From contig NC_049982.1 in NCBI RefSeq assembly GCF_000003815.2, positions 7,669,849 to 7,733,848 of the forward strand: a stretch of 64,000 nucleotides of DNA, given 5' to 3'. The stretch comes from Branchiostoma floridae (Eukaryota; Chordata; Leptocardii; Amphioxiformes; Branchiostomatidae). The position numbers were made by a program, and so were the translations under genes. Positions 1 to 64,000 of this stretch are shown piece by piece. Each line of letters starts with the position of its first letter. The stretch's first letter is position 1. The notes beneath the pieces are model-generated. The model was not told the origin of the DNA, made no database searches, and saw nothing but the letters and a program-made list of their open reading frames with translations.

Positions 1-159
1 CATCAGAAACGGTTACAGCAGGGAAATAAAACATATGTTTGTGTCGTTATTTGGCTAGCAAAGCGTGTAAAAATGAGCAAATCAGGGCCAGTGTCTGACT
101 CTGACCAGATCACCACTTCTGGTCACACGCCAAGCAATGGCGGAAGGACGGTCGTTATG

Positions 160-188
160 TCATTGTCATTGTCATTGTCATTGTCATT
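160..188. repeat. CATTGT hexamer microsatellite
   Basis: About five head-to-tail CATTGT units are visible. It is a simple repeat in non-coding DNA, with no gene beside it that it could affect. Confidence 0.85.
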
Positions 189-2601
189 ATATCAGGTATC
201 AGAACAATGTAAGAAGAATAGACCCCGATTTCGACCAAGGTGAACAAACTGGCCACCATCTGCATAATGAATTATAATTGGCGCCCCTGAACTATCTTAT
301 TACTCTTTTTTAGTCACACAAGGCAATAAAAGAAGTTAATCATAATTCTTGGTCCAGTGCACAAGTGTGTGTTTTCAGAGGATTATTCTTGTAAGTGTCC
401 ATGGTCTATCATGTGCTGACCTGTCATATTCAAATGTAACTTTTTCAAAGAATCATTCTAGGTTGAGTTATGATAGGTAACAGTTATAAACGTTACCGAT
501 CTTTAGATCCTCTCCGTTTTACATAAAACGGAAAAGAAAATAGAACACAACAAAATTGTGCCCATAGTAAATATATTGATATATGAGCTGCTAATGCACT
601 GTTTACAAATGCTTTGTGTATCAGTCCAAATTAGGTGCTATGCTCTGTAAGGCTATAAAAGGTCATCAGAGGTGACCTGTGGTTTCGGCGTCATTACTAT
701 TAAATAAATCAATACGATTTCGGCGCTAAAATGGACGAAATTTTCTTCAGTGAAATTGTTCATAACTTGGACAAATTTAGCTTTTTATTGATTGGATTGA
801 AATATTTTAAAGTAATCATTGTATTTAGTGTTACCATTAAGCCAATCCGAAAATATATGCCATATTCGAAACCCCCATGCACACCGTATATCTCAGGTAT
901 TTGGCACGGCGCACAAATTTGGCGCTTGTATCTGCCAAATCCATGCTAGCGCACCTGACCTCTCATGTATTTGGCGGCGCAGGGATTTGGCTTCACACCG
1001 GACCTGACTACTCAAACGCCTCACTTCTTGTCCGGAACTCGGAAATCATAAATTTGTCTCCCATCGCGAAGAGGGAACCTTTTGACACAAGACTATTTCA
1101 GTCCCACGACAAGTCCCTCCGTGATTTTAGCAGGGACCTTTCGTGATTTGGGCATGGTGCAGTTTCTGCGCATGACGTGAGCGCCGTACGACCCAATTGC
1201 GTCCGCTCTGGACTCTGGTCCATAGTTACAACCCCGGGCTGTTGCCTGGTTAAGTCAAGGCTAGCGAAAAAGGCGAAGGTGCTATCGGGAGCTTGATTAA
1301 GCCATACGGGGCTATATGTATACATAAGGGTCTTAACCCCTATTCAGCGTTCCCAACCAACCAACCAACATGTATCTTGAATAAACCATTACTTCTTACT
1401 ACATAACCCAAAGATTTAGTAGTAGCCAGAATATTAAAGAATCTAAAAATACCGAGTAGAGTAGTAGCTCTTGTACGTGTCTTGATTGGGTAGCAATGAA
1501 TCCCAGACGGTCTGGAGTCAAAACTAGCCGACGCCGGTGAAAACTGAATGTCGCACAACAATGCTACAGGGTAGGATCCGCTTCACACTGATAACATGTC
1601 TATATGTGGGTGACAGCTATCTTTATTTTATCGATTACGGCTTTCATCATGCGGTGTGCTTTTGGGTACAAAACAGGAGGCGGATCTTTGGTCGACAATC
1701 TGGTCTACGGGTGCCAGGGACAGACCTATCTGAAAACTTCTCATTGTGCCCACTCCAAAGGGCCTTGGACAAGCTGCCACTAGCAGACATCGTGATGAAC
1801 GCAGCCCGTCAGCACCAGCTGTGGCCGTGGGACGGACGGGAGAGACATTTGTTTCATCCCGGCCGCACTTGAAAGGACAACGGTTCACCACGCAGCGGAC
1901 AACCAGCGCTTTTAATCATCGCTCCCTTGATGTGTGTGCACCTTTTGCGTAACTTGTCTCTCAGAAAACAGCGTGAAATGAATTAGATATGGCACTTAGG
2001 CAGGGAGTGCACAAGTACCGTCTGACGTGAGTTACTTCTGGTTGAAGACGTGTCGAGAGGGCAAGTCCGTCATAATGGGCACCGGCGAGAAAGTGAGGAA
2101 TGCGTGAACAACAACTGTCTTAAACTATTACACTCATGTCTCAAACTATTACACTCACTCCTTATGGGTTAGCAAGTCACATTCCTACAACTGCCTTCTC
2201 ACTTGTTCATTTAGATAGAATCAGATATCCCTTTGATCATGAGTTATAGCAAACGACGCGTACAGAGAGTAGAATGATCACCCACGTCACAGACAATCAC
2301 GGTAGATCTATTTTGTATCCTGCAGCAGCTTTTTTAGACATCTGATTTTCTTTTACGTCCGCTCGTTTGTGGTTAACTAACTTGAGAAGGGGACAATACA
2401 GTCGCACTCACCTTGACGTGTCGGGCCCCTGCAGACGACAGCAGGTCGTCATGGATACCGCACTTGTCGTCTGCTTTACATCCTTCCCCAAACCACACAC
2501 AGCTGACGAAAATTTACAACTTGACCACACTGCCTGATTTAAGATTTGGGTGACCAAGTAAACAATAATGGTGCAGCAACTATAACATTAACGTCCGTTG
2601 T

Positions 2602-2827
2602 CAAGATGGCGGCGGTAAGATGCAGCGTTGTGAAGCCGTGTGGTTCCGCATCCGTGACCTTGACGCGACCCCTTACCCCGCGAACATCCCAAAAACGTGC
2701 CGGGACATCTCCCCCGGTGTGTGTTTTGCCGGCGGGCTGTTGTGTGCAAACAGACGATTTGTTATGTAGTGAGCGCGACTTAATTAACCAGCAACAGCAC
2801 AATGACAACGCAGGAGAACTCCAGTAA
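2602..2827 (+). CDS. Candidate first exon or short frame at a TISU start
   Basis: The ATG at 2606 lies in CAAGATGGCGGC, a perfect match to the TISU consensus (SAASATGGCGGC), which vertebrate genes with very short 5' leaders use for both transcription and translation start. Directly after three codons (Met-Ala-Ala) comes GTAAGA, a good splice donor, so the coding part of the exon may be only 9 nt and phase 0. Read without splicing, the frame runs to a stop at 2827 (74 codons) and resembles no family I know. I could not find a downstream partner exon in phase. The element is seen; the gene is an inference. Confidence 0.25.
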
Positions 2828-3164
2828 GGCCACTTTTATGCCTGTGTGATCAACGACAATTCCTACTGAGACCAGCATGAGTATGTATTTCACTACGAAG
2901 AAGAAACCATTACATTTTATTGACGGCGGAAAGAAGTTAATGTGACATTGTAACATTTATTTATTTATTGATTGATTGATCTTAAAGGGTCGTCCCTTAC
3001 GTCTTGTATTGTGAATACAATATTTCCCGTTATGATATTCGGATATGTGAACAGGCCAGATAAATCGGCCCTCGGACAATGTCTTGGCTGTTAAGAAATA
3101 AACCATACTCACATACCGAATATCAATACATCCAGGCGTTCTCGAGTTATGCTGGTCTTCTACA

Positions 3165-3220
3165 AACATACATACATACAAATGTTGCCCAAAACATAAC
3201 CTTCTCGGCGAAGGTAATTA
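3165..3220 (+). repeat. Dispersed repeat with ATAC microsatellite
   Basis: A short ATAC tract is followed by CCAAAACATAACCTTCTC and then GGCGAAGGTAATTA. The same arrangement occurs in reverse orientation at 20628-20706, with a longer ATAC tract. A related ending (AAAACATAAGCTTCTTGGCGAAG) occurs near 22655-22680. Three related copies in two orientations point to a mobile, non-coding repeat family with a microsatellite inside it. Confidence 0.6.
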
Positions 3221-4062
3221 TACTACGACTAAATGTACTACTAATTAAAAGGAAGGTCTCAGAGACAGGCGACATAATTGCAAACGACAAGATTTTCCCA
3301 ATCCAACCAAATCAACCATGACAAGAATGCTACAGGTACCTCCCCGTAACGACGACTTCATCTCAACGCCTCTGAGTATCTGACCTGTAAAAACTGTTTC
3401 TATATTAACAGTACCAACTACTTACTAGTTTATCAGCGTACTATTGTCACAAATACCAGCGTAACTATCACCTGTTGCCATCGGGCATCTGAGAGGAATG
3501 TACGTATACATAACGAATGTTCCCCTGTCAAGTTACAATCCGGGCAGTGATTTACCACTATTAGTGATTTCCTCTTCTAAGCGTATTGACGTCCCTTGGT
3601 GGCAGGTAATTTCATGTAAAGTGAAATAATTGAGCCCCGTTCCAAAGCCCCCTGTCACAGAGCATTTAGCTCTTCAGCGGTACGTGAACTGTGACTCGTT
3701 GTGACGTCACGACCGGTGATTTGGCAGTTGTGTGTGCCACTCTAGTCATGACCTCTGACCCGTTGTGTAGGAATCTCTCCAGTGGTAGGTGTGCTAATTG
3801 GTCTCCAGAGACCGCCCGTGTTTTTTGCGGCTTTTCTGCCATTTTCACGAGTTTTAAGGGCTTAACGGCTATCAGGGAATTTACGCCATCCATATTTCTA
3901 CCTTACATCAAGCGTTTAAGTATATGTTTAGTCCATAAGCACTGATCTCAATTAGCACCCGGACTTTTCCCTTTACGTGGATACACTGATGGTTTAATGC
4001 AATCAGACCATTATTGCTTCTGTAAAATATGATATCATCATCATTGTAATGATCCTTACCAT

Positions 4063-4120
4063 GCGACCTGTACTTAGCCCAGTGGGGCAAAAATGTGCAA
4101 TAAATGTCTTCATTCATTCA
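4063..4120 (+). mobile_element. LINE 3' tail (CR1/L2-like), CATT-tailed
   Basis: The segment reads GCGACCTGT, then CCCAGTGGG, then an AATAAA-type signal, GTCTTCATT and CATT units. The same order is found at 13016-13075. A short conserved 3' end with terminal CATT repeats is typical of 5'-truncated non-LTR retrotransposons of the CR1/L2 group. I see no reverse transcriptase frame attached. Family name is inferred. Confidence 0.5.
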
Positions 4121-4317
4121 ATAATAAGAACATTATATCAATAAGAACAATTTCGGGCATGTCGCTTGAGTTATGAGATTTAATTTTGTCATGAAATAGC
4201 AAATATTTGAATTCGTGCAGTATTTGCATAAGATATTATTGTTATCTCTTTCTGTTCTGTATCGGTGTTCTATGGTCGGTTACAGGTTGTTTCGTCACAT
4301 TGCCAGTTCGCCACAGT

Positions 4318-4395
4318 CATATCGCCACAAAACTGATGTGTTACGCCGAAGGGCGGTTATACCGGCTATATAAATACAGATACAGATACATGGAA
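4318..4395 (+). mobile_element. LINE 3' tail with GATACA repeats
   Basis: The segment TGTTACGCCGAAGGGCGG, then TACCGGCTATATA, then GATACA units matches the 3' end of the retrotransposon remnant at 47040-47130 almost base for base. There it directly follows a frame that looks like the C-terminus of a non-LTR reverse transcriptase. This copy is therefore a 5'-truncated insertion of the same family. Confidence 0.65.
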
Positions 4396-4686
4396 AGTCG
4401 CACCTCATCATCTCACCCGACCCTACTGACCTAGCCTGAAATCCAGACGTGAACGCTATATACTCACTCCGTATGCGTTTTACCTAGTACATGGTGTAAC
4501 CGGGTGTAACCGTCATGCATGGATTCAGGCCAGGCAAGTAGCCGCCAGAAACTACACCCTTCATACTTCTCACAACAAAAACCTTTCACCATTTCCAAAG
4601 TCATAAGGCGCGTCACAGCTTATCAACTCCCTTGAGACGTTTTGTTTACTTTCTTGTTCGTTATACATTAACTAGAATACACAGTA

Positions 4687-4862
4687 CAGTAGAAGCCAGT
4701 TGATTGCACAACGGATTAAAGCATACTTCAATTAACTGCACGGAATCTCCAAATCCCAAACCAGTGCGGTCCAGCTGGATAATTTCGCATTATCGCACCA
4801 GCCGGACAATTGCACGAAATACGCTGGCAAATAGGCTGTGCAATTAAACGGCTTCTATTGCA
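4687..4862. mobile_element. Pogo/Tigger-like MITE
   Basis: The left end CAGTAGAAGCC followed by GTTGATTGCAC is matched in inverted orientation at the right end (GTGCAATTAAACGGCTTC, 4838-4855), giving imperfect terminal inverted repeats of about 22 bp around about 130 bp of non-coding DNA. A TA precedes the left end, as expected for a TA target site; the right flank no longer shows TA. CAGT-type ends and TA targets are known for pogo/Tigger elements, so a non-autonomous member is likely. It ends about 65 bp beyond the transglutaminase stop codon, so it may lie in the 3' UTR of that gene. Confidence 0.6.
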
Positions 4863-4926
4863 CATTGTATCTTTGGCAGTCTATGCAAGCGAGAGCTCCC
4901 TGGCGATCGCTCGGCGAACTGCTGCT

Positions 4927-7900
4927 TTAGCGGTGGAGCACCAGGCCGACCTGCACCTCGGCCTCACCGGTGATGTCACACAGCTCACTGCTGCTGAAGT
5001 TTGCCACGATCTCCTTCAGGCCCGCACGTTTGGGCGTGAACCTCTCCTCAATCTTCACCGTTTCACCCGGGCGGATGTTCCTACGGTAAAGCAAAGAGTG
5101 AGGCTCAACCATTTGCAAAATCCATGACCAAATCTTTGCCCGTGCAGTATAGGCACCCCATTAGGAAGAGAGACGTGGCATTATCAGGAGTTAATCATTG
5201 CAGATGAAACTAACATCATGGGTTCATATGATCGTTTCATCTCTCCCATGTTCTACTATGTCCAATCCCTTGCCATACCTAAGGAAAGCTTACCGGAAGA
5301 ACACGGTTTTAGGTTTCTGCAGCCCAGGCCCCTCGATGTTAAACTCGCAGTTGGTCAGGACCCGGTCCAGCGGGTTGGTGAAGGTGATGGCCGCCGCCAC
5401 CTGCTGACCCAGGTCTGTCTTTCCCAGAACCTACAGAAAAACGCGCAGTTACAATATCATCATCAATCATCACTCATGACAGACGGCGGGCGGTATAAAC
5501 TTCCCGGCACTTGTGATCAACTACTGACGTCATATGTCCACAAGGTCACGTGATCAATGTGGTTGATGTCAATGTGATTTTGAATTTTCAGGAAGATTGC
5601 AGTAGAAAAGTCAAGAATTCGATAGATTCTAAAATTGTGTGCACAAAGTTTCGACTCTGTGCCATATGCATGTTAACTACCAATACAAAAGAACTTCCAT
5701 ACTTGTCGGAGTATGATTCAGCTATACTCGATACTCGTCAGAGCTGTCAGAGAAACCAAGAACCGAGAGAAACATTGTCCTGAGCCAGAACTGATGGAAA
5801 CTGTCTAGACCGTCTACTAAGATGACAAGGGCCTAAGACTTATACCAATGAAAATATTTCCCCCTTCCACAGTCTTTTCTCCAAAGTGTTGAAGTGAGAC
5901 CATCTGTTACAGACCAATCACTTATGAATCTTACAAGGTGGCGGAGCACCCTTTTCAACACGAAGACCTGTTGTTTACCATATATGACATTTCTAATAAG
6001 AGGAACCATTTTGACGTGACGTCACCTTGACGTCCAGGTCCGGGAAGTCGATGTCCACGACCCTCTCGGTGGCGTAGGTCTGTCCGGTCTCCTGCACATG
6101 CGCCATGAAGAGAAACTTGAGCGCGCACTTGTCCTCCATGTGATCCATGCTCTCCATGGGGTTCACGGCCACGTTCACGCTCTCAGCTGGGGTGGGAGGA
6201 ACATTAAGGTTGTGTAGTTTAGTACAGTGTACCTGTTAATGTACATTTATTACACCTGAACATCTGGTGTGCCTGTATCTGTATCTGTACCAGTAGTGGA
6301 CATCGCTGTGAATACGCTTCACCATCGCTAAAATAATGATGCACATGTATATGATTTGGGTATTCTGCAGTACCAAAGAATGCCGCCAGAGACCATAATC
6401 GGTGTCTTCAAACACACACACACGCGCGCGCGCGCACGCACATACACACACAAACACACACACACACAAACGTACAAACAAACGAAACCGAAAAAAAGAT
6501 CATTTTAACGCCACACTTCAGTACTTACTCGACTTAGGCTTCAGTTCCACCTCGATCTTCTCCTTACGCAGTTTCCGGTGCTGGACTCCGGTGTACTTCA
6601 CGATGTTGGCAACGTACAGCAGCGTCACGTTGCGGATTTCACTGGAAGTGTTCTTCAACGTGATCGTACAATCGGCATCCTCGTTAATCTGTGATAAGAT
6701 GTGGGTGTAGAATATGTACCTGTACTGCGACGACTCTCAGATGTCTGTTACAAGATATGTATATGTTTCCCATAATATCATTACATCATCCCGCCGTCTG
6801 TATTCAAGACCAATTTGGTTCATGGCATTGTTGTGACAATAGGGGTATCGGTTCAATTTGTACATGTTGGAACGTTTGTCATCGCTTTAAAAAATGAAAA
6901 GTCGTAGTAGGAACAACTGATATATAAGTGGGAAACTGATACTAAGCTATTTGAACATTTGTTTGGTCCGTTTATTTCTTGAGAACTCTACTTTTAGAAT
7001 TCGTTGATGTCATCTGGGAAGTCTGGCTAAGACTTTGTTGTTACGCCATCAGTAGATATAATTGCTGTCTACTTCACGATATATTTACCGGGACGGAGCC
7101 GTCGTCCTTCAGGGAGAACTCGACGTCGCTGGTGGCGGACTGGTACGGGTTCTGGCCCGTGCTGCGACGGGAGCCGTACTGAGCCGCTCTCTGCACCGCC
7201 ACGCGTTCCTCCTCAGAACCCTCCGGGAACTTGTAGTTCTCCGTGATGTCCTCTCGGTCGTTGATTCCCACAGCCTTTCAATGAAACGTTCAATCAAACA
7301 AATCTTTAACATCACAGTACCTCGACATGGAGGCAACAGTGACTATAAATACACGTCGGGCAGTATGATCCATATCGTTTCTAAAAAATGTTTGTCAAGG
7401 TCAATGTTTGTTAACATTCTATGGCATCTGTATACATATACAAGTACTATGCGATATATATTTGCTCATTTTGCAGCTGTTTTGTGTGATTCAACAAATG
7501 CATGGTTAAAAAATCTTTTTTTTTTTAATTTGGAAACTGTCGAAAATTGGTGTGCGCGCGGATGTCATATAATCAACTCAACATGGCCTTACCTTGGTGC
7601 TGATGAACCTCCCGATTGTTCCCTTCTCCATGCCGGCAACGTAACATGACCCGTCCCTCTGCTGGCACCAGTGGACCTGCCAACCAATCCGACAAATGAA
7701 TGGATCAAACATCAAACGGATAAACTCAAAGATAAACTTTACGATTGAAACATTTTCCAGGTCTACATACCGGTACGTTCTACAGCCCTGAAAATGCATT
7801 TCATGTTGCCACGATCTTTCAAGGCTTAGCCTTATCCTAGCCTATCGCATCCAAAAAAATCAATAAAACCGGCTGCTTGTCAAAGTTTGAGCCTTTGGAC

Positions 7901-10900
7901 TAACACACGTATACGTTTTTGTTGTTAATGACGGGGAATTTTCACAGGCAGGGCATAGTCTTTGAAACTAGATCAGCACAATCTATCAGAGAAAGAAAAT
8001 ACCTTGTCCGCGTTGACCTCGGCAAAGATGAAGCGAGCGTCAAAGTTGTACTGAACCTCGCCGTGTTTGATGGCATTAACCGAGGCGGGACCGCAGCAGA
8101 ATATGCCTGGGTCGACATAAAAAAAAAAAAAATGGGGGACATTTGAGTTAAAAGGAACGATGTCATGATAACTGAATGAATTCGTGAATGTTCAATTGTT
8201 GTGTGCAATCGTGAGAGCTTTCTATCCAATTTCATGGAATATCACTGTATTTTGTTTCCATCAAAATCACGAACTTATTTTGGCATTTGGTGAGACAATC
8301 AGCGACGAGAGTACACCAGAGGCAAATGCAACGTTAGAGGTGAAGGCCCCCAACAAACTGTTCCTGTCTAGACCACACTCATGCAATCATTTTACACATC
8401 GAAAAAAAGCGACTTCTGTAAGGTCCTCTACAACTACATTTGTATACACACATATGTAGACGTAACTTTCTGTTTCAGAGCCGGTGAACTTTGACATAAT
8501 GAGCCAAAGCATCTTATCCCATAGGTAAGACAGCTAGAACGTAATCCTTCAGATTGTATAGCACCATCAACAGGGTTATAAATAAAGTGCATTCTAAACT
8601 CCGATTGTAATTTTAGAATACGCTCTTCAACATGTCTATGATTTGTTTGATGTTTAGTATATTTGTTTATGTTTGTATGTCCTGCTATGGGTCATAAGAA
8701 AGAAAGACCACCCACCACTGCTCTTCTCCTGCGGAGTGGCGTCCAGGGCCTGCCACCCTCCGTACCCCTTCGGCAGGTCCGTCCGCGCCATCCACGCCTC
8801 GTTCCACACGTGGAAGTTCCTACAAGAAAAGAGGAATATAAAAAATGCTGTGTTATTCTTGCGTTGAAGTGGTATAGCTGCAAGTATAAAGCGTCCTGAC
8901 TAATTTTGATGACTCACAAGGGACATAGTATGATGATATTGTTGTATGTAAAATCGAATTTGTTTGGAAAGGATGGCTCTCTTTGAAGTTGCTGGTAGTT
9001 TGTGGAGCCGTAGTAGCTCTCAAAATGTCAACAATATTCCCTACTAGTTGTATAGGTTACACTTTAACGTCCCGTACATTCAATGCATTGGCCACTGTCT
9101 ACCCAGAGAAATACGACAAAAGGGTTAAAAAGAGGAATCCCTCTCCTCTGCTTGCGACAGCCTGAATAGAAAAGGGAGAAAGAAGCTCCGCATTGTGGCA
9201 ATACAACAACAATTAAACTCCTAATAAAACATGCAATCCCTTGAATAGTTTCACCATCAATTGGTAACAAAAATGCGGTTCCAAACTGACAGTTGATGAG
9301 GGAAATATAAACTGTCACGTTTGGGACCGTATTCTTTACACTACAGCAGCAGTAGTAGTATTGCAGTAGTAGTAGCAGTAGTATTGCAGTAGTAAAAAGT
9401 AGAACTAGTCAGTATTGCCCTGAGAAAGGCTAGGTGAAGGAAAGGTTCTGTGTATAAAGCACTTTGCATGGACAGGGACTGACCAGACGGAGTCGCTGTC
9501 CTCCAGCAGGTTGCCGTACTCGTCAACAACCTTGTCGATGGTCAGGCTGCCGTCCGTGTCATGCGCACTGGAGAAATTGGTCACGCTGCGAGAGGGAATG
9601 CCGAGACAGCGGAGAACTGGGGAATCAAGAAAGTTCAGAATTATAAATCATCAACAAAACAAAACGCGCAAATAAATCTGTTTTGTCAGATACGTATATT
9701 TCCAAGTATGAATCTCCAAGCAGATCCCGCGGAAGCTTAAGATAGTATCAAAAGCTGGCAAAGGTGTGTAGCCGGTATAGGGGTATGCATTGCCTACCGT
9801 AGGATCTGCGGCAGAACGTACTGGTCAAAGGCTACTATGAGGTTGCCAATGCGTACTGTTAGGCCGGCTATACTACTTTTCCAGTTTCTGATACTATCTT
9901 ATGCTCCCGTAGGATCTGCTTGGAGATTACTGTAAACTCCGTACCTGTGGTAGTGACGGCGGAGAAGACCCAGCACTGCCCGTAGCTGACGGGCTGTTTG
10001 GTCCTGTGGTACTGCTGCAGGATCCGCACGCTGCCGTTCCAGATCCAGGGCGCCACCCCTCCGGAGTAGTCCCCGCTCCAGTTCCCCTCCAGCACGCCGT
10101 TGTCGTCCTGGCTGTTCACCTGCGACAGATGCAAGAAGCGTCAGCAACTCCACTAGATGCAACAACATTGTACTCAATACAAAAGTTACTCAAGCAACAG
10201 GATAACTTTTGTTACGTTGCTTGACAAACTTTTGTATCTCACTACCTAAATGTCCAAGTCTCATTGACGTTATACAACATTGATTATACATCATGGCGGT
10301 AACCTGTTGTCCTCCGGGTTCCAATTTCAAAGGTATCATACATTGAGACAGGGATACATGTAGGTGAGATGAGATGAGGATCGTACATCGAAGGTATCAT
10401 AATATACTGATGAAAACCATGAAAAACGAACATGCACGTAAAGACACGTTCGAGTCATTCGAAAGAAATGACGGTGGTTACATGGTTAAATATCTGCATA
10501 GTTTTCTTTCGATTGATTTACCAATGGATGAATTGTTTTATTTGTTTGTTTGTTTGTTTGTTTGTTTGTTTGTTTGCTTGCTTGCTTCTTACCATTTGTG
10601 ACACCACTCTGGTGACGGCGACCGGGCTCCCGCGGGACATGACGGACACGCCGGAGCGGTCCAGCAGACCCAGACACGCTTCCAGGATCTCGGGCTCAAA
10701 CTGGGGGGATAATATAAGTTGTATTGGTTATGTTGGTGTGGCCATACATACACACACACGTATACACATGTACCCGTGTATACACAATACACACACACAC
10801 ACACAGTCACACAGTCACAGTCAGACACAATGATCAAATAAAGAAACCATTCATTCATTCATTCATTCATTCATTCATTCAAACGCACGCAGAGAGAGAG

Positions 10901-13900
10901 AGAGAGAGAGATGAATCCACAATACTCACGCACTACGGCATCTAGATGATCATAACACATCGATATCGCATCATAAATAAAACGACGGGATAACAATGTG
11001 GAACTACTACTAACGCAGAACATATCGTTATGCCTTTTCCCCGTGCCAGAATATATACAGATATGTCGTCTTGTCCAAAGTTTACTAGAACAACGACAAA
11101 CCATCACCTGATGACAATGTTTCTCACCTGTCCATAGTTCCAGGGTTTTCCGTTGAAGACCTTCATCCAGGTGTTCCTGTCCACTTTCCAGGACTGGTAC
11201 ACCTTTCCAAACTCCCGCAGAACGTACTCACCGCGCTTGTCGTCACCCTCAAGATAAACCTCGTCATCTGGTAAGAGCAAATGCACGCAAGCCATGAATG
11301 ATGTGGGGATTTTTTTTACAAAAGGTCCTGTTACATACGGAATACAACAGCTTTGTTCACGGCAACAATTTGCGGAGATTCTTGCTACAGTTTTGCCTGT
11401 CTTGTGACGGTAAAGGTCGGCGGTTCATATTTTTATACATGTAATGCGCTTATATAACGATATATATCTTAAATGAAAATCGTCCTAAATGTCCAATGTA
11501 CATGTATGTGAATACGTCTCAAGATGTTTTTATCGTATACTAGTAAATGGTAAAAAAAAGTCCTTACTATGTTATTGCCAGCGAGAATTTGATTATGTTG
11601 TAGGCATTCGACTTACTCTGTTTGAATAAACAGGTGAGGTTTCTTTCAATTCCCATTGATTAATGTTTTATCTGTTCTCTTCTGTTTTGTTCTTTCTTTC
11701 TTTCTTCTCCGAACTGCTAATGTTTGTGAGTTATCAGTACCTTCACACCAAGGGTTGAAGAGAATGACCAGCTCGCTGTCGTAACGGGTCTCATACGACA
11801 GTCCCTCCGAGATGGTCTCCACGGACATGCGCCACTTGGCCACGGGGCACTGCGCGGGGGGAGTGACGGACACCACCGCCCAGGGTTCCCCTTCCTTCAC
11901 GGAAGACAGCTCGGCCTCCCATCCGTGATCACCCGGCCCGTCCCCGACCCGCACGATCACCTCCGTGCCCTTGTTGGCGAAGGGTTTGTCCGTGTTGCCT
12001 ATAAGTATGCAAATAAAATGGTGAAAAAATAGATATAGGTATGGTCGATCGCCCGGCAGAGCTAACAATCCATATAAAATGTATCTACGGCCACATTGGT
12101 CGTGCGATCGTCGCACAATCTCAAACAGATGTGGCATTCTTTTGATATAGTGGTGAATGTGTCCTGAAAATTGCAAATGTCTTGTTACGGAAAAGGCTGT
12201 CTTAGATCCTCGTCTGTGGTTTAAGTCTGGTAAATCGTACAACGAACTACTACCATCGTGACCGCACGCGCCGTAACGTATGTATAACTTGACAAGAGAG
12301 CTGACAAGAGGGAATTGGAGGGAAAGTCTCTTCAATAGAGAAGAGTTTCTTTTTACGGTTCACTGCGCCAGAAATGCAGAGTTGGCACCATGCTAACAGC
12401 GCTAGCCATTGAAAGACAGAATGCGAGCGTACGCTCCTTCATAAAGAGACATCCACAATATCACGAACGCAGCAGAACCTTCTTGGACAATCACCTGTGC
12501 GGAACTCCAAGACGATGTTGTCCTTCAGACGATCGAAGCCGTGATCGAAGCCGAGCTTGAGCAGGAAGGGCGCTCCCCTGCGGACCACCACGAGCGGCGA
12601 GTCGTACTCATCCGTGTGGTGCAGAGGCGCGTTCTGCTCCCGCAGGAAGTCAACTTTGTTGATTCTCAACTGTTGGGCTGGGGGGAAGTAATGATGGGAA
12701 AATTGAATTATGGAAAACAGACGTTGAAAGACTGCACCGATTTCAGGCTGTCACAACCCTCATTCCTAAAGTTCGCTTTTGACATCAACAGACAGCTACG
12801 TTTTACTTCCCCAAAGTAGAAAATGCGCTTGGAGATTAGCATGCACTCATTGCAGGCAATGTGCCTTTCTGGCGATGTGATCACTATGGTAGGCATTGAA
12901 CTAACGACGGTACATCATGTTAACCGTTGAACAGTGCTGATTGGCTCGATCCGCTGCGCGGAAGATGATAGGATTGTTGTCGCTTGGTTTCAAGTGTGCG
13001 GTACCGTTCTTTTGTTGCGACCTGTTCGGAACCCAGTGGGTATGCGTGTACAATAAAGGTCTTCATTCATTCATTTACGTATGTAACAGGTGGTCCTTGT
13101 CCAATTTGAACGCTTCTCCTAACTCAATGTTCCTGAAGACTACAACAAAAATATGTAGAACTTGATCCAGACCTCAACGTATCTATAGTATCAACGTATC
13201 TATAACTTTGCGTTGCACACTACAACTCGGAGACAAACCGACCTTTCGTGTCCTTGCTGACCGGCAGCTCCAGGTCGATGCCGCCGCAAAGTTTGGACAA
13301 ACACTGGAAACACGGGAAGACGCTGGTCACTCCGGTCCCCTCTTCTATCACACTCACCTGGTGGGTGGAACAAAATAAGATAGTCAGAAAGTTTCCTCAC
13401 AGTTGATCCTCCTTCTATATCTCTTTCACACATCTACATCACTCACTGTTAAGGCTTGATTTAAGATCATATAATTACGAGTACGTGGTACAATTGCAGA
13501 ATGGAGCTCCCGGTAGAAATAGGATGGTGGCCAGGCTGGTTAGTGGGCAGAGCCGTACAAAATCACCTTGTCAAGCCGCCATCCGGGAAACATCCCCTTG
13601 TTGTCATGCCGGATCCGGATCTTCGTCAGGGTTCCCGGGTCCTTGTCCACCCAGATCCGGAATATATCCATCCTGGGAACGAGAATACACAGGAAATCTC
13701 ACGAGACTTCGATCACGAGAAGTCGCTCTTGGCCATGATAATTTCGACTTTAAAAACAATATCATTTTGAATTTTTATCAAAGAAGAACTTTTATTGCCA
13801 CCAAACAGACTGCCACTTGTAAGCGTAGATACGGACGGAAATAAAGTCAAAGATCTAGTGTGGAATAACAACAGGGAAATACAGATAAGGACATGGACAA

Positions 13901-15168
13901 AGACTTGATTCACAAAAGCTACCATCATACAGAAAACCTTTTGTTTCAGCTGCTCATTGACTACTCGAATTTTGGCGGGTTGGTTCTACTTTCCTCACCT
14001 TACCGCACAGCCGATTTCTCTATCACATGTTCTGTTAACTCACTTTCCCCGTTCAAATGGGTCCTGTTTCCCCTCGGCCTTGAGCTGAACCTCGCTGGTG
14101 GTGCCCTTCTCGCCGGTAAGTGTGATGAAGACGTTCGCGTCCGTCCCCGCACCCTTCTTAGACGACGTGAAGGTCTTCACGAAGTATTCTTTGAAAAGGA
14201 AATAAAATCGACATGACTTAACGAGTGTGTGATAAACGTAAACGTAATATTTACTTACTTACCTAATATTTAGTGTGATATATACGGTATCGCAAACAAT
14301 ACTAATGATCTGTGCGTCATTGCACTTGCAGTACAACTTGAAGCACCCCCATTTCCAGACAGTACGGAATCTTACATGCAAACACCAGTCACTTTGAAAG
14401 TACACTTCACAGTTAGGGAGACGTCGTTCGGTCAAGGCTCGACATAAGACGATGCTCTCATTCGAGACGTTACATTGAGAGATCTGTTATCCATATGTGT
14501 CTATGATGTTGTATTATCTTTAGGAGAAAAGGAGTCATTGTTGTAGGAGACAGTGTGGGGCATACACGGAGGAATTCGAAATGTCGTGCTAAAAATTCCA
14601 GGGGTCATGTCGAAACTGAGGTTTCTGGCACCATAGGCACTATCGTGGAACGTCTGCCTCATAACAGTGATCTCATAACAGTCAATTTTACCCGGATGAA
14701 TTTACGGAAACGTTTGACCGCCCAAAATCATAGTATCCATTTGCTTGCCTGCTTTTTGGTCAATTTACAATGTACATGAGTACATATTTACAGGGTAAGT
14801 ATAGCACTCACTCCGGCAATAAAACTTTGTGATGTCATACTCCACGGCTTGCTTAGTCAAGTACTTACTGAAATACGGAAGTGTGCAAAGAACGGACAAT
14901 TAAGGAACCTTAAGCTTAATAATCAAATCATTCTGCATGATGTGACAACACTTACTCGTTTAAACGTTCCAGCTGGTCTGATACAGTATGCATTTGACAA
15001 GTTAAGAGTCCCAACCGAATCGCAGAATCAACTATTCTGGAGATCTCGGCAGCCCCCAAAAGGTCCACACGGTGCGTATTGAATTCTACGCCGTGCGCGC
15101 AAGACGCTCGTACAATAGGCTGCACATAGATATGCTGCAGAAAAAAACTTACCTTTCTTGTCTGCCAT
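4927..15168 (-). CDS. Transglutaminase with N-terminal PLAT domain, 18 exons
   Basis: Protein-glutamine gamma-glutamyltransferase (822 residues), which forms Ca2+-dependent isopeptide cross-links. Exons in transcript order: 15153-15168, 14044-14188, 13567-13672, 13243-13357, 12495-12677, 11741-11998, 11128-11267, 10593-10700, 9945-10119, 9484-9616, 8716-8819, 8003-8106, 7593-7676, 7089-7274, 6529-6688, 6026-6186, 5294-5430, 4927-5080. All junctions are GT-AG and phases agree throughout. Residues about 6-127 are a PLAT/LH2 domain ([14 protein letters not shown]). Residues about 128-250 are the transglutaminase N domain ([14 protein letters not shown]). The core has YGQCWVF with Cys406, His463 in NFHVWNE and Asp486 in LDATPQE. 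Two C-terminal beta-barrels end at residue 822. The triad is complete, so activity is likely. Vertebrate enzymes are near 690 residues; the PLAT domain accounts for the excess. No signal peptide is seen. The start is the only ATG with in-phase splicing to the PLAT exons. Confidence 0.95.
6410..6480. repeat. CA/CG dinucleotide repeat in transglutaminase intron
   Basis: CA units, a short CG run and CA/CAAA units form an imperfect microsatellite about 50 bp from the neighbouring exon's donor. No function is seen. Confidence 0.85.
9343..9395. repeat. AGT/AGC trinucleotide repeat in transglutaminase intron
   Basis: Interrupted CAG/TAG triplets with two TATTGC interruptions. It lies wholly within an intron, so the triplets are not translated. 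Confidence 0.8.
10541..10912. repeat. Cluster of TTTG, CA, CATT and AG microsatellites around an exon
   Basis: A TTTG tract (10541-10585) ends a few bases from the donor of transglutaminase exon 10593-10700. On the far side come CA repeats (10745-10803), a run of CATT units (10851-10880) and AG repeats (10891-10911). The CATT run follows an ATAAAGAAACC segment and may be a LINE tail. The exon between is intact. Confidence 0.8.
13016..13075 (+). mobile_element. LINE 3' tail (CR1/L2-like), second copy
   Basis: Same order of blocks as at 4063-4120: GCGACCTGT, CCCAGTGGG, CAATAAA, GTCTTCATTCATTCATT. It sits in a transglutaminase intron in the opposite orientation to the gene. No coding part of the element is visible. 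Confidence 0.5.
13243..14188 (-). other. PLAT/LH2 domain exons of the transglutaminase
   Basis: Three exons (14044-14188, 13567-13672, 13243-13357) encode a complete PLAT beta-sandwich. The first carries YFVKTF and [10 protein letters not shown], the second the family core [14 protein letters not shown] followed by a PGW motif, the third VTSVFPC and the closing strand. PLAT domains bind lipid or protein partners in lipoxygenases, lipases and polycystins. They join the transglutaminase N domain in phase 1 with no stop or frameshift. A 16-nt first exon (MADKK) precedes them, so the domain is at the very N-terminus. A separate PLAT gene is unlikely, because the last PLAT exon ends one base into a codon that the next exon completes. 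Confidence 0.9.
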
Positions 15169-18140
15169 GGTACTTCAGATCGGCTGCTAACAGCTCTAGA
15201 GACGTGTCTGATGTTGACGCCTGTATAGACAGAAATCATGTAGCTTCAGATGGGCCAGGGTGGAAAGTTAAATGATGTCGTGTGTGAAACTGCGGGGTTT
15301 GCCAAGATTCTTACAAGAGGAACTTTCAAATATAGGCGTGACGTAAGAAGGCGGAACTACTGAGGAGTGGGAGGGAGTGTTTCGGTTTCTTTGACTAACT
15401 CTACCCGACTAATGTGGGAAGCATGTGGCAAGTCAGGCCTTGGAGAACGTAACGTTTTATTTTCAAGTTTGAGTATGGTCCATCTTGTTACTTGTCTGGT
15501 TTGTTACGATGTGCCTTTACTTGATACTTTGCACTCGTTACCTATTAGAAGATCGGTGTCAAAGTTTGGATCATAAAATCAGTGTTTTTGACTATACTAG
15601 ACAGTGGTGAAATCTAAGAATTGAGAGCTATTACTGAGATGAGGCTGCCTATAATTTAGCACGTCGCCTGTGGTTGATTTACTGATCTTTTCACACCCCA
15701 CTTGTTCTCTAAAAAGGAAGGTCAGACAAGTTTTTCATCGCTCGAGGGGATGGGCGGTCACGTGACATACCCAGACGAGGTGTGAGAGGTTAGACCGGAG
15801 TGGGTTTTGACATGACACGCCCACCGACTGGCACAGCGTAAGGGCATACGGAAGGGGTGTGTACTATTTCTACAACACTGCACAATGTCTACAACACAGC
15901 ACAATGTCACAATTTCAAGCTTTTGTCCACATTAAATTTATTTATTTCTTTGCACTGCAAACGCAAAGCCGATGTCACACAGCAAGAATCTCGCCTGGAG
16001 AGTGCACGACCTCAGGGCTACATTTTCGGCCCGACGACAGGGTCGGTGTCCTCTTATCACTCAATCATTTTAAGAGATTGTCTATGTTCACAGGTCACCG
16101 AGCCGTAGTAGTAGAAGTAGTTGTAGTAGAGACATACGGTGTATTACAGCACCGCCAAGTTGGGTTCACCGAACTACGATGTTGGGGTAACATCGTAGAT
16201 TTTCAGGTCAGATATACGCTGGACTCTCTGGCCATTTTGAAATCCTGCCGAAGGTGACACAATGTGACAGGCTTAAGAGTTTCAACAAAGGAGACCTGAC
16301 CTTCCTGTAGTTCGGGGTCATTTGGGATGGATCGTCCCACAAGTTCTCACGTCTCTCCCAAAACAAAGTTACGTTAGGTACACATGATAGCCTGTTTGTC
16401 CGACGCATTGCTGGCATGATACAGATCGTTGGACCGCCATTCATAAGACATTCCACAATCCTGACAACAAGGTTCTAACAACCAGTAGTGGGAGTCACGG
16501 TGTGTATGAACGACGAGCTAGTTTAAGATTAAGAATTCAACACCTGATTCGGTGTATCATGTAACTCGTTGATTTTCTCTTTTTCTTCAGATTCCTACGA
16601 ATTTGTTCACCATGGGCACACTGTGCACCATTCAATTGCTTGCAACATATCACCCAACGTGTGGATTGTACATCATTCAAAGTCTGCGTGTGTGCAAGGA
16701 GGCTTTTTTTAACCTCCTTGGTGTGTGTAGAAAAACAAAAGTGAAGGAGATAACCTACCGACGGTACGGGCGTAAAGTCATCAGTAAGCTGTTATTTATA
16801 ACGTTACAACACATGATGTGCCATGCGTGGTGGGAAACATGCCGCGGTTCAGAGGCTACCCTCCGTGACGTGTTGTCGCCAAAAAAAGAATGTGCAAACT
16901 TGAAATTTACTAGTGTAGCGTGACAGCAAAGCCATCGGGACATCCCAAAGTAAAATGCAATTTCAAATTACGCTGACATTTTTTTTGCCACAAAGCAACA
17001 AGAATCAATACACAAACTGACTCATACATGTTTACCGTTGAACATACACGCCCTTGTTTTGTGTAAGCAGAGCATCGCGCAAAAACAGTCAACTCACGGC
17101 ATACTAGAAAACGGCAAATATGACAAAACTGAAGAAATACTGTAGAATGGGAAGTTCCCTATTTCCGTTTGTAGGAATGAGCTGCCCCCTTCAAGGATCG
17201 TGAACAAACACACCTAAGTATTTGCTCCAAAACCGGGGTACCATAACATAACGGTATATGCTAGTATGGTGTGTTATTTTCAAAGTCAGAAAATGGTGGC
17301 TGAATGGTGTTGGTAACAGCTGTAAGGTAACTTGCAGAAGACAATGATACAAGTTCACCACGTGACAATGCGTAAGGCTACACGCGAGGGGGCTACGCGT
17401 TACGTAAATAAAACTGTATGAAAGTTTTAAGAAGAAGAACATCAGGCTCTTCTATCAGTCAGAAACATGAAATAATGTTACGAACTGACCTCAGACAAAG
17501 TTATAAAAAAAGGTCGGCCGCGGGTCTGCTCATGTGCCAACTGGTCACTCTCCCCGGTCATTTAAAGTCTTTAGAATTATCACCTTCTTATGAAGAATCT
17601 ATCACCTTCATATGTAGGACTTCTCGCCTTCTTGTGTATCACACACTTTCAAACTCCGTAACGAAACTTTCTTACTCGAGAAGGAAATGTGTTCGAAACA
17701 ATATTTCACGTTCAAACAAATTACAAATATTTTGTCAAGGAACAGGTAGGACTGACAGGACGATCCCCTTGGGATTCACCTCCAATTATTTGACGTATTC
17801 GTCGCGATGTTTATCCCTACATGGGTCAAAAGTCGAGGTAATCATTCTTGTCGAACAACTACTGTCTCAGTCTACTTCATATTTAGCATAGTTTGAACGT
17901 GATAATTGAGTGTAGAGATCGTCGTTCGTTGAACCAACACCGTGGATCAGTATCGAACAAGAAATTCCGCAGCCGTTTTCCTGAGGTATTGCCGGATAAC
18001 CACTTCATTGTGGTGAATAGGCATTGTTTTGGTAGACACAGAAACACGAGATATAGATATCCGGAAGGCATTAGCCGAAGACAAGTGGTAGTAATAGCAT
18101 CCATTTTGTAAGCACCCAACTCTGTAAACTGTTCGGCTTT

Positions 18141-18203
18141 ACCTTAGGCCATTGGAATTATACCTTAGGCCATTGGAATTATACCTTAGACCATTGAAAT
18201 TAT
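18141..18203. repeat. 21-bp tandem repeat, three copies
   Basis: Three consecutive units beginning ACCTTAGGCCATTGGAATTA start at 18141, 18162 and 18183. The third has two substitutions. It is an intergenic minisatellite with no visible coding role. Confidence 0.9.
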
Positions 18204-19754
18204 ACCCTTTGTGGTTTCTGAGAAGGGCCATACTTTTAACAACGCTTAGGTAAATACGTCCATGTGATACATACGAGACTACATTGCACCAACTGAATGT
18301 TATACTCTGAATCTACCCCGACCAAACCTTTTGTAACGTAACGTGCTGTGCTGTGTTGTGTTGTGTCAATAAAGTAACTAGTCGGGTACTTTTCGCAACA
18401 CAGTATAAACGCCGGTGTTTCTGTATTAATCAATAGCGTTGCACAAATGCTGTAAATACTCCATATTGTCTGTCTGCCTGGACAGCTGAAAAGGGTCAAC
18501 AGAAAAACAAGTACATTTGTACAACATAAATCCTGACCTACCTGTTCCTGCACTGCTCGCTGTGCAGAAATGCCGGCGATATGGCGCGATGACTGATCGA
18601 GTCACCTCAGAGTGGTTGTGGGGATGAGCACGTGTGCGCATGCGTATTATACTTAGAATGCCTCAAGGGTGTGATCGCATTCCGCTGGATAATTATCCCG
18701 AGACAAGGAAGACGCCCGAAAATAAGAGCACACGTCACGAGCATATCCACAATGCACTTTTAGACAATCAGTGTCTCTCTGAGACTGACGTTAAGTCTTC
18801 GTGTCTCCATATTTACGCAGAATCAAAGAGTGTCTGTCTGAAAAGGTTCTCTTGAAATATCTTTGAGAGGTTTGGTAAAAATCTTGGCTACTTTTACTAT
18901 TGTCACATGCAGACTTCTATAGCCCACCATCTCGTAAGAGAATTGTTAACTCGTATGTTCAAACGTAAACTGAAGAGGCCACGCAGGATTCATCAAGAGG
19001 AAATAAATATCGTTAGATAGATAGATAAAGTTTACAAAACTATGGCATGACAGTTGCCAGAGACCACGGTTACCTATATTTCACAGCACATTAGTGGCGG
19101 AGAAAAGACGACTGTGCCGAACCCTATATGGGCGGGTCTGGGGCATACCTGTAGTTGTTAAACAATGTGTCTAGTGTGTGTGTGTGTGTGAGTGTGTTTG
19201 TCATGATGTCAGAGGCTATATGTGACAGGGCGTGTTGAGTTTTAATGCATCAAGTTCCGGGAGGTCTCTCTTCCGTAATCATTACAGACATGTAACAGTT
19301 ATGAAATATTACTGATATTCTCAGTTTCCCAATTCTTTATTTCTCTATTTATGCCCTACCAGCAAACGAGAAAGCGTTGATCAGAAAGAAAGACATCCTT
19401 AACGGAATGTCGTGTTTCCCCTAGATCACTGAAGATTACATTTTTACTTAGGGGGACTCTTTACCCGGAATAACAAACGAAGGCTGTCACCCGTGAAAAC
19501 AGATCCTGTAAACAGAAGGATGGCTGTTAAAGCAACAAAGATTAATTTGCGATAGACCGAAATGACTTGTGCTATATTCATCTGCACCGAGTCCGTGGAA
19601 TGAAGACACCTGGCGATTTAAGTTGGCGATGCAGATATCAAGAGTCCCTACATGATCCTACATTGTATGAAACGTAAACGTAGAATTCATGAAGCTTGCA
19701 AAAAAAGTGCATCCCATTGTCAAACTACCTCACACTACCTCGAACGCACGCACG

Positions 19755-19818
19755 AACACCCACACACACGCACGCGCACGCACACAAACATACATACATA
19801 CATACATACATACACACA
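19755..19818. repeat. CA / CATA microsatellite
   Basis: Cytosine-adenine units with CG interruptions pass into six or seven ATAC units. Intergenic simple repeat. Confidence 0.85.
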
Positions 19819-20627
19819 CTTACGCAACGTGTGATTACACGTACACTAACTCGGCTGGGTTGCGGGTTCTAAAACGTACTTATATGCTCTCTTAGACATG
19901 GGACTGACGACAGGAAAAGGCCGGTGCAAAACGGAAAACATTCAGGCACTGTGTAATAGGGTACGAGAGGGCACGGAGTCAGCATAAGTCGGGTAAAGTA
20001 AAGATATCGTTTTCTAGTCAGACATGACTTCAGATTTCCGACGATCAGAGACTTGATCTGTCTCAGGATTTCAGTAATGTCTGTACACGTGTGTCTGTAC
20101 TGTACGTCTATTGTTCAATCGACCAGTAGGCATGCGGCGTTTAACGGTTACTGTGTAACACAGCCGTACAACACCCCCTGTCCCCACATTCTTGATCCGG
20201 TTGAGGTTTACACAAGCTACAAGCCGTGCCCTTCATACAACCGACACGAAAAGCTGCCTCTCTTCCAGCTGAGTCATTCGTGTTCCTAATCCTATTATTC
20301 TTTTACAGACTTATCTGGATACAGTAATAATATTAAATATGTTTATGGCAAATTTATTGCAAACTAGAGTTCCTCGAACACATATCTTCGCCAAATAAAC
20401 AATTTCTATGGAAGATAGTTCTTTTTGAATGATTAATGTGTATAAGTCCATATGTTATCTAGTCACATCATGTAGTGGTTGGTTGGATTATGAACATTGT
20501 GAGTAGATTAGTCTATTCTGTCGGTGTACATAATGCAGCAAATGTTTTGGCGATGTGAATGAATGTCTTTGCATAATCAGGACAATTTGTACAGGTATGA
20601 GGTTACTGTTCTATTTTGTGTTGTCAT

Positions 20628-20706
20628 AATTACTTTCGGAGAGCTGGTTATGTTTTGGGTAGCGTTTGTATGTATGTATGTATGTATGTATGTATGTATG
20701 TATGTA
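20628..20706 (-). repeat. Dispersed repeat with ATAC microsatellite, inverted copy
   Basis: In minus orientation this repeats the block order of 3165-3220: ATAC units, then CCCAAAACATAACC, then CTCTCCGAAAGTAAT. The microsatellite is longer here (about nine units). The two copies differ by point changes, which fits independent old insertions. Confidence 0.6.
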
Positions 20707-21696
20707 GAAACCAGCAAATTGAAGACCGGCTGAATGGATTGAAGTGATATTTGGTATGTGGGTAGGTCTTGGAAACCTGGAAACCACAGGAAGTCACGCC
20801 GATAATTGCATTCGTCACTCACCAAACCCTGGCCACTGTAACAGTTGTTCCTTCCAATTTACGGAACATTTTAACTCACCAAGGGTCATCTAAGGGCCGA
20901 CTCCCGCCTTGGTGAACGTTTGTTTCAATCTCATGAAAATAGAAAGTAAAGTTTTGCAGTCGCGAGTTAAGTCAGAGGTATTTTACAGAGTCCAAGGTTA
21001 TGATTTCTGCGACTGTCCGATGACAGCCACCTGTCACCTTTGGCGATTTGTATTTCTCGCAATGATGTCAGTTCTTTCTAGCCGACCTTTCCCTTACAAC
21101 ATGACATCTCTGTTAAGAGTTGAGGAATGCGTGGATAATTGACGGTGACCCTTTTGACCTAAGTGCTGTTCTTCAACATGTTGGGTTTGTCTTGTCCCAG
21201 CACTTGGTCACTTGTTGTTTTAACCTAGTTCACAGATGTAAGTACTATGTGTTACAAGCCGTCATTGTTCAATTATGTTATATTACTGACTTTACATAGT
21301 ACTTATTCGTTTGTTTAGACCCATGTAGTGTTACTGGCACATGGAACACCAAGTTTCCTTGCAGTCCATCATAAGAAAATACACCTGAAGTGTCTCGTAG
21401 ATATTAGCTCTACATCTTTATATCAAGTGATATTCGTCAAGTTCCCTCTACTACATTTTTACCGTTCCCATGATATAGTGTTGCTTTTATTGTTGATCTG
21501 TATATAGATATAAGCAACACTTGTATATAGATATGTTATATTTCAACTGCTATGAATCCTTTGCTGTGTGCCGTCGTATTGACATCAATTCAGCAAGCTA
21601 TTTAATTGCTTAATTTTATAGATACGTGTTGGACACGGTCAGGCTTTGTATTTTGCTAACATGAACCATGACCATTTATAGGCATTTTTCAGCCAG

Positions 21697-21735
21697 TAGT
21701 CTCTACCAGACTCCATCCTGGCGGAATAGTACACG
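21697..21735. mobile_element. Terminal part of an inverted-repeat element
   Basis: TAGTCTCTACCAGACTCC and the following CTGGCGGAATAGTA match, in reverse complement, the right end of the element at 32365-32583 with few differences. Only this terminus could be aligned by eye; the other end was not found with certainty. It is best read as a relic of the same MITE family. Confidence 0.45.
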
Positions 21736-21999
21736 GATGACCTAGTAACATCCCTGGTCAATCAGAATTTCATGCTTCCAAGACAACGTCTGTTTATCAG
21801 GGATCCCCTGCTTCCACTGGCTCCTTTGACCTATTTCTCTATTTTTAGACATCTATGGGTCGATTCAAGTCCTTTCAGGTGACTCCGTCACAAGTATTTT
21901 TCAACCGTTATAGAAGTTTCCCTAAGTAATTATATTAAATACAGAGTGATTTATATAATTTGCATCTCATTATGTTGATAATCATCCAAAGTACCTACC

Positions 22000-22690
22000 T
22001 ACCAAAAACAAAAAATATCCATCAATCCCCTCAGGAGTTATCCATCTAAAAAGTTACGAAATATAACACCCACTGCAATTCCAAACAAGCTGCTAGGGGG
22101 CCCAAAATTAGACCATTGACTCCTAGTACCAACAGCTATCCACCAGTAAAAAATCACGAACCTGGCACTTCTGGAAAATTTAGGCGCAAACTTTGATGCT
22201 CACTTGCAGTACCAAAACAATTTGCCAGGAGGCCCATTATCGAACTTGACCTTCCTTTCTGTGTCCCCTACCTATCAACCAAATATCATTAACATCCATC
22301 AAGAACATCTCGAGTTATCTTGCTTACAGACAAACGCACTTACATACAAAGCCAGCTACAGCACCATAGGTAAAAGGTAGCTAAACCATTCTCGCACATG
22401 GCAATCCTTTCCACAGCCGCTACAGACCTGCCAAATATCGTGGAAATCGCCCAGCTACATTTTGACTTATGCCTCCCGAAAAAACACCAAAAAAAAATAC
22501 TAAGCTCGCTAATGTACCATAGGAAAACGCCAGGTAACCCATTTTCGAACTAGGCATGCCTTTAAACAACCGCTACACACCTGCAAAAAATAAAAAAGTT
22601 CCATCCACAATTTCTCGAGTTATATCCTGTTGACCTACATACAGACCCAAGTCGGCAAAAACATAAGCTTCTTGGCGAAGCTAATAATTT
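22000..22690. repeat. Degenerate repeat block with CGAACTTGACC and CTCGAGTTAT motifs
   Basis: Two motifs recur with divergence. A CATCC motif followed by an AGTTATC-type block appears near 22018, 22295 and 22600. A CCCATT-CGAAC-CCTT block appears near 22090, 22213, 22370 and 22522, at intervals of roughly 120 to 155 bp. The block ends with ACATAAGCTTCTTGGCGAAGCTAATA, which links it to the dispersed repeats at 3165 and 20628. No long frame is present. It looks like an old, internally repeated non-coding element. Confidence 0.5.
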
Positions 22691-22998
22691 GACAGGGGAG
22701 TTTTACCACGTAGGATTTTATTTGTGCTCCCAGCTACAGGCAACATTACGCTTATCGCTGGTTCATTCTCCTGGTCACCTAATTTTACCGAATTCTGTTA
22801 TCCATCCCATTGACATAGCCCCTTTAAATAGGAAGACATATCTAAACCCTATGCTATGAGGCATGGACTGTGAAAATTGCGAATTTGACCTTTCTGAAGA
22901 ATACTGCCCATCTTACGACTTGAAGTTGTCTTGAGAAGACTTGGGAGGTTTGGAATTGCTGGCGTCCTGTCGAACTGGCTGAGTTAATGATAGCTGGT

Positions 22999-23104
22999 TG
23001 TATTGTCTGTCAGTCTGTCTGTCAGTCAGTCAGTCAGTCAGTCAGTCAGTCAGTCTGTCAGTCTGTCAGTCTGTCAGTCTGTCAGTCTGTCAGTCTGTCT
23101 GTCA

Positions 23105-23196
<92 letters not shown>

Positions 23197-23200
23197 GGCC
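22999..23200. repeat. Long CTGT/CAGT tetranucleotide microsatellite
   Basis: About 200 bp of almost uninterrupted tetranucleotide units. The left third is mostly CAGT, the middle alternates CTGT and CAGT, and the right half is pure CTGT. All three forward frames stay open because the repeat contains no stop codon; these frames are not genes. Confidence 0.95.
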
Positions 23201-25387
23201 AATCTTAACTAGTTTCCATCAACCTGTGGAGTATGGTAGAGACTTATTTCGAAAAAAAAACAGAATCCATGGATTTTGAGGCACAGCTTGTTCTATGGTT
23301 CCCCTGTATTATCTACTTCCGCCGTTGTCCACAATCAAAAACAAGATAAGGCATCGATGTTACACGGTACACGGTACGGGGACAGGGTTCATCGCTCCAT
23401 AAATCACCAGCACTAAGGTCAGCCGAAGTTCATGCCCGCCACTTGGCTACAATCTAAGATCATCTAACCCCAAAAAAACCCTCACGGTGGGGATGTTTTG
23501 ATACCCCCGCTTCTCAGAAGAACAAGTCACGATCTCTGTCACATCAATGTTTTCAGAAGGCTCCAGACGTTCTTTAAGTGAAACTTTCTTTAAGTGAAAC
23601 GATCCGTATGGTCGCTGTTTCATCGGATATGACACAATACCTCCTTTGAAGTAGGCGACACTAGTACTGCTGACATGGACAAATATACCAGCATTTTGCC
23701 AATTGTAAGAGACAGTAGAATTCATGCAAGTGGTTACGACGATAGTGGATTTTTTTGTAACCCTGATTACCGCCAGCAACCCAGCTACAGGGGATTAGAT
23801 ATGATATAAGAATTGGATAGACATAAGAATTATAGAGTATCGGTGAGGGGGAACAGTGCAATGTTCCCATTAAATGTAATTACTCTTTTGTAATAAGACA
23901 CACGGCACGCGCCCATACAATGGGCAACAGGCCTATTGAGTCTCGTGAGCCACGTTAAGTTGCCACCTTTCAAGGAGAAATCTTCAAGTGACTCATGAGT
24001 AACTGGAGGGAGGTGTCGCTGGGCAAAGTTTGAAGTTCATTGAGGTCAGTAACCTCCATTCAAACAAACACAAACAAGTGTAATGTCTTAACTTGAAAGT
24101 TCTTGCATACAGGTATCGAGATTTCACGTTGAACCCAAAGTTTCATCTCCGAGTCTGTTTGGGAGCCTATTTCAAACCCGTGACCGTGAATGCATAAACA
24201 TGACTTTGCGTGCCCCAGACATGTACGTCACACAGAACCCACCCGACCGGAATCTGCAGGGGTCACTAAAGGACACAACAAGCACTTAGCAAAAGCAACC
24301 AAGACGACTGGTTAATTATGTGGATTATCCCATTCGAAACGTTTACAGGGGTCTAACTCAATTTCTTTAGTTCCCTCTATTCGGCTTTTGTCGCGACTTA
24401 GTACAAGATTACACTATATCGTTTTAGCAGCCTATCAACTAAGCTGAAAGAAACTAAGAAACTTGAGTCTGATAACACCACTGTTTTGCTTGATAATACC
24501 ACATTTTCCCCTAATTTTCATGAAAAACTCCCTTTTTTTCATAGTCTCACTGGGAATGGGAGCTTCTCATTGGCTGAGGGGAATTAACCACATGCTGAAC
24601 GATTGTACAAAATACCAGCGCCCCAGCAAATTGTGCGGATCTTGGAATCACAACTGGTTCCTCTTATCAGAAAGGTCAATATGGCAAACCTTTACGTCTA
24701 GTTTGAATCCTGTTTGCCAATCATTTTCTCGGAAAACGGGATATCTAACATTTACAGCTGCAGACCGACCAGCTAGAGACATCTCCTCTCCACTCCCACT
24801 GGGTGTGCGATTTCAAAGCAGACCTACTAATGCCAATGAGTTTGTTGTCAAGCATAGCCAGCTTTTGACTCGTATTGCATTATAAAGAGTTCCGACTCGT
24901 ATCATTCAAAGGTATTTTCTGCCTTTTCTACATTTTAATCAAAATTCTGGTCATTTGGGTTGTCTTTGTTTTTCTAGAGAGACAGTCAGCTTCATTCTGA
25001 CTGTTTTCCTTAACCTTTCTTACCATCCGTTTTTCCTGGAAAACAAGACATCCAACGCCATTGGAACCAACTCCCATGTGGTCGTATTTCCGTTCCAATC
25101 GCTTTGTCAAGTCAGCAAAAGATTTTGTACATTCAAACTTAAAAGGGACCTTTCAAAAAGCAGCTTGTGATGATAATATTCCTGCTAGCGAAATAAACCT
25201 CTACATGAGCTACCTTAATTTGTGTTTCTATATGTTGCTTTCTTCTCCAATGATGACCATCACAAACGACATATCACCTTTGATAGCTAGGTTGAAGCAG
25301 ATCTTGCCTGACCGATCTACGGTCATCCCCCGATCTGTAGAGGGAAATGGGACGGTCCGACTCGCCTGACGTCACCGTACTCAAGCA

Positions 25388-25420
25388 TATAAACCCGCGG
25401 ATGTGGCCGGACCAGTTTCA
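25388..25420 (+). promoter_or_regulatory. Candidate TATA/Inr promoter for the ILEI-fold gene
   Basis: TATAAA at 25388-25393 is followed by CCAGTTT at 25412-25418, which fits the initiator consensus with its A at 25414, 26 bp downstream. The next 90 bases lack an ATG and reach a possible donor (AACA/GTAGGT near 25508). This fits a non-coding first exon spliced to the coding exon at 30557. The link to the ILEI gene is an inference. Confidence 0.35.
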
Positions 25421-26516
25421 GCCGAGCCAGGACCCCCACACTGAGCGTGACCGTGAAAAACCTCAGCCAGAGAGTTGACCTGCTGCCACGCGCCGTCTGT
25501 CACAAACAGTAGGTTCTACTGCCTCAGTTTGCCTACTTAAACTTTTATTACTTTGTGTGCATTTCGTTAGATTGATATTGTCACAATATATGTGTGTTAT
25601 AGTGAATGTCACAGCAAGCAAAGCATATACCCGCAGCTGCATATATTCTGGGGGGCGTGTCCGATACGAAGTTTCTTCTTCCCCTTCTGTGAGCGTCTTT
25701 AAATGGCTTCTCTTACCGCAATTCAAAACCGAAGTTGATGATTTATATGCACAGGTATGACAGCAGTTTCTTTGTATGAAATGCTGAATGTAATATACTT
25801 AGCTAACGTTCAGAAGCATCGCAGGAAGTTTAGTTATGCTACGGCCGCGGCTTGCCTGCACTGTGATAACTTTGTTTGAAGCCTGGTGAAACGGCTGGTT
25901 TTCAAACTCGGGTCACTTTGTTGTTGAACGACAAAAGTCAACAAAGCCTCGGTCATGATTCCGTTTCCGCATGTCCATATCCCAGGTTGCAGCTGAGTAC
26001 CCCAAACAGTGTGTACGTGTATATGCCATGTGACGAGTAAACTGGATCAGACTTTAGTTTGGGGTGTGACGCTAATTGTAATTATAGATATGACACACTG
26101 GATGACAGATGAGCACATTTGTGCAAACAACTCGAACATACGATTTAGAACTGGTGATGGGTCGGCATGTTTTAATATGTGCTAATGATGCTGAACAACG
26201 CGACCGGGTCATGGCGAAATTAGCTGCCCTTTTCATTAAGATCGACTCGGAGATAAGAGTCCGCATCGGAACACTGGCCATATTCACAGCCTTCCTGCCG
26301 GTAAGCCGCCCCCAGGACAGACGGGCAGGGTAGGCCGGTAGAGCAAAGGGACCGGGCTTCTGCTGTGTTCTCTGAATCACTTTCAGGCATGCAGTGAGTT
26401 AGAGGGACATGGGTATCGTCTTCTCACCGACTTGTAACCCCTGCATAAAGTGATCTAGTTTACACACTACGTCTGTCTACGTGTCCGTAGGTCAGACACC
26501 AAGTTCTCTCCCATCT

Positions 26517-26645
26517 CCCTTCTTTCTTTCTTTCTCTATATCTCGCCCTATCTTTCTCTCCCTCTCACTCTCTATCTCTCCCTCTCTTTTTCTATCTCCT
26601 CCCTCTTCTTCACTCACTCTCTCTTTATCTCTCTCTCTTTCTGTT
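26517..26645. repeat. CT-rich low-complexity tract
   Basis: About 130 bp of CTTT, CTCT and CCCT units on the plus strand with few purines. Simple sequence; no coding role seen. Confidence 0.85.
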
Positions 26646-29324
26646 TAAGAATTTGTTATCGTCTCCGTAAGTATAGAATGGCAAACGAGGTCGAACTTGG
26701 TGCACGGACTTTAACACTGGAAAAAGAGCCCGCCTGCACTTAATAAAAACCATAACCCCGGGCGAGCTGTCATTCAACTGTGTACTCCCGCACACCTGTA
26801 CAAAGAAGCCCTCTCAAGCTGGAAACATGGGATCTTAAGACACAGATTACAGGCGTTAAGTTCAGGTTAGAACAAAGACGTCTTTTGTAAGGGTTCGACA
26901 GCCATATATGCATAGACTTGGGATTTTCTCCGCGACTATCGGAATTTGCAGAGGTAACTGTGTCGCATAAATATTGACTCTAGCCTTACCAAAACAGGCG
27001 AAACCTGAATCGTTCAGGTACAGAAGGTTAGATTTTATCTCATCTTGGCACTCTGACAGAAGCAAACAACTCATATCCTTGTCACGCAAGAAACATTGAA
27101 GTCTCCCCTGCCGCTTTTTATTTCAGTTCGTCTTACAGGACACTTCTTCTTTGTTAGCTTCTTAATCTAAAAAAAAAGAGATTTTGTAACATTCCAAGTC
27201 AGTCAACCGTGTGATTGCGCTTACCAATGAAACCCTATGGTTGCCAAACACCACTGACAAATAGTCTCCATCTAGCCAGCCTTGTACTCGTATTCTGGTA
27301 GACACTACAGTCATAGTGCAACAGTGGTGTAACGAAACGACCTGAAGTGAGTTTTATCGACGCCCTGAGTGGACGACTGTAGCCGTCCAAAGATTTAAAG
27401 AATGTGGCCCACTCATATGGTTAATTTCACATTGACAATAGATAGAGTAGCCACATTAATCCCAATTGAAGTGCTGTCACCTTACGCAGCGGTGGCGCAA
27501 ATGATGACCATGAGATTGCGGATCATCCAACACCATGGTGTCCAGTCTATCCACTTCTTCTTAAAGTTCTTTCTCCTATTATTTGTACCTGGGCGCTCCA
27601 AATATTATTATGTGTACTTTTTGAGAGAAATTTGTTCCAACCAAGCCGGATAAAATGTTCATCCCAAGCTTAATCCTACTTTCTTTGGATCCTTAATGGC
27701 TACATACTTCACTAGAAATAGCCAATTGTATTCGGGGCTTATAGACTTTAAAAATGATTTTCTTTCTTCAGTGACATTCGTATCCTATTCCCGTCCTCAA
27801 CTAACGCCAAACCCATTTGCAGAAAAGACGTTGCCATACTCAGCTGCTTTGTAAGCGAGACAGCAAACCTATTTAACTAAGTATTAATGTGTTGTAGTCT
27901 TGTTTGCACTGTCAGAGAGCCTGTCACCCAGACTGTGTACCCGCCGGCATAAGACTTCGCCTTGGCCCAAAATAAACCGTGATGTCGCCCTTAGTGCTGA
28001 CGCCCCATTCTTTTTCAGACCACAAGACACCACTGAGCTACAGACCTGTATTATGCCTTAGGCCCTTAGGCCACCGTGACAGCAAGTACATTTCATGGAT
28101 GACTTTAGACTGCAAATAAAGATAGTGAGATACGCCGAAAAAAACAAGATGGCTAAATTTTCAAAATAGACACCATAAATGTTGTTAACAAGAAATGAAG
28201 TGACAAGAAATATGGCATCACAGCTAACAAGGCATTCATTCCTGTATTTAACAAGTGCACTAGTGTACATAAAGTGGTATACTAGTGTTACTAACAAAGT
28301 GTACTATATTTGGTCTCTGTCATTAATATACGATAAAGCAGTATGTGCCATTTTCCTCTACATCTCAGTAGGGTAAACCATTGAAGCTTTTACAAGCGCG
28401 CCGACCCTCTCATCTTGTGCCCCCTGGTATGGGGTTCTTAGGAGAGGTCAAAGACGCCATGCTTGGCCGAGTTTCTCCTCTCAGTTCTGGCAGAGTTCCA
28501 GCTCTACCCCACCGCGCCATCTGCCATCTGCAGATTTATCGTTCCCACACACATTCTGCCGGTATCCTACTCTTACTTAGAAAGCCAGTCAACGGCTCCG
28601 TTTCTGTACCTCCAGCTGAATTTCCACTCTTGTCAACCCGCTGAATCTTCATTCCTGCTGATGGTAATCAAATGCTTCGGGTGTAGCCGGCAGTGACGGT
28701 AGCTGACGTACTGTCATGACAGTTGGCAGTAAAAGGTTCACATTGACAACTAGCATGGATCAATGCATGGATGCCTGGCAGACTACACCGTCACAGGCCA
28801 ACTGCTCGGCTCCAGGGCCAACATCCCCCAAGGAAACTTTTCCACAGGCCCCCTGAGTTAGACCGTGATATGCATGCTGCTTTGATTGACAAGAAACAAG
28901 TATTCAGTCATCACTATAAATTTCGTATCTTTCAGACGATTAGCTGTTGACATGTTTACACATATCTTTCACACGATTCCTTCGCGAGCGTTTCTCTATA
29001 ATCTCCATTAGAAAGCGTCGCGGTATCTATGAAACTTAAATCATGTTTACGACAGCCTAACTGCGTTCGTTGTTGCTAAAGGTGAGAGGTGAAGCATTTA
29101 ACGTCACACTGCATTCCGTGCATCGCCCAAGGCGTTCTACTGGCCTATATAGCGATCCCCTGGTGTCACCTCGCATTATCAATGCCGTCTGGGTTACATT
29201 CATCATGCAATGGTGATAGACATCATTTTGACAAGCCAAAAAGAAAAGGTGCTCTGCAGGTGTTGTTCCTGTTTTTCTACCCTGGTGATTCGAGTTAGTA
29301 CCTACATGTATTTCAGATAACCCG

Positions 29325-29510
29325 CCTAGATGCCATCCGATTACTACCACTAGGCCATACAGTGTGACGAGGCCTAGCCTGGTTAACAAACCCAAGCCCG
29401 ATCTCAAGTATCTATCGTGCAGACACGAAATATATTTTTGAGGTTGGGGTATGGTATCCAGGCTAGACTAGGCCCGGTAGTAATCGGATGGCACCCAGGC
29501 TAGCCTAGGT
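29325..29510. mobile_element. Foldback / MITE-like element
   Basis: An 18-bp perfect inverted repeat, TGCCATCCGATTACTACC at 29331-29348 and its complement at 29476-29493, brackets about 127 bp. Inside each arm a second weaker inverted pair (AGGCCTAGCCTGG and CCAGGCTAGACTAGGCC) continues the fold. No transposase frame fits the space. It resembles a non-autonomous DNA element that can form a long hairpin. Confidence 0.65.
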
Positions 29511-30010
29511 CATACTTGTGCCATGGATTCCGGTTGGTTGGGTACCGTACCAGTGTCATGGGAGTTTTCGATCTAAGAGGTCGTTCCAGTCTAGGCATCG
29601 TATTGAAGTTTACGTTAATCTGCAGGCAGATTTACCGGTGGCATACTATGATAGTATAGCCGGCCAAATGGAATCAGTCTGTTGATTAGTTTTGATACGT
29701 ACCCTCCCACAAATCCGACCTCATTCCTACATACGAGAGTCATACGAGGGAGGAAATTCGAATCGTATGTCTCTTACTATTAGTATTACTTACAGGTACA
29801 ACTGTGGCTAGATGATCCTAAATTAACCGGGTACATTATGATATATCATCATGACATAACGCGTTACATATTACGACGCCAACGTTAACCATGCATAGAT
29901 GCACAACCTCACAAGATAGACACCATTAGGTATAAGAGCTTACCCTGGCCAGTGGCCAAACATTTCTACTAGCTTCTTTTGGTTCTGATCAGTGCTATCT
30001 CCGTCCCAGA

Positions 30011-30078
30011 TACCAAACACTCACTCAATCACTCAGTCAGTCACATACTCACTCAATCTCTCACTCACTCACTCGCGG
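30011..30078. repeat. ACTC/AGTC tetranucleotide repeat
   Basis: Imperfect CACT and CAGT units between 30011 and 30078. Simple repeat in the presumed intron. Confidence 0.8.
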
Positions 30079-30575
30079 CCCAGCAAAGGTCGCCGACATA
30101 CATACAGGGTATCCTGATTATACACAGGGTTACCATCTGTTGTAAATGACCGTCTTTATGTTTCTTCCATGCAAATACATGTATGCCACTTTTGTATTAC
30201 TATTACAATCTTATTTCAAGATTCAGCCATACCAATTGGTAATGCACAAACAGTAAAATAACATCTTAAGTCTATTATCTTCAACTTTACTTCCATTTTT
30301 CAAAAAGTTACTCTAGCTCTTATCATCTCCGTTTTATCGTTTTCTTCCTTTTCTTGCCAAGATAAGTTCCTAATTAAATTTGTTAGATGTGGGATTCATT
30401 ACCACAGGAATGTCACTGCCACTGTCGAGTTCCTCTCAACATTTCATGGTGAAACATGGGTGGTTTAAGGCAGAAATTATACTGCGGTTTAATAGTATGG
30501 ACCGCTAGATGCCGCTTGGTACAAAGACACTTGAAGATTGTATCTTTATTTTCCAGAACCTCCCCAACGTTCACC

Positions 30576-33191
30576 ATGGTTAACGTCATCCTGGAATCCG
30601 GAGGGGCCCAGGACCCCCTGCCGCAGGGCAAGACCAACTGGATGGGTCAGAACGGGCCGGGCGGCTGGTGCTCCATCAAGGTCAACAACGTCGAGCAGGG
30701 GCTCAACTCCATCGGTTCGTCCTGTAGTTTTACGTTAATCCGCTAGATGGCGTTATGATGTGGCATAAGCGGCCCTAAGGCAACCATTATCTGAAACCGC
30801 CTGTTACGGCAAAAATGGCGAATACTAGCAAAGCACATTTTGAACATATACCCGATCTTTGAACATTGAATACATATTTATCAAGGAGTGCTGCAAATCC
30901 ACTTGATCATGCCTATACCGGCGTTATAGCTAAAATCGACTGCTCTGCCCGTCTATAGCACCTATGCCCAGTCGCCAGGAGGCGGTTTCCGTCTGGCTGG
31001 ACAGGTTAAGTCGCCGGGGTTTCCGTCCATTCCTGTACAGTATGTGACTATAGAGCGGACTCAAAACTACCAATACTCGAGCTCCATTTTCTCCTTCCCC
31101 GCAAAATGAAATCCCATCGAACTTAGATGCATTTACAGTATCTTATTACCTGCCTGTATAATCTTCATGTTCCTGGCAATAATAGACTATTGAAAAGTGA
31201 TGTCCTGTCTCAAAGACCACACAGTGTAGTCGCGTTATCAACCCTATAGTGTACATGCACCTCTGCAGGGTTTAACATCGTGGTTCTGAAGTTCCCCGAA
31301 CAGAACCCGCCGGAGCAGTACTCCTGCTTTGACACCTGCAAGGACCAGAATGCCTGCTTCACTCTGGCGGACTTCATCCAAAAAATCCAGCCGGTAGGTT
31401 ACGCTTTCGGTGGCCGGACAGCTAATAGCAGGCTATCGGCGTTGTCCTTTAACGTTTTCCCACTTTCTATTGATTTCTTTTATCATTGGGAGCGAGGAGG
31501 ACTTTGTTTATCTGTGTTCTTTGACAGCAGTTTGACATATAAAATCTTATAATGTACAGAAATTGTAAGGGTTGAAATGGATGTCAACCATCACGTTAAA
31601 GAAAAATTGACTACATATGCAGTATATAACACCTCCTTGGCATAAAGGCTGTGCAAATTGTACTTTTGCTATTACTTTACTCTACTAAGCGCGTGGAATG
31701 GATCTTTTGAATTTTGGTTGTGATGACAAGCATGATCACCTAGACGATTGTTTGTTTGTTTGTTTAACATGTTTAATTAACCTTCTCCAGGACCGCTACA
31801 AACTGATAAGTGCCTGTGGTTCCATTACTGACTACCTGTGCCAGCCTCTGTGATTTGTTTGTTTGTTTGTTTATTACTTGTTAATCCCCTCCAAGACCGC
31901 TACATCCTGATGAGTGCCTGTGGCTCCATCACTGACTGCCTGTGCCAGCCGCTGTGTGGTTTGTTTGTTTGTTTGTTTGTTTATCACTTGTTGAACCCCC
32001 TCCAAGACCGCTACATCCTGATGAGTGCCTGTGGCTCCATCACTGACTGCCTGTGCCAGCCGCTGTGTGGTTTGTTTGTTTGTTTGTTTGTTTATCACTT
32101 GTTGAACCCCCTCCAGGACCGTTACATCCTGATGAGTGCCTGTGGCTCCATCACTGACTGCCTGTGCCAGCCGCTGTGTGGTTTGTTTGTTTGTTTGTTT
32201 GTTTATCACTTGTTGAACCCCCTCCAGGACCGTTACATCCTGATGAGTGCCTGCGGCTCCATCACTGACTGCCTGTGCCAGCCGCTGTGTGACGAGCTGC
32301 GCGCGCTCGGGTCAGGCTACTTCAGCCGTAGCATGGACGAGCTCAGCGGGGGTGAGCACCTTTTACTAGCCTATACCAGGCTCCACAGGTCGATGGAAAA
32401 ATAGTATAAATTGGTCAAATAAGATAGAAAACACACCAGAGGAGTTAGATGGCCGAGGAATTCAGTTTGCGACCTGAGGCCAGGCCGGCCAACACTCCTA
32501 GACCAATTAACTCCTAGGATTTTTCCTAACTTGGCTAAAGTCCGCTATTACTATTCGGCCAGGAGAGAGCCTGGTAGAGACTAACCTTTTTCAGTCACTG
32601 GTTTATTGAGTGAACTCTCAAACACGACAAGTACGATTTATTTACAACCAACAGTATTCCCATATTAAAAGCTATTTAATTTAGTCTAATCTAATCTATT
32701 TAATCTAATACAGTAACACTAGTCTATTAAAAAATATTTTCACACCTTTGAGAGCACATGGGTTTCTGTTACAAAGTATTACACAGGTTTAGCAATGCAT
32801 GAGCTACAAACTCAAACCATATACAATATCAGCATTGCCTTACCTTAGACCTTAGATACTCCCGCAACACTGTTGCATTGGTCAACTCGGTGAGCATATT
32901 TTCTCCATAAGGTGCGGTCTTGAGAAGTAACCGCCATGCTTTCCATGTTGTTCAGACCCATTTCCCTTCCGTCTTAGTTTCAACATTGGTTTAAAACCGA
33001 CTTAAAACAAATCGATCATAGATTGACCGTGCATTGATTAATCGATCACTTTACTGATCACTGCCCTCGTTACTTCCCCAGCTCACAGGAACGAGTCCTG
33101 GGTGATGGTGGCCAGGAAGGGACACGGGCTCATCAAGGAGTGCTTCAAACCCGCAGGCCAGGGACCGTGCATTGACAGCGTCGACATCTAG
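30576..33191 (+). CDS. ILEI/PANDER-fold protein (FAM3-like), four exons
   Basis: Coding exons: 30576-30714, 31269-31393, 32228-32351 and 33082-33191, giving 165 residues with matching phases. The ILEI fold, known from FAM3 cytokine-like proteins and POMGNT1, is recognised by GFNIVVL, then CFDTC, LADFIQKI, DELRALGSGY and ESWVMVARKGHG. The ATG has a strong context (CACCATGG), and no ATG lies in the candidate upstream exon. No signal peptide is visible, unlike typical FAM3 proteins, so it may act inside the cell unless an unseen exon adds a leader; the frame is open upstream of the ATG within its exon. Cysteine content is high. Exon 3 is the last and only complete copy of a tandemly repeated exon fragment. 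The sugar- or partner-binding role is unknown. Confidence 0.8.
31785..32290 (+). repeat. Five tandem copies of the 5' end of ILEI exon 3
   Basis: Copies start at 31791, 31895, 32006, 32117 and 32228. The last four are spaced exactly 111 bp; the first is 104 bp from the second. Each unit holds a GTTT tract, a CTCCAG-type acceptor and the first 63 or so bases of exon 3 (DRYILMSACGSITDC). Only copy 5 continues into the rest of the exon and its donor. Copies 1, 4 and 5 keep CAG at the acceptor; in copies 2 and 3 it is CAA. Copy 1 is diverged (DRYKLISACGS) and runs into a stop. Because 111 is a multiple of 3 and the units lack stops, copies 2-5 form one open frame of 188 codons. Confidence 0.95.
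32365..32583. mobile_element. MITE with about 17-bp inverted ends
   Basis: ACTAGCCTATACCAGGCTC at the left and GAGCCTGGTAGAGACTA at the right are imperfect inverted repeats about 200 bp apart. The element begins only 13 bp after the exon 3 donor of the ILEI-fold gene. A related terminus lies at 21697-21735. No transposase frame is present. Confidence 0.55.
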
Positions 33192-33630
33192 GCAGCCAAT
33201 CAGGCGGCGAGCCGTATCCACGTCACGGATGACGTCATTCAGTTCGATGCCGATTCCATATATACAAGTATTTTAGTACCTGTCGCGATCGGTGGCAACT
33301 GTATAGCTAATTTCATTTGTACTAAGATGGGTAGCTGCATCATGGGTAATAGGGTCTAACGTTTTCCTTGGATCGCTACACTGTATGCGACAGAAAGGAC
33401 GAGAAAAGTTGAAGCCGGAGTGTTTTCCATCATTCCAATAGAATAGAGTCCATGGACGTTTCTGTCTGGGTGTTAGGGTTCCCAACAGATTCATACAGTT
33501 GTCTTGTATGATTTCTCACAATCGTATTTTCTAAAGCTCTAATCAGTCAGCAAATGTCAACGGTAACGGACAGATTCGCTGCATGATTAATTTTGTCATC
33601 AAGCTTGTCACAACTTAACAACCAAGGACC

Positions 33631-33636
33631 AATAAA
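33631..33636 (+). terminator. Poly(A) signal of the ILEI-fold gene
   Basis: AATAAA lies 440 bases after the stop codon and about 150 bases before the poly(A) signal of the convergent gene. No nearer signal is seen on this strand. Confidence 0.55.
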
Positions 33637-33784
33637 CCATGACATTTGAGGTGTGGTGTATTTCTTTAGTTGAACACTGACTTCACCTCGTTGAATTATT
33701 TTCCCTCCTATCCAAGATTCCGTTATATGGTCTTATATTCAACAAAAGTACAGCAATAGTATTCCAAAGCGTTTTTTTTTCAAA

Positions 33785-33790
33785 TTTAAT
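33785..33790 (-). terminator. Poly(A) signal of the beta-lactamase-like gene
   Basis: On the minus strand this reads ATTAAA, the commonest variant signal, about 83 bases after the stop codon. A pyrimidine-poor, A-rich stretch follows. Confidence 0.45.
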
Positions 33791-33872
33791 GAAAGAAAAA
33801 GGAAAGAAACACAAAAACCTTAGACTTTTTTTAACGATAATATATATTTTTGCATTTCTTATATGATATAGT

Positions 33873-35209
33873 CTACTTCACTGGTGAAACACAGGTAAAA
33901 GTTTGACAACAAGGTATGGAAAATATAGAATACGTTATATGTACTTGAAGTAAAACAAATATGTAAAGGTAAATCTTTAAATTACTAAGGTGTGCTGCAC
34001 TACTTGCAACAACGTCATGTTCTGAGTTGTCAGTATCGGCAGTGTCTACTCTGTGAAAAGTTGGCTTGTTATCTGGACCTGAATCAACATGTAAAGAAAT
34101 CACAGAGCCTTCTGAGGTTTTGGTGAAGACGACTTTAAACCCCTGTATGTACCACAGCGGGCCAGTGAAGACCATCCTCATCACGTGTTCTTGTACCAAC
34201 CCGGGCTGTAGATGCCCAGTTCCAAACAACCCGTATCGAAACCGTAGACTAGAAGATGCGAGGGAAAGGCGAACAGAGAAGTTTCCGAGAGCGGGACTGA
34301 AGTAGACACCGGCGTACTTTCGCAGGGGGTCAGAGGCAGTTGTTGTCGGTGCAGTCTGTTGGATTCCGCTAGTCGTCTCTCTTGAACGGCGCGAACTGAC
34401 AACAATATCTGCATCTGCTGACGGTTTGCTGAAGTAGCTAAATCCTGATAGAAACAAAGCACAAAAAATCCAGATCTTTATTTCCCCTCACACCACATCA
34501 TTCAAATGGTAAGATCTTAGGAATAGTGATCTTCGGAGGTACTGATATTAACTTACGTTTGTAACGCTAGTTCACCTCTATCCGAGGGGTTACCTAAATC
34601 CAGTTGTTTCTAAAAAAAAAGCAGGGCATTCATATATAATTAGCAATACTAGTATCAAATCAAAGGACGGCGGTTTCAGATTGCAACAATTTCAAAATAT
34701 TGCAGTTATTTTAAAAATGTTGCATCGCCCATCGACTTGACAAATCCCTAAGTAGCCTGTTTTCAAAAACCACTGGCGGATATAAGTTCTCCGCGGATAA
34801 GGGTGAACTGGCGGTGCTACATGTATATGATTTAAAAAAAAGTTTACGTTTATATATTATAAATGCTGATGACAAATTGAACCTTCAATGCTTCTCAAAG
34901 ATTATATATATTGCCTCACCATCAGAAGACCACGTATGTCTCCTGTGCCTGTGTTGACAGATTGTAGAGGAGTTCAGCCACGGAATTTTTCCTGGAGCAA
35001 AATGAAACTATTAGTCACCTTCATACGAAGGTTCATTCCCTCCAACTGTTTCCTCGTAACAAAAAAGAGCCTTGCACGGCAACTGATGAGACTAATCTTA
35101 ACTGACTTCCACAGAAACTTAAGGTGGGGTCATCAAGCATTGATGGCGTTGATGACGTAGTATACTCAATATGTGTATTACTAAAAATATTACACACACG
35201 CACCCACAT

Positions 35210-35245
<36 letters not shown>

Positions 35246-38200
35246 ATACAAAATAAACCTTGCCTACCAAGAGCGAAGTCGGAGATGTAGTTATGAATTG
35301 ACCAATGCACGTCTGACTGGAACTGTGCGATTCCATTGGAGACTGTGAAGATCCCGACGTTTTCCGACGGAAACAGCGTCAGCAGAGAGTTGTAGGAGGG
35401 AAGGGTGCCCCCGTGCACCAGCCGCCTGTACCCTGCAGGTAAACCAAAACAGGACAGGAACAAACTTGAGCAAAGAAAAACAGCTGAAGTTCAGATTAGA
35501 TCTGGAAGGGAGTCCAGAGATGATCGAAATCTTGTTGAATGGTGTATTGCAGATTGAGGCCTCTCTGCTAGGTGGCGTCCCTTACACGTTTGGTTTACTG
35601 GTACATGTATCTACTTCTGGGCAGGCTCACATACATTCAAGCAGATGTTATGAGGTCCACTTCTCCATTATCAAGGTTGCAACAGTGCAATACATGCGAA
35701 AACTCTGTCTTTCAATAGTCACTCGAGTTACCCCACCATAGTAACAATATCAAGCAAAAGGCATTCCCCAACGCAGAACGTCGCCCGTGGCATGTACAAT
35801 ATACATTGGGGAGGCTGTACTACACTGGGATGAGGTTTCCACTTTCGTGGGCGTGGGCGTCAGATGTCAGGCAATCATAGAATCAGATTTACCTAAAGAA
35901 AGCATTGAGGTGTTCCTCTGATTGGGTGATTACTGATTAGAGGCCGTGCCTACAAAAGTGAAAGCCTAAGTCTGGTTCAGCAGACCTCTCCAAGGTATGG
36001 GACGACGCTTTGCGTAGGAGAATGCCTTTGCCTTGTTCTTGTTACTGTGGTAGGACAACTCGCGGAACGTGGAAACCACAGCTCGATTCATTTATAACTG
36101 ATAGCCTAAAGTAAAGCATAAAAAATTGAGCACCACAACATCAGTGTAGAAGCTATAGCGCTAATCTACCATGGACATTTCCGTAGTTACGTATACCGAC
36201 CCCTGTATGTCCCAGTGACCCAGCCCATACTGTAGGCGGGAACAGTGTCGTCCACGGCTGCTTCTGGGCGGTACCGACTTTCGCGGGGGAAGGTCCCGGA
36301 TGTGATGGTCATCTGAGGCGCATGCGTCTCCTTCAACAGTCTCTTCCTCACCAACCGCATACCTGTATGTACATGTAATTCAAGATAAAATGGTATATTA
36401 TATGGGGACTCTCTCAAGTATGATGAATAGCATAATGTTGCGGGAATCTTAAACGCAAATTTTGCGCATCCAAGACAATCAACAAACGAGAAATGCCTAC
36501 AGTGCTTACTAGTATGTAATTAAACCTGTAGACTGTTAAGAATCATTAGCACCAATTTTTCAATGTACTCTTCAACCATAGGTTAGGCTATGTCTCGTAG
36601 CCAATTTGTAAGCTACTTCGAATTTATTAGCTTTAGATATCAGTGCACTGCGAAGCAAACGGTATCTAATATCAAACCTATCATGATATCAAACGAATCA
36701 AACTCCAGCAGTTGAAGTGAGCCCATACCAACCATTGCCAACCTTTCCCTCTTTACCTCCGACCACCGAGTTCTGAGTAACGTTACTGACAGCATCTGGC
36801 ACCAGTCAGGATGATTGCTATGCCCTAAGTACACAGTTATCGGCTCTCTACTGGAGCGGTTTGAACCTCCGGGCATGTTAATTGTGGTCCGGGGCTGACA
36901 GACTGTTTACTCGTGACGTCACGTCACCAAAGCCTTACCGGAAGCCTCGGCCCCATCTGCCGCAACCTTCACCTTCCGTGTGGCTCCGGGCGCGCCCGCG
37001 GCTTGCTCTGTTCTCCGTGTGCGACTCTTAGTACTATACATACAACGGCCCTTCCGTGTAAATAGTAGATGCGTGGCCAAGATATATCCTGTCCTCGAAA
37101 TCAAAACAAAGCATGTCTCTCTCTTTCATTCGCCAATGTGTCTCAAACCAACGACACTCTATAGCATAGCTTGGGATTTGGCTGTAGTATGTTTCAAAAT
37201 AAACACACATCTCTGTCTAGTAGTCTGGAAGGTTCAAAAGTAAAACGTGTATTTTTAGGTGAATCGAAAGTGACACGAAAATCATAAAGTTTAGTTAATC
37301 GCCATATGTCTCCAACTATGAGGACTCTTTGGTTGGTATCAATTATCTAACGTTTATAGGACACATTGCATCTCTTATGGACACATCCCTACAAAACATA
37401 AGCCACCTTTCAATGCAATCTGTTGAATTCTTCCTAGAGAATTCTTTAAAAGCGTACCTTCCGGAGTCTTCCCTCCCTTCAGGTGGAAGCGCATCCACCT
37501 GGCCATGTCCCCCGCCGTGGAGACCACACCCCCTGCCGCCACAACCGAGTCCGTCACCGCCCTGGGACGGCAAGAACACCGAATTTGAAATTCCATGTCC
37601 AAGTTAATCCGCAAACGGTTACGTAATCTGCATTGTACGCTTCTTAACCCCCCGGATAGCTGACATCAAGCACCTGTATCATAAACGTACCCGTGTATTT
37701 CATGAATGATGAGCAACTGAGGACGAAAACTAGAAGCAGTATTCATACGTGGGCACGCCTACCATAGCTGTTCTTCGTCCAACGCCAGAGTGGCCCCCTG
37801 CAGTGGGTCCACCAGGTACCCCTGCGCCAGGTTCCCCCTCAGCCCCTCCCCCTCCAGCACGTCCCGCGCCGTGTGCGTGTCCGCCATCCCCAGCGGTCCC
37901 GTCAGACGTCTGTGCAGCGCGTCCGTCCACGTGCCGTTGGTCAGACGCTCGAGCACGTGGCCGGCCAGCCCGTACATCAGGTTACTGTAGGAGAACTCCG
38001 AGCGGAACGGGAGCCGCTCGTCAAAGTACCGCAGTCGGCTTGGAAAAGAGGATACAGAAGTTGACATTAACAGTCATCTCTTGATATATTGGTGCGTTAA
38101 CTAGCATTAAAGTATATTTAGGATATAGATATCGCATTCATGTTAAGTCAATATCTTATTTCATTTGCGAAAAAAACGATCTTTTGATTTTATGTTTGTA

Positions 38201-40281
38201 ATTGTTTTTGTTGTTGTTTATGTTTTTCAAACAATGTACGACCGCCATATTGGCGGCTAATCCTGGAAGAGCCAGACCNNNNNNNNNNNNNNNNNNNNNN
38301 NNNNNNNNNNNNNNNNNNNNNNNNNNNNNNNNNNNNNNNNNNNNNNNNNNNNNNNNNNNNNNNNNNNNNNNNNNNNNNACGGCTTGACCCTCCCCCTCCA
38401 GCACGTCCCGCGCCGTGTGCGTGTCCGCCATCCCCAGCGGTCCCGTCAGACGTCTGTGCAGCGCGTCCGTCCACGTGCCGTTGGTCAGACGCTCGAGCAC
38501 GTGGCCGGCCAGCCCGTACATCAGGTTACTGTAGGAGAACTCCGAGCGGAACGGGAGCCGCTCGTCAAAGTACCGCAGTCGGCTTGGAAAAGAGGATACA
38601 GAAGTTGACATTAACAGTCATCTCTTGATATATTGGTGCGTTAACTAGCATTAAAGTATATTTAGGATATAGATATCGCATTCATGTTAAGTCAATATCT
38701 TATTTCATTTGCGAAAAAAACGATCTTTTGATTTTATGTTTGTAATTGTTTTTGTTGTTGTTTATGTTTTTCAAACAATGTACGACCGCCATATTGGCGG
38801 CTAATCCTGGAAGAGCCAGACCCATAGAATTGTAAAAAAAATTCACAATCAAATGATGCGATTGTTATCAATGATACAAACTCAAATCTACGCGGCAACT
38901 TCCATGTTTAACCATCAATTATGGCGGACATCACCTACGTCACAGTCACGTGGGTGCAAACACGTTGTAGGCAGGTGTGGTATTACAGTATCAAATGTTG
39001 AAATGCAAATTCCCCAGATCTTAACGACAAGTTGACCACGGGGTTAATATAACATCCCCAGTCTCTAGGAAAATAAACACCAACGAGAAACGTGGGTCAT
39101 GTCGACACCCGGATCAGATAGAGGAACGTTTCAAATCGAACCAGCGCGTTGAGTGACGGCATGGCTGGGTGTAAGACTATCCGCCAATGTTTTCCTACGA
39201 ACACATGGTCTACATTAGCGGGCTGAGCCCGCCGTAAGGGGAGGCGTGATCAGGAAATCCGCCGCGAATTCAATTTCGCCCTGCGGGAGGGGAACAGTCG
39301 AGGCCTGACACTGAAATATCACAGCCATCGAAGGAGTGGAGAAAGTTGGAAGTACACTAAGACCGTCAGATATATTTTCGTGAAAATTATACTCCTGATA
39401 TGAAATTACATCAGCACAATAACGCCGTCACAAACTGACAAGAACGACATATACTTTCGAATTTCCTGGAATACTGTTAGATGGTTTGTTGGCTTGGTAT
39501 CAGTTCATGAATAGCGCTATTAATTCTTGCCTTCTTCATCTGAGACATACGTAAGTCAGGAATATATAGTCCTCATGCTGACCATACACAGTGTCGGATC
39601 AGACAAATGTAGGAAAAGAAAACTTGCATTTACTTTTAAACTGCCAAACTGATAGCGAGGTTTAGAGAATGTTGAATTTACATTATACTGCAGACATTCT
39701 AGCATCGAAAGATGACCCACCTGTTTTGAAAATTCTAGTTACTCTAAGCATAAGCTCAAAAAAGTATAAGTATAATATGAGTATAAAGAGTTATGATTAT
39801 ACCTTTCTAGCTGTTCGCCGGTTAGGTTCAGTCCCATCAACTGAAAGTGCGTATATTCCTCCAGTCCGACCTTGTGAGCCAGGATGTCACGAAGACAGAG
39901 ATCATGGGTTCGAAACTTGTCCGGCATTTCGAAGGAGTCCCCGAGAAGTTTCCTGAGGGGTGTGTCCCAGTCGACATCGTCCCTGTCGCCGAGAACATGT
40001 GCGGCGAGCGCGCTGGTGAACGCCTTCGTGAGCGATCCGATCGGGAACAGGGTGTGTCGGTCCACGGGCAGGGCACGCCGCACGTCCCGAAGACCGTACC
40101 AGCGCGTCTCAGTGTCCGAGCCGTACACCACGGCCAGGGCCATGCCGGGGATGCCCTTGCAGGCCATGACTTCTTCGATGAATTTGTCGAGCTGTACGAA
40201 AGCGTCACACCGTCCATTTGTCAGACAGAAGAACAACACAACCACGGGAAGTAAAAGGAGAGGAGCGCGACGCGTCCACAT
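33873..40281 (-). CDS. Secreted serine beta-lactamase-like protein, 7 exons
   Basis: Class C beta-lactamase/penicillin-binding-protein fold, 609 residues. Exons in transcript order: 39803-40281, 37763-38038, 37458-37561, 36201-36362, 35268-35432, 34920-34991, 33873-34444; all phases fit. Residues 1 to about 24 are a signal peptide (LLLLPVVVLFFCL). The three active-site motifs are present: Ser83-x-x-Lys86 in GSLTKAF, Tyr177-Ser-Asn179 in FSYSNLMYG, and His347-Gly-Gly in RLVHGGTLPSY. After the PWLN linker, the last exon encodes a C-terminal beta-rich domain of the kind often fused to this family (KYAGVYFSPALGNF). The tail from about residue 577 is hydrophobic and might be a membrane segment. 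Animal relatives act as serine hydrolases or peptidases; the substrate here is unknown. Exon 2 is partly duplicated beside an assembly gap. Confidence 0.9.
35195..35241. repeat. CA microsatellite in intron
   Basis: CACA units about 30 bp downstream (in the gene's direction) of the donor of the exon at 35268-35432. Simple repeat. Confidence 0.9.
38279..38378. other. Assembly gap of 100 N
   Basis: Exactly 100 N, the usual placeholder for a gap of unknown size. It lies between two identical copies of part of exon 2 and its intron, so the true sequence here may contain no extra DNA. Confidence 0.95.
38379..38822 (-). repeat. Duplicate of beta-lactamase-like exon 2 and intron (probable assembly artefact)
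   Basis: Bases 38388-38822 repeat 37844-38278 with an offset of 544 and no difference that I can see, including about 240 bp of intron. The copy of exon 2 (38388-38582) lacks the donor end and runs into the gap. Perfect identity of intron sequence and the 100-N gap point to overlapping contig ends that were not merged, rather than to a real exon duplication. Confidence 0.85.
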
Positions 40282-43200
40282 AGCTGGGTCCGGGAATCCG
40301 CTGCGGCTTATCAGTACGGCAAAGACCAGACGACTGGTGTCACTGATAACGCGCTATTACAGCGGACTGCTGGTTAACTCCTCACGGAGCGCCTGTCAAC
40401 ATCAAATGCCTCTTAACGACGATACAATCTACTGTAACGCACGTCTCCTGGTCGATTGATATATGTAGCTGGTTCTAACCGTATGAAACACCGGACAATT
40501 GCGTTAGACGTTATTTTCAGCGTTTAAAATTTTTCTCCTTGAGTGTCCTAGAAACGAGAAGCGCTTCCCGTGCCGAACCGTTATGATGATATATCTAGTA
40601 TATTCAAAGATCAAAGCGACTTCAGGAGAGAAAATAGACGCCGAACAATGACGATCGGAATCCTTTGAAAGCACCAATCCCTCCGCAGGTCCGATCATTA
40701 AGCTTGATTCATCCATGAATGGGTGAGATGGCGTCATTGATGGTAACCAATGGCGTCCGATCTTCAAACCCCAAATTCACAATATTCACAACCATCTCAA
40801 CCCATGCCCATGGCTTTATAAAAAAAATGGGCATATTTCATACAAAGCTTGTGTCAATAGTTTCTTCATACATCTTAATGAATCAATATTTCTTGGTGAG
40901 GGGATGAGACACTTTCATGTATGTTACTTCGCTAGCGGTATAAACGCACTAACCCTGCGTCCACCAAATGTTGGAGAGAGTCACTTCGTAGGTTTAAATG
41001 TAGCTGTGACTATTTTGAGCACTGCTTGATGTGTCGAAATATCAATACCGACGTCCTTGATAGACCTGTTGTGCTAGTAATAGGGAAACTAATTCGCTGA
41101 TATTCTTTTGTAGATAGGCCTACTTAGAATAGGGAGTGGGCAAGATACAGATCTTAAATTCTTTAATACATTACGAGATAACGCAGTCCCCTTGGACATT
41201 TTCCAAACTGTAAATTAAAAGCTTGTAAATCCTACCGGAAAGTAGGATCAGCGGTACGCGGGAAACTTTGCTATCTCTGCGGTGGCTTGCGTTCTCCAAA
41301 TGCCGTCTACATTTGTCTGTAAGAAAAAGATGTCATCTTTTCGGACAAGTCGAGTCATTTTGCACAAGAGATTTTGAATACCATGTTTGCTCATCCCTGT
41401 GGCTTCTTAGAAAATCATATGTGTGCAAAATGCAAAACCGCCAAGTTTTTATCACGTCACACCAGTCGTACCTACATCCTATACTCTACATTGATCCACT
41501 GACATGCACTTCCTATAACCTCCCCATCGCGTGGCACGAGCAAGACCACTTCGCTGTTCTGTAAACACCGTGTCAGCCCTGCCGCCGGTCTACTATCTCC
41601 CCATCTCCTGATGTGGTCTGCGGAGAATCACAGTCTGGAAAACTCTACTAAATTTAAGGAGCTTTGTTTTGTCGGGCGCTTTGATGATGGGGAGACGTAT
41701 TCTGAGCGCCTCGAGGGTCATTTCTATGATTGACGCGGGTTAATCTAATCTACAACACTCTTCTCACAGCTTAGACAACAGATAGAGGACACTATAAGTG
41801 TCCGGCCGAATACGTCGCGCGAAAACAAGCTGACGTCATTATATTGGGGTAACCGTCATTGAGGTACGGAGACGAGCTCAAGTTGTGACAACTGAATATA
41901 TAAACACCACCACTTGTATAATGGAAAGTATAATGTAACACAAGACAATTACATTTTTGAACATTTTGTTGTATGATTGAGGAAAAGGCTGTCTTTGATG
42001 AATCTGAGATGAAGTTAGCGGTTGATTCTGTCTGCCACAGCCTGCGCAAAATCGTACAACGAATTGGCTATTGACTTTTTTGTGACCAACCCGTAAGCCG
42101 GAAGATATTGACTTCATCATTTGACCTGGCAAACGTCGGAACTTGTCAGAAAAAATAAGAGAACGTTTGTTTATTTGTCCAATCTATGTTCAAAGTCCTC
42201 CCAAGAATGGACAGGCTCTTATTTATTTATCTGCTTGTTCCTGAAGGGTTTTTTCAAGCCTGACTTACCCCCACACCCCCGCTCTGATAACCGATCTGTT
42301 AGGTAAGACAGCATACCGTAAGTTTGTCCCATGAGTTTATCCTATTCGGTAGTATTTCTTATGAAAGAAATCTTATATTTGGCTCAAATCACAGATGTTG
42401 CAATATACAAACGTTCTAGACGAAAGACGTCGTTGATAAGTTTCTAATAATACTGTTATAAAAATTGTTTCATTTGACACATATCAATGACAGTCGGAAC
42501 TCGATAACATGCATTAAGGATCTCTATTAGGCCATCAACATAATATCATGTTACTGTTGAATTTATGATCATGAGTTAACGCATGTGTCACAGATACACT
42601 GGTCTATCCCTATCCTATCTGTCTGCCATCCCTTCAACACAGGACTCGCCATAGTTCCTTCAGCAGCCTGCCTTCCGTCAAACGCCAGATCCCGTCTTAA
42701 TCACCCTAAACCCCTCGCCAACAACTTCTAATACTTTTCAATTACTCGCGCCATTCAATCCAGGTCTTAGGTCTCCGAGCGGGTGTAAGATTCCGCTCAG
42801 TCGGAAAGAAAGAGTCGGTCGGGCCGACCTCTGGAGCACCTGTCCCCCCTGTGTACTGGTCGATTATCCGGGGGATTATGGGATCGTTTGCGCTTTGTTC
42901 TCTGCCAAGTTTCTGAGCGTGTTAATTGCCGAAAAAGCTCTACTAAATCTAATATTCTAACTGCCTGTTCTTAAAAGAAAACACTCCATTACAATACACA
43001 ATTGCTTTTTCAACAGGCATCCCATCTTCAGGTGTGGTCCTGCGCTAAGTGACCCGTTCAATGCTGACACCAGTGAACTGCACGGTGTGCCTGATCTTAT
43101 CTCCCAGCAGAGGGTGAGTCTCGGTGATATAGTAGAAGTCGCGGAGATATAGTAGTAGTCGGTCTGCTTGGAGAATATGCCTGGTCAGTACTGCAATTCG

Positions 43201-43424
43201 TAGCTGAGTTACTAGGTGGTGGTGGGAACGCCAGCGAGCCGAATCTTCAAGCAGATGTTAGGAGATGCGATCGTAACCCAACCACACACACACACATACA
43301 CAGGCTGCTCCTGGCACACACACACACGCGTGCGCACACATACTCAACTACGTATAGAAAAACTGACCAGAATACCGCCCAGTCCCAAGTGTTCCAACAC
43401 ACAGAAAGGGTGTGTGCTTCATAC

Positions 43425-43731
43425 GCCGCTCTAGTGCTAACTGGTCACCAAATGTTATGCAGTCGGCCCTGTCCGAACTGCGCAACATAATATCAGTAAC
43501 AAGGCGTGTAACTTGACCTTTGGATGGTACACTGAATGTCGCTAGTGCCTTGGATGCCGGCACCATCGCAAGTGATGGATCAGCGCATTACTGTTAGCTG
43601 ATCAATGCAGCATTTTTATGACGTATTTAATGTGTATGGGAATTCACCCTGTTTTTCGAGTCCGAAAAACCCCGATGACAGGCCATCTTGGGAAAAACCG
43701 ATTTAGACCCTTGAGATTTCTGACCAATCAG
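43425..43731 (+). pseudogene. Decayed copy of the 44400-44750 segment
   Basis: Blocks shared with 44400-44750 include TTGACCTTTGGATGGTACAC followed by TGAATGTC, CAGCACATTACTGTT-like and ATGACGTATTT-like blocks, GGTATTCACC-like and CCCCGATGAC, and a final GACCAATCAG. In the same frame this copy has a stop right after the TFGWYTEC block and lacks the CNCKTEW block. It ends at the N gap. Confidence 0.5.
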
Positions 43732-43831
43732 NNNNNNNNNNNNNNNNNNNNNNNNNNNNNNNNNNNNNNNNNNNNNNNNNNNNNNNNNNNNNNNNNNNNN
43801 NNNNNNNNNNNNNNNNNNNNNNNNNNNNNNN
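43732..43831. other. Assembly gap of 100 N
   Basis: Exactly 100 N after a GACCAATCAG block. Flanking sequences are not identical to each other, so no simple overlap is visible here. Confidence 0.95.
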
Positions 43832-43924
43832 TGTAACGTACTGTCCGCTAGATAGAAGCTACACTATGCATAACATTATCTGAATAGTGGGCAGAATTAC
43901 GACTGCGAGAAGGAATTCATTAGT

Positions 43925-44062
43925 CTCAGTCAGATTCTGTAGGAAGATTGGCTCACATTCCGTACTACCTCTTCAGTCAGACTTGTCAGGAAGATTGACG
44001 CATAGTCCACACGACATCTTCATTCAGTCTCTGCAGGAAGATTGTCTCACATTTTGCTCGAA
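43925..44062 (+). repeat. Minisatellite of about 48 bp, three decayed copies
   Basis: GGAAGATTG recurs at 43942, 43989 and 44037, each time preceded by a CAGTC-type block and followed by CACAT- or CGCAT-like bases. The units differ by small indels, so the frame shifts between copies, and a protein repeat is unlikely. Confidence 0.6.
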
Positions 44063-44348
44063 GAGCCACAAGAATTTGGACAGAGAAGAAGGGGTTCTGA
44101 CTGTCTGAGAAAGGTATGTAAAACTTTCATGATTTCTCCCTCATCTATTATGTACTTTTGCATTATGTAAAGCTAAATCAAGAGCTAAATCTATATAAAA
44201 AAACAATATTTGTATAGAATAGTAGCTCCATGTGTATATAATCAAATCGTGCAGAGTATAGAGTGATTGATTCTTAAAGCTGCCGTTTTCTTAACAGAGT
44301 ATCTTTAGGTGCTACCCAGCAGTAGATCTGTCTCCGATTGCTGTCGGG

Positions 44349-44556
44349 GCTAAACGGAAAGTCCGCATCACCGGGAATGGCGTACGCTTAAAATCAAAAC
44401 GCGAATACTCCAGTGCTACGAACCAGAAGTGAGAGCCATTCGTGCTTATCCAAATGTATGAAATCTTGTGCTGACAAGCCCTGCTCGAACTGCAAAACAG
44501 AATGGGTATGGGGATTGACCTTTGGATGGTACACTGAATGTCACTTGTGCCTGCAG
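44349..44556 (+). CDS. Cysteine-rich open segment with donor, unrecognised
   Basis: A frame opens after a stop near 44347 and runs to TGCCTGCAG/GTGAGC, a good donor near 44558. Its end carries seven cysteines (KCMKSC, CSNCKTEW, FGWYTECHLC), a spacing that could suit a small disulfide or zinc-binding unit. An acceptor-like AACAG lies at 44294-44298, but the frame is closed between the two. A diverged copy lies at 43425-43731. I do not recognise a family; it may be an exon relic or part of a transposon. Confidence 0.25.
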
Positions 44557-45255
44557 GTGAGCGCCGACTATGCAAATATGAGTCAGCACATTACTGTTGT
44601 TTACGCGAAGCGTTTGCATGACGTGTTTGTCTTTTTCAGTGACTATCGGTATTCACCTTGCTCCTCACGTGGGCGGAAAACCCCGATGACGACGGATAAT
44701 TTTGGAAAAACCCGATAGGCCACCCAAACCCAGACCAATCAGAGTCACGCAAACAAAACAACCTGTTGAACAACTTGCATGTACTGTGACCTGTGCGCAC
44801 GTGTTGGAATGCGAATGTTCAGTGCCAACCGGACCCTCGCAACAAACATTTCGACAACAACCGTGACACTTTTGCGAGATTTCCAACTTCCACCAGTTAT
44901 TACTTGCCCAGTTATAATAAGAAAACGATAATCATAAAACTATGGTATTTCATAGACGTAGTTTGCTGGGCTGGCAACCGTACGACGATCGTCCTGTCGG
45001 TCATGTAGTCCCGCAGTCAGGGATCCCCCCTTCTTTGAGCAGGGTGTTTTCCCACGACAAACATTGTCACCTCAGCAGTTCGACAAGGAAGTCTTCCTCT
45101 TTCTTAAAGACTCCTGCAATGTTACTCATTCGTGACACAGTCTCGTTGAGAACTGTTAGTGTCAATTGGAAGCTATTTGTTGGGAAGAAGTGTACCTAAT
45201 AGCTTTCCGGACACAGGCAGGGCCAGTTCTGCATATGTACTGACAGGTGGAACAA

Positions 45256-48200
45256 ATGGCTCACCGCGGACGAGCTCAGAGGGTAGATCGTCGCCCGCCT
45301 CCCGTACCGGCCGGGAGGAACAGGGGTAAGTTGTGCACAAGTTTTGCCTGGACGTATTACATAGTACTACTACAGTCATATACGCTATTTGGGACGAGAA
45401 ATACTACATGTATTTTTAGATCGGTGCAGGCGTGATTGGAGTTGTGTAACTACTTTATAACACTGTAAAGCTTTCCTGCCCTTAACTGCGTATATCCGCG
45501 TACATTGTACGTTGATTTGTTAAAGCTACTTAAGATCAAAACCCGCCGTACGTGTTTTTTGTCCGTATGGAGGGAGACCGTGTCCGCCACGTGCTTGCAA
45601 CGTACGATCTCGTATGCAGGCCGTCCTTGCAGGTCTTGCTTACGTACTATTTCCTCACTCAGTCTCATGTTGTAAGTGCGCGCGTAAGTACTGGCTCGTA
45701 CAGGTGGTGAATAGGCAGCCCGAACGCAGAGAAAGTTCTGCGCTTAAAGTGCTACAACGTGTCTGTGTGCTACCAAGTCGGATTTCGTACGCAGGCGGTA
45801 CTTACTACTTACGGATCCCAAAGGATTGCCCACGTGTTTTGCACGTAGACAGCACGCAGTTGCACGTACGGTGGGTTGTGCCCTTTAGCTGCCGCTACCA
45901 GCCCAAAGCTGCCTCGGCAGACCCGTGTAATGAGTTGTTTCATTGTCAATAAAGAAAGAAAGCTTGAAATGGTGCGTGTTTGATGCTATGATACAAGGTG
46001 TTTCAACGTTACGGTTGTTAAAAAGCTATCTCAATGTAGCCAATGTCTCCCATGTTTGTCTCCCATGTTTGTCACAAAAGATCTGGACAAGCTTAGCTCT
46101 ATGACAGAAACTTCCGGGAGACGGCCGAATCGTAAACATAGCTTCGTACGTATTGAGCGACATGACATACGCTTGAGCTAGGATTCGTCCGAGTTTTCAA
46201 AGTGTGACGGCCAGAATTGCATTTAAAAGCATCATTGATATTTTCAGTGATTTTTCCCGACAGTCTCTTTCCCAAGACCCAATGACCTTGACCCCCGTAA
46301 CTAGATGCCCTCGTGCGACCTTATGTTGTATTGCATTATAGGAGAACATGGTGACATTCGCAAACCTGTGCCATAAGTCGGCACCAATCTGAGCAATTTG
46401 TCCCCTAAAAATACATTATCTTTTAAGTTTATAAAAAAACAAAATGACGGAAATGGGCGCAAAATTGCGCAATTCATGATATTTTATAGTATCTTCCATA
46501 TACTGCGCCAAGTATCGTAAGTGAGCATGCTTTTATCACTACAAATCTCCTTTTGGTGCATGCATTTTTTATGCATTGTCCATGTACATTGGCTTTCAAT
46601 CCAGTGACAACACTGCTATTTCCTATAACCTGCTCATCTGGGCAAGTCACTGTGACGACAAGGGATATTGGTGCGGCACAAAAAGTTGGCCAAATTTCCT
46701 GACTCATTAATTTTGCGCAGTCCAGGGAAATACCCGCCTTGATACTTCGTCCACGTCATGTACAAAGGTCCATTTTTCGGAATAATATTATTTGTCACCA
46801 GGTTATAACGATTTAGCTGTTGATAAAGACCTTGGCTTCCCGTATTTGTTTAATGACTTCAAATACCAGAGTTACCAACCTAGGATTGATGTGTTCAAAA
46901 ATTCGTATTTTCCCAGAACTATCATGGTGTGGAATTTGTTATCACTAAGTACAGTAGGGGCGTCTTCTCTGGATAGTTTTAAAGAACGCTTGCAGATAGA
47001 TGTGCAAAAGTTAGGTGTGACGGATCGTTCAGTGTAATATAACCAGCTGCTGCCGCACCGCCTGCCTGCGAAGCTGGTGTGTTACGCCGAAGGGCAGTTT
47101 TACCGGCTATATAGATACAGATACAGATACAGAAATCATGAGTTGCCCTTCTGCCCTCACAGTTGGGATTGTTGGTGATGGAAACGCCGTGATGAACTTT
47201 GCGGGCGGACAGCCTTATGTTAACGTAGGAGCTGCCCGGGAGGTTCTCGCACAAGGTAGAACTTATTATTTTGTTGTTCTTTGCATTTATTAAAAATGTC
47301 ACCAGCAAACTGACTATGACAACCACTGTCAATTCTCTTATATCACCCATGCTACATGATGGGGTGCATCATTTAGCAGTTTTTGGTGTTACGAGAAACA
47401 TAATTGTTTATTTTTTGTTTGTTTGTTTGTTTGTTTGTTTGTTTGTTTGTTTGTTAGAAAATGATTTTTTGTTTTGTTTTCAATACTTTTCTGTATTTCT
47501 TTTTTCAGAACCCAACGACAGATGGTCTTATCAGACCTTTAGTAACGATGTCACCGGCTTTATCAACGACCTGTCCTCAACAGCAGGGTCCCATCGCTAT
47601 TCGGTTGAACACCGTGTACGAAAAGAATATTTGCCCAAATTTCGCCCAGACCTGAAACGTGACCCTTTGAAGAAATTTTCAGAATGTAGGCGTGTACTGA
47701 CAGAGGTTAGCAGCCAAGACAAAATCCCGTCAATCGCAAAAACTGGCCTGAAACTGCTCAAAGAACTTGTTTTGTCCGACCCTATCAAGATTGAAACCTC
47801 AGAGAAGCTCGTGACTCACGAGGAAATATTGCGCAAAAGTTTGGACGCTCAGGCGTTCAATCAGCAGGATCAGATTGAGCAACAACTGCGAGTGGAGACA
47901 TACGCATTCGTGTTGTCTTGTGTCAGTCTCCACTACTGCAAGGGGACTTTGAACCCCCCAAGTGGTGGATTCTGGCAACCCCTGACGTGCGTGCGCGACT
48001 TCCTGAAAACCATTCGAGGCGAAACGTGTGCTCTGAAATCAGCTGTTTTCTTTGCTTTGGAAGCGATTTCAAGGCTCATAGATTCTGAAGAAAAGAAGTC
48101 AAAGGCATTGTTGACAAAACTTTCGAAATTCTTAGCATTTATCGAAGTAGAGGCTAAAAAGCAGGACCCCTTAACAGACAAGTTGATAAAGAAGGTGACA

Positions 48201-51200
48201 AAATACGTCAACAGTGTCAGCAGCTACGACGAAGATCTGGCCCTCATCTATCTGTCTGTGTTGGTGAGTCTGACAAATATTCCAACAATTCTATATTAGT
48301 CATAAATGGTATTTAAACATATGTTTCAGTTGGCTCATTTTGATACATCTTACTTTTAAATGACGAGCCATTTCAATGTTGAACGGATCCTCTATGTGCA
48401 TTTGATGTTTTAAGATTGCCTCCAATTATGACGCACATTTGAAATGCTTGAACGTCACAGGCAGCTTTTAGGCATCAAAGTTCACTAACGTTATTTCACT
48501 GCAGGCACGGACAGCTCCGGGTGGTCTGGTGTGCCTCCAGCTCCTGGCGGAATGCCGGGTACACCGCATGGAGACCGAGAGGAAGAAGCTGAGGCTGAAG
48601 AAAACCACACAGCAAGAGCCCAGCTGGTCAGTCCTCCATCGAGTCGCTTGGTACATGATTCGACTGGCAAAGGATACGGGCACTCCAAAAGGTACGTGTT
48701 GTCTAAAACTTCGACCCCTGGAACAGCTTTGAAAATCAAAATCGTTTTGTAAATTTGGCTACCTCTTCTCGTTGTTTCAACGTAATGACTACACAGCATT
48801 TACTGCAATGATACCTATGTACGTAAAGATGTTTCATCAATGATGTTACATTTTCCACCTCTTAGCAACCCGTATTCAAGCCGTCCAAGCTGACGACACC
48901 ATGTGTCTGGGCTCCTTTTGGACCAACCCAGATCTGAAGAAGATCGGTGACTTCCAGACGGCACACAGCCTCATCATGGCGATGTGTGAAGATCTCATCT
49001 ACTCAGACATCAGCGAGATCGCCGAGGCAGTCACTCCGCCTCTCCTGGTCCGAAGAGGCACGATTGACTGCAGCAAGCTCTTGTATGTTTACGGTCTTCG
49101 TTCATATATAATCCATATACTCTTTATATATCCATATCAGCGCAGTTCACCAGTGAAGTGGCTGTGATACCAGATATGGTGTAGTTTGTCATGACTAAAA
49201 TTTGTGAAAGAAGACGACGGCGACTCGGCAGCTATAATAGGTTTGGAAACCATGATTATGATTTGTTGCACTAGAGAGCTACGGTGTACCTGGCATGTCT
49301 TTTGCACAAATATGCACTTTGTTAATAGCCCTGGTATCACGATTCTTATGTAGAGACCGAGTGCTTCCCAAACACCTTGCATACCACCACCATGATGAAG
49401 ATCTCGAGGTGTTTCCAGAGCTTCTCCACCAAAGTAACAACAGTGTCATCTACCAAGGTGTGAAGGGCGCCAGACAGAACCACGTCGCTGTTAAAGTCGC
49501 CAGTGTTCAAAACCTGGAGAGCTCCAATCATCGTCTGCACGATACCAGCACGACGGCTTGCAAAAGTAATCTTCTTTGTTAACGTCACATGCATGTGTGT
49601 TTTATCCTAAAGTGAATGTAGCAAACGCCAATAATCTGTTGCCTCGCCACTCGCGAACAAAGTCGTAAAATTACCGCACACCTTAGTAACTTGAAGTTTA
49701 ACTTAACATTACGAACGACATTTCATGGTCTTCATATTCTGGAAGGGTGACAAAATTACTTTCTTGATATCTAGGGATCCAAGAGGAAATCAGAGTCCTC
49801 AAACGGCTAAAGCACCCGAACATCATCAACCTGTTGGACTCAAGTGTGAAATCTCCTGTTCATTACGTCATGGATCTGATGACGCACGGCAATCTGCTGG
49901 TCTACCTCCGGAAGCACAGGAGCCCGGTGCTGCCGCCTCAGCAGCTGTTTGACATCGCCATACAGGTTATCCGAGCTCTGGTGTATCTGCAAGGGGACAA
50001 AACTGTACACCGGTATGTAATAGTTATCATGTTTGGAATTGTTTCTTAGCAGGGGAACGAATGAGACAAATGCAGATCACGCTCCAGATCTATCCCAATG
50101 TTTACGTGACGTTATGTTTGGTACTTTTTTATCTTGTCGCAGCAATATTTCAACGTTTTGAACTGCTCTAATGACCCGTTGTGGTAAATGAAATAAGTGC
50201 TATAACGTTAATTGTTTTGGTACCACAGTATGGTCATGGCCAAGAATGTCCTGGTGACTTTGGAGGACGGGGAACTGAAATGCAGACTCAGTGGTTTCTG
50301 CAAGGCAAGGAAGGCAAAGGAATCAAAACCGTACGCAGTCCAAGATTGTCTGACGTACTTTAAAGGTACTACTCCTATTCATCCATCTGAATAGAATTTG
50401 GCTTTCAGATAGCTAGTGCTATAACTCATTTATGGGCTCTCCTCGATTTATGTTATATTCTTCAGACTTTTCAACCAATGGAAATTGCAAACTTTACCTT
50501 TAACGACTTTTTCAACTTTGTTATCTTTTCTACATACATAATGTTACATTGTAGGTTTGTAGATTGTAGTCATGACGTACTTGTGTTATTTATACAGGAT
50601 CTTGGAACGAACAGATGCCTCTGAGGTTTCTTGCTCCGGAGTCTTTAGTCGCGCAGTGGTACTCCGCCAAGAGTGACATGTGGTCATTTGGAGTATTTTT
50701 GTACGAATTGTTCACTTGCGGGGCCGTGCCGTACCAGGAGTTCAACTGTATGTCAACAGATGACCTCCTGTTCAGGGTAAGCTCTAGCCTTCTGACAATG
50801 GACCCTATACCAATGTAAATTCTGTTCAATAATTCGCTATGTATCTTGTACGGTTCTCATCTAGTCATGATCGCCATACGTTTGTCAATTTGTATATCAC
50901 AGTATTACAATACGCCATAACTTTACGTCCATATTCCTGTAGTCATAGACCTTAGACGAGGCGAGTGCCATTGTATAGATTGATTTATCATTGTTGCCTT
51001 ACATTGTGCAAATGTCGTTCATTCATTCTTATATGTCTCTTGTTTTCTGTAATCATTTTTCGTGACAATGATAATGAGTATATCCTGATAAGATTTTGAT
51101 ATAGCATTTGAGCAACCATATGCATCTGGATTTGAAAAAAACCCATAGGGAAGATCTAGACCTTTTACATTATGTTCGCCTCTTTCCTTTCTAGATCACC

Positions 51201-54200
51201 CGACAAGGCCTGAGAATGAAGCAGCCCCGTTGCGTGCCCACCAGCGTCTTCAAACTCATGAAAGCCCTCCTGAGAGTGGATGAGTTGGAGAGGCCGTCAG
51301 CAGACTTCATGCTCGATCAGGTCGAGCAGCTACAACCCAAGTACAGCGGTACAGGTGGGTTTTTATCTCCTAGTACTGTATGTAGGTATGTCTTTGATCA
51401 AGATTATGATCAACCTCAGAATGATTGATGATCTTTATTTCAATGTTCATTTATTTGGTAAAAGCTCTCAATTTTCTCACTTTTCTTAGAGGTCAGCGTT
51501 GTCACAATATTTACATTTGATCATTTTTCAGACGACGACTGGAGACCATTGCTGCCACCAATCGAGGACGTTGTCGATGCCTACGATTGTCAGGTATCGA
51601 TCCACGTTACACTTATTCACACCGCTCAGGTTGCCGTTCAAGGCCTTGTCTTATGTAGCCAACTGCTAGCTTCTGTCCTTGTACAGAGATAAGATATCTA
51701 GCGTTTTGTGTCTTGCAGAAGATTCCAGAGACACTGCTTAAACGGCTGAAGGACCCAGATGCCAGCAGAAGTGACAGAACAAGTATGGTGGACAATGTAA
51801 GTTATAGCATGGAAGGCATATTCTTTTAAATCTCTACAAATTCTCTCTCCAACTGTCACAATACTCTTTCGCATAAATGCATGCCACTTTTACTAAAGTG
51901 AATAATATTGTGTATCATTGCAGTGCTAGTGGTAAACTAGCTGTAGAATAGAGGCCCTCTTCACATCATTAAAAAATTAATGGAGTGTAAATTTAGCATT
52001 ACACCAACTCATCACTTGTTATTGCACGTGACTTTCCTCTTATCTTTGCTGTTGCTGTAGGCTCTGCAGGAATGCTACGACGACCTGATGTATGACTCTA
52101 TCGATAGACCAAAGCAAACGGTCCACAAGGAGGTACGTAACCCACCTATCTCATCTATATCCCTACGTTTGCAATACCTTTCTGCAGATGTCATTGTGGC
52201 TGTATTCCGACATCCTCATGTCTCATGAGTCATCACGCATACATGTATATATATATATGGCCTTCTTTGGTCAATATTGACCATGGTAAAATCCTAATTG
52301 ATATCAGCCCTACAGCGTCGACTGTGGCTAAACAGTCCTATACGAGAATGACAGTCTCTGCCACATATGGCACATCTGTAAGCTGACTCAGGTTACGCAT
52401 TACGCATACATGTAATGACCGTATTATCGCTTGTTGCAGGAAACCATGACGTTGGAAAAAGTGCCGAAGGCTCTGGCCTCTGTGGAGACGTACAGAGAGA
52501 TTCAGCCTGCCACCAAGGACTGCGAACAGCTGACGGCCATCAGGCGTCTGAAGGATCCTGCTCGGAGTGGAGAGGAGTTCGCCTGTCTGGTACGTAACTC
52601 TTCTGGTATACTAGTATCCTACTTCAATAGGCTTAGATATGTCGATTTTACTTTTCCACAGTTTACTCTAACGTAATGTTCAGCCGATGCTTTAAAATGT
52701 AAAAATATGAATGCTCCGATCCTTTGTTGTACCTAATTTCTCCATTTTGCATTTCTCCATTCAACTCACTTGGTTGTTGTTGTAGTGCAGCGTTTCAGAT
52801 TTAGAAAAATATGTATATATTATCACAGTACACAGCGAGGCCCTCGGCCGGCAACCTCCGTGACTACGTGGCCAGTAAGAGTTGCAGCAGCCCATCCCAG
52901 CTGGAAGATCTCTGTAAGGCAATGACTCAGGCACTACAGTATCTTCACGGGAAGGATGTCGTCCACAGAGACCTGCGACTCGAACATGTGTTCGTGGAGA
53001 ATGATAATGGCCAACTGAAGGTGTCTGTCATAGCTTATAGTGGTAACCTGCATTTTGAAACATTTATGTAACTGCACATGCTTTGTATGCTGTCAGTTTA
53101 GGTAACACAGAAGCTGCTCTGATACGATAGTAGAACTTTTCTGTCCCTTCTTCAAGGTAATGCTGGGCCGTTTTGGTCGGACCAAGAAGCTGCTCCAAGG
53201 CCCGTACGACCAGGACGTGTCGGAGAGCTACTTCGAGTACGGACGCCCTGGACCGGTGGATGCCAGCAGATGGTTCGTGTGCAAAGATGCGCAATCAATA
53301 TCATTATTGATTATTTTGCTGAGTATCTTTCCAGGCTGCTTTTAGATACACTAGTTCAAAAGGTCAATCTTAGAAGTCGAGTCAATTCAATTTATATGTA
53401 ACAACCTAGACTCTATTTTGTGAACAGTTTTGTAAGGGAGACTTCTTCTTTAAATCGCTCTGTAGGTCCCCGCCTGAGGTCCTGCACTTCGGCCTGTACT
53501 CCTTCAAGAGTGACATCTTCAGTTTGGGCACGGTGTTCCAAGAGTTATGGCAGGCATTCGACGCACCTATTGGAGCCAAGGCTCACCTGACGGTGCCTTA
53601 CCAGGGGATGAAGGCTGCTGAGGTGTGTACGATTGGCCTGATGTGTAGTGCAGTAGGCTAGGTATACGTACATTCAAAGCTGAAAAGAACATAGCGTTAA
53701 ACGCATGCATATGGAAAATTGTTGACCTTGTCACATCATAAACATCTTTGTCTGGTTCATCATGATACAAATAGGCGTCCATGGACCAGCTCGATTAACT
53801 TAGTAGCCTGCATCACGAGTTCCCTTTGTGATGAAAAGAAGTAGTCAAGTGGTAAGTGAATTCCTTTCATGATCAGAAATATTGAAATGTATTGTTGATG
53901 TATCCTACAGATCAAGGACTTCCTGGATAAGAACATGCCGTTGGAGAAGACGCCCACTTGTCCGGACTGGATGTTCCAGCTGATTCAGAAGTGCCGGGCC
54001 TATCATAACGTGGACAGGCCGACGCTGGAGGACATTCTGCAGGTTTTGGAGACTCAGTAAGCCATTACCTTACAAAATTAATGACGGAGGGTAAATGTCA
54101 AAGTAATTCATAATGTAGAATCTTGAGATAGATCATTTGTGTTTATTAGAAACTACAGCAAGGACAATCCTGCCCAAACCCTTAGATCAAATGTATAGCT

Positions 54201-54845
54201 GTGTTGTGAAAAATGTTGTAGAATATAGAAACAAACTGTACATGTGTGTCATTGTGAAAATCTCCAAAGTATGAAGTTCTCACCAAATCCTTATTTTCCT
54301 GACCCCTTCGACAGCGAGGTTCCCGGAGAATGGCAGGAAGACCCGTACATGTTTGACTACTATGCCCTGGTGAAATTGTTCGAACGAGAATCTTTCTCCG
54401 ACGATTCAGACCCTGATGTGTACGAAGACGTCGTCCCCAACGAGGTAAAACATTAGTTTTGTCAAAACAAAAGTGACCACTGCTTGTTGAAAAAAGTTTT
54501 TAATCTATTTAACTTTTGTATTGTGTATCTTATTACCTGGATATCGAACTTTTATCGACCTTGGGTTACTTCGTTTCTTTAGTTTTTTTTTTATTTTCTC
54601 TATAGGACCGTGCCGGTGGCGCTACGTGCTCCTCATCGGAACCGACGTATATGAACCTGCCTTTGTCGGGACATCATGGGACGACAGACGACCTGGACGC
54701 TGACTCGGATGAAGAGGAGGGTGCTGTGGGGGGTGAGGAGGGGGCACTGCAGGCATCTGCCATCTGGGCCGAACAACCTGTTCAGATGAGGGGTGGGTCG
54801 AAAAATACCAGGAGGAGGACCCGATACAGCATGTATCATTCTTAG
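45256..54845 (+). CDS. Tandem pseudokinase protein, 20 exons
   Basis: Unnamed protein of 1211 residues. Exons: 45256-45325, 47163-47255, 47509-48263, 48505-48691, 48866-49082, 49354-49565, 49775-50012, 50229-50365, 50598-50776, 51195-51354, 51532-51593, 51719-51796, 52061-52132, 52440-52589, 52829-53020, 53157-53272, 53466-53622, 53911-54056, 54270-54444, 54606-54845. All junctions are GT-AG and in phase. Residues 1-30 are basic and proline-rich. Residues about 55-440 are helical and unrecognised. Kinase-like domain 1 (about 455-750) resembles the tyrosine/TKL group: it keeps VAVK (Lys488) but has HRM for HRD and GFC for DFG. Domain 2 (about 825-1073) lacks VAIK, keeps HRD (918), has His923 for the catalytic Asn and RFG for DFG. 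The tail is acidic with YMNL (Tyr1147). No signal peptide or membrane segment is seen. A scaffold role in phosphotyrosine signalling is inferred. The first exon is the least certain part. Confidence 0.85.
46792..47135 (+). mobile_element. Non-LTR retrotransposon 3' remnant
   Basis: The frame 46792-47037 has the C-terminal signature of reverse transcriptase proteins of LINE elements: RIDVFKNSYFPRTI, then VWNLLS and SLDSFKERL. It is followed by a short 3' UTR (TGTTACGCCGAAGGGCAG, then CCGGCTATATA) and GATACA units, as at 4318-4395. It is 5'-truncated and sits in the first intron of the tandem pseudokinase gene, 28 bp before exon 2, in the same orientation as the gene. Confidence 0.8.
47413..47456. 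repeat. GTTT tetranucleotide repeat in intron
   Basis: About ten GTTT units some 55 bp upstream of the acceptor of the 755-base exon of the tandem pseudokinase gene. Similar GTTT tracts stand near acceptors at 31745-32210. Confidence 0.9.
49354..51354 (+). other. Kinase-like domain 1 exons (inactive)
   Basis: Five exons encode a nearly complete kinase fold. The N-lobe has NHVAVKVA and an alpha-C helix with IQEEIRVLKRLKHPNI. The catalytic loop reads HRMVMAKNVLV, where the Asp of HRD is Met but the Asn is kept. The metal-binding DFG reads GFC. The C-lobe is well preserved: RFLAPESL (APE), SDMWSFGVFLYELFT and a closing Arg in ERPSADF. The glycine loop is weak (LHQSNNSVIYQG). Loss of both aspartates predicts no phosphotransfer, while ATP binding through Lys488 remains possible. 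Confidence 0.85.
52440..54056 (+). other. Kinase-like domain 2 exons (inactive)
   Basis: Five exons encode a more degenerate kinase fold. No glycine loop or VAIK lysine is found; a hinge-like GNLRDYV follows AIRRLKDPARSG. The catalytic loop reads HRDLRLEHVFV, keeping the HRD Asp but with His for Asn. DFG reads RFG. The APE region is PPEVL, followed by SDIFSLGTVFQELW and DRPTLEDIL. The C-lobe core is thus preserved for folding, while metal and ATP binding are probably lost. Confidence 0.8.
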
Positions 54846-57720
54846 TTAGCTATCCCTAATTGCTACTGACCGTTAAGGTATTGATCCCGTACTTTATGTG
54901 GAGGAAAAGCTATAACTTGTAAATACTGTACGTTAGATATAGTAGAAGGCGAAATACATTTTATCTCAAACTGCCCCTTCTATAACCGAGAAAAGGCCGC
55001 CAAATTCTATCCTGATATCTCCACGTTTACGGACAAAAAGAAAACTACTCTCCTTTTAACGTCGCAAAACCCAAACATTACAGAAAAAGTGTGATCTTTC
55101 GTCTTCCACTGTCTCAGAAAAAGAAGTCAAACCTAATAAGTTACATCTTTAATTAGTTTAAGTTAGAATAGAGTAGTCGCTTACTATACTGTTTACCATT
55201 ATTTGTCTGTCATTTTTGTCACTTGCAATTAGCCCTCGGGCAAGAATTTGCAATAAACTTATTATAACTATCAACCTACCTTAAACACCAGAGCTATAGG
55301 TGTTTTCAGGTGTCTATAGTTAGTTTCATATAGGTCATGTTTGTAATTGGAAAACTTCAGAACTCAGAATGTTTTCTGGTTATAAAAATCTACTGTAGCT
55401 CATGTTTTATACATAATTTACAATATTGCAATAATGGAATATGGAATCAATTTGTTATTTGTATATTTGGCTTAATGAAGATGCATATAATGGATAGTTC
55501 TATATGTGGACTACTACTACTAGCTTTTGACTTTGGACATAATTAGATAGGTGATAAATATAATATCATTTCTTGTAAATAGTAGTGCTTCTACAATTTC
55601 ATAATTCAAATAAAATTCAGCTCTTGGGGGCTGAGACCAACTTTTGCAACATGAGGCCTCCATGTGACATGTCTAAGTATAAACATGTCTGTTATTATTG
55701 AGATATATATATACGTTTGTGAAATACTTTAGATAGAAATTTGGTAATACGATTATGAAATATACTGAAGTATATTTTTTCATAATTTTTATACCAATTT
55801 TGACAAAATAAAATGCATGATTACAAACCAATACACATGATATAGCGTTAGAAAAAATCTGGTTACTTTGGAAAATTTTACTATTAGATCGTCTCTTTGG
55901 GTTCCTGACCTGTTATAGAGGTAGCTGTACAAGTAACGTTTCGATATGTAATATTTACCTTTTGTTATACTCACAAATCGCTGCTGCCACTATCAATGCA
56001 TTCCATAGCCATACGTCCCATAATTTACAGGAACTTTTAATTTTCTTGGGTAGACTGGGTATACTTGTTCTATTTTGTACCTTGGTTTTTAGATGTTTTT
56101 GGAGGGGGCATGAATTATGATACACAAGGCAATAAATGATATTCCCGAATCCAACTGCATTGTTTGTTTCTCTTTATTCATGTCACAGAAATCAATTAAG
56201 TAGGGTAAAAAGGCACTTGGTATCCACTTGGTATCCAGCACTTCACATTTCTTAAAGATTGCGAAAGAAAGTGACAAACGAAGGTCTGACTGACACGTGT
56301 CATTGCTGCCATACAACCATGATATTTTGTCCTTTTTTTATTTATTTCGCCTTTCCGTCGTTGATTTTCGTAGTTACTGGATATTGTGCCGCCCATTCAC
56401 ACACACATGTAACGTTACCATCATGTCCTCACGGTCGACCGGTCACCGAAAGGTCCTCGGAAATAAAGCTGTGGTTGTGTCAAAAGAGTGTCTATTCTCA
56501 CTCAGTATTGTCAACGTGTGCCAGCGCCATCTATTTCTGGGTGTGATATCTGCACCGGGTATAGAAACAGCTTACAGCGGCGCGGCAAACTGGGTATAAT
56601 AGTGTTGTGTGTATCTTTTATCATATCAACATGGATGTATGTTTGTTCGTATCCTGATTATTTATAGCCAAACTTTTACAATCCATTGTGATAAACAACC
56701 TGCACCTTTTTAGCAGGATGTGCATGAGCTCCCAATTTACCGGGAAATACGGATCGGCGACTGTCTCACTCAGGAAGCATTTTAGGTGTTAAAGTAAGAA
56801 ACATGCATCCACATGTCAAGGACGTTTTTCAGTGTCATCAACTAGCACTGGGATGGAGGGTCCAATTGGGCATATTAACATTTTATGAAAGCAACACCCG
56901 TTACACTTTCGACACCGTACTTTTTGATACTGCCCAACAGAGGTCAGCCTTGCTGAAACAATGCAAGCAGAGCCCCGTTCAATCTCCAACTCTCTCCCCT
57001 GTGTGTTTCTTAAACCATAGCTACGTCATGGCGCGTCCCCTCTGAGACCCTCAAATCTGCATACCACCCATTGTTCGCAGGGCGTACCCCACCCGACAAG
57101 TGTGTGGTTCGACCGGGGTAAGGTTTCAAGACGGACTCCTTTTTTCATGCCGATCTTTAATTTACGAGAGTCTATAAACACATAGATACCTTAATTTTAC
57201 GGTTTTGATTAAACATAGAATGTGGTTGTATCCTGTCAGTACGTTAGATTTATTTTATTTCGACAAATTTGCTACTGGGCCCCCGTTACAGGAATGGCCC
57301 CTACCAAATTACCTCAGACAAAAGTGAAAAGTTGAGAGTTCTCATGCCCAGAAGCAGCTATTCCGGCAATTGAGTTTTCTCCCGCTGACACCTGTTTCAA
57401 AACTAACTTTTTGTGGGGCAGTCGGTCATTCAACCAAACATATAGCTATTCTGATAGCTTACCGTCTTTGAATTAAACCAAAATTCTGATGAAACCATTG
57501 TTTTACCTTTGGGTTTCTTAAGGCAGGGTTGCAACAAATATTTGACAGTTATTCGAGTTTTATATTCAATCCATTGGGCAATCATCAGCAAACGATATTT
57601 CGTCACTTTTCCACCAAAAAGGCATCTTCCCTTACACCACTTACGGTTTCTAAATCCTCTGGAATAATGTCATTATCCCGCAAAGTCGACAGAAAAGGCA
57701 TTAAGTGGGTCCCGCCAACG
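54846..57720. other. 3' UTR and intergenic region
   Basis: Contains the poly(A) signals of the tandem pseudokinase gene and then AT-rich DNA without a supported gene. Frames on both strands are short. The last few hundred bases become richer in CG toward the start of the WW-domain gene at 57806 and probably hold its promoter, with no TATA box seen. Confidence 0.45.
55252..55257 (+). terminator. Poly(A) signal of the tandem pseudokinase gene
   Basis: AATAAA about 410 bases after the stop codon at 54845. A second AATAAA at 55609-55614 is an alternative. Confidence 0.5.
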
Positions 57721-57801
57721 CGCGATATTTGAGCGGAACAAAAACAACAGCTCAGATTTCAAGGGGGTGGCTCCGCTGGAGCGCACAGCCATCAAGGTGT
57801 T

Positions 57802-57813
57802 CAAGATGGCGGC
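57802..57813 (+). promoter_or_regulatory. TISU/YY1 start-codon element
   Basis: CAAGATGGCGGC overlaps the start codon at 57806 and fits SAASATGGCGGC. Such elements bind YY1 and direct initiation on very short leaders in vertebrate genes. A 15-base stretch around it is identical to the one at 2601-2615. Confidence 0.55.
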
Positions 57814-60800
57814 GGATATGAGACTGGGGGACCTCCCTCCCCCTTGGAGATACGCCGTGACGAGGGACTCGAGGATTTACTTTATCAAGTAAGTCTTTCT
57901 CAATATTCCTCAAAGGTTTAACTAACATCTGAGTGATTTTCAGGAGTCGTCGTGGAGTGGTTCGGGCGCTAGATGACATAGCGTCACCTTGTTTCGCGCG
58001 CGCTCGAGAAAAAAGTGTTCTGTTTGTGTTTACAACAGCGTCAACTGGACGCTTGTGACCGGTAGCCTTCACGGTGTGGGGACTTCTCCACGGCCCTCCC
58101 TGCCAACAATACTCGCGCTGTCACCTCGCGTCGTGGCTTCTTGAGTTTCAGGAAACATGTTAGATCGTCTTTCGTGGACAGACAACTTGTAAAAAAGAAT
58201 GAAGGGGAGGGGGGCATGCAGTTTTTTGCCCCGCGCCCAAATACCTGTGGGGAGAGAGACAGGAAAACAGAGATGACTGGATCACCTTCTTCCTGTCGTT
58301 TATAGCCCCTCCCTGTTTCTATCCCTAAGATTTAACATACCACGTACCTCCCAACTATAATCCACGTGCATAATTTTGCTCTTACATTCGTGTTAATGGC
58401 GTGTTTTCAGCACCCAGGCCAGGGAAAAGTCACAGCTAATGACCTCATTTGACAACTATGTCAACTTCAGGCTTAAGGACACAAACGGACAGTGAAGTCT
58501 AAGATGGAGCAATGCCAAAAGGACTTAAATTGTTTTCCCCAAGTGCTATGATTGAAACAGTGGCCAGTCTGTTTTTGTACTTTTTGTCTGAATGCTATTG
58601 CATGTAACGTTACTAATACAAACTATACAAAAAGAACTTTGCCCAGAAATAGATTCCAAATTTGAATTCATTGTGACATTTGTTCCTATTCGATGCTTGA
58701 CTATGATCATAATTTTATGCGCAATAACTTGTTTGTGATGTCCTGACAACTACTTTATTTTATAACACATAACAGAAAAAAAGATGCCCCTTTCAGCCCT
58801 TTATTGCACATTATTAATGCTACATAATTGTTTTCACAGTACAAAATGACAAATACTATGCTTCCAGCCCATATTACAAATAAATGCCAGCAATTAATAG
58901 CCTCCATCAGTCCTGTAATTTATATTCTAAGACAGTTTTATTGATGTTTAACCACATTACCATGCCTCAGGGTATCCCTTGTCAATGCTTAGTGTTAGGC
59001 AAGTTAGATGTGCTCTATCTTGTAATTCAATATTGACATTAATTATGAAGGAATAAATTCATATCATCCTCTTGACAGCCCCATAAATGTTAATCTCGTG
59101 TATATGGTGGCAATAGAGGATAGGCTAAACCAAATAGTCCCAGGTTTTTAGGCACTAAAAATGTGTTTCTTTTCTTCATGATGATGGAAATATAATTATG
59201 ATACCCTAGATCAACTTACACACGTACTGACTTGAAGGGAAGAAAGGATGATTACAGTACTTTTCTACTTTTTCCTTGGCAGTCAATGGTTTTGTATTTG
59301 TTTTGAGTTTAAGTAACATTGTTTTGAATATATCATTTCAAATCGGAAGAAAATTGTTACCACTAGTAACATTTCTTTGTGATTTAGTAATGTTTCTTAA
59401 GTTTTTTCCATCAAAAGTATTCGATGCAATTGTTGATAAAAGCATAATGAGTTTTGAGTGAAGAATTTACAATGTTGTCTTTTCTATGTAGTACCATTAA
59501 GGTTCCTTGTTTACATACTACATAGATTAAACTAATGCCACTTGTTGTATCATGCAAATCAATGGAGTTTACTTATTGCTCTAAGACCTATTGTTAAACT
59601 CTTAAGATCGGCCTAGATCATTTGCAATGGATTCAAAGAGAAAAAGACTGGTTGATGTATTGCTTTGCAAATGTGTTTTTAGTGGGTTGTAAGTGTTCTT
59701 CAAATATCTGACTGCTTTGAGTAGCCTTTTTCTCGAGTCATGAGGTTATGAGAGCTTATCAAGCCTTAGGCAAACTGTGATCCATGTTTACTCCTGTATG
59801 TACACTTCATGGTGTAATTGATCATTAACATCAGTGGCTGTAAAACGGCATGAAGTACACCCATTAGCTTAGTCCAGAACGATGTTAGGACTTAACTGTT
59901 TATTGACTTTACAGGCATTATGCATAACTTGTGTGGATATGGTAATCACCAATTTCACATGACTAGTGAAGAACTAAAACAATAATGTTCGTACTTGAAG
60001 GTAGATTTGCATCCTTCAATTTGAATGCAAAAGCCGAAATTGTTGGCAAAAAATTGTTGCAAATAGCACTCAACCCACACCACCAAAACATATATATGTG
60101 CAGTGAAATCTGCTTAAGAAGACCACTCGGGGAACCGATTCAATCTGGTCAATATGGACAGATGGTCACTTTTCTACAGACATGATACTTGATCCTTGGG
60201 TTAATGGGAAAAATTATCTATAAAGTGATCACCAAAAAGTGGTCACATCTGCCAGGTGGTCTTTACATACAGGTGGTAAAAGTTTGAATACAATGAAAAC
60301 TGTCAAACTCTGCTTAGAGTACATTGAGTTATGTAAGTCAGAATATCCTTCCTCCAGGCCCACACAGGATGGCTAATAAAAGCCTGCTATAGCACCAGCT
60401 GAATCACTGCTGTACAGATGTGTTATAGCAGAGTGGCATGCTGGGGTCAGTCCTGTTGACCTGTGCTGACCTCCGTCCCAGTGCCATGATTGCCCACTTG
60501 ATATTCATCCTGCAGCAGTATTTACCCTGTGCATATTTGCCTGACATTGTTGGTTTAGTTTAGCTCAGGGGACAAACAAAACTTCTACCTTACAGTTGCC
60601 AAGGCCATATTTACTTGATTATGGGATGACGTCCTCTGGGAACGCCAAAACTGATGGGAGCGTGAAAAGTTTGGCAAAAAAGTTGCCTTCATTATGAAAA
60701 GGTGCCTTTGTCAAATTTCATTTGTCCTTTTATACAGACTTTACATGTACATTAACTACCTACGTATCAAGGTCAGCCAGACATCCATGAAATATCTGAA

Positions 60801-61550
60801 ACAAAGTAATTTTGTCCTTTGGGATTTTCAGGAGGAATTGCTGACCTTGCTGAATCTTAAATTATACAGGGCTAGAAATATTGTAGGCATATGTCCCTTT
60901 TGTGCATCCCAAATTGTAGCTTTTACATTACGTTTGACTGTGGGTTCACTGGTGTACTGAAGAGAATTGGGTCCACAGTAAGAACTTCAAAATTAAAAAC
61001 AAATAATTCCGTTCTTAAATATTCATCCTTTAAATATTCTTCAGGCATATACATGTATCCTTGATACCCCCCAACAAATTTCAAGCCCTGTCATGCATAC
61101 ATATATGCCCAGCCCTTACAGACAATTAAGAGGCTCTGATTAAGGGTGGTAGTGGTACAGCACCAGGCTTTGGTACTCCTATATCCAATTTTCTACCTGT
61201 TAGGTACATTAGGATGTTGTGGTTTGACTAAATACTTGAACAGGGGATGTTTAATAAGGCATTGTTAACCCTGTTTTACTGGGACCTCCCCTTAATTGTA
61301 AACATAGAATATGGCTTTCTAGAAGATTACTTGGTTTGCAAGAGGAAATGAGTAGTCCTGACTGGATTGTGGCCATAACAAGCCTAGTTGCAAGTATTGC
61401 TCATCCTAAGTAATCATACAGAAGAAGTAACAGACAGTTTACGTAATCATTTGTACTTTTTGTGTTTCCATAGTGACGAGAACATGAGCACGTCGTGGCT
61501 ACATCCTCTCACCGGCCAACCTGTACAGACTGGATACAGGGACAGGAATG
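57806..61550 (+). CDS. PLEKHA5/6/7-like gene, first two exons (WW domain), partial
   Basis: Exons 57806-57888 and 61474-61550 join in phase (AA/T) and encode one WW domain: LPPPWRYAV with Trp14, IYFIN, and STSWLHPLTGQPV with Trp36 and Pro39. The WLHPxTGxPVxxG ending after the second Trp is characteristic of the WW domains of the PLEKHA5/PLEKHA7 family, adaptors at cell junctions and microtubules that also carry a PH domain. The second exon ends one base into a codon at GTAAAG, so the gene continues beyond the window, where a second WW and the PH domain would be expected. WW domains bind proline-rich peptides. The start codon lies in a TISU element after only eight codons of leader to the domain. 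Confidence 0.82.
57889..61473 (+). other. Intron 1 of the PLEKHA-like gene
   Basis: About 3.6 kb of AT-rich sequence. It contains a possible alternative terminal exon (58411-58495) and, at about 60100-60280, a segment (GAAGACCACTCGGGGAACCG, then GGTCAATATGG and GTGATCACC blocks) that looks like a dispersed repeat. No other exon is seen. Confidence 0.6.
58411..58495 (+). CDS. Possible alternative last exon of the PLEKHA-like gene
   Basis: A good acceptor (GTGTTTTCAG) precedes 85 bases that continue exon 1 in the right phase (AA/C) and read TQAREKSQLM and DNYVNFRLKD before a TGA. AATAAA signals follow at about 58878 and 59049. Use of this exon would give a protein of about 55 residues with a WW domain cut before its second Trp. 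Only transcript data could confirm it; chance open frames of 28 codons are not rare. Confidence 0.3.
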
Positions 61551-64000
61551 GTAAAGTAAACATTTGTTGATATAACTGGTTTTCTTGTACTTGTATAATG
61601 TATATTATACCAGTATTTGTTAAATGAGTAAGTGAGGGAGGGAGGGGTGCATGTAAGTGGTCACATCATGTGTTAGTAGGAAAGTCACTTCAAGGGAATC
61701 ATCCATGCTTCCAGCTGCAACTTGAGCAAGTACAATTCCACATAATAACACAATATTAATACAGTAGAATAGGGCTCCCACACTCTCACGCAAGAGTAAA
61801 CAATTAGAGTGGCACTCAGGGTAGTAGAAAGTATGCAGTCTTTTATTTTTGTCATATTTGAATATGAAAATTTGAGAGATATCTAATCTTAAGTGTATTT
61901 TCAAATCCAAAGTGAATAGCCTTTTGTTCTGTGATTCATTATTCATCAGGAAGTTTTGTCATTGAACATGTCCTTAATGTGGGATATGTTGTTGATTATG
62001 AATAAATCATAACCTTCCCGTGGAAAATTGAATTACTTTAGAACGTAATGAGTCGTCCTGTCTAGGCCACTTGTTTCCGTAATACAAACAAGCAGCTTAT
62101 GACCAATTTCAACCATGGAGAAGCGTAGAAAAGTAGACATGTCCCATTGATAGACAACACCACCTGAGTGTGGTAAAGGTAGGCAAACACAGAGAATGTA
62201 AGATCGATGGCTTCCTTGTACTTTAAAGATGTGGCTTCTGGCCTAGATCTAAGCAAAGATACCTACACATGTAAATCCATGTCAACAAGTCCTCCTCTAA
62301 CCGCAGCTTACACACACAACCCACCGCCCTGTTCTTAATCTGACTGGACAATGGTCCATTCTCCTGTTTTTTCTCTGCACAAAAGACGTACTAATGAAGA
62401 AGGGTCTACATGACTGTGTATATAACACCTTTTGATAATACTCTTTCCCCTTGGTAACTGAAACGTGACATGGCATAGAAGAGAAATCACGGTGGGATGA
62501 TATATTTTAGGAAGTTTGACAACTGCTGACCTGGTGTCAGGTGCATAAGATGACAGAAGAAGCTGCTCCACAAAAACATATACAGAACTTTGCTTCATTA
62601 TTTTTCTTCTTTCTATCTAGAAAATATAAGTGTCCTTATGCATTTATGTTTTACTTTGTCAAATAGCATTGTATCACTAGTCTAGAGTTTTGCCCAAAGT
62701 ATTTAAAAAATTTTTAAAAAGACAATTCCTACCCACCGTTTTCAGCGTTGAAACAGGAAACACAACATTTTTTTACTTGGCCTCATTCAATTGATTTGAA
62801 AGTAGTCTGAGCAACACTAGTGGAGCAGCAAAACAAGGAAAATGGCAGCTGTTAATTTCCTACAACAGCACGGGACGCTTTTAATTGGATCCCCTATTAG
62901 AGGTGCCAGCACAAGCGTGAACCTGTTTTGCCCTAGGATATTTTTCAGTCTGTTGACCCACAGACAGAGACACAGTAGTCTGTTTTGCAAATAAACTTCT
63001 GCCAGTTTCTAAAAAACATCACACAAGCATTGAGACAGAGTTTAGTCAATACACTGAGATGTGTTTGTATGTTTGAATGTTACTGAGGCATATCCATTGC
63101 AAGTCTAGCTAATATCATTATTTGCTTTACCTGTAGAGTCAAGCTAAGGGACTTTTTCACTATCATTTATATGTAAATTAGGGTAAAGGTGTCTGTTTTA
63201 GCGTTATTCTTACAACAAACATTGTGTTGAAATTATCAAAAGAAACTTTTTTTTATAAGTATGAAAATTAAAGAATCGCTATGTGAATGTGTTAAATGGA
63301 GCCAGAAAGTTGCAACCTGTTATGTTTGTTTTCAATCTGTTAAAAATAATCATGTTTGGATGGGCAGGTTGTTTGGACCTGTCTTTCAACTTTTCCTGAC
63401 CCAGTTAACTGTTTGTTTATCATTCAACCAAATGCAAATGATCTATTCTATCTCATAGATCAAATCTATTTCATATCTTATATGTATGTCAGACTGTCTC
63501 CAAAGAAATGCATGTCGAATGCTAGCAACTAAATTTGCTTTGTAAACCTGATCTTAGAGAAGGTTATCTCTAATTGATTTGACATTTTCATGTCTCCATG
63601 GACCATTTGGAGGTCAATGCTTCTATGGGTCATTCCATTCAAAGAAGGGGTATAAAAAGAAACTTTTCTTCCTTCAGTTCTGAGCGTTCTCTCTCGTATC
63701 ACTTTGATCGCCATCTTTTCATTGTAGCATTCCCTTTCAAACCTGCTGCCTTCTATTTTGAGAAAGAAAGTTCTTATGGCCTCCGTGACTGCTTGTTTTG
63801 ATTGGAATTAAAATAGCCCAAGATTTGCCATATCTATCCCATCTTTTACACCATTAAGGGATCAAGGAATATTCCATCATTGTTATAGGGATGTACAAGA
63901 AAATGTACCAATAGATTATTTGTGTGCTTGCGTGCCATTGCTATCAGTACGTATTACCGTATTACACATGAACAACATGAATGGAAACATATTGAAATTT
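61551..64000 (+). other. Intron 2 of the PLEKHA-like gene (continues past window)
   Basis: No acceptor with a following PLEKHA-like exon is recognised in these 2.4 kb. Open frames here are short and AT-rich. The next coding exon must start with a phase that completes a codon begun by G and is expected beyond 64000. Confidence 0.5.

Follow-up and report, generated by a model that had tools for sequence, protein, structure and literature searches.

A predicted tandem pseudokinase gene of the lancelet Branchiostoma floridae and its paralogue

Results

Gene structure

We analysed a 64,000-nucleotide stretch of the Branchiostoma floridae genome (hereafter the window), which carries a predicted 19-exon gene encoding a large N-terminal region, two kinase-like domains in tandem (PK1 and PK2) joined by a linker, and a C-terminal tail (Table 1). 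All 18 introns are of the GT-AG type, all phases join and the model contains no internal stop, against an average of 51.5 in mononucleotide shuffles of the coding sequence (n = 300). The coding sequence displays GC contents of 0.56/0.39/0.63 at codon positions 1/2/3 (introns, 0.39), and position 2 has the lowest GC in each of five blocks. A preliminary description had proposed a single in-phase gene with two kinase-like domains side by side; the rebuilt model, with its two Pfam kinase stretches, bears this out, except that some exon boundaries differ and the product is 1165 rather than 1211 residues long. The least certain of the 19 calls is exon 1: an upstream start exon is needed because exon 2 has no Met, and the ATG at 45256, with C at -3 and G at +4, is one start candidate. 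No RNA family reached its gathering score between positions 44000 and 56000.

Table 1. Coordinates of the tandem pseudokinase gene and its features in the window.
Feature	Position	Strand	Details
Tandem pseudokinase gene	45256..54845	+	19 exons, 1165 residues, ATG 45256 to TAG ending 54845
Exon 1, candidate start exon, proline-rich: MAHRGRAQRVDRRPPPVPAGRNR	45256..45325	+	donor GGG/gtaagt, in phase with exon 2
N-terminal region, exons 2-4, residues 24-410	47509..49082	+	no confident Pfam/PDB match
PK1, exons 5-9, about residues 414-714	49354..51354	+	Pfam PF07714, best stretch residues 442-703
PK1 catalytic loop HRM (vs HRD), motif split by exon 6/7 intron	50008..50232	+	gene model; paralogue HRN
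PK1 GFC replacing DFG	50293..50301	+	gene model; paralogue GFE
Linker, exons 10-12, residues 719-789, YDDL and YDSI	51532..52132	+	gene model, base composition
PK2, exons 13-17, about residues 790-1043, N-lobe shortened	52440..54056	+	Pfam PF07714, E 3.1e-26
PK2 catalytic loop HRDLRLEH, HRD Asp D887 retained, catalytic Asn replaced by His	52964..52987	+	paralogue HSDLRLGH
PK2 Arg R908 at DFG Asp position (GRFG)	53169..53171	+	aligned with GDFG of insulin-like receptor; paralogue GRLS
Tail, exons 18-19, residues 1043-1165	54315..54845	+	gene model, base composition

Two kinase-like domains with degraded catalytic motifs

The whole protein matches the Pfam family PK_Tyr_Ser-Thr in two stretches (E 4.8e-71, 239.5 bits), and both domains, each above the family cut-off, belong to the tyrosine-kinase-group fold; PK2 alone scores 92.7 bits (cut-off 23.1), its match beginning at profile position 80. 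PK1 has lost both the HRD and the DFG aspartates and its glycine loop contains no glycine, while it retains the VAVK Lys (K457), the alpha-C Glu (E485) and the loop Asn (N566), the VAVK motif being assigned by eye as the alignment is off by two residues there. PK2 shows no recognisable VAIK motif in the window gene, and its DFG Asp and catalytic Asn are replaced. Both domains count as pseudokinases in that one or more of the VAIK Lys, HRD Asp and DFG Asp is missing from each, and the catalytic losses listed for each in the preliminary description were all recovered in the rebuilt model. With defining catalytic residues missing from both, neither domain is expected to be active, as far as sequence can predict; some nucleotide chemistry might persist, since the HRD Asp is still present in PK2, as are the VAVK Lys, the Glu and the Asn in PK1.

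N-terminal region, linker and tail

The N-terminal region, already described as large and unrecognised, indeed spans about 410 residues for which neither Pfam nor the PDB offers a confident relative, and a PDB search at E<=10 returned no match to it. Two Pfam matches in exon 2, ELMO_ARM and NBAS_11th, were rejected and taken as chance because they fall under the cut-off and because the N-terminal region of the paralogue presented below matches no Pfam family at E<=1. Folded alone, exon 2 was predicted to be mostly helical at low confidence (mean pLDDT 46.9), and the conserved N-terminal region is probably helical.

The tail, whose tyrosines include Y1054, Y1079 and Y1101, carries DPYMFDYYAL, DPDVYEDVV and EPTYMNLPL, together with an acidic stretch and a basic C-terminus, and the tyrosines of linker and tail sit in acidic or hydrophobic contexts. 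In YMNL we see a resemblance to Grb2/PI3K-type sites, and in YEDV to a general SH2 site; these motifs are short and could have arisen by chance.

A paralogue with the same order of parts

An unconstrained tblastn search of the genome retrieved a paralogue whose N-terminal region, PK1 and PK2 pieces lie in the same order on a single strand of C12. Across the N-terminal region and PK1, 213 of the 651 aligned residues are identical (33%). Taken separately, the N-terminal regions are collinear (29% identity) and the PK1 domains share 37% identity (199 bits); the PK2 C-lobes share 78 of 200 aligned residues (about 38-39%, 146 bits). Both copies have the DFG Asp of PK1 replaced by Gly and its glycine loop lost, and both retain the VxVK Lys and alpha-C Glu of PK1; the HRD Asp of PK1 has become Met in the window gene and Asn in the paralogue. 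In PK2, the catalytic Asn is His and the DFG Asp is Arg in both (paralogue motifs in Table 1). All four domains keep the helix-F Ser-Asp, the APE Glu and the Arg-Pro near the end of the C-lobe, and DFG is kept in 4/4 control kinases, which were obtained from 12 loci tried with a filter requiring HRD..RN.

In an alignment of eight rows, PK1 pairs with PK1 (support 99/99) and PK2 with PK2 (100/100) across the copies. Therefore, the tandem order and the shared losses are most simply older than the gene duplication.

The exons of the paralogue were sought solely among stop-free candidates bearing the phases of the window gene, so that its matching phases and open frames are partly built in; the stretches found by unconstrained tblastn are open except for one stop, located before the acceptor later chosen. 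The search recovered neither the paralogue's linker nor its PK2 N-lobe, and no exon was detected in the stretch of about 7.2 kb, roughly C12:16008500-16015700, that parts its PK1 exons from its PK2 exons. A candidate tail exon has phases 2 in and 0 out, like that of the window gene, and encodes IYDRPYEG; it is a weak candidate counterpart that could not be confidently aligned. Exons at C12:16018600-16029200 with more tyrosine motifs and two SH3 domains, one clear and the other weak, may also belong to the C12 member. When open reading frames of at least 30 residues from the 50 kb around the paralogue were compared with the window (E<=1e-4), the matches hit, besides the tandem pseudokinase gene, a repeat element near 21990-22350 and a few scattered, weak places.

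Further members of the family were searched for with both copies. The N-terminal region of the window gene gave six matches in the genome at E<=10, four to itself and two to C12, and hence no third locus. Searching with the paralogue PK2 produced 123 matches, with 150 of 177 candidates scored; outside its own gene the best reached 50.1 bits, whereas the PK2 exons of the window gene itself reached just 36.1 and 26.8 bits. With scores this low, short exons of a third member could be hidden among ordinary kinases. Of two of these matches inspected, one (L041) has HRDVAARN and DFG and the other (L042) an ordinary-looking C-lobe, and neither matched the N-terminal region at E<=0.1.

Discussion

We consider it rather likely that the gene encodes a catalytically dead tandem pseudokinase scaffold acting in phosphotyrosine signalling. 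The protein, presumably cytosolic, would use PK1 and PK2, folded and without phosphate transfer, as allosteric and docking surfaces, and its N-terminal region might bind a receptor or partner. Tyrosines of tail and linker would be phosphorylated by a tyrosine kinase acting as partner and could then recruit SH2 adaptors. Such a mode of action would be analogous to that of PEAK-type pseudokinase scaffolds, but with two dead domains per chain.

The strongest of the competing readings, though an unlikely one, is that PK1, PK2 or both are atypical but active enzymes with a rewired active site. The residues retained in PK1 and the HRD Asp of PK2 are in its favour, and activity with unusual motifs has precedents in WNK and haspin, which are active kinases, and in SelO; yet the metal-binding DFG Asp is missing from both domains of both copies, as is the PK1 glycine loop from both copies, and no VAIK motif can be recognised in PK2 of the window gene. 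That the locus is instead a pair of neighbouring genes, or a pseudogene in decay, is improbable: the interval between the PK1 and PK2 exons of the paralogue would suit it, but in the window the last PK1 exon is followed by the next exon after just 177 bp, the linker in between the domains has a coding-type base composition, the phases join throughout 19 exons without a stop or frame break, and the tblastn stretches of the paralogue are open bar the one stop. Decay, or a local sequence or assembly error, is in fact very unlikely on sequence grounds because the paralogue has its parts in the same order and shows matching losses. The earlier argument for selection on folding rather than decay is strengthened by these features and by the retained C-lobe scaffold; relatives with intact HRD and DFG had been named as evidence against it, and the one paralogue compared is not of this kind.

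To our knowledge, JAKs are the known animal tyrosine kinases with tandem kinase domains, a dead domain being paired with a live one, the active JH1. Like JAKs (FERM-SH2-JH2-JH1), the window gene has tandem tyrosine-kinase-type domains preceded by a large N-terminal region, some 410 residues long, and TYK2 (4oli) is within the best 60 PDB matches for PK2, so a JAK-derived gene in which both the FERM-SH2 part and the kinase domain have diverged, serving cytokine-type receptor signalling, has to be weighed. Against it, the whole protein has no Pfam match to FERM or SH2 at E<=1, the DFG Asp is missing in both domains, the C-terminal domain reads HRDLRLEH and GRFG where an active one would carry HRDxxxxN and DFG, exon 2 is mostly helical by a low-confidence prediction, and JAKs are outranked by other tyrosine kinases among the best 60 of 2154 and the best 60 of 1271 PDB matches. 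A single FERM_F1 match occurs in the genome, on C2, where kinase exons with intact motifs (HRDLAARN, DFG) are read within 20 kb; the window gene was accordingly rejected as the genome's JAK gene. JAK descent is thus hardly probable, in agreement with the layout having been described as unlike that of JAKs. Slighter still is the chance of an MLKL-like executor, in which a helical, for instance membrane-active, N-terminal effector would be checked by the pseudokinase domains and freed by an upstream kinase. MLKL does have a helical N-terminal region ahead of its pseudokinase domain and lancelets have expanded immunity genes, but the MLKL family is absent from the Pfam matches (exon 2 at E<=10, whole protein at E<=1), the best PDB matches of the kinase domains, in the same two sets of 60, are tyrosine kinases, and two kinase-like domains are present. 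A four-helix bundle like that at the N-terminus of MLKL has no Pfam match here, although the low mean pLDDT of 46.9 means that such a fold could have escaped notice.

Returning to the scaffold reading, excerpts of the literature describe PEAK pseudokinases (PEAK1/PEAK2/PEAK3, NKF3) as scaffolds, a likeness, compared by description, in a catalytically dead kinase fold serving scaffolding (PMC10279700). Unlike the window gene, with two different dead domains per chain, each has a single pseudokinase domain and dimerises through flanking SHED helices. ErbB3, a tyrosine-kinase-group pseudokinase, and CCK4/PTK7 are membrane receptors with a single kinase domain. They and similar receptors share with PK1 and PK2 their nature as tyrosine-kinase-group pseudokinases, as excerpted for CCK4 (PMC8662651). 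Trypanosome 'kinatases' are likewise described, in an excerpt, as having two pseudokinase domains per protein (PMC2175518). They differ by a dual-specificity phosphatase domain of their own and LRRs. The plant tandem kinase proteins (WTK/TKP) are immune proteins of another kinase group, and we claim no homology with them. Their likeness lies in the tandem kinase-like domains, as in the kinase-pseudokinase Pm24 (PMC6997164, excerpt). The wording 'two pseudokinase domains' also occurs in an excerpt of PMC3827238. A literature search of partial texts named no lancelet tandem pseudokinase, and the earlier statement that no named protein has such a domain order stands to that extent, namely for its literature part. 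D'Aniello et al. (2008) reportedly dealt with lancelet tyrosine kinases.

We regard as evenly balanced the broader proposal of a separate tyrosine-kinase-derived scaffold family, founded by the window gene and its paralogue, in which two pseudokinase domains already dead before the duplication and a new helical N-terminal domain would form one signalling platform. A further outcome is its N-terminal region, roughly 400 residues long, for which Pfam and the PDB hold no confident counterpart. If true, a gene pair with two dead domains in each member would represent a tandem kinase module retained for folding and binding alone, and thus a natural test of a JAK-like tandem arrangement minus catalysis.

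Gene structure

The genome comprises 513,431,437 bases in 431 contigs, the window being C4:7669849-7733848. Placing exons on the plus strand via reading frame, splice sites and phase gave a window gene of 19 exons encoding 1165 residues with no stops, and all 18 introns are of the GT-AG type. Codon position 2 is the GC minimum of the three positions in all five blocks (N-terminal region, first kinase-like domain PK1, linker, second kinase-like domain PK2 and tail), and intron GC is 0.39. The preliminary description of a tandem pseudokinase gene agrees with this model at both end coordinates but had counted 1211 residues, and therefore some exon boundaries differ between the two models. Exon 1 is assigned tentatively; a C precedes its ATG at -3 and a G follows it at +4, and exon 2 lacks any Met.

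Features of the window and of other contigs
Location	Strand	Feature	Interpretation
45256-54845	+	Window gene, exons E1-E19	Predicted tandem pseudokinase
33876-40353	-	Neighbouring ORFs; 39742-40353 holds a serine hydrolase domain of beta-lactamase type (PF00144, 79.8 bits)	Perhaps one esterase-like gene
33876-34487	-	DUF3471 match, under cut-off, in the same set of ORFs and perhaps in the same gene	
31832-32401		Tandem repeat, period 111 bases; one frame per strand open across most of its length	
About 21990-22350		Repeat element; copies flank the C12 paralogue on both sides	Probably a transposable element fragment
C8:24052841-24140277		Kinase-domain cluster	Looks like an intron-poor tyrosine kinase expansion
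C12:602153-975578		Kinase-domain cluster	As for C8
C7:24409479-24543957		Kinase-domain cluster	As for C8
C12:16022048-16024971	Paralogue's	Two near-identical YENP/YEDP exons, then two SH3-type ORFs, downstream of the paralogue	May belong to the paralogue or form an adaptor gene of their own
C12:16028953-16029216		ORF HEWYKDG...GEYRCHI, beyond the SH3-type ORFs; Pfam gave nothing at E<=10	Immunoglobulin-like look by eye

The three kinase-domain clusters are examples from the genome, where many of the clustered kinase domains lie in uninterrupted frames of at least 900 residues.

Domain composition and motif states

Against Pfam-A, the whole protein matched PK_Tyr_Ser-Thr in two stretches (4.8e-71), and PK2 alone matched this family at 3.1e-26. 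Among PDB sequences, the best 60 of 2154 matches to the whole protein include the kinases EGFR, PTK6, ABL and FGFR, and the best 60 of 1271 matches to PK2 include EGFR, insulin-like receptor and ABL, with TYK2 ranking lower. A JAK identity was rejected, as Pfam gave no FERM or SH2 match at E<=1 in the window gene; the single FERM_F1 match in the genome lies on contig C2, where the motifs HRDLAARN and DFG are encoded within the 20 kb beside it.

PK1 has VAVK (K457), the alpha-C Glu (E485) and Asn 566, together with HRM at 559-561, GFC at 582-584 and a glycine loop with zero glycines. In PK2, HRD is present at 885-887, His 892 replaces the catalytic Asn, Arg 908 replaces the DFG Asp and, in one alignment, Gln occupies the alpha-C Glu column; its N-lobe is short, the Pfam alignment starting only at position 55 of the Pkinase profile and at position 80 of PK_Tyr_Ser-Thr. 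DFG is kept in 4/4 control kinases, a count covering the 4 of 12 loci tried that passed a filter itself requiring HRD..RN.

Residues 1-410 gave no Pfam-A match above cut-off, the ELMO_ARM match reaching 21.8 to 25 bits (cut-off 27) and being absent from the paralogue's N-terminal region. PDB sequences gave no match to the N-terminal region at E<=10, whether singly or as a two-sequence profile. Exon 2 alone is predicted to form eleven helices, and because mean pLDDT is just 46.9 the claim is limited to a mostly helical predicted fold.

A second gene copy

Relatives were sought within one animal genome, that of Branchiostoma floridae. Residues 1-409 gave six matches at E<=10, four being the window gene itself and two lying on contig C12 (8.4e-14 and 4.7e-6). 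There, unconstrained tblastn found the N-terminal region, PK1 and the PK2 catalytic loop and activation segment on a single strand, ordered as in the window gene. When 17 window exons (E2-E18) were used as queries and candidates had to be stop-free, AG-to-GT, of similar length and in the window's phases, 12 found counterparts in 11 paralogue exons, those of E6 and E7 having been merged by us into one open exon and that of E5 having a tied donor site; E10-E13 and E18 had no clear best counterpart among the stop-free, phase-matched candidates. Since the search required them, phases and open frames are not independent evidence; the independent evidence for the paralogue is the tblastn order and the identities (213/651 aligned residues over the N-terminal region and PK1, 78/200 over the PK2 C-lobe). 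No third copy was seen in a search with the paralogue's PK2, which ranks the window's own PK2 exons under many ordinary kinases and of which two other matched places were inspected.

In the paralogue, PK1 reads HRNIRARK and GFE at its catalytic motifs; the corresponding PK2 motifs are HSDLRLGH and GRLS. The DFG Asp is thus lost in 4/4 domains of both copies (replaced by Gly in each PK1 and by Arg in each PK2). The two PK2s share His at the position of the catalytic Asn, where the paralogue's PK1 has Lys.

Between genes, PK1 scores 199 bits against PK1 and PK2 146 bits against PK2, whereas PK1 against PK2 yields 34 to 66 bits, which does not exceed what either domain scores against this genome's ordinary kinases (48 to 117 bits). 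Eight C-lobes, four of them from ordinary kinases, were placed in a maximum-likelihood tree (few rows, long branches, midpoint root), which pairs the PK1s at 99/99 and the PK2s at 100/100 and puts the PK1 pair among the ordinary kinases. From the pairwise scores and tree pairings, the tandem layout would therefore most simply predate the gene duplication; the common replacements would most simply be ancestral.

Tyrosine motifs and proposed function

The tail (residues 1043-1165) contains DPYMFDYYAL, DPDVYEDVV and EPTYMNLPL, and the linker YDDLMYDSI. A candidate exon 3' of the paralogue's last kinase exon, on the paralogue's strand, encodes IYDRPYEG and has the phases of exon 18 (2 in, 0 out). 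The two SH3-type ORFs farther downstream match SH3_1 weakly (19.6 bits) and clearly (26.7 bits; cut-off 22.9).

PEAK proteins (PMC10279700) are the nearest functional precedent for a scaffold, a comparison drawn on function. Beyond its anatomy, we infer that the window gene product is most likely a scaffold, in which two inert kinase folds would serve docking and allostery, the N-terminal region would bind partners and a partner kinase would phosphorylate the protein's tyrosines.
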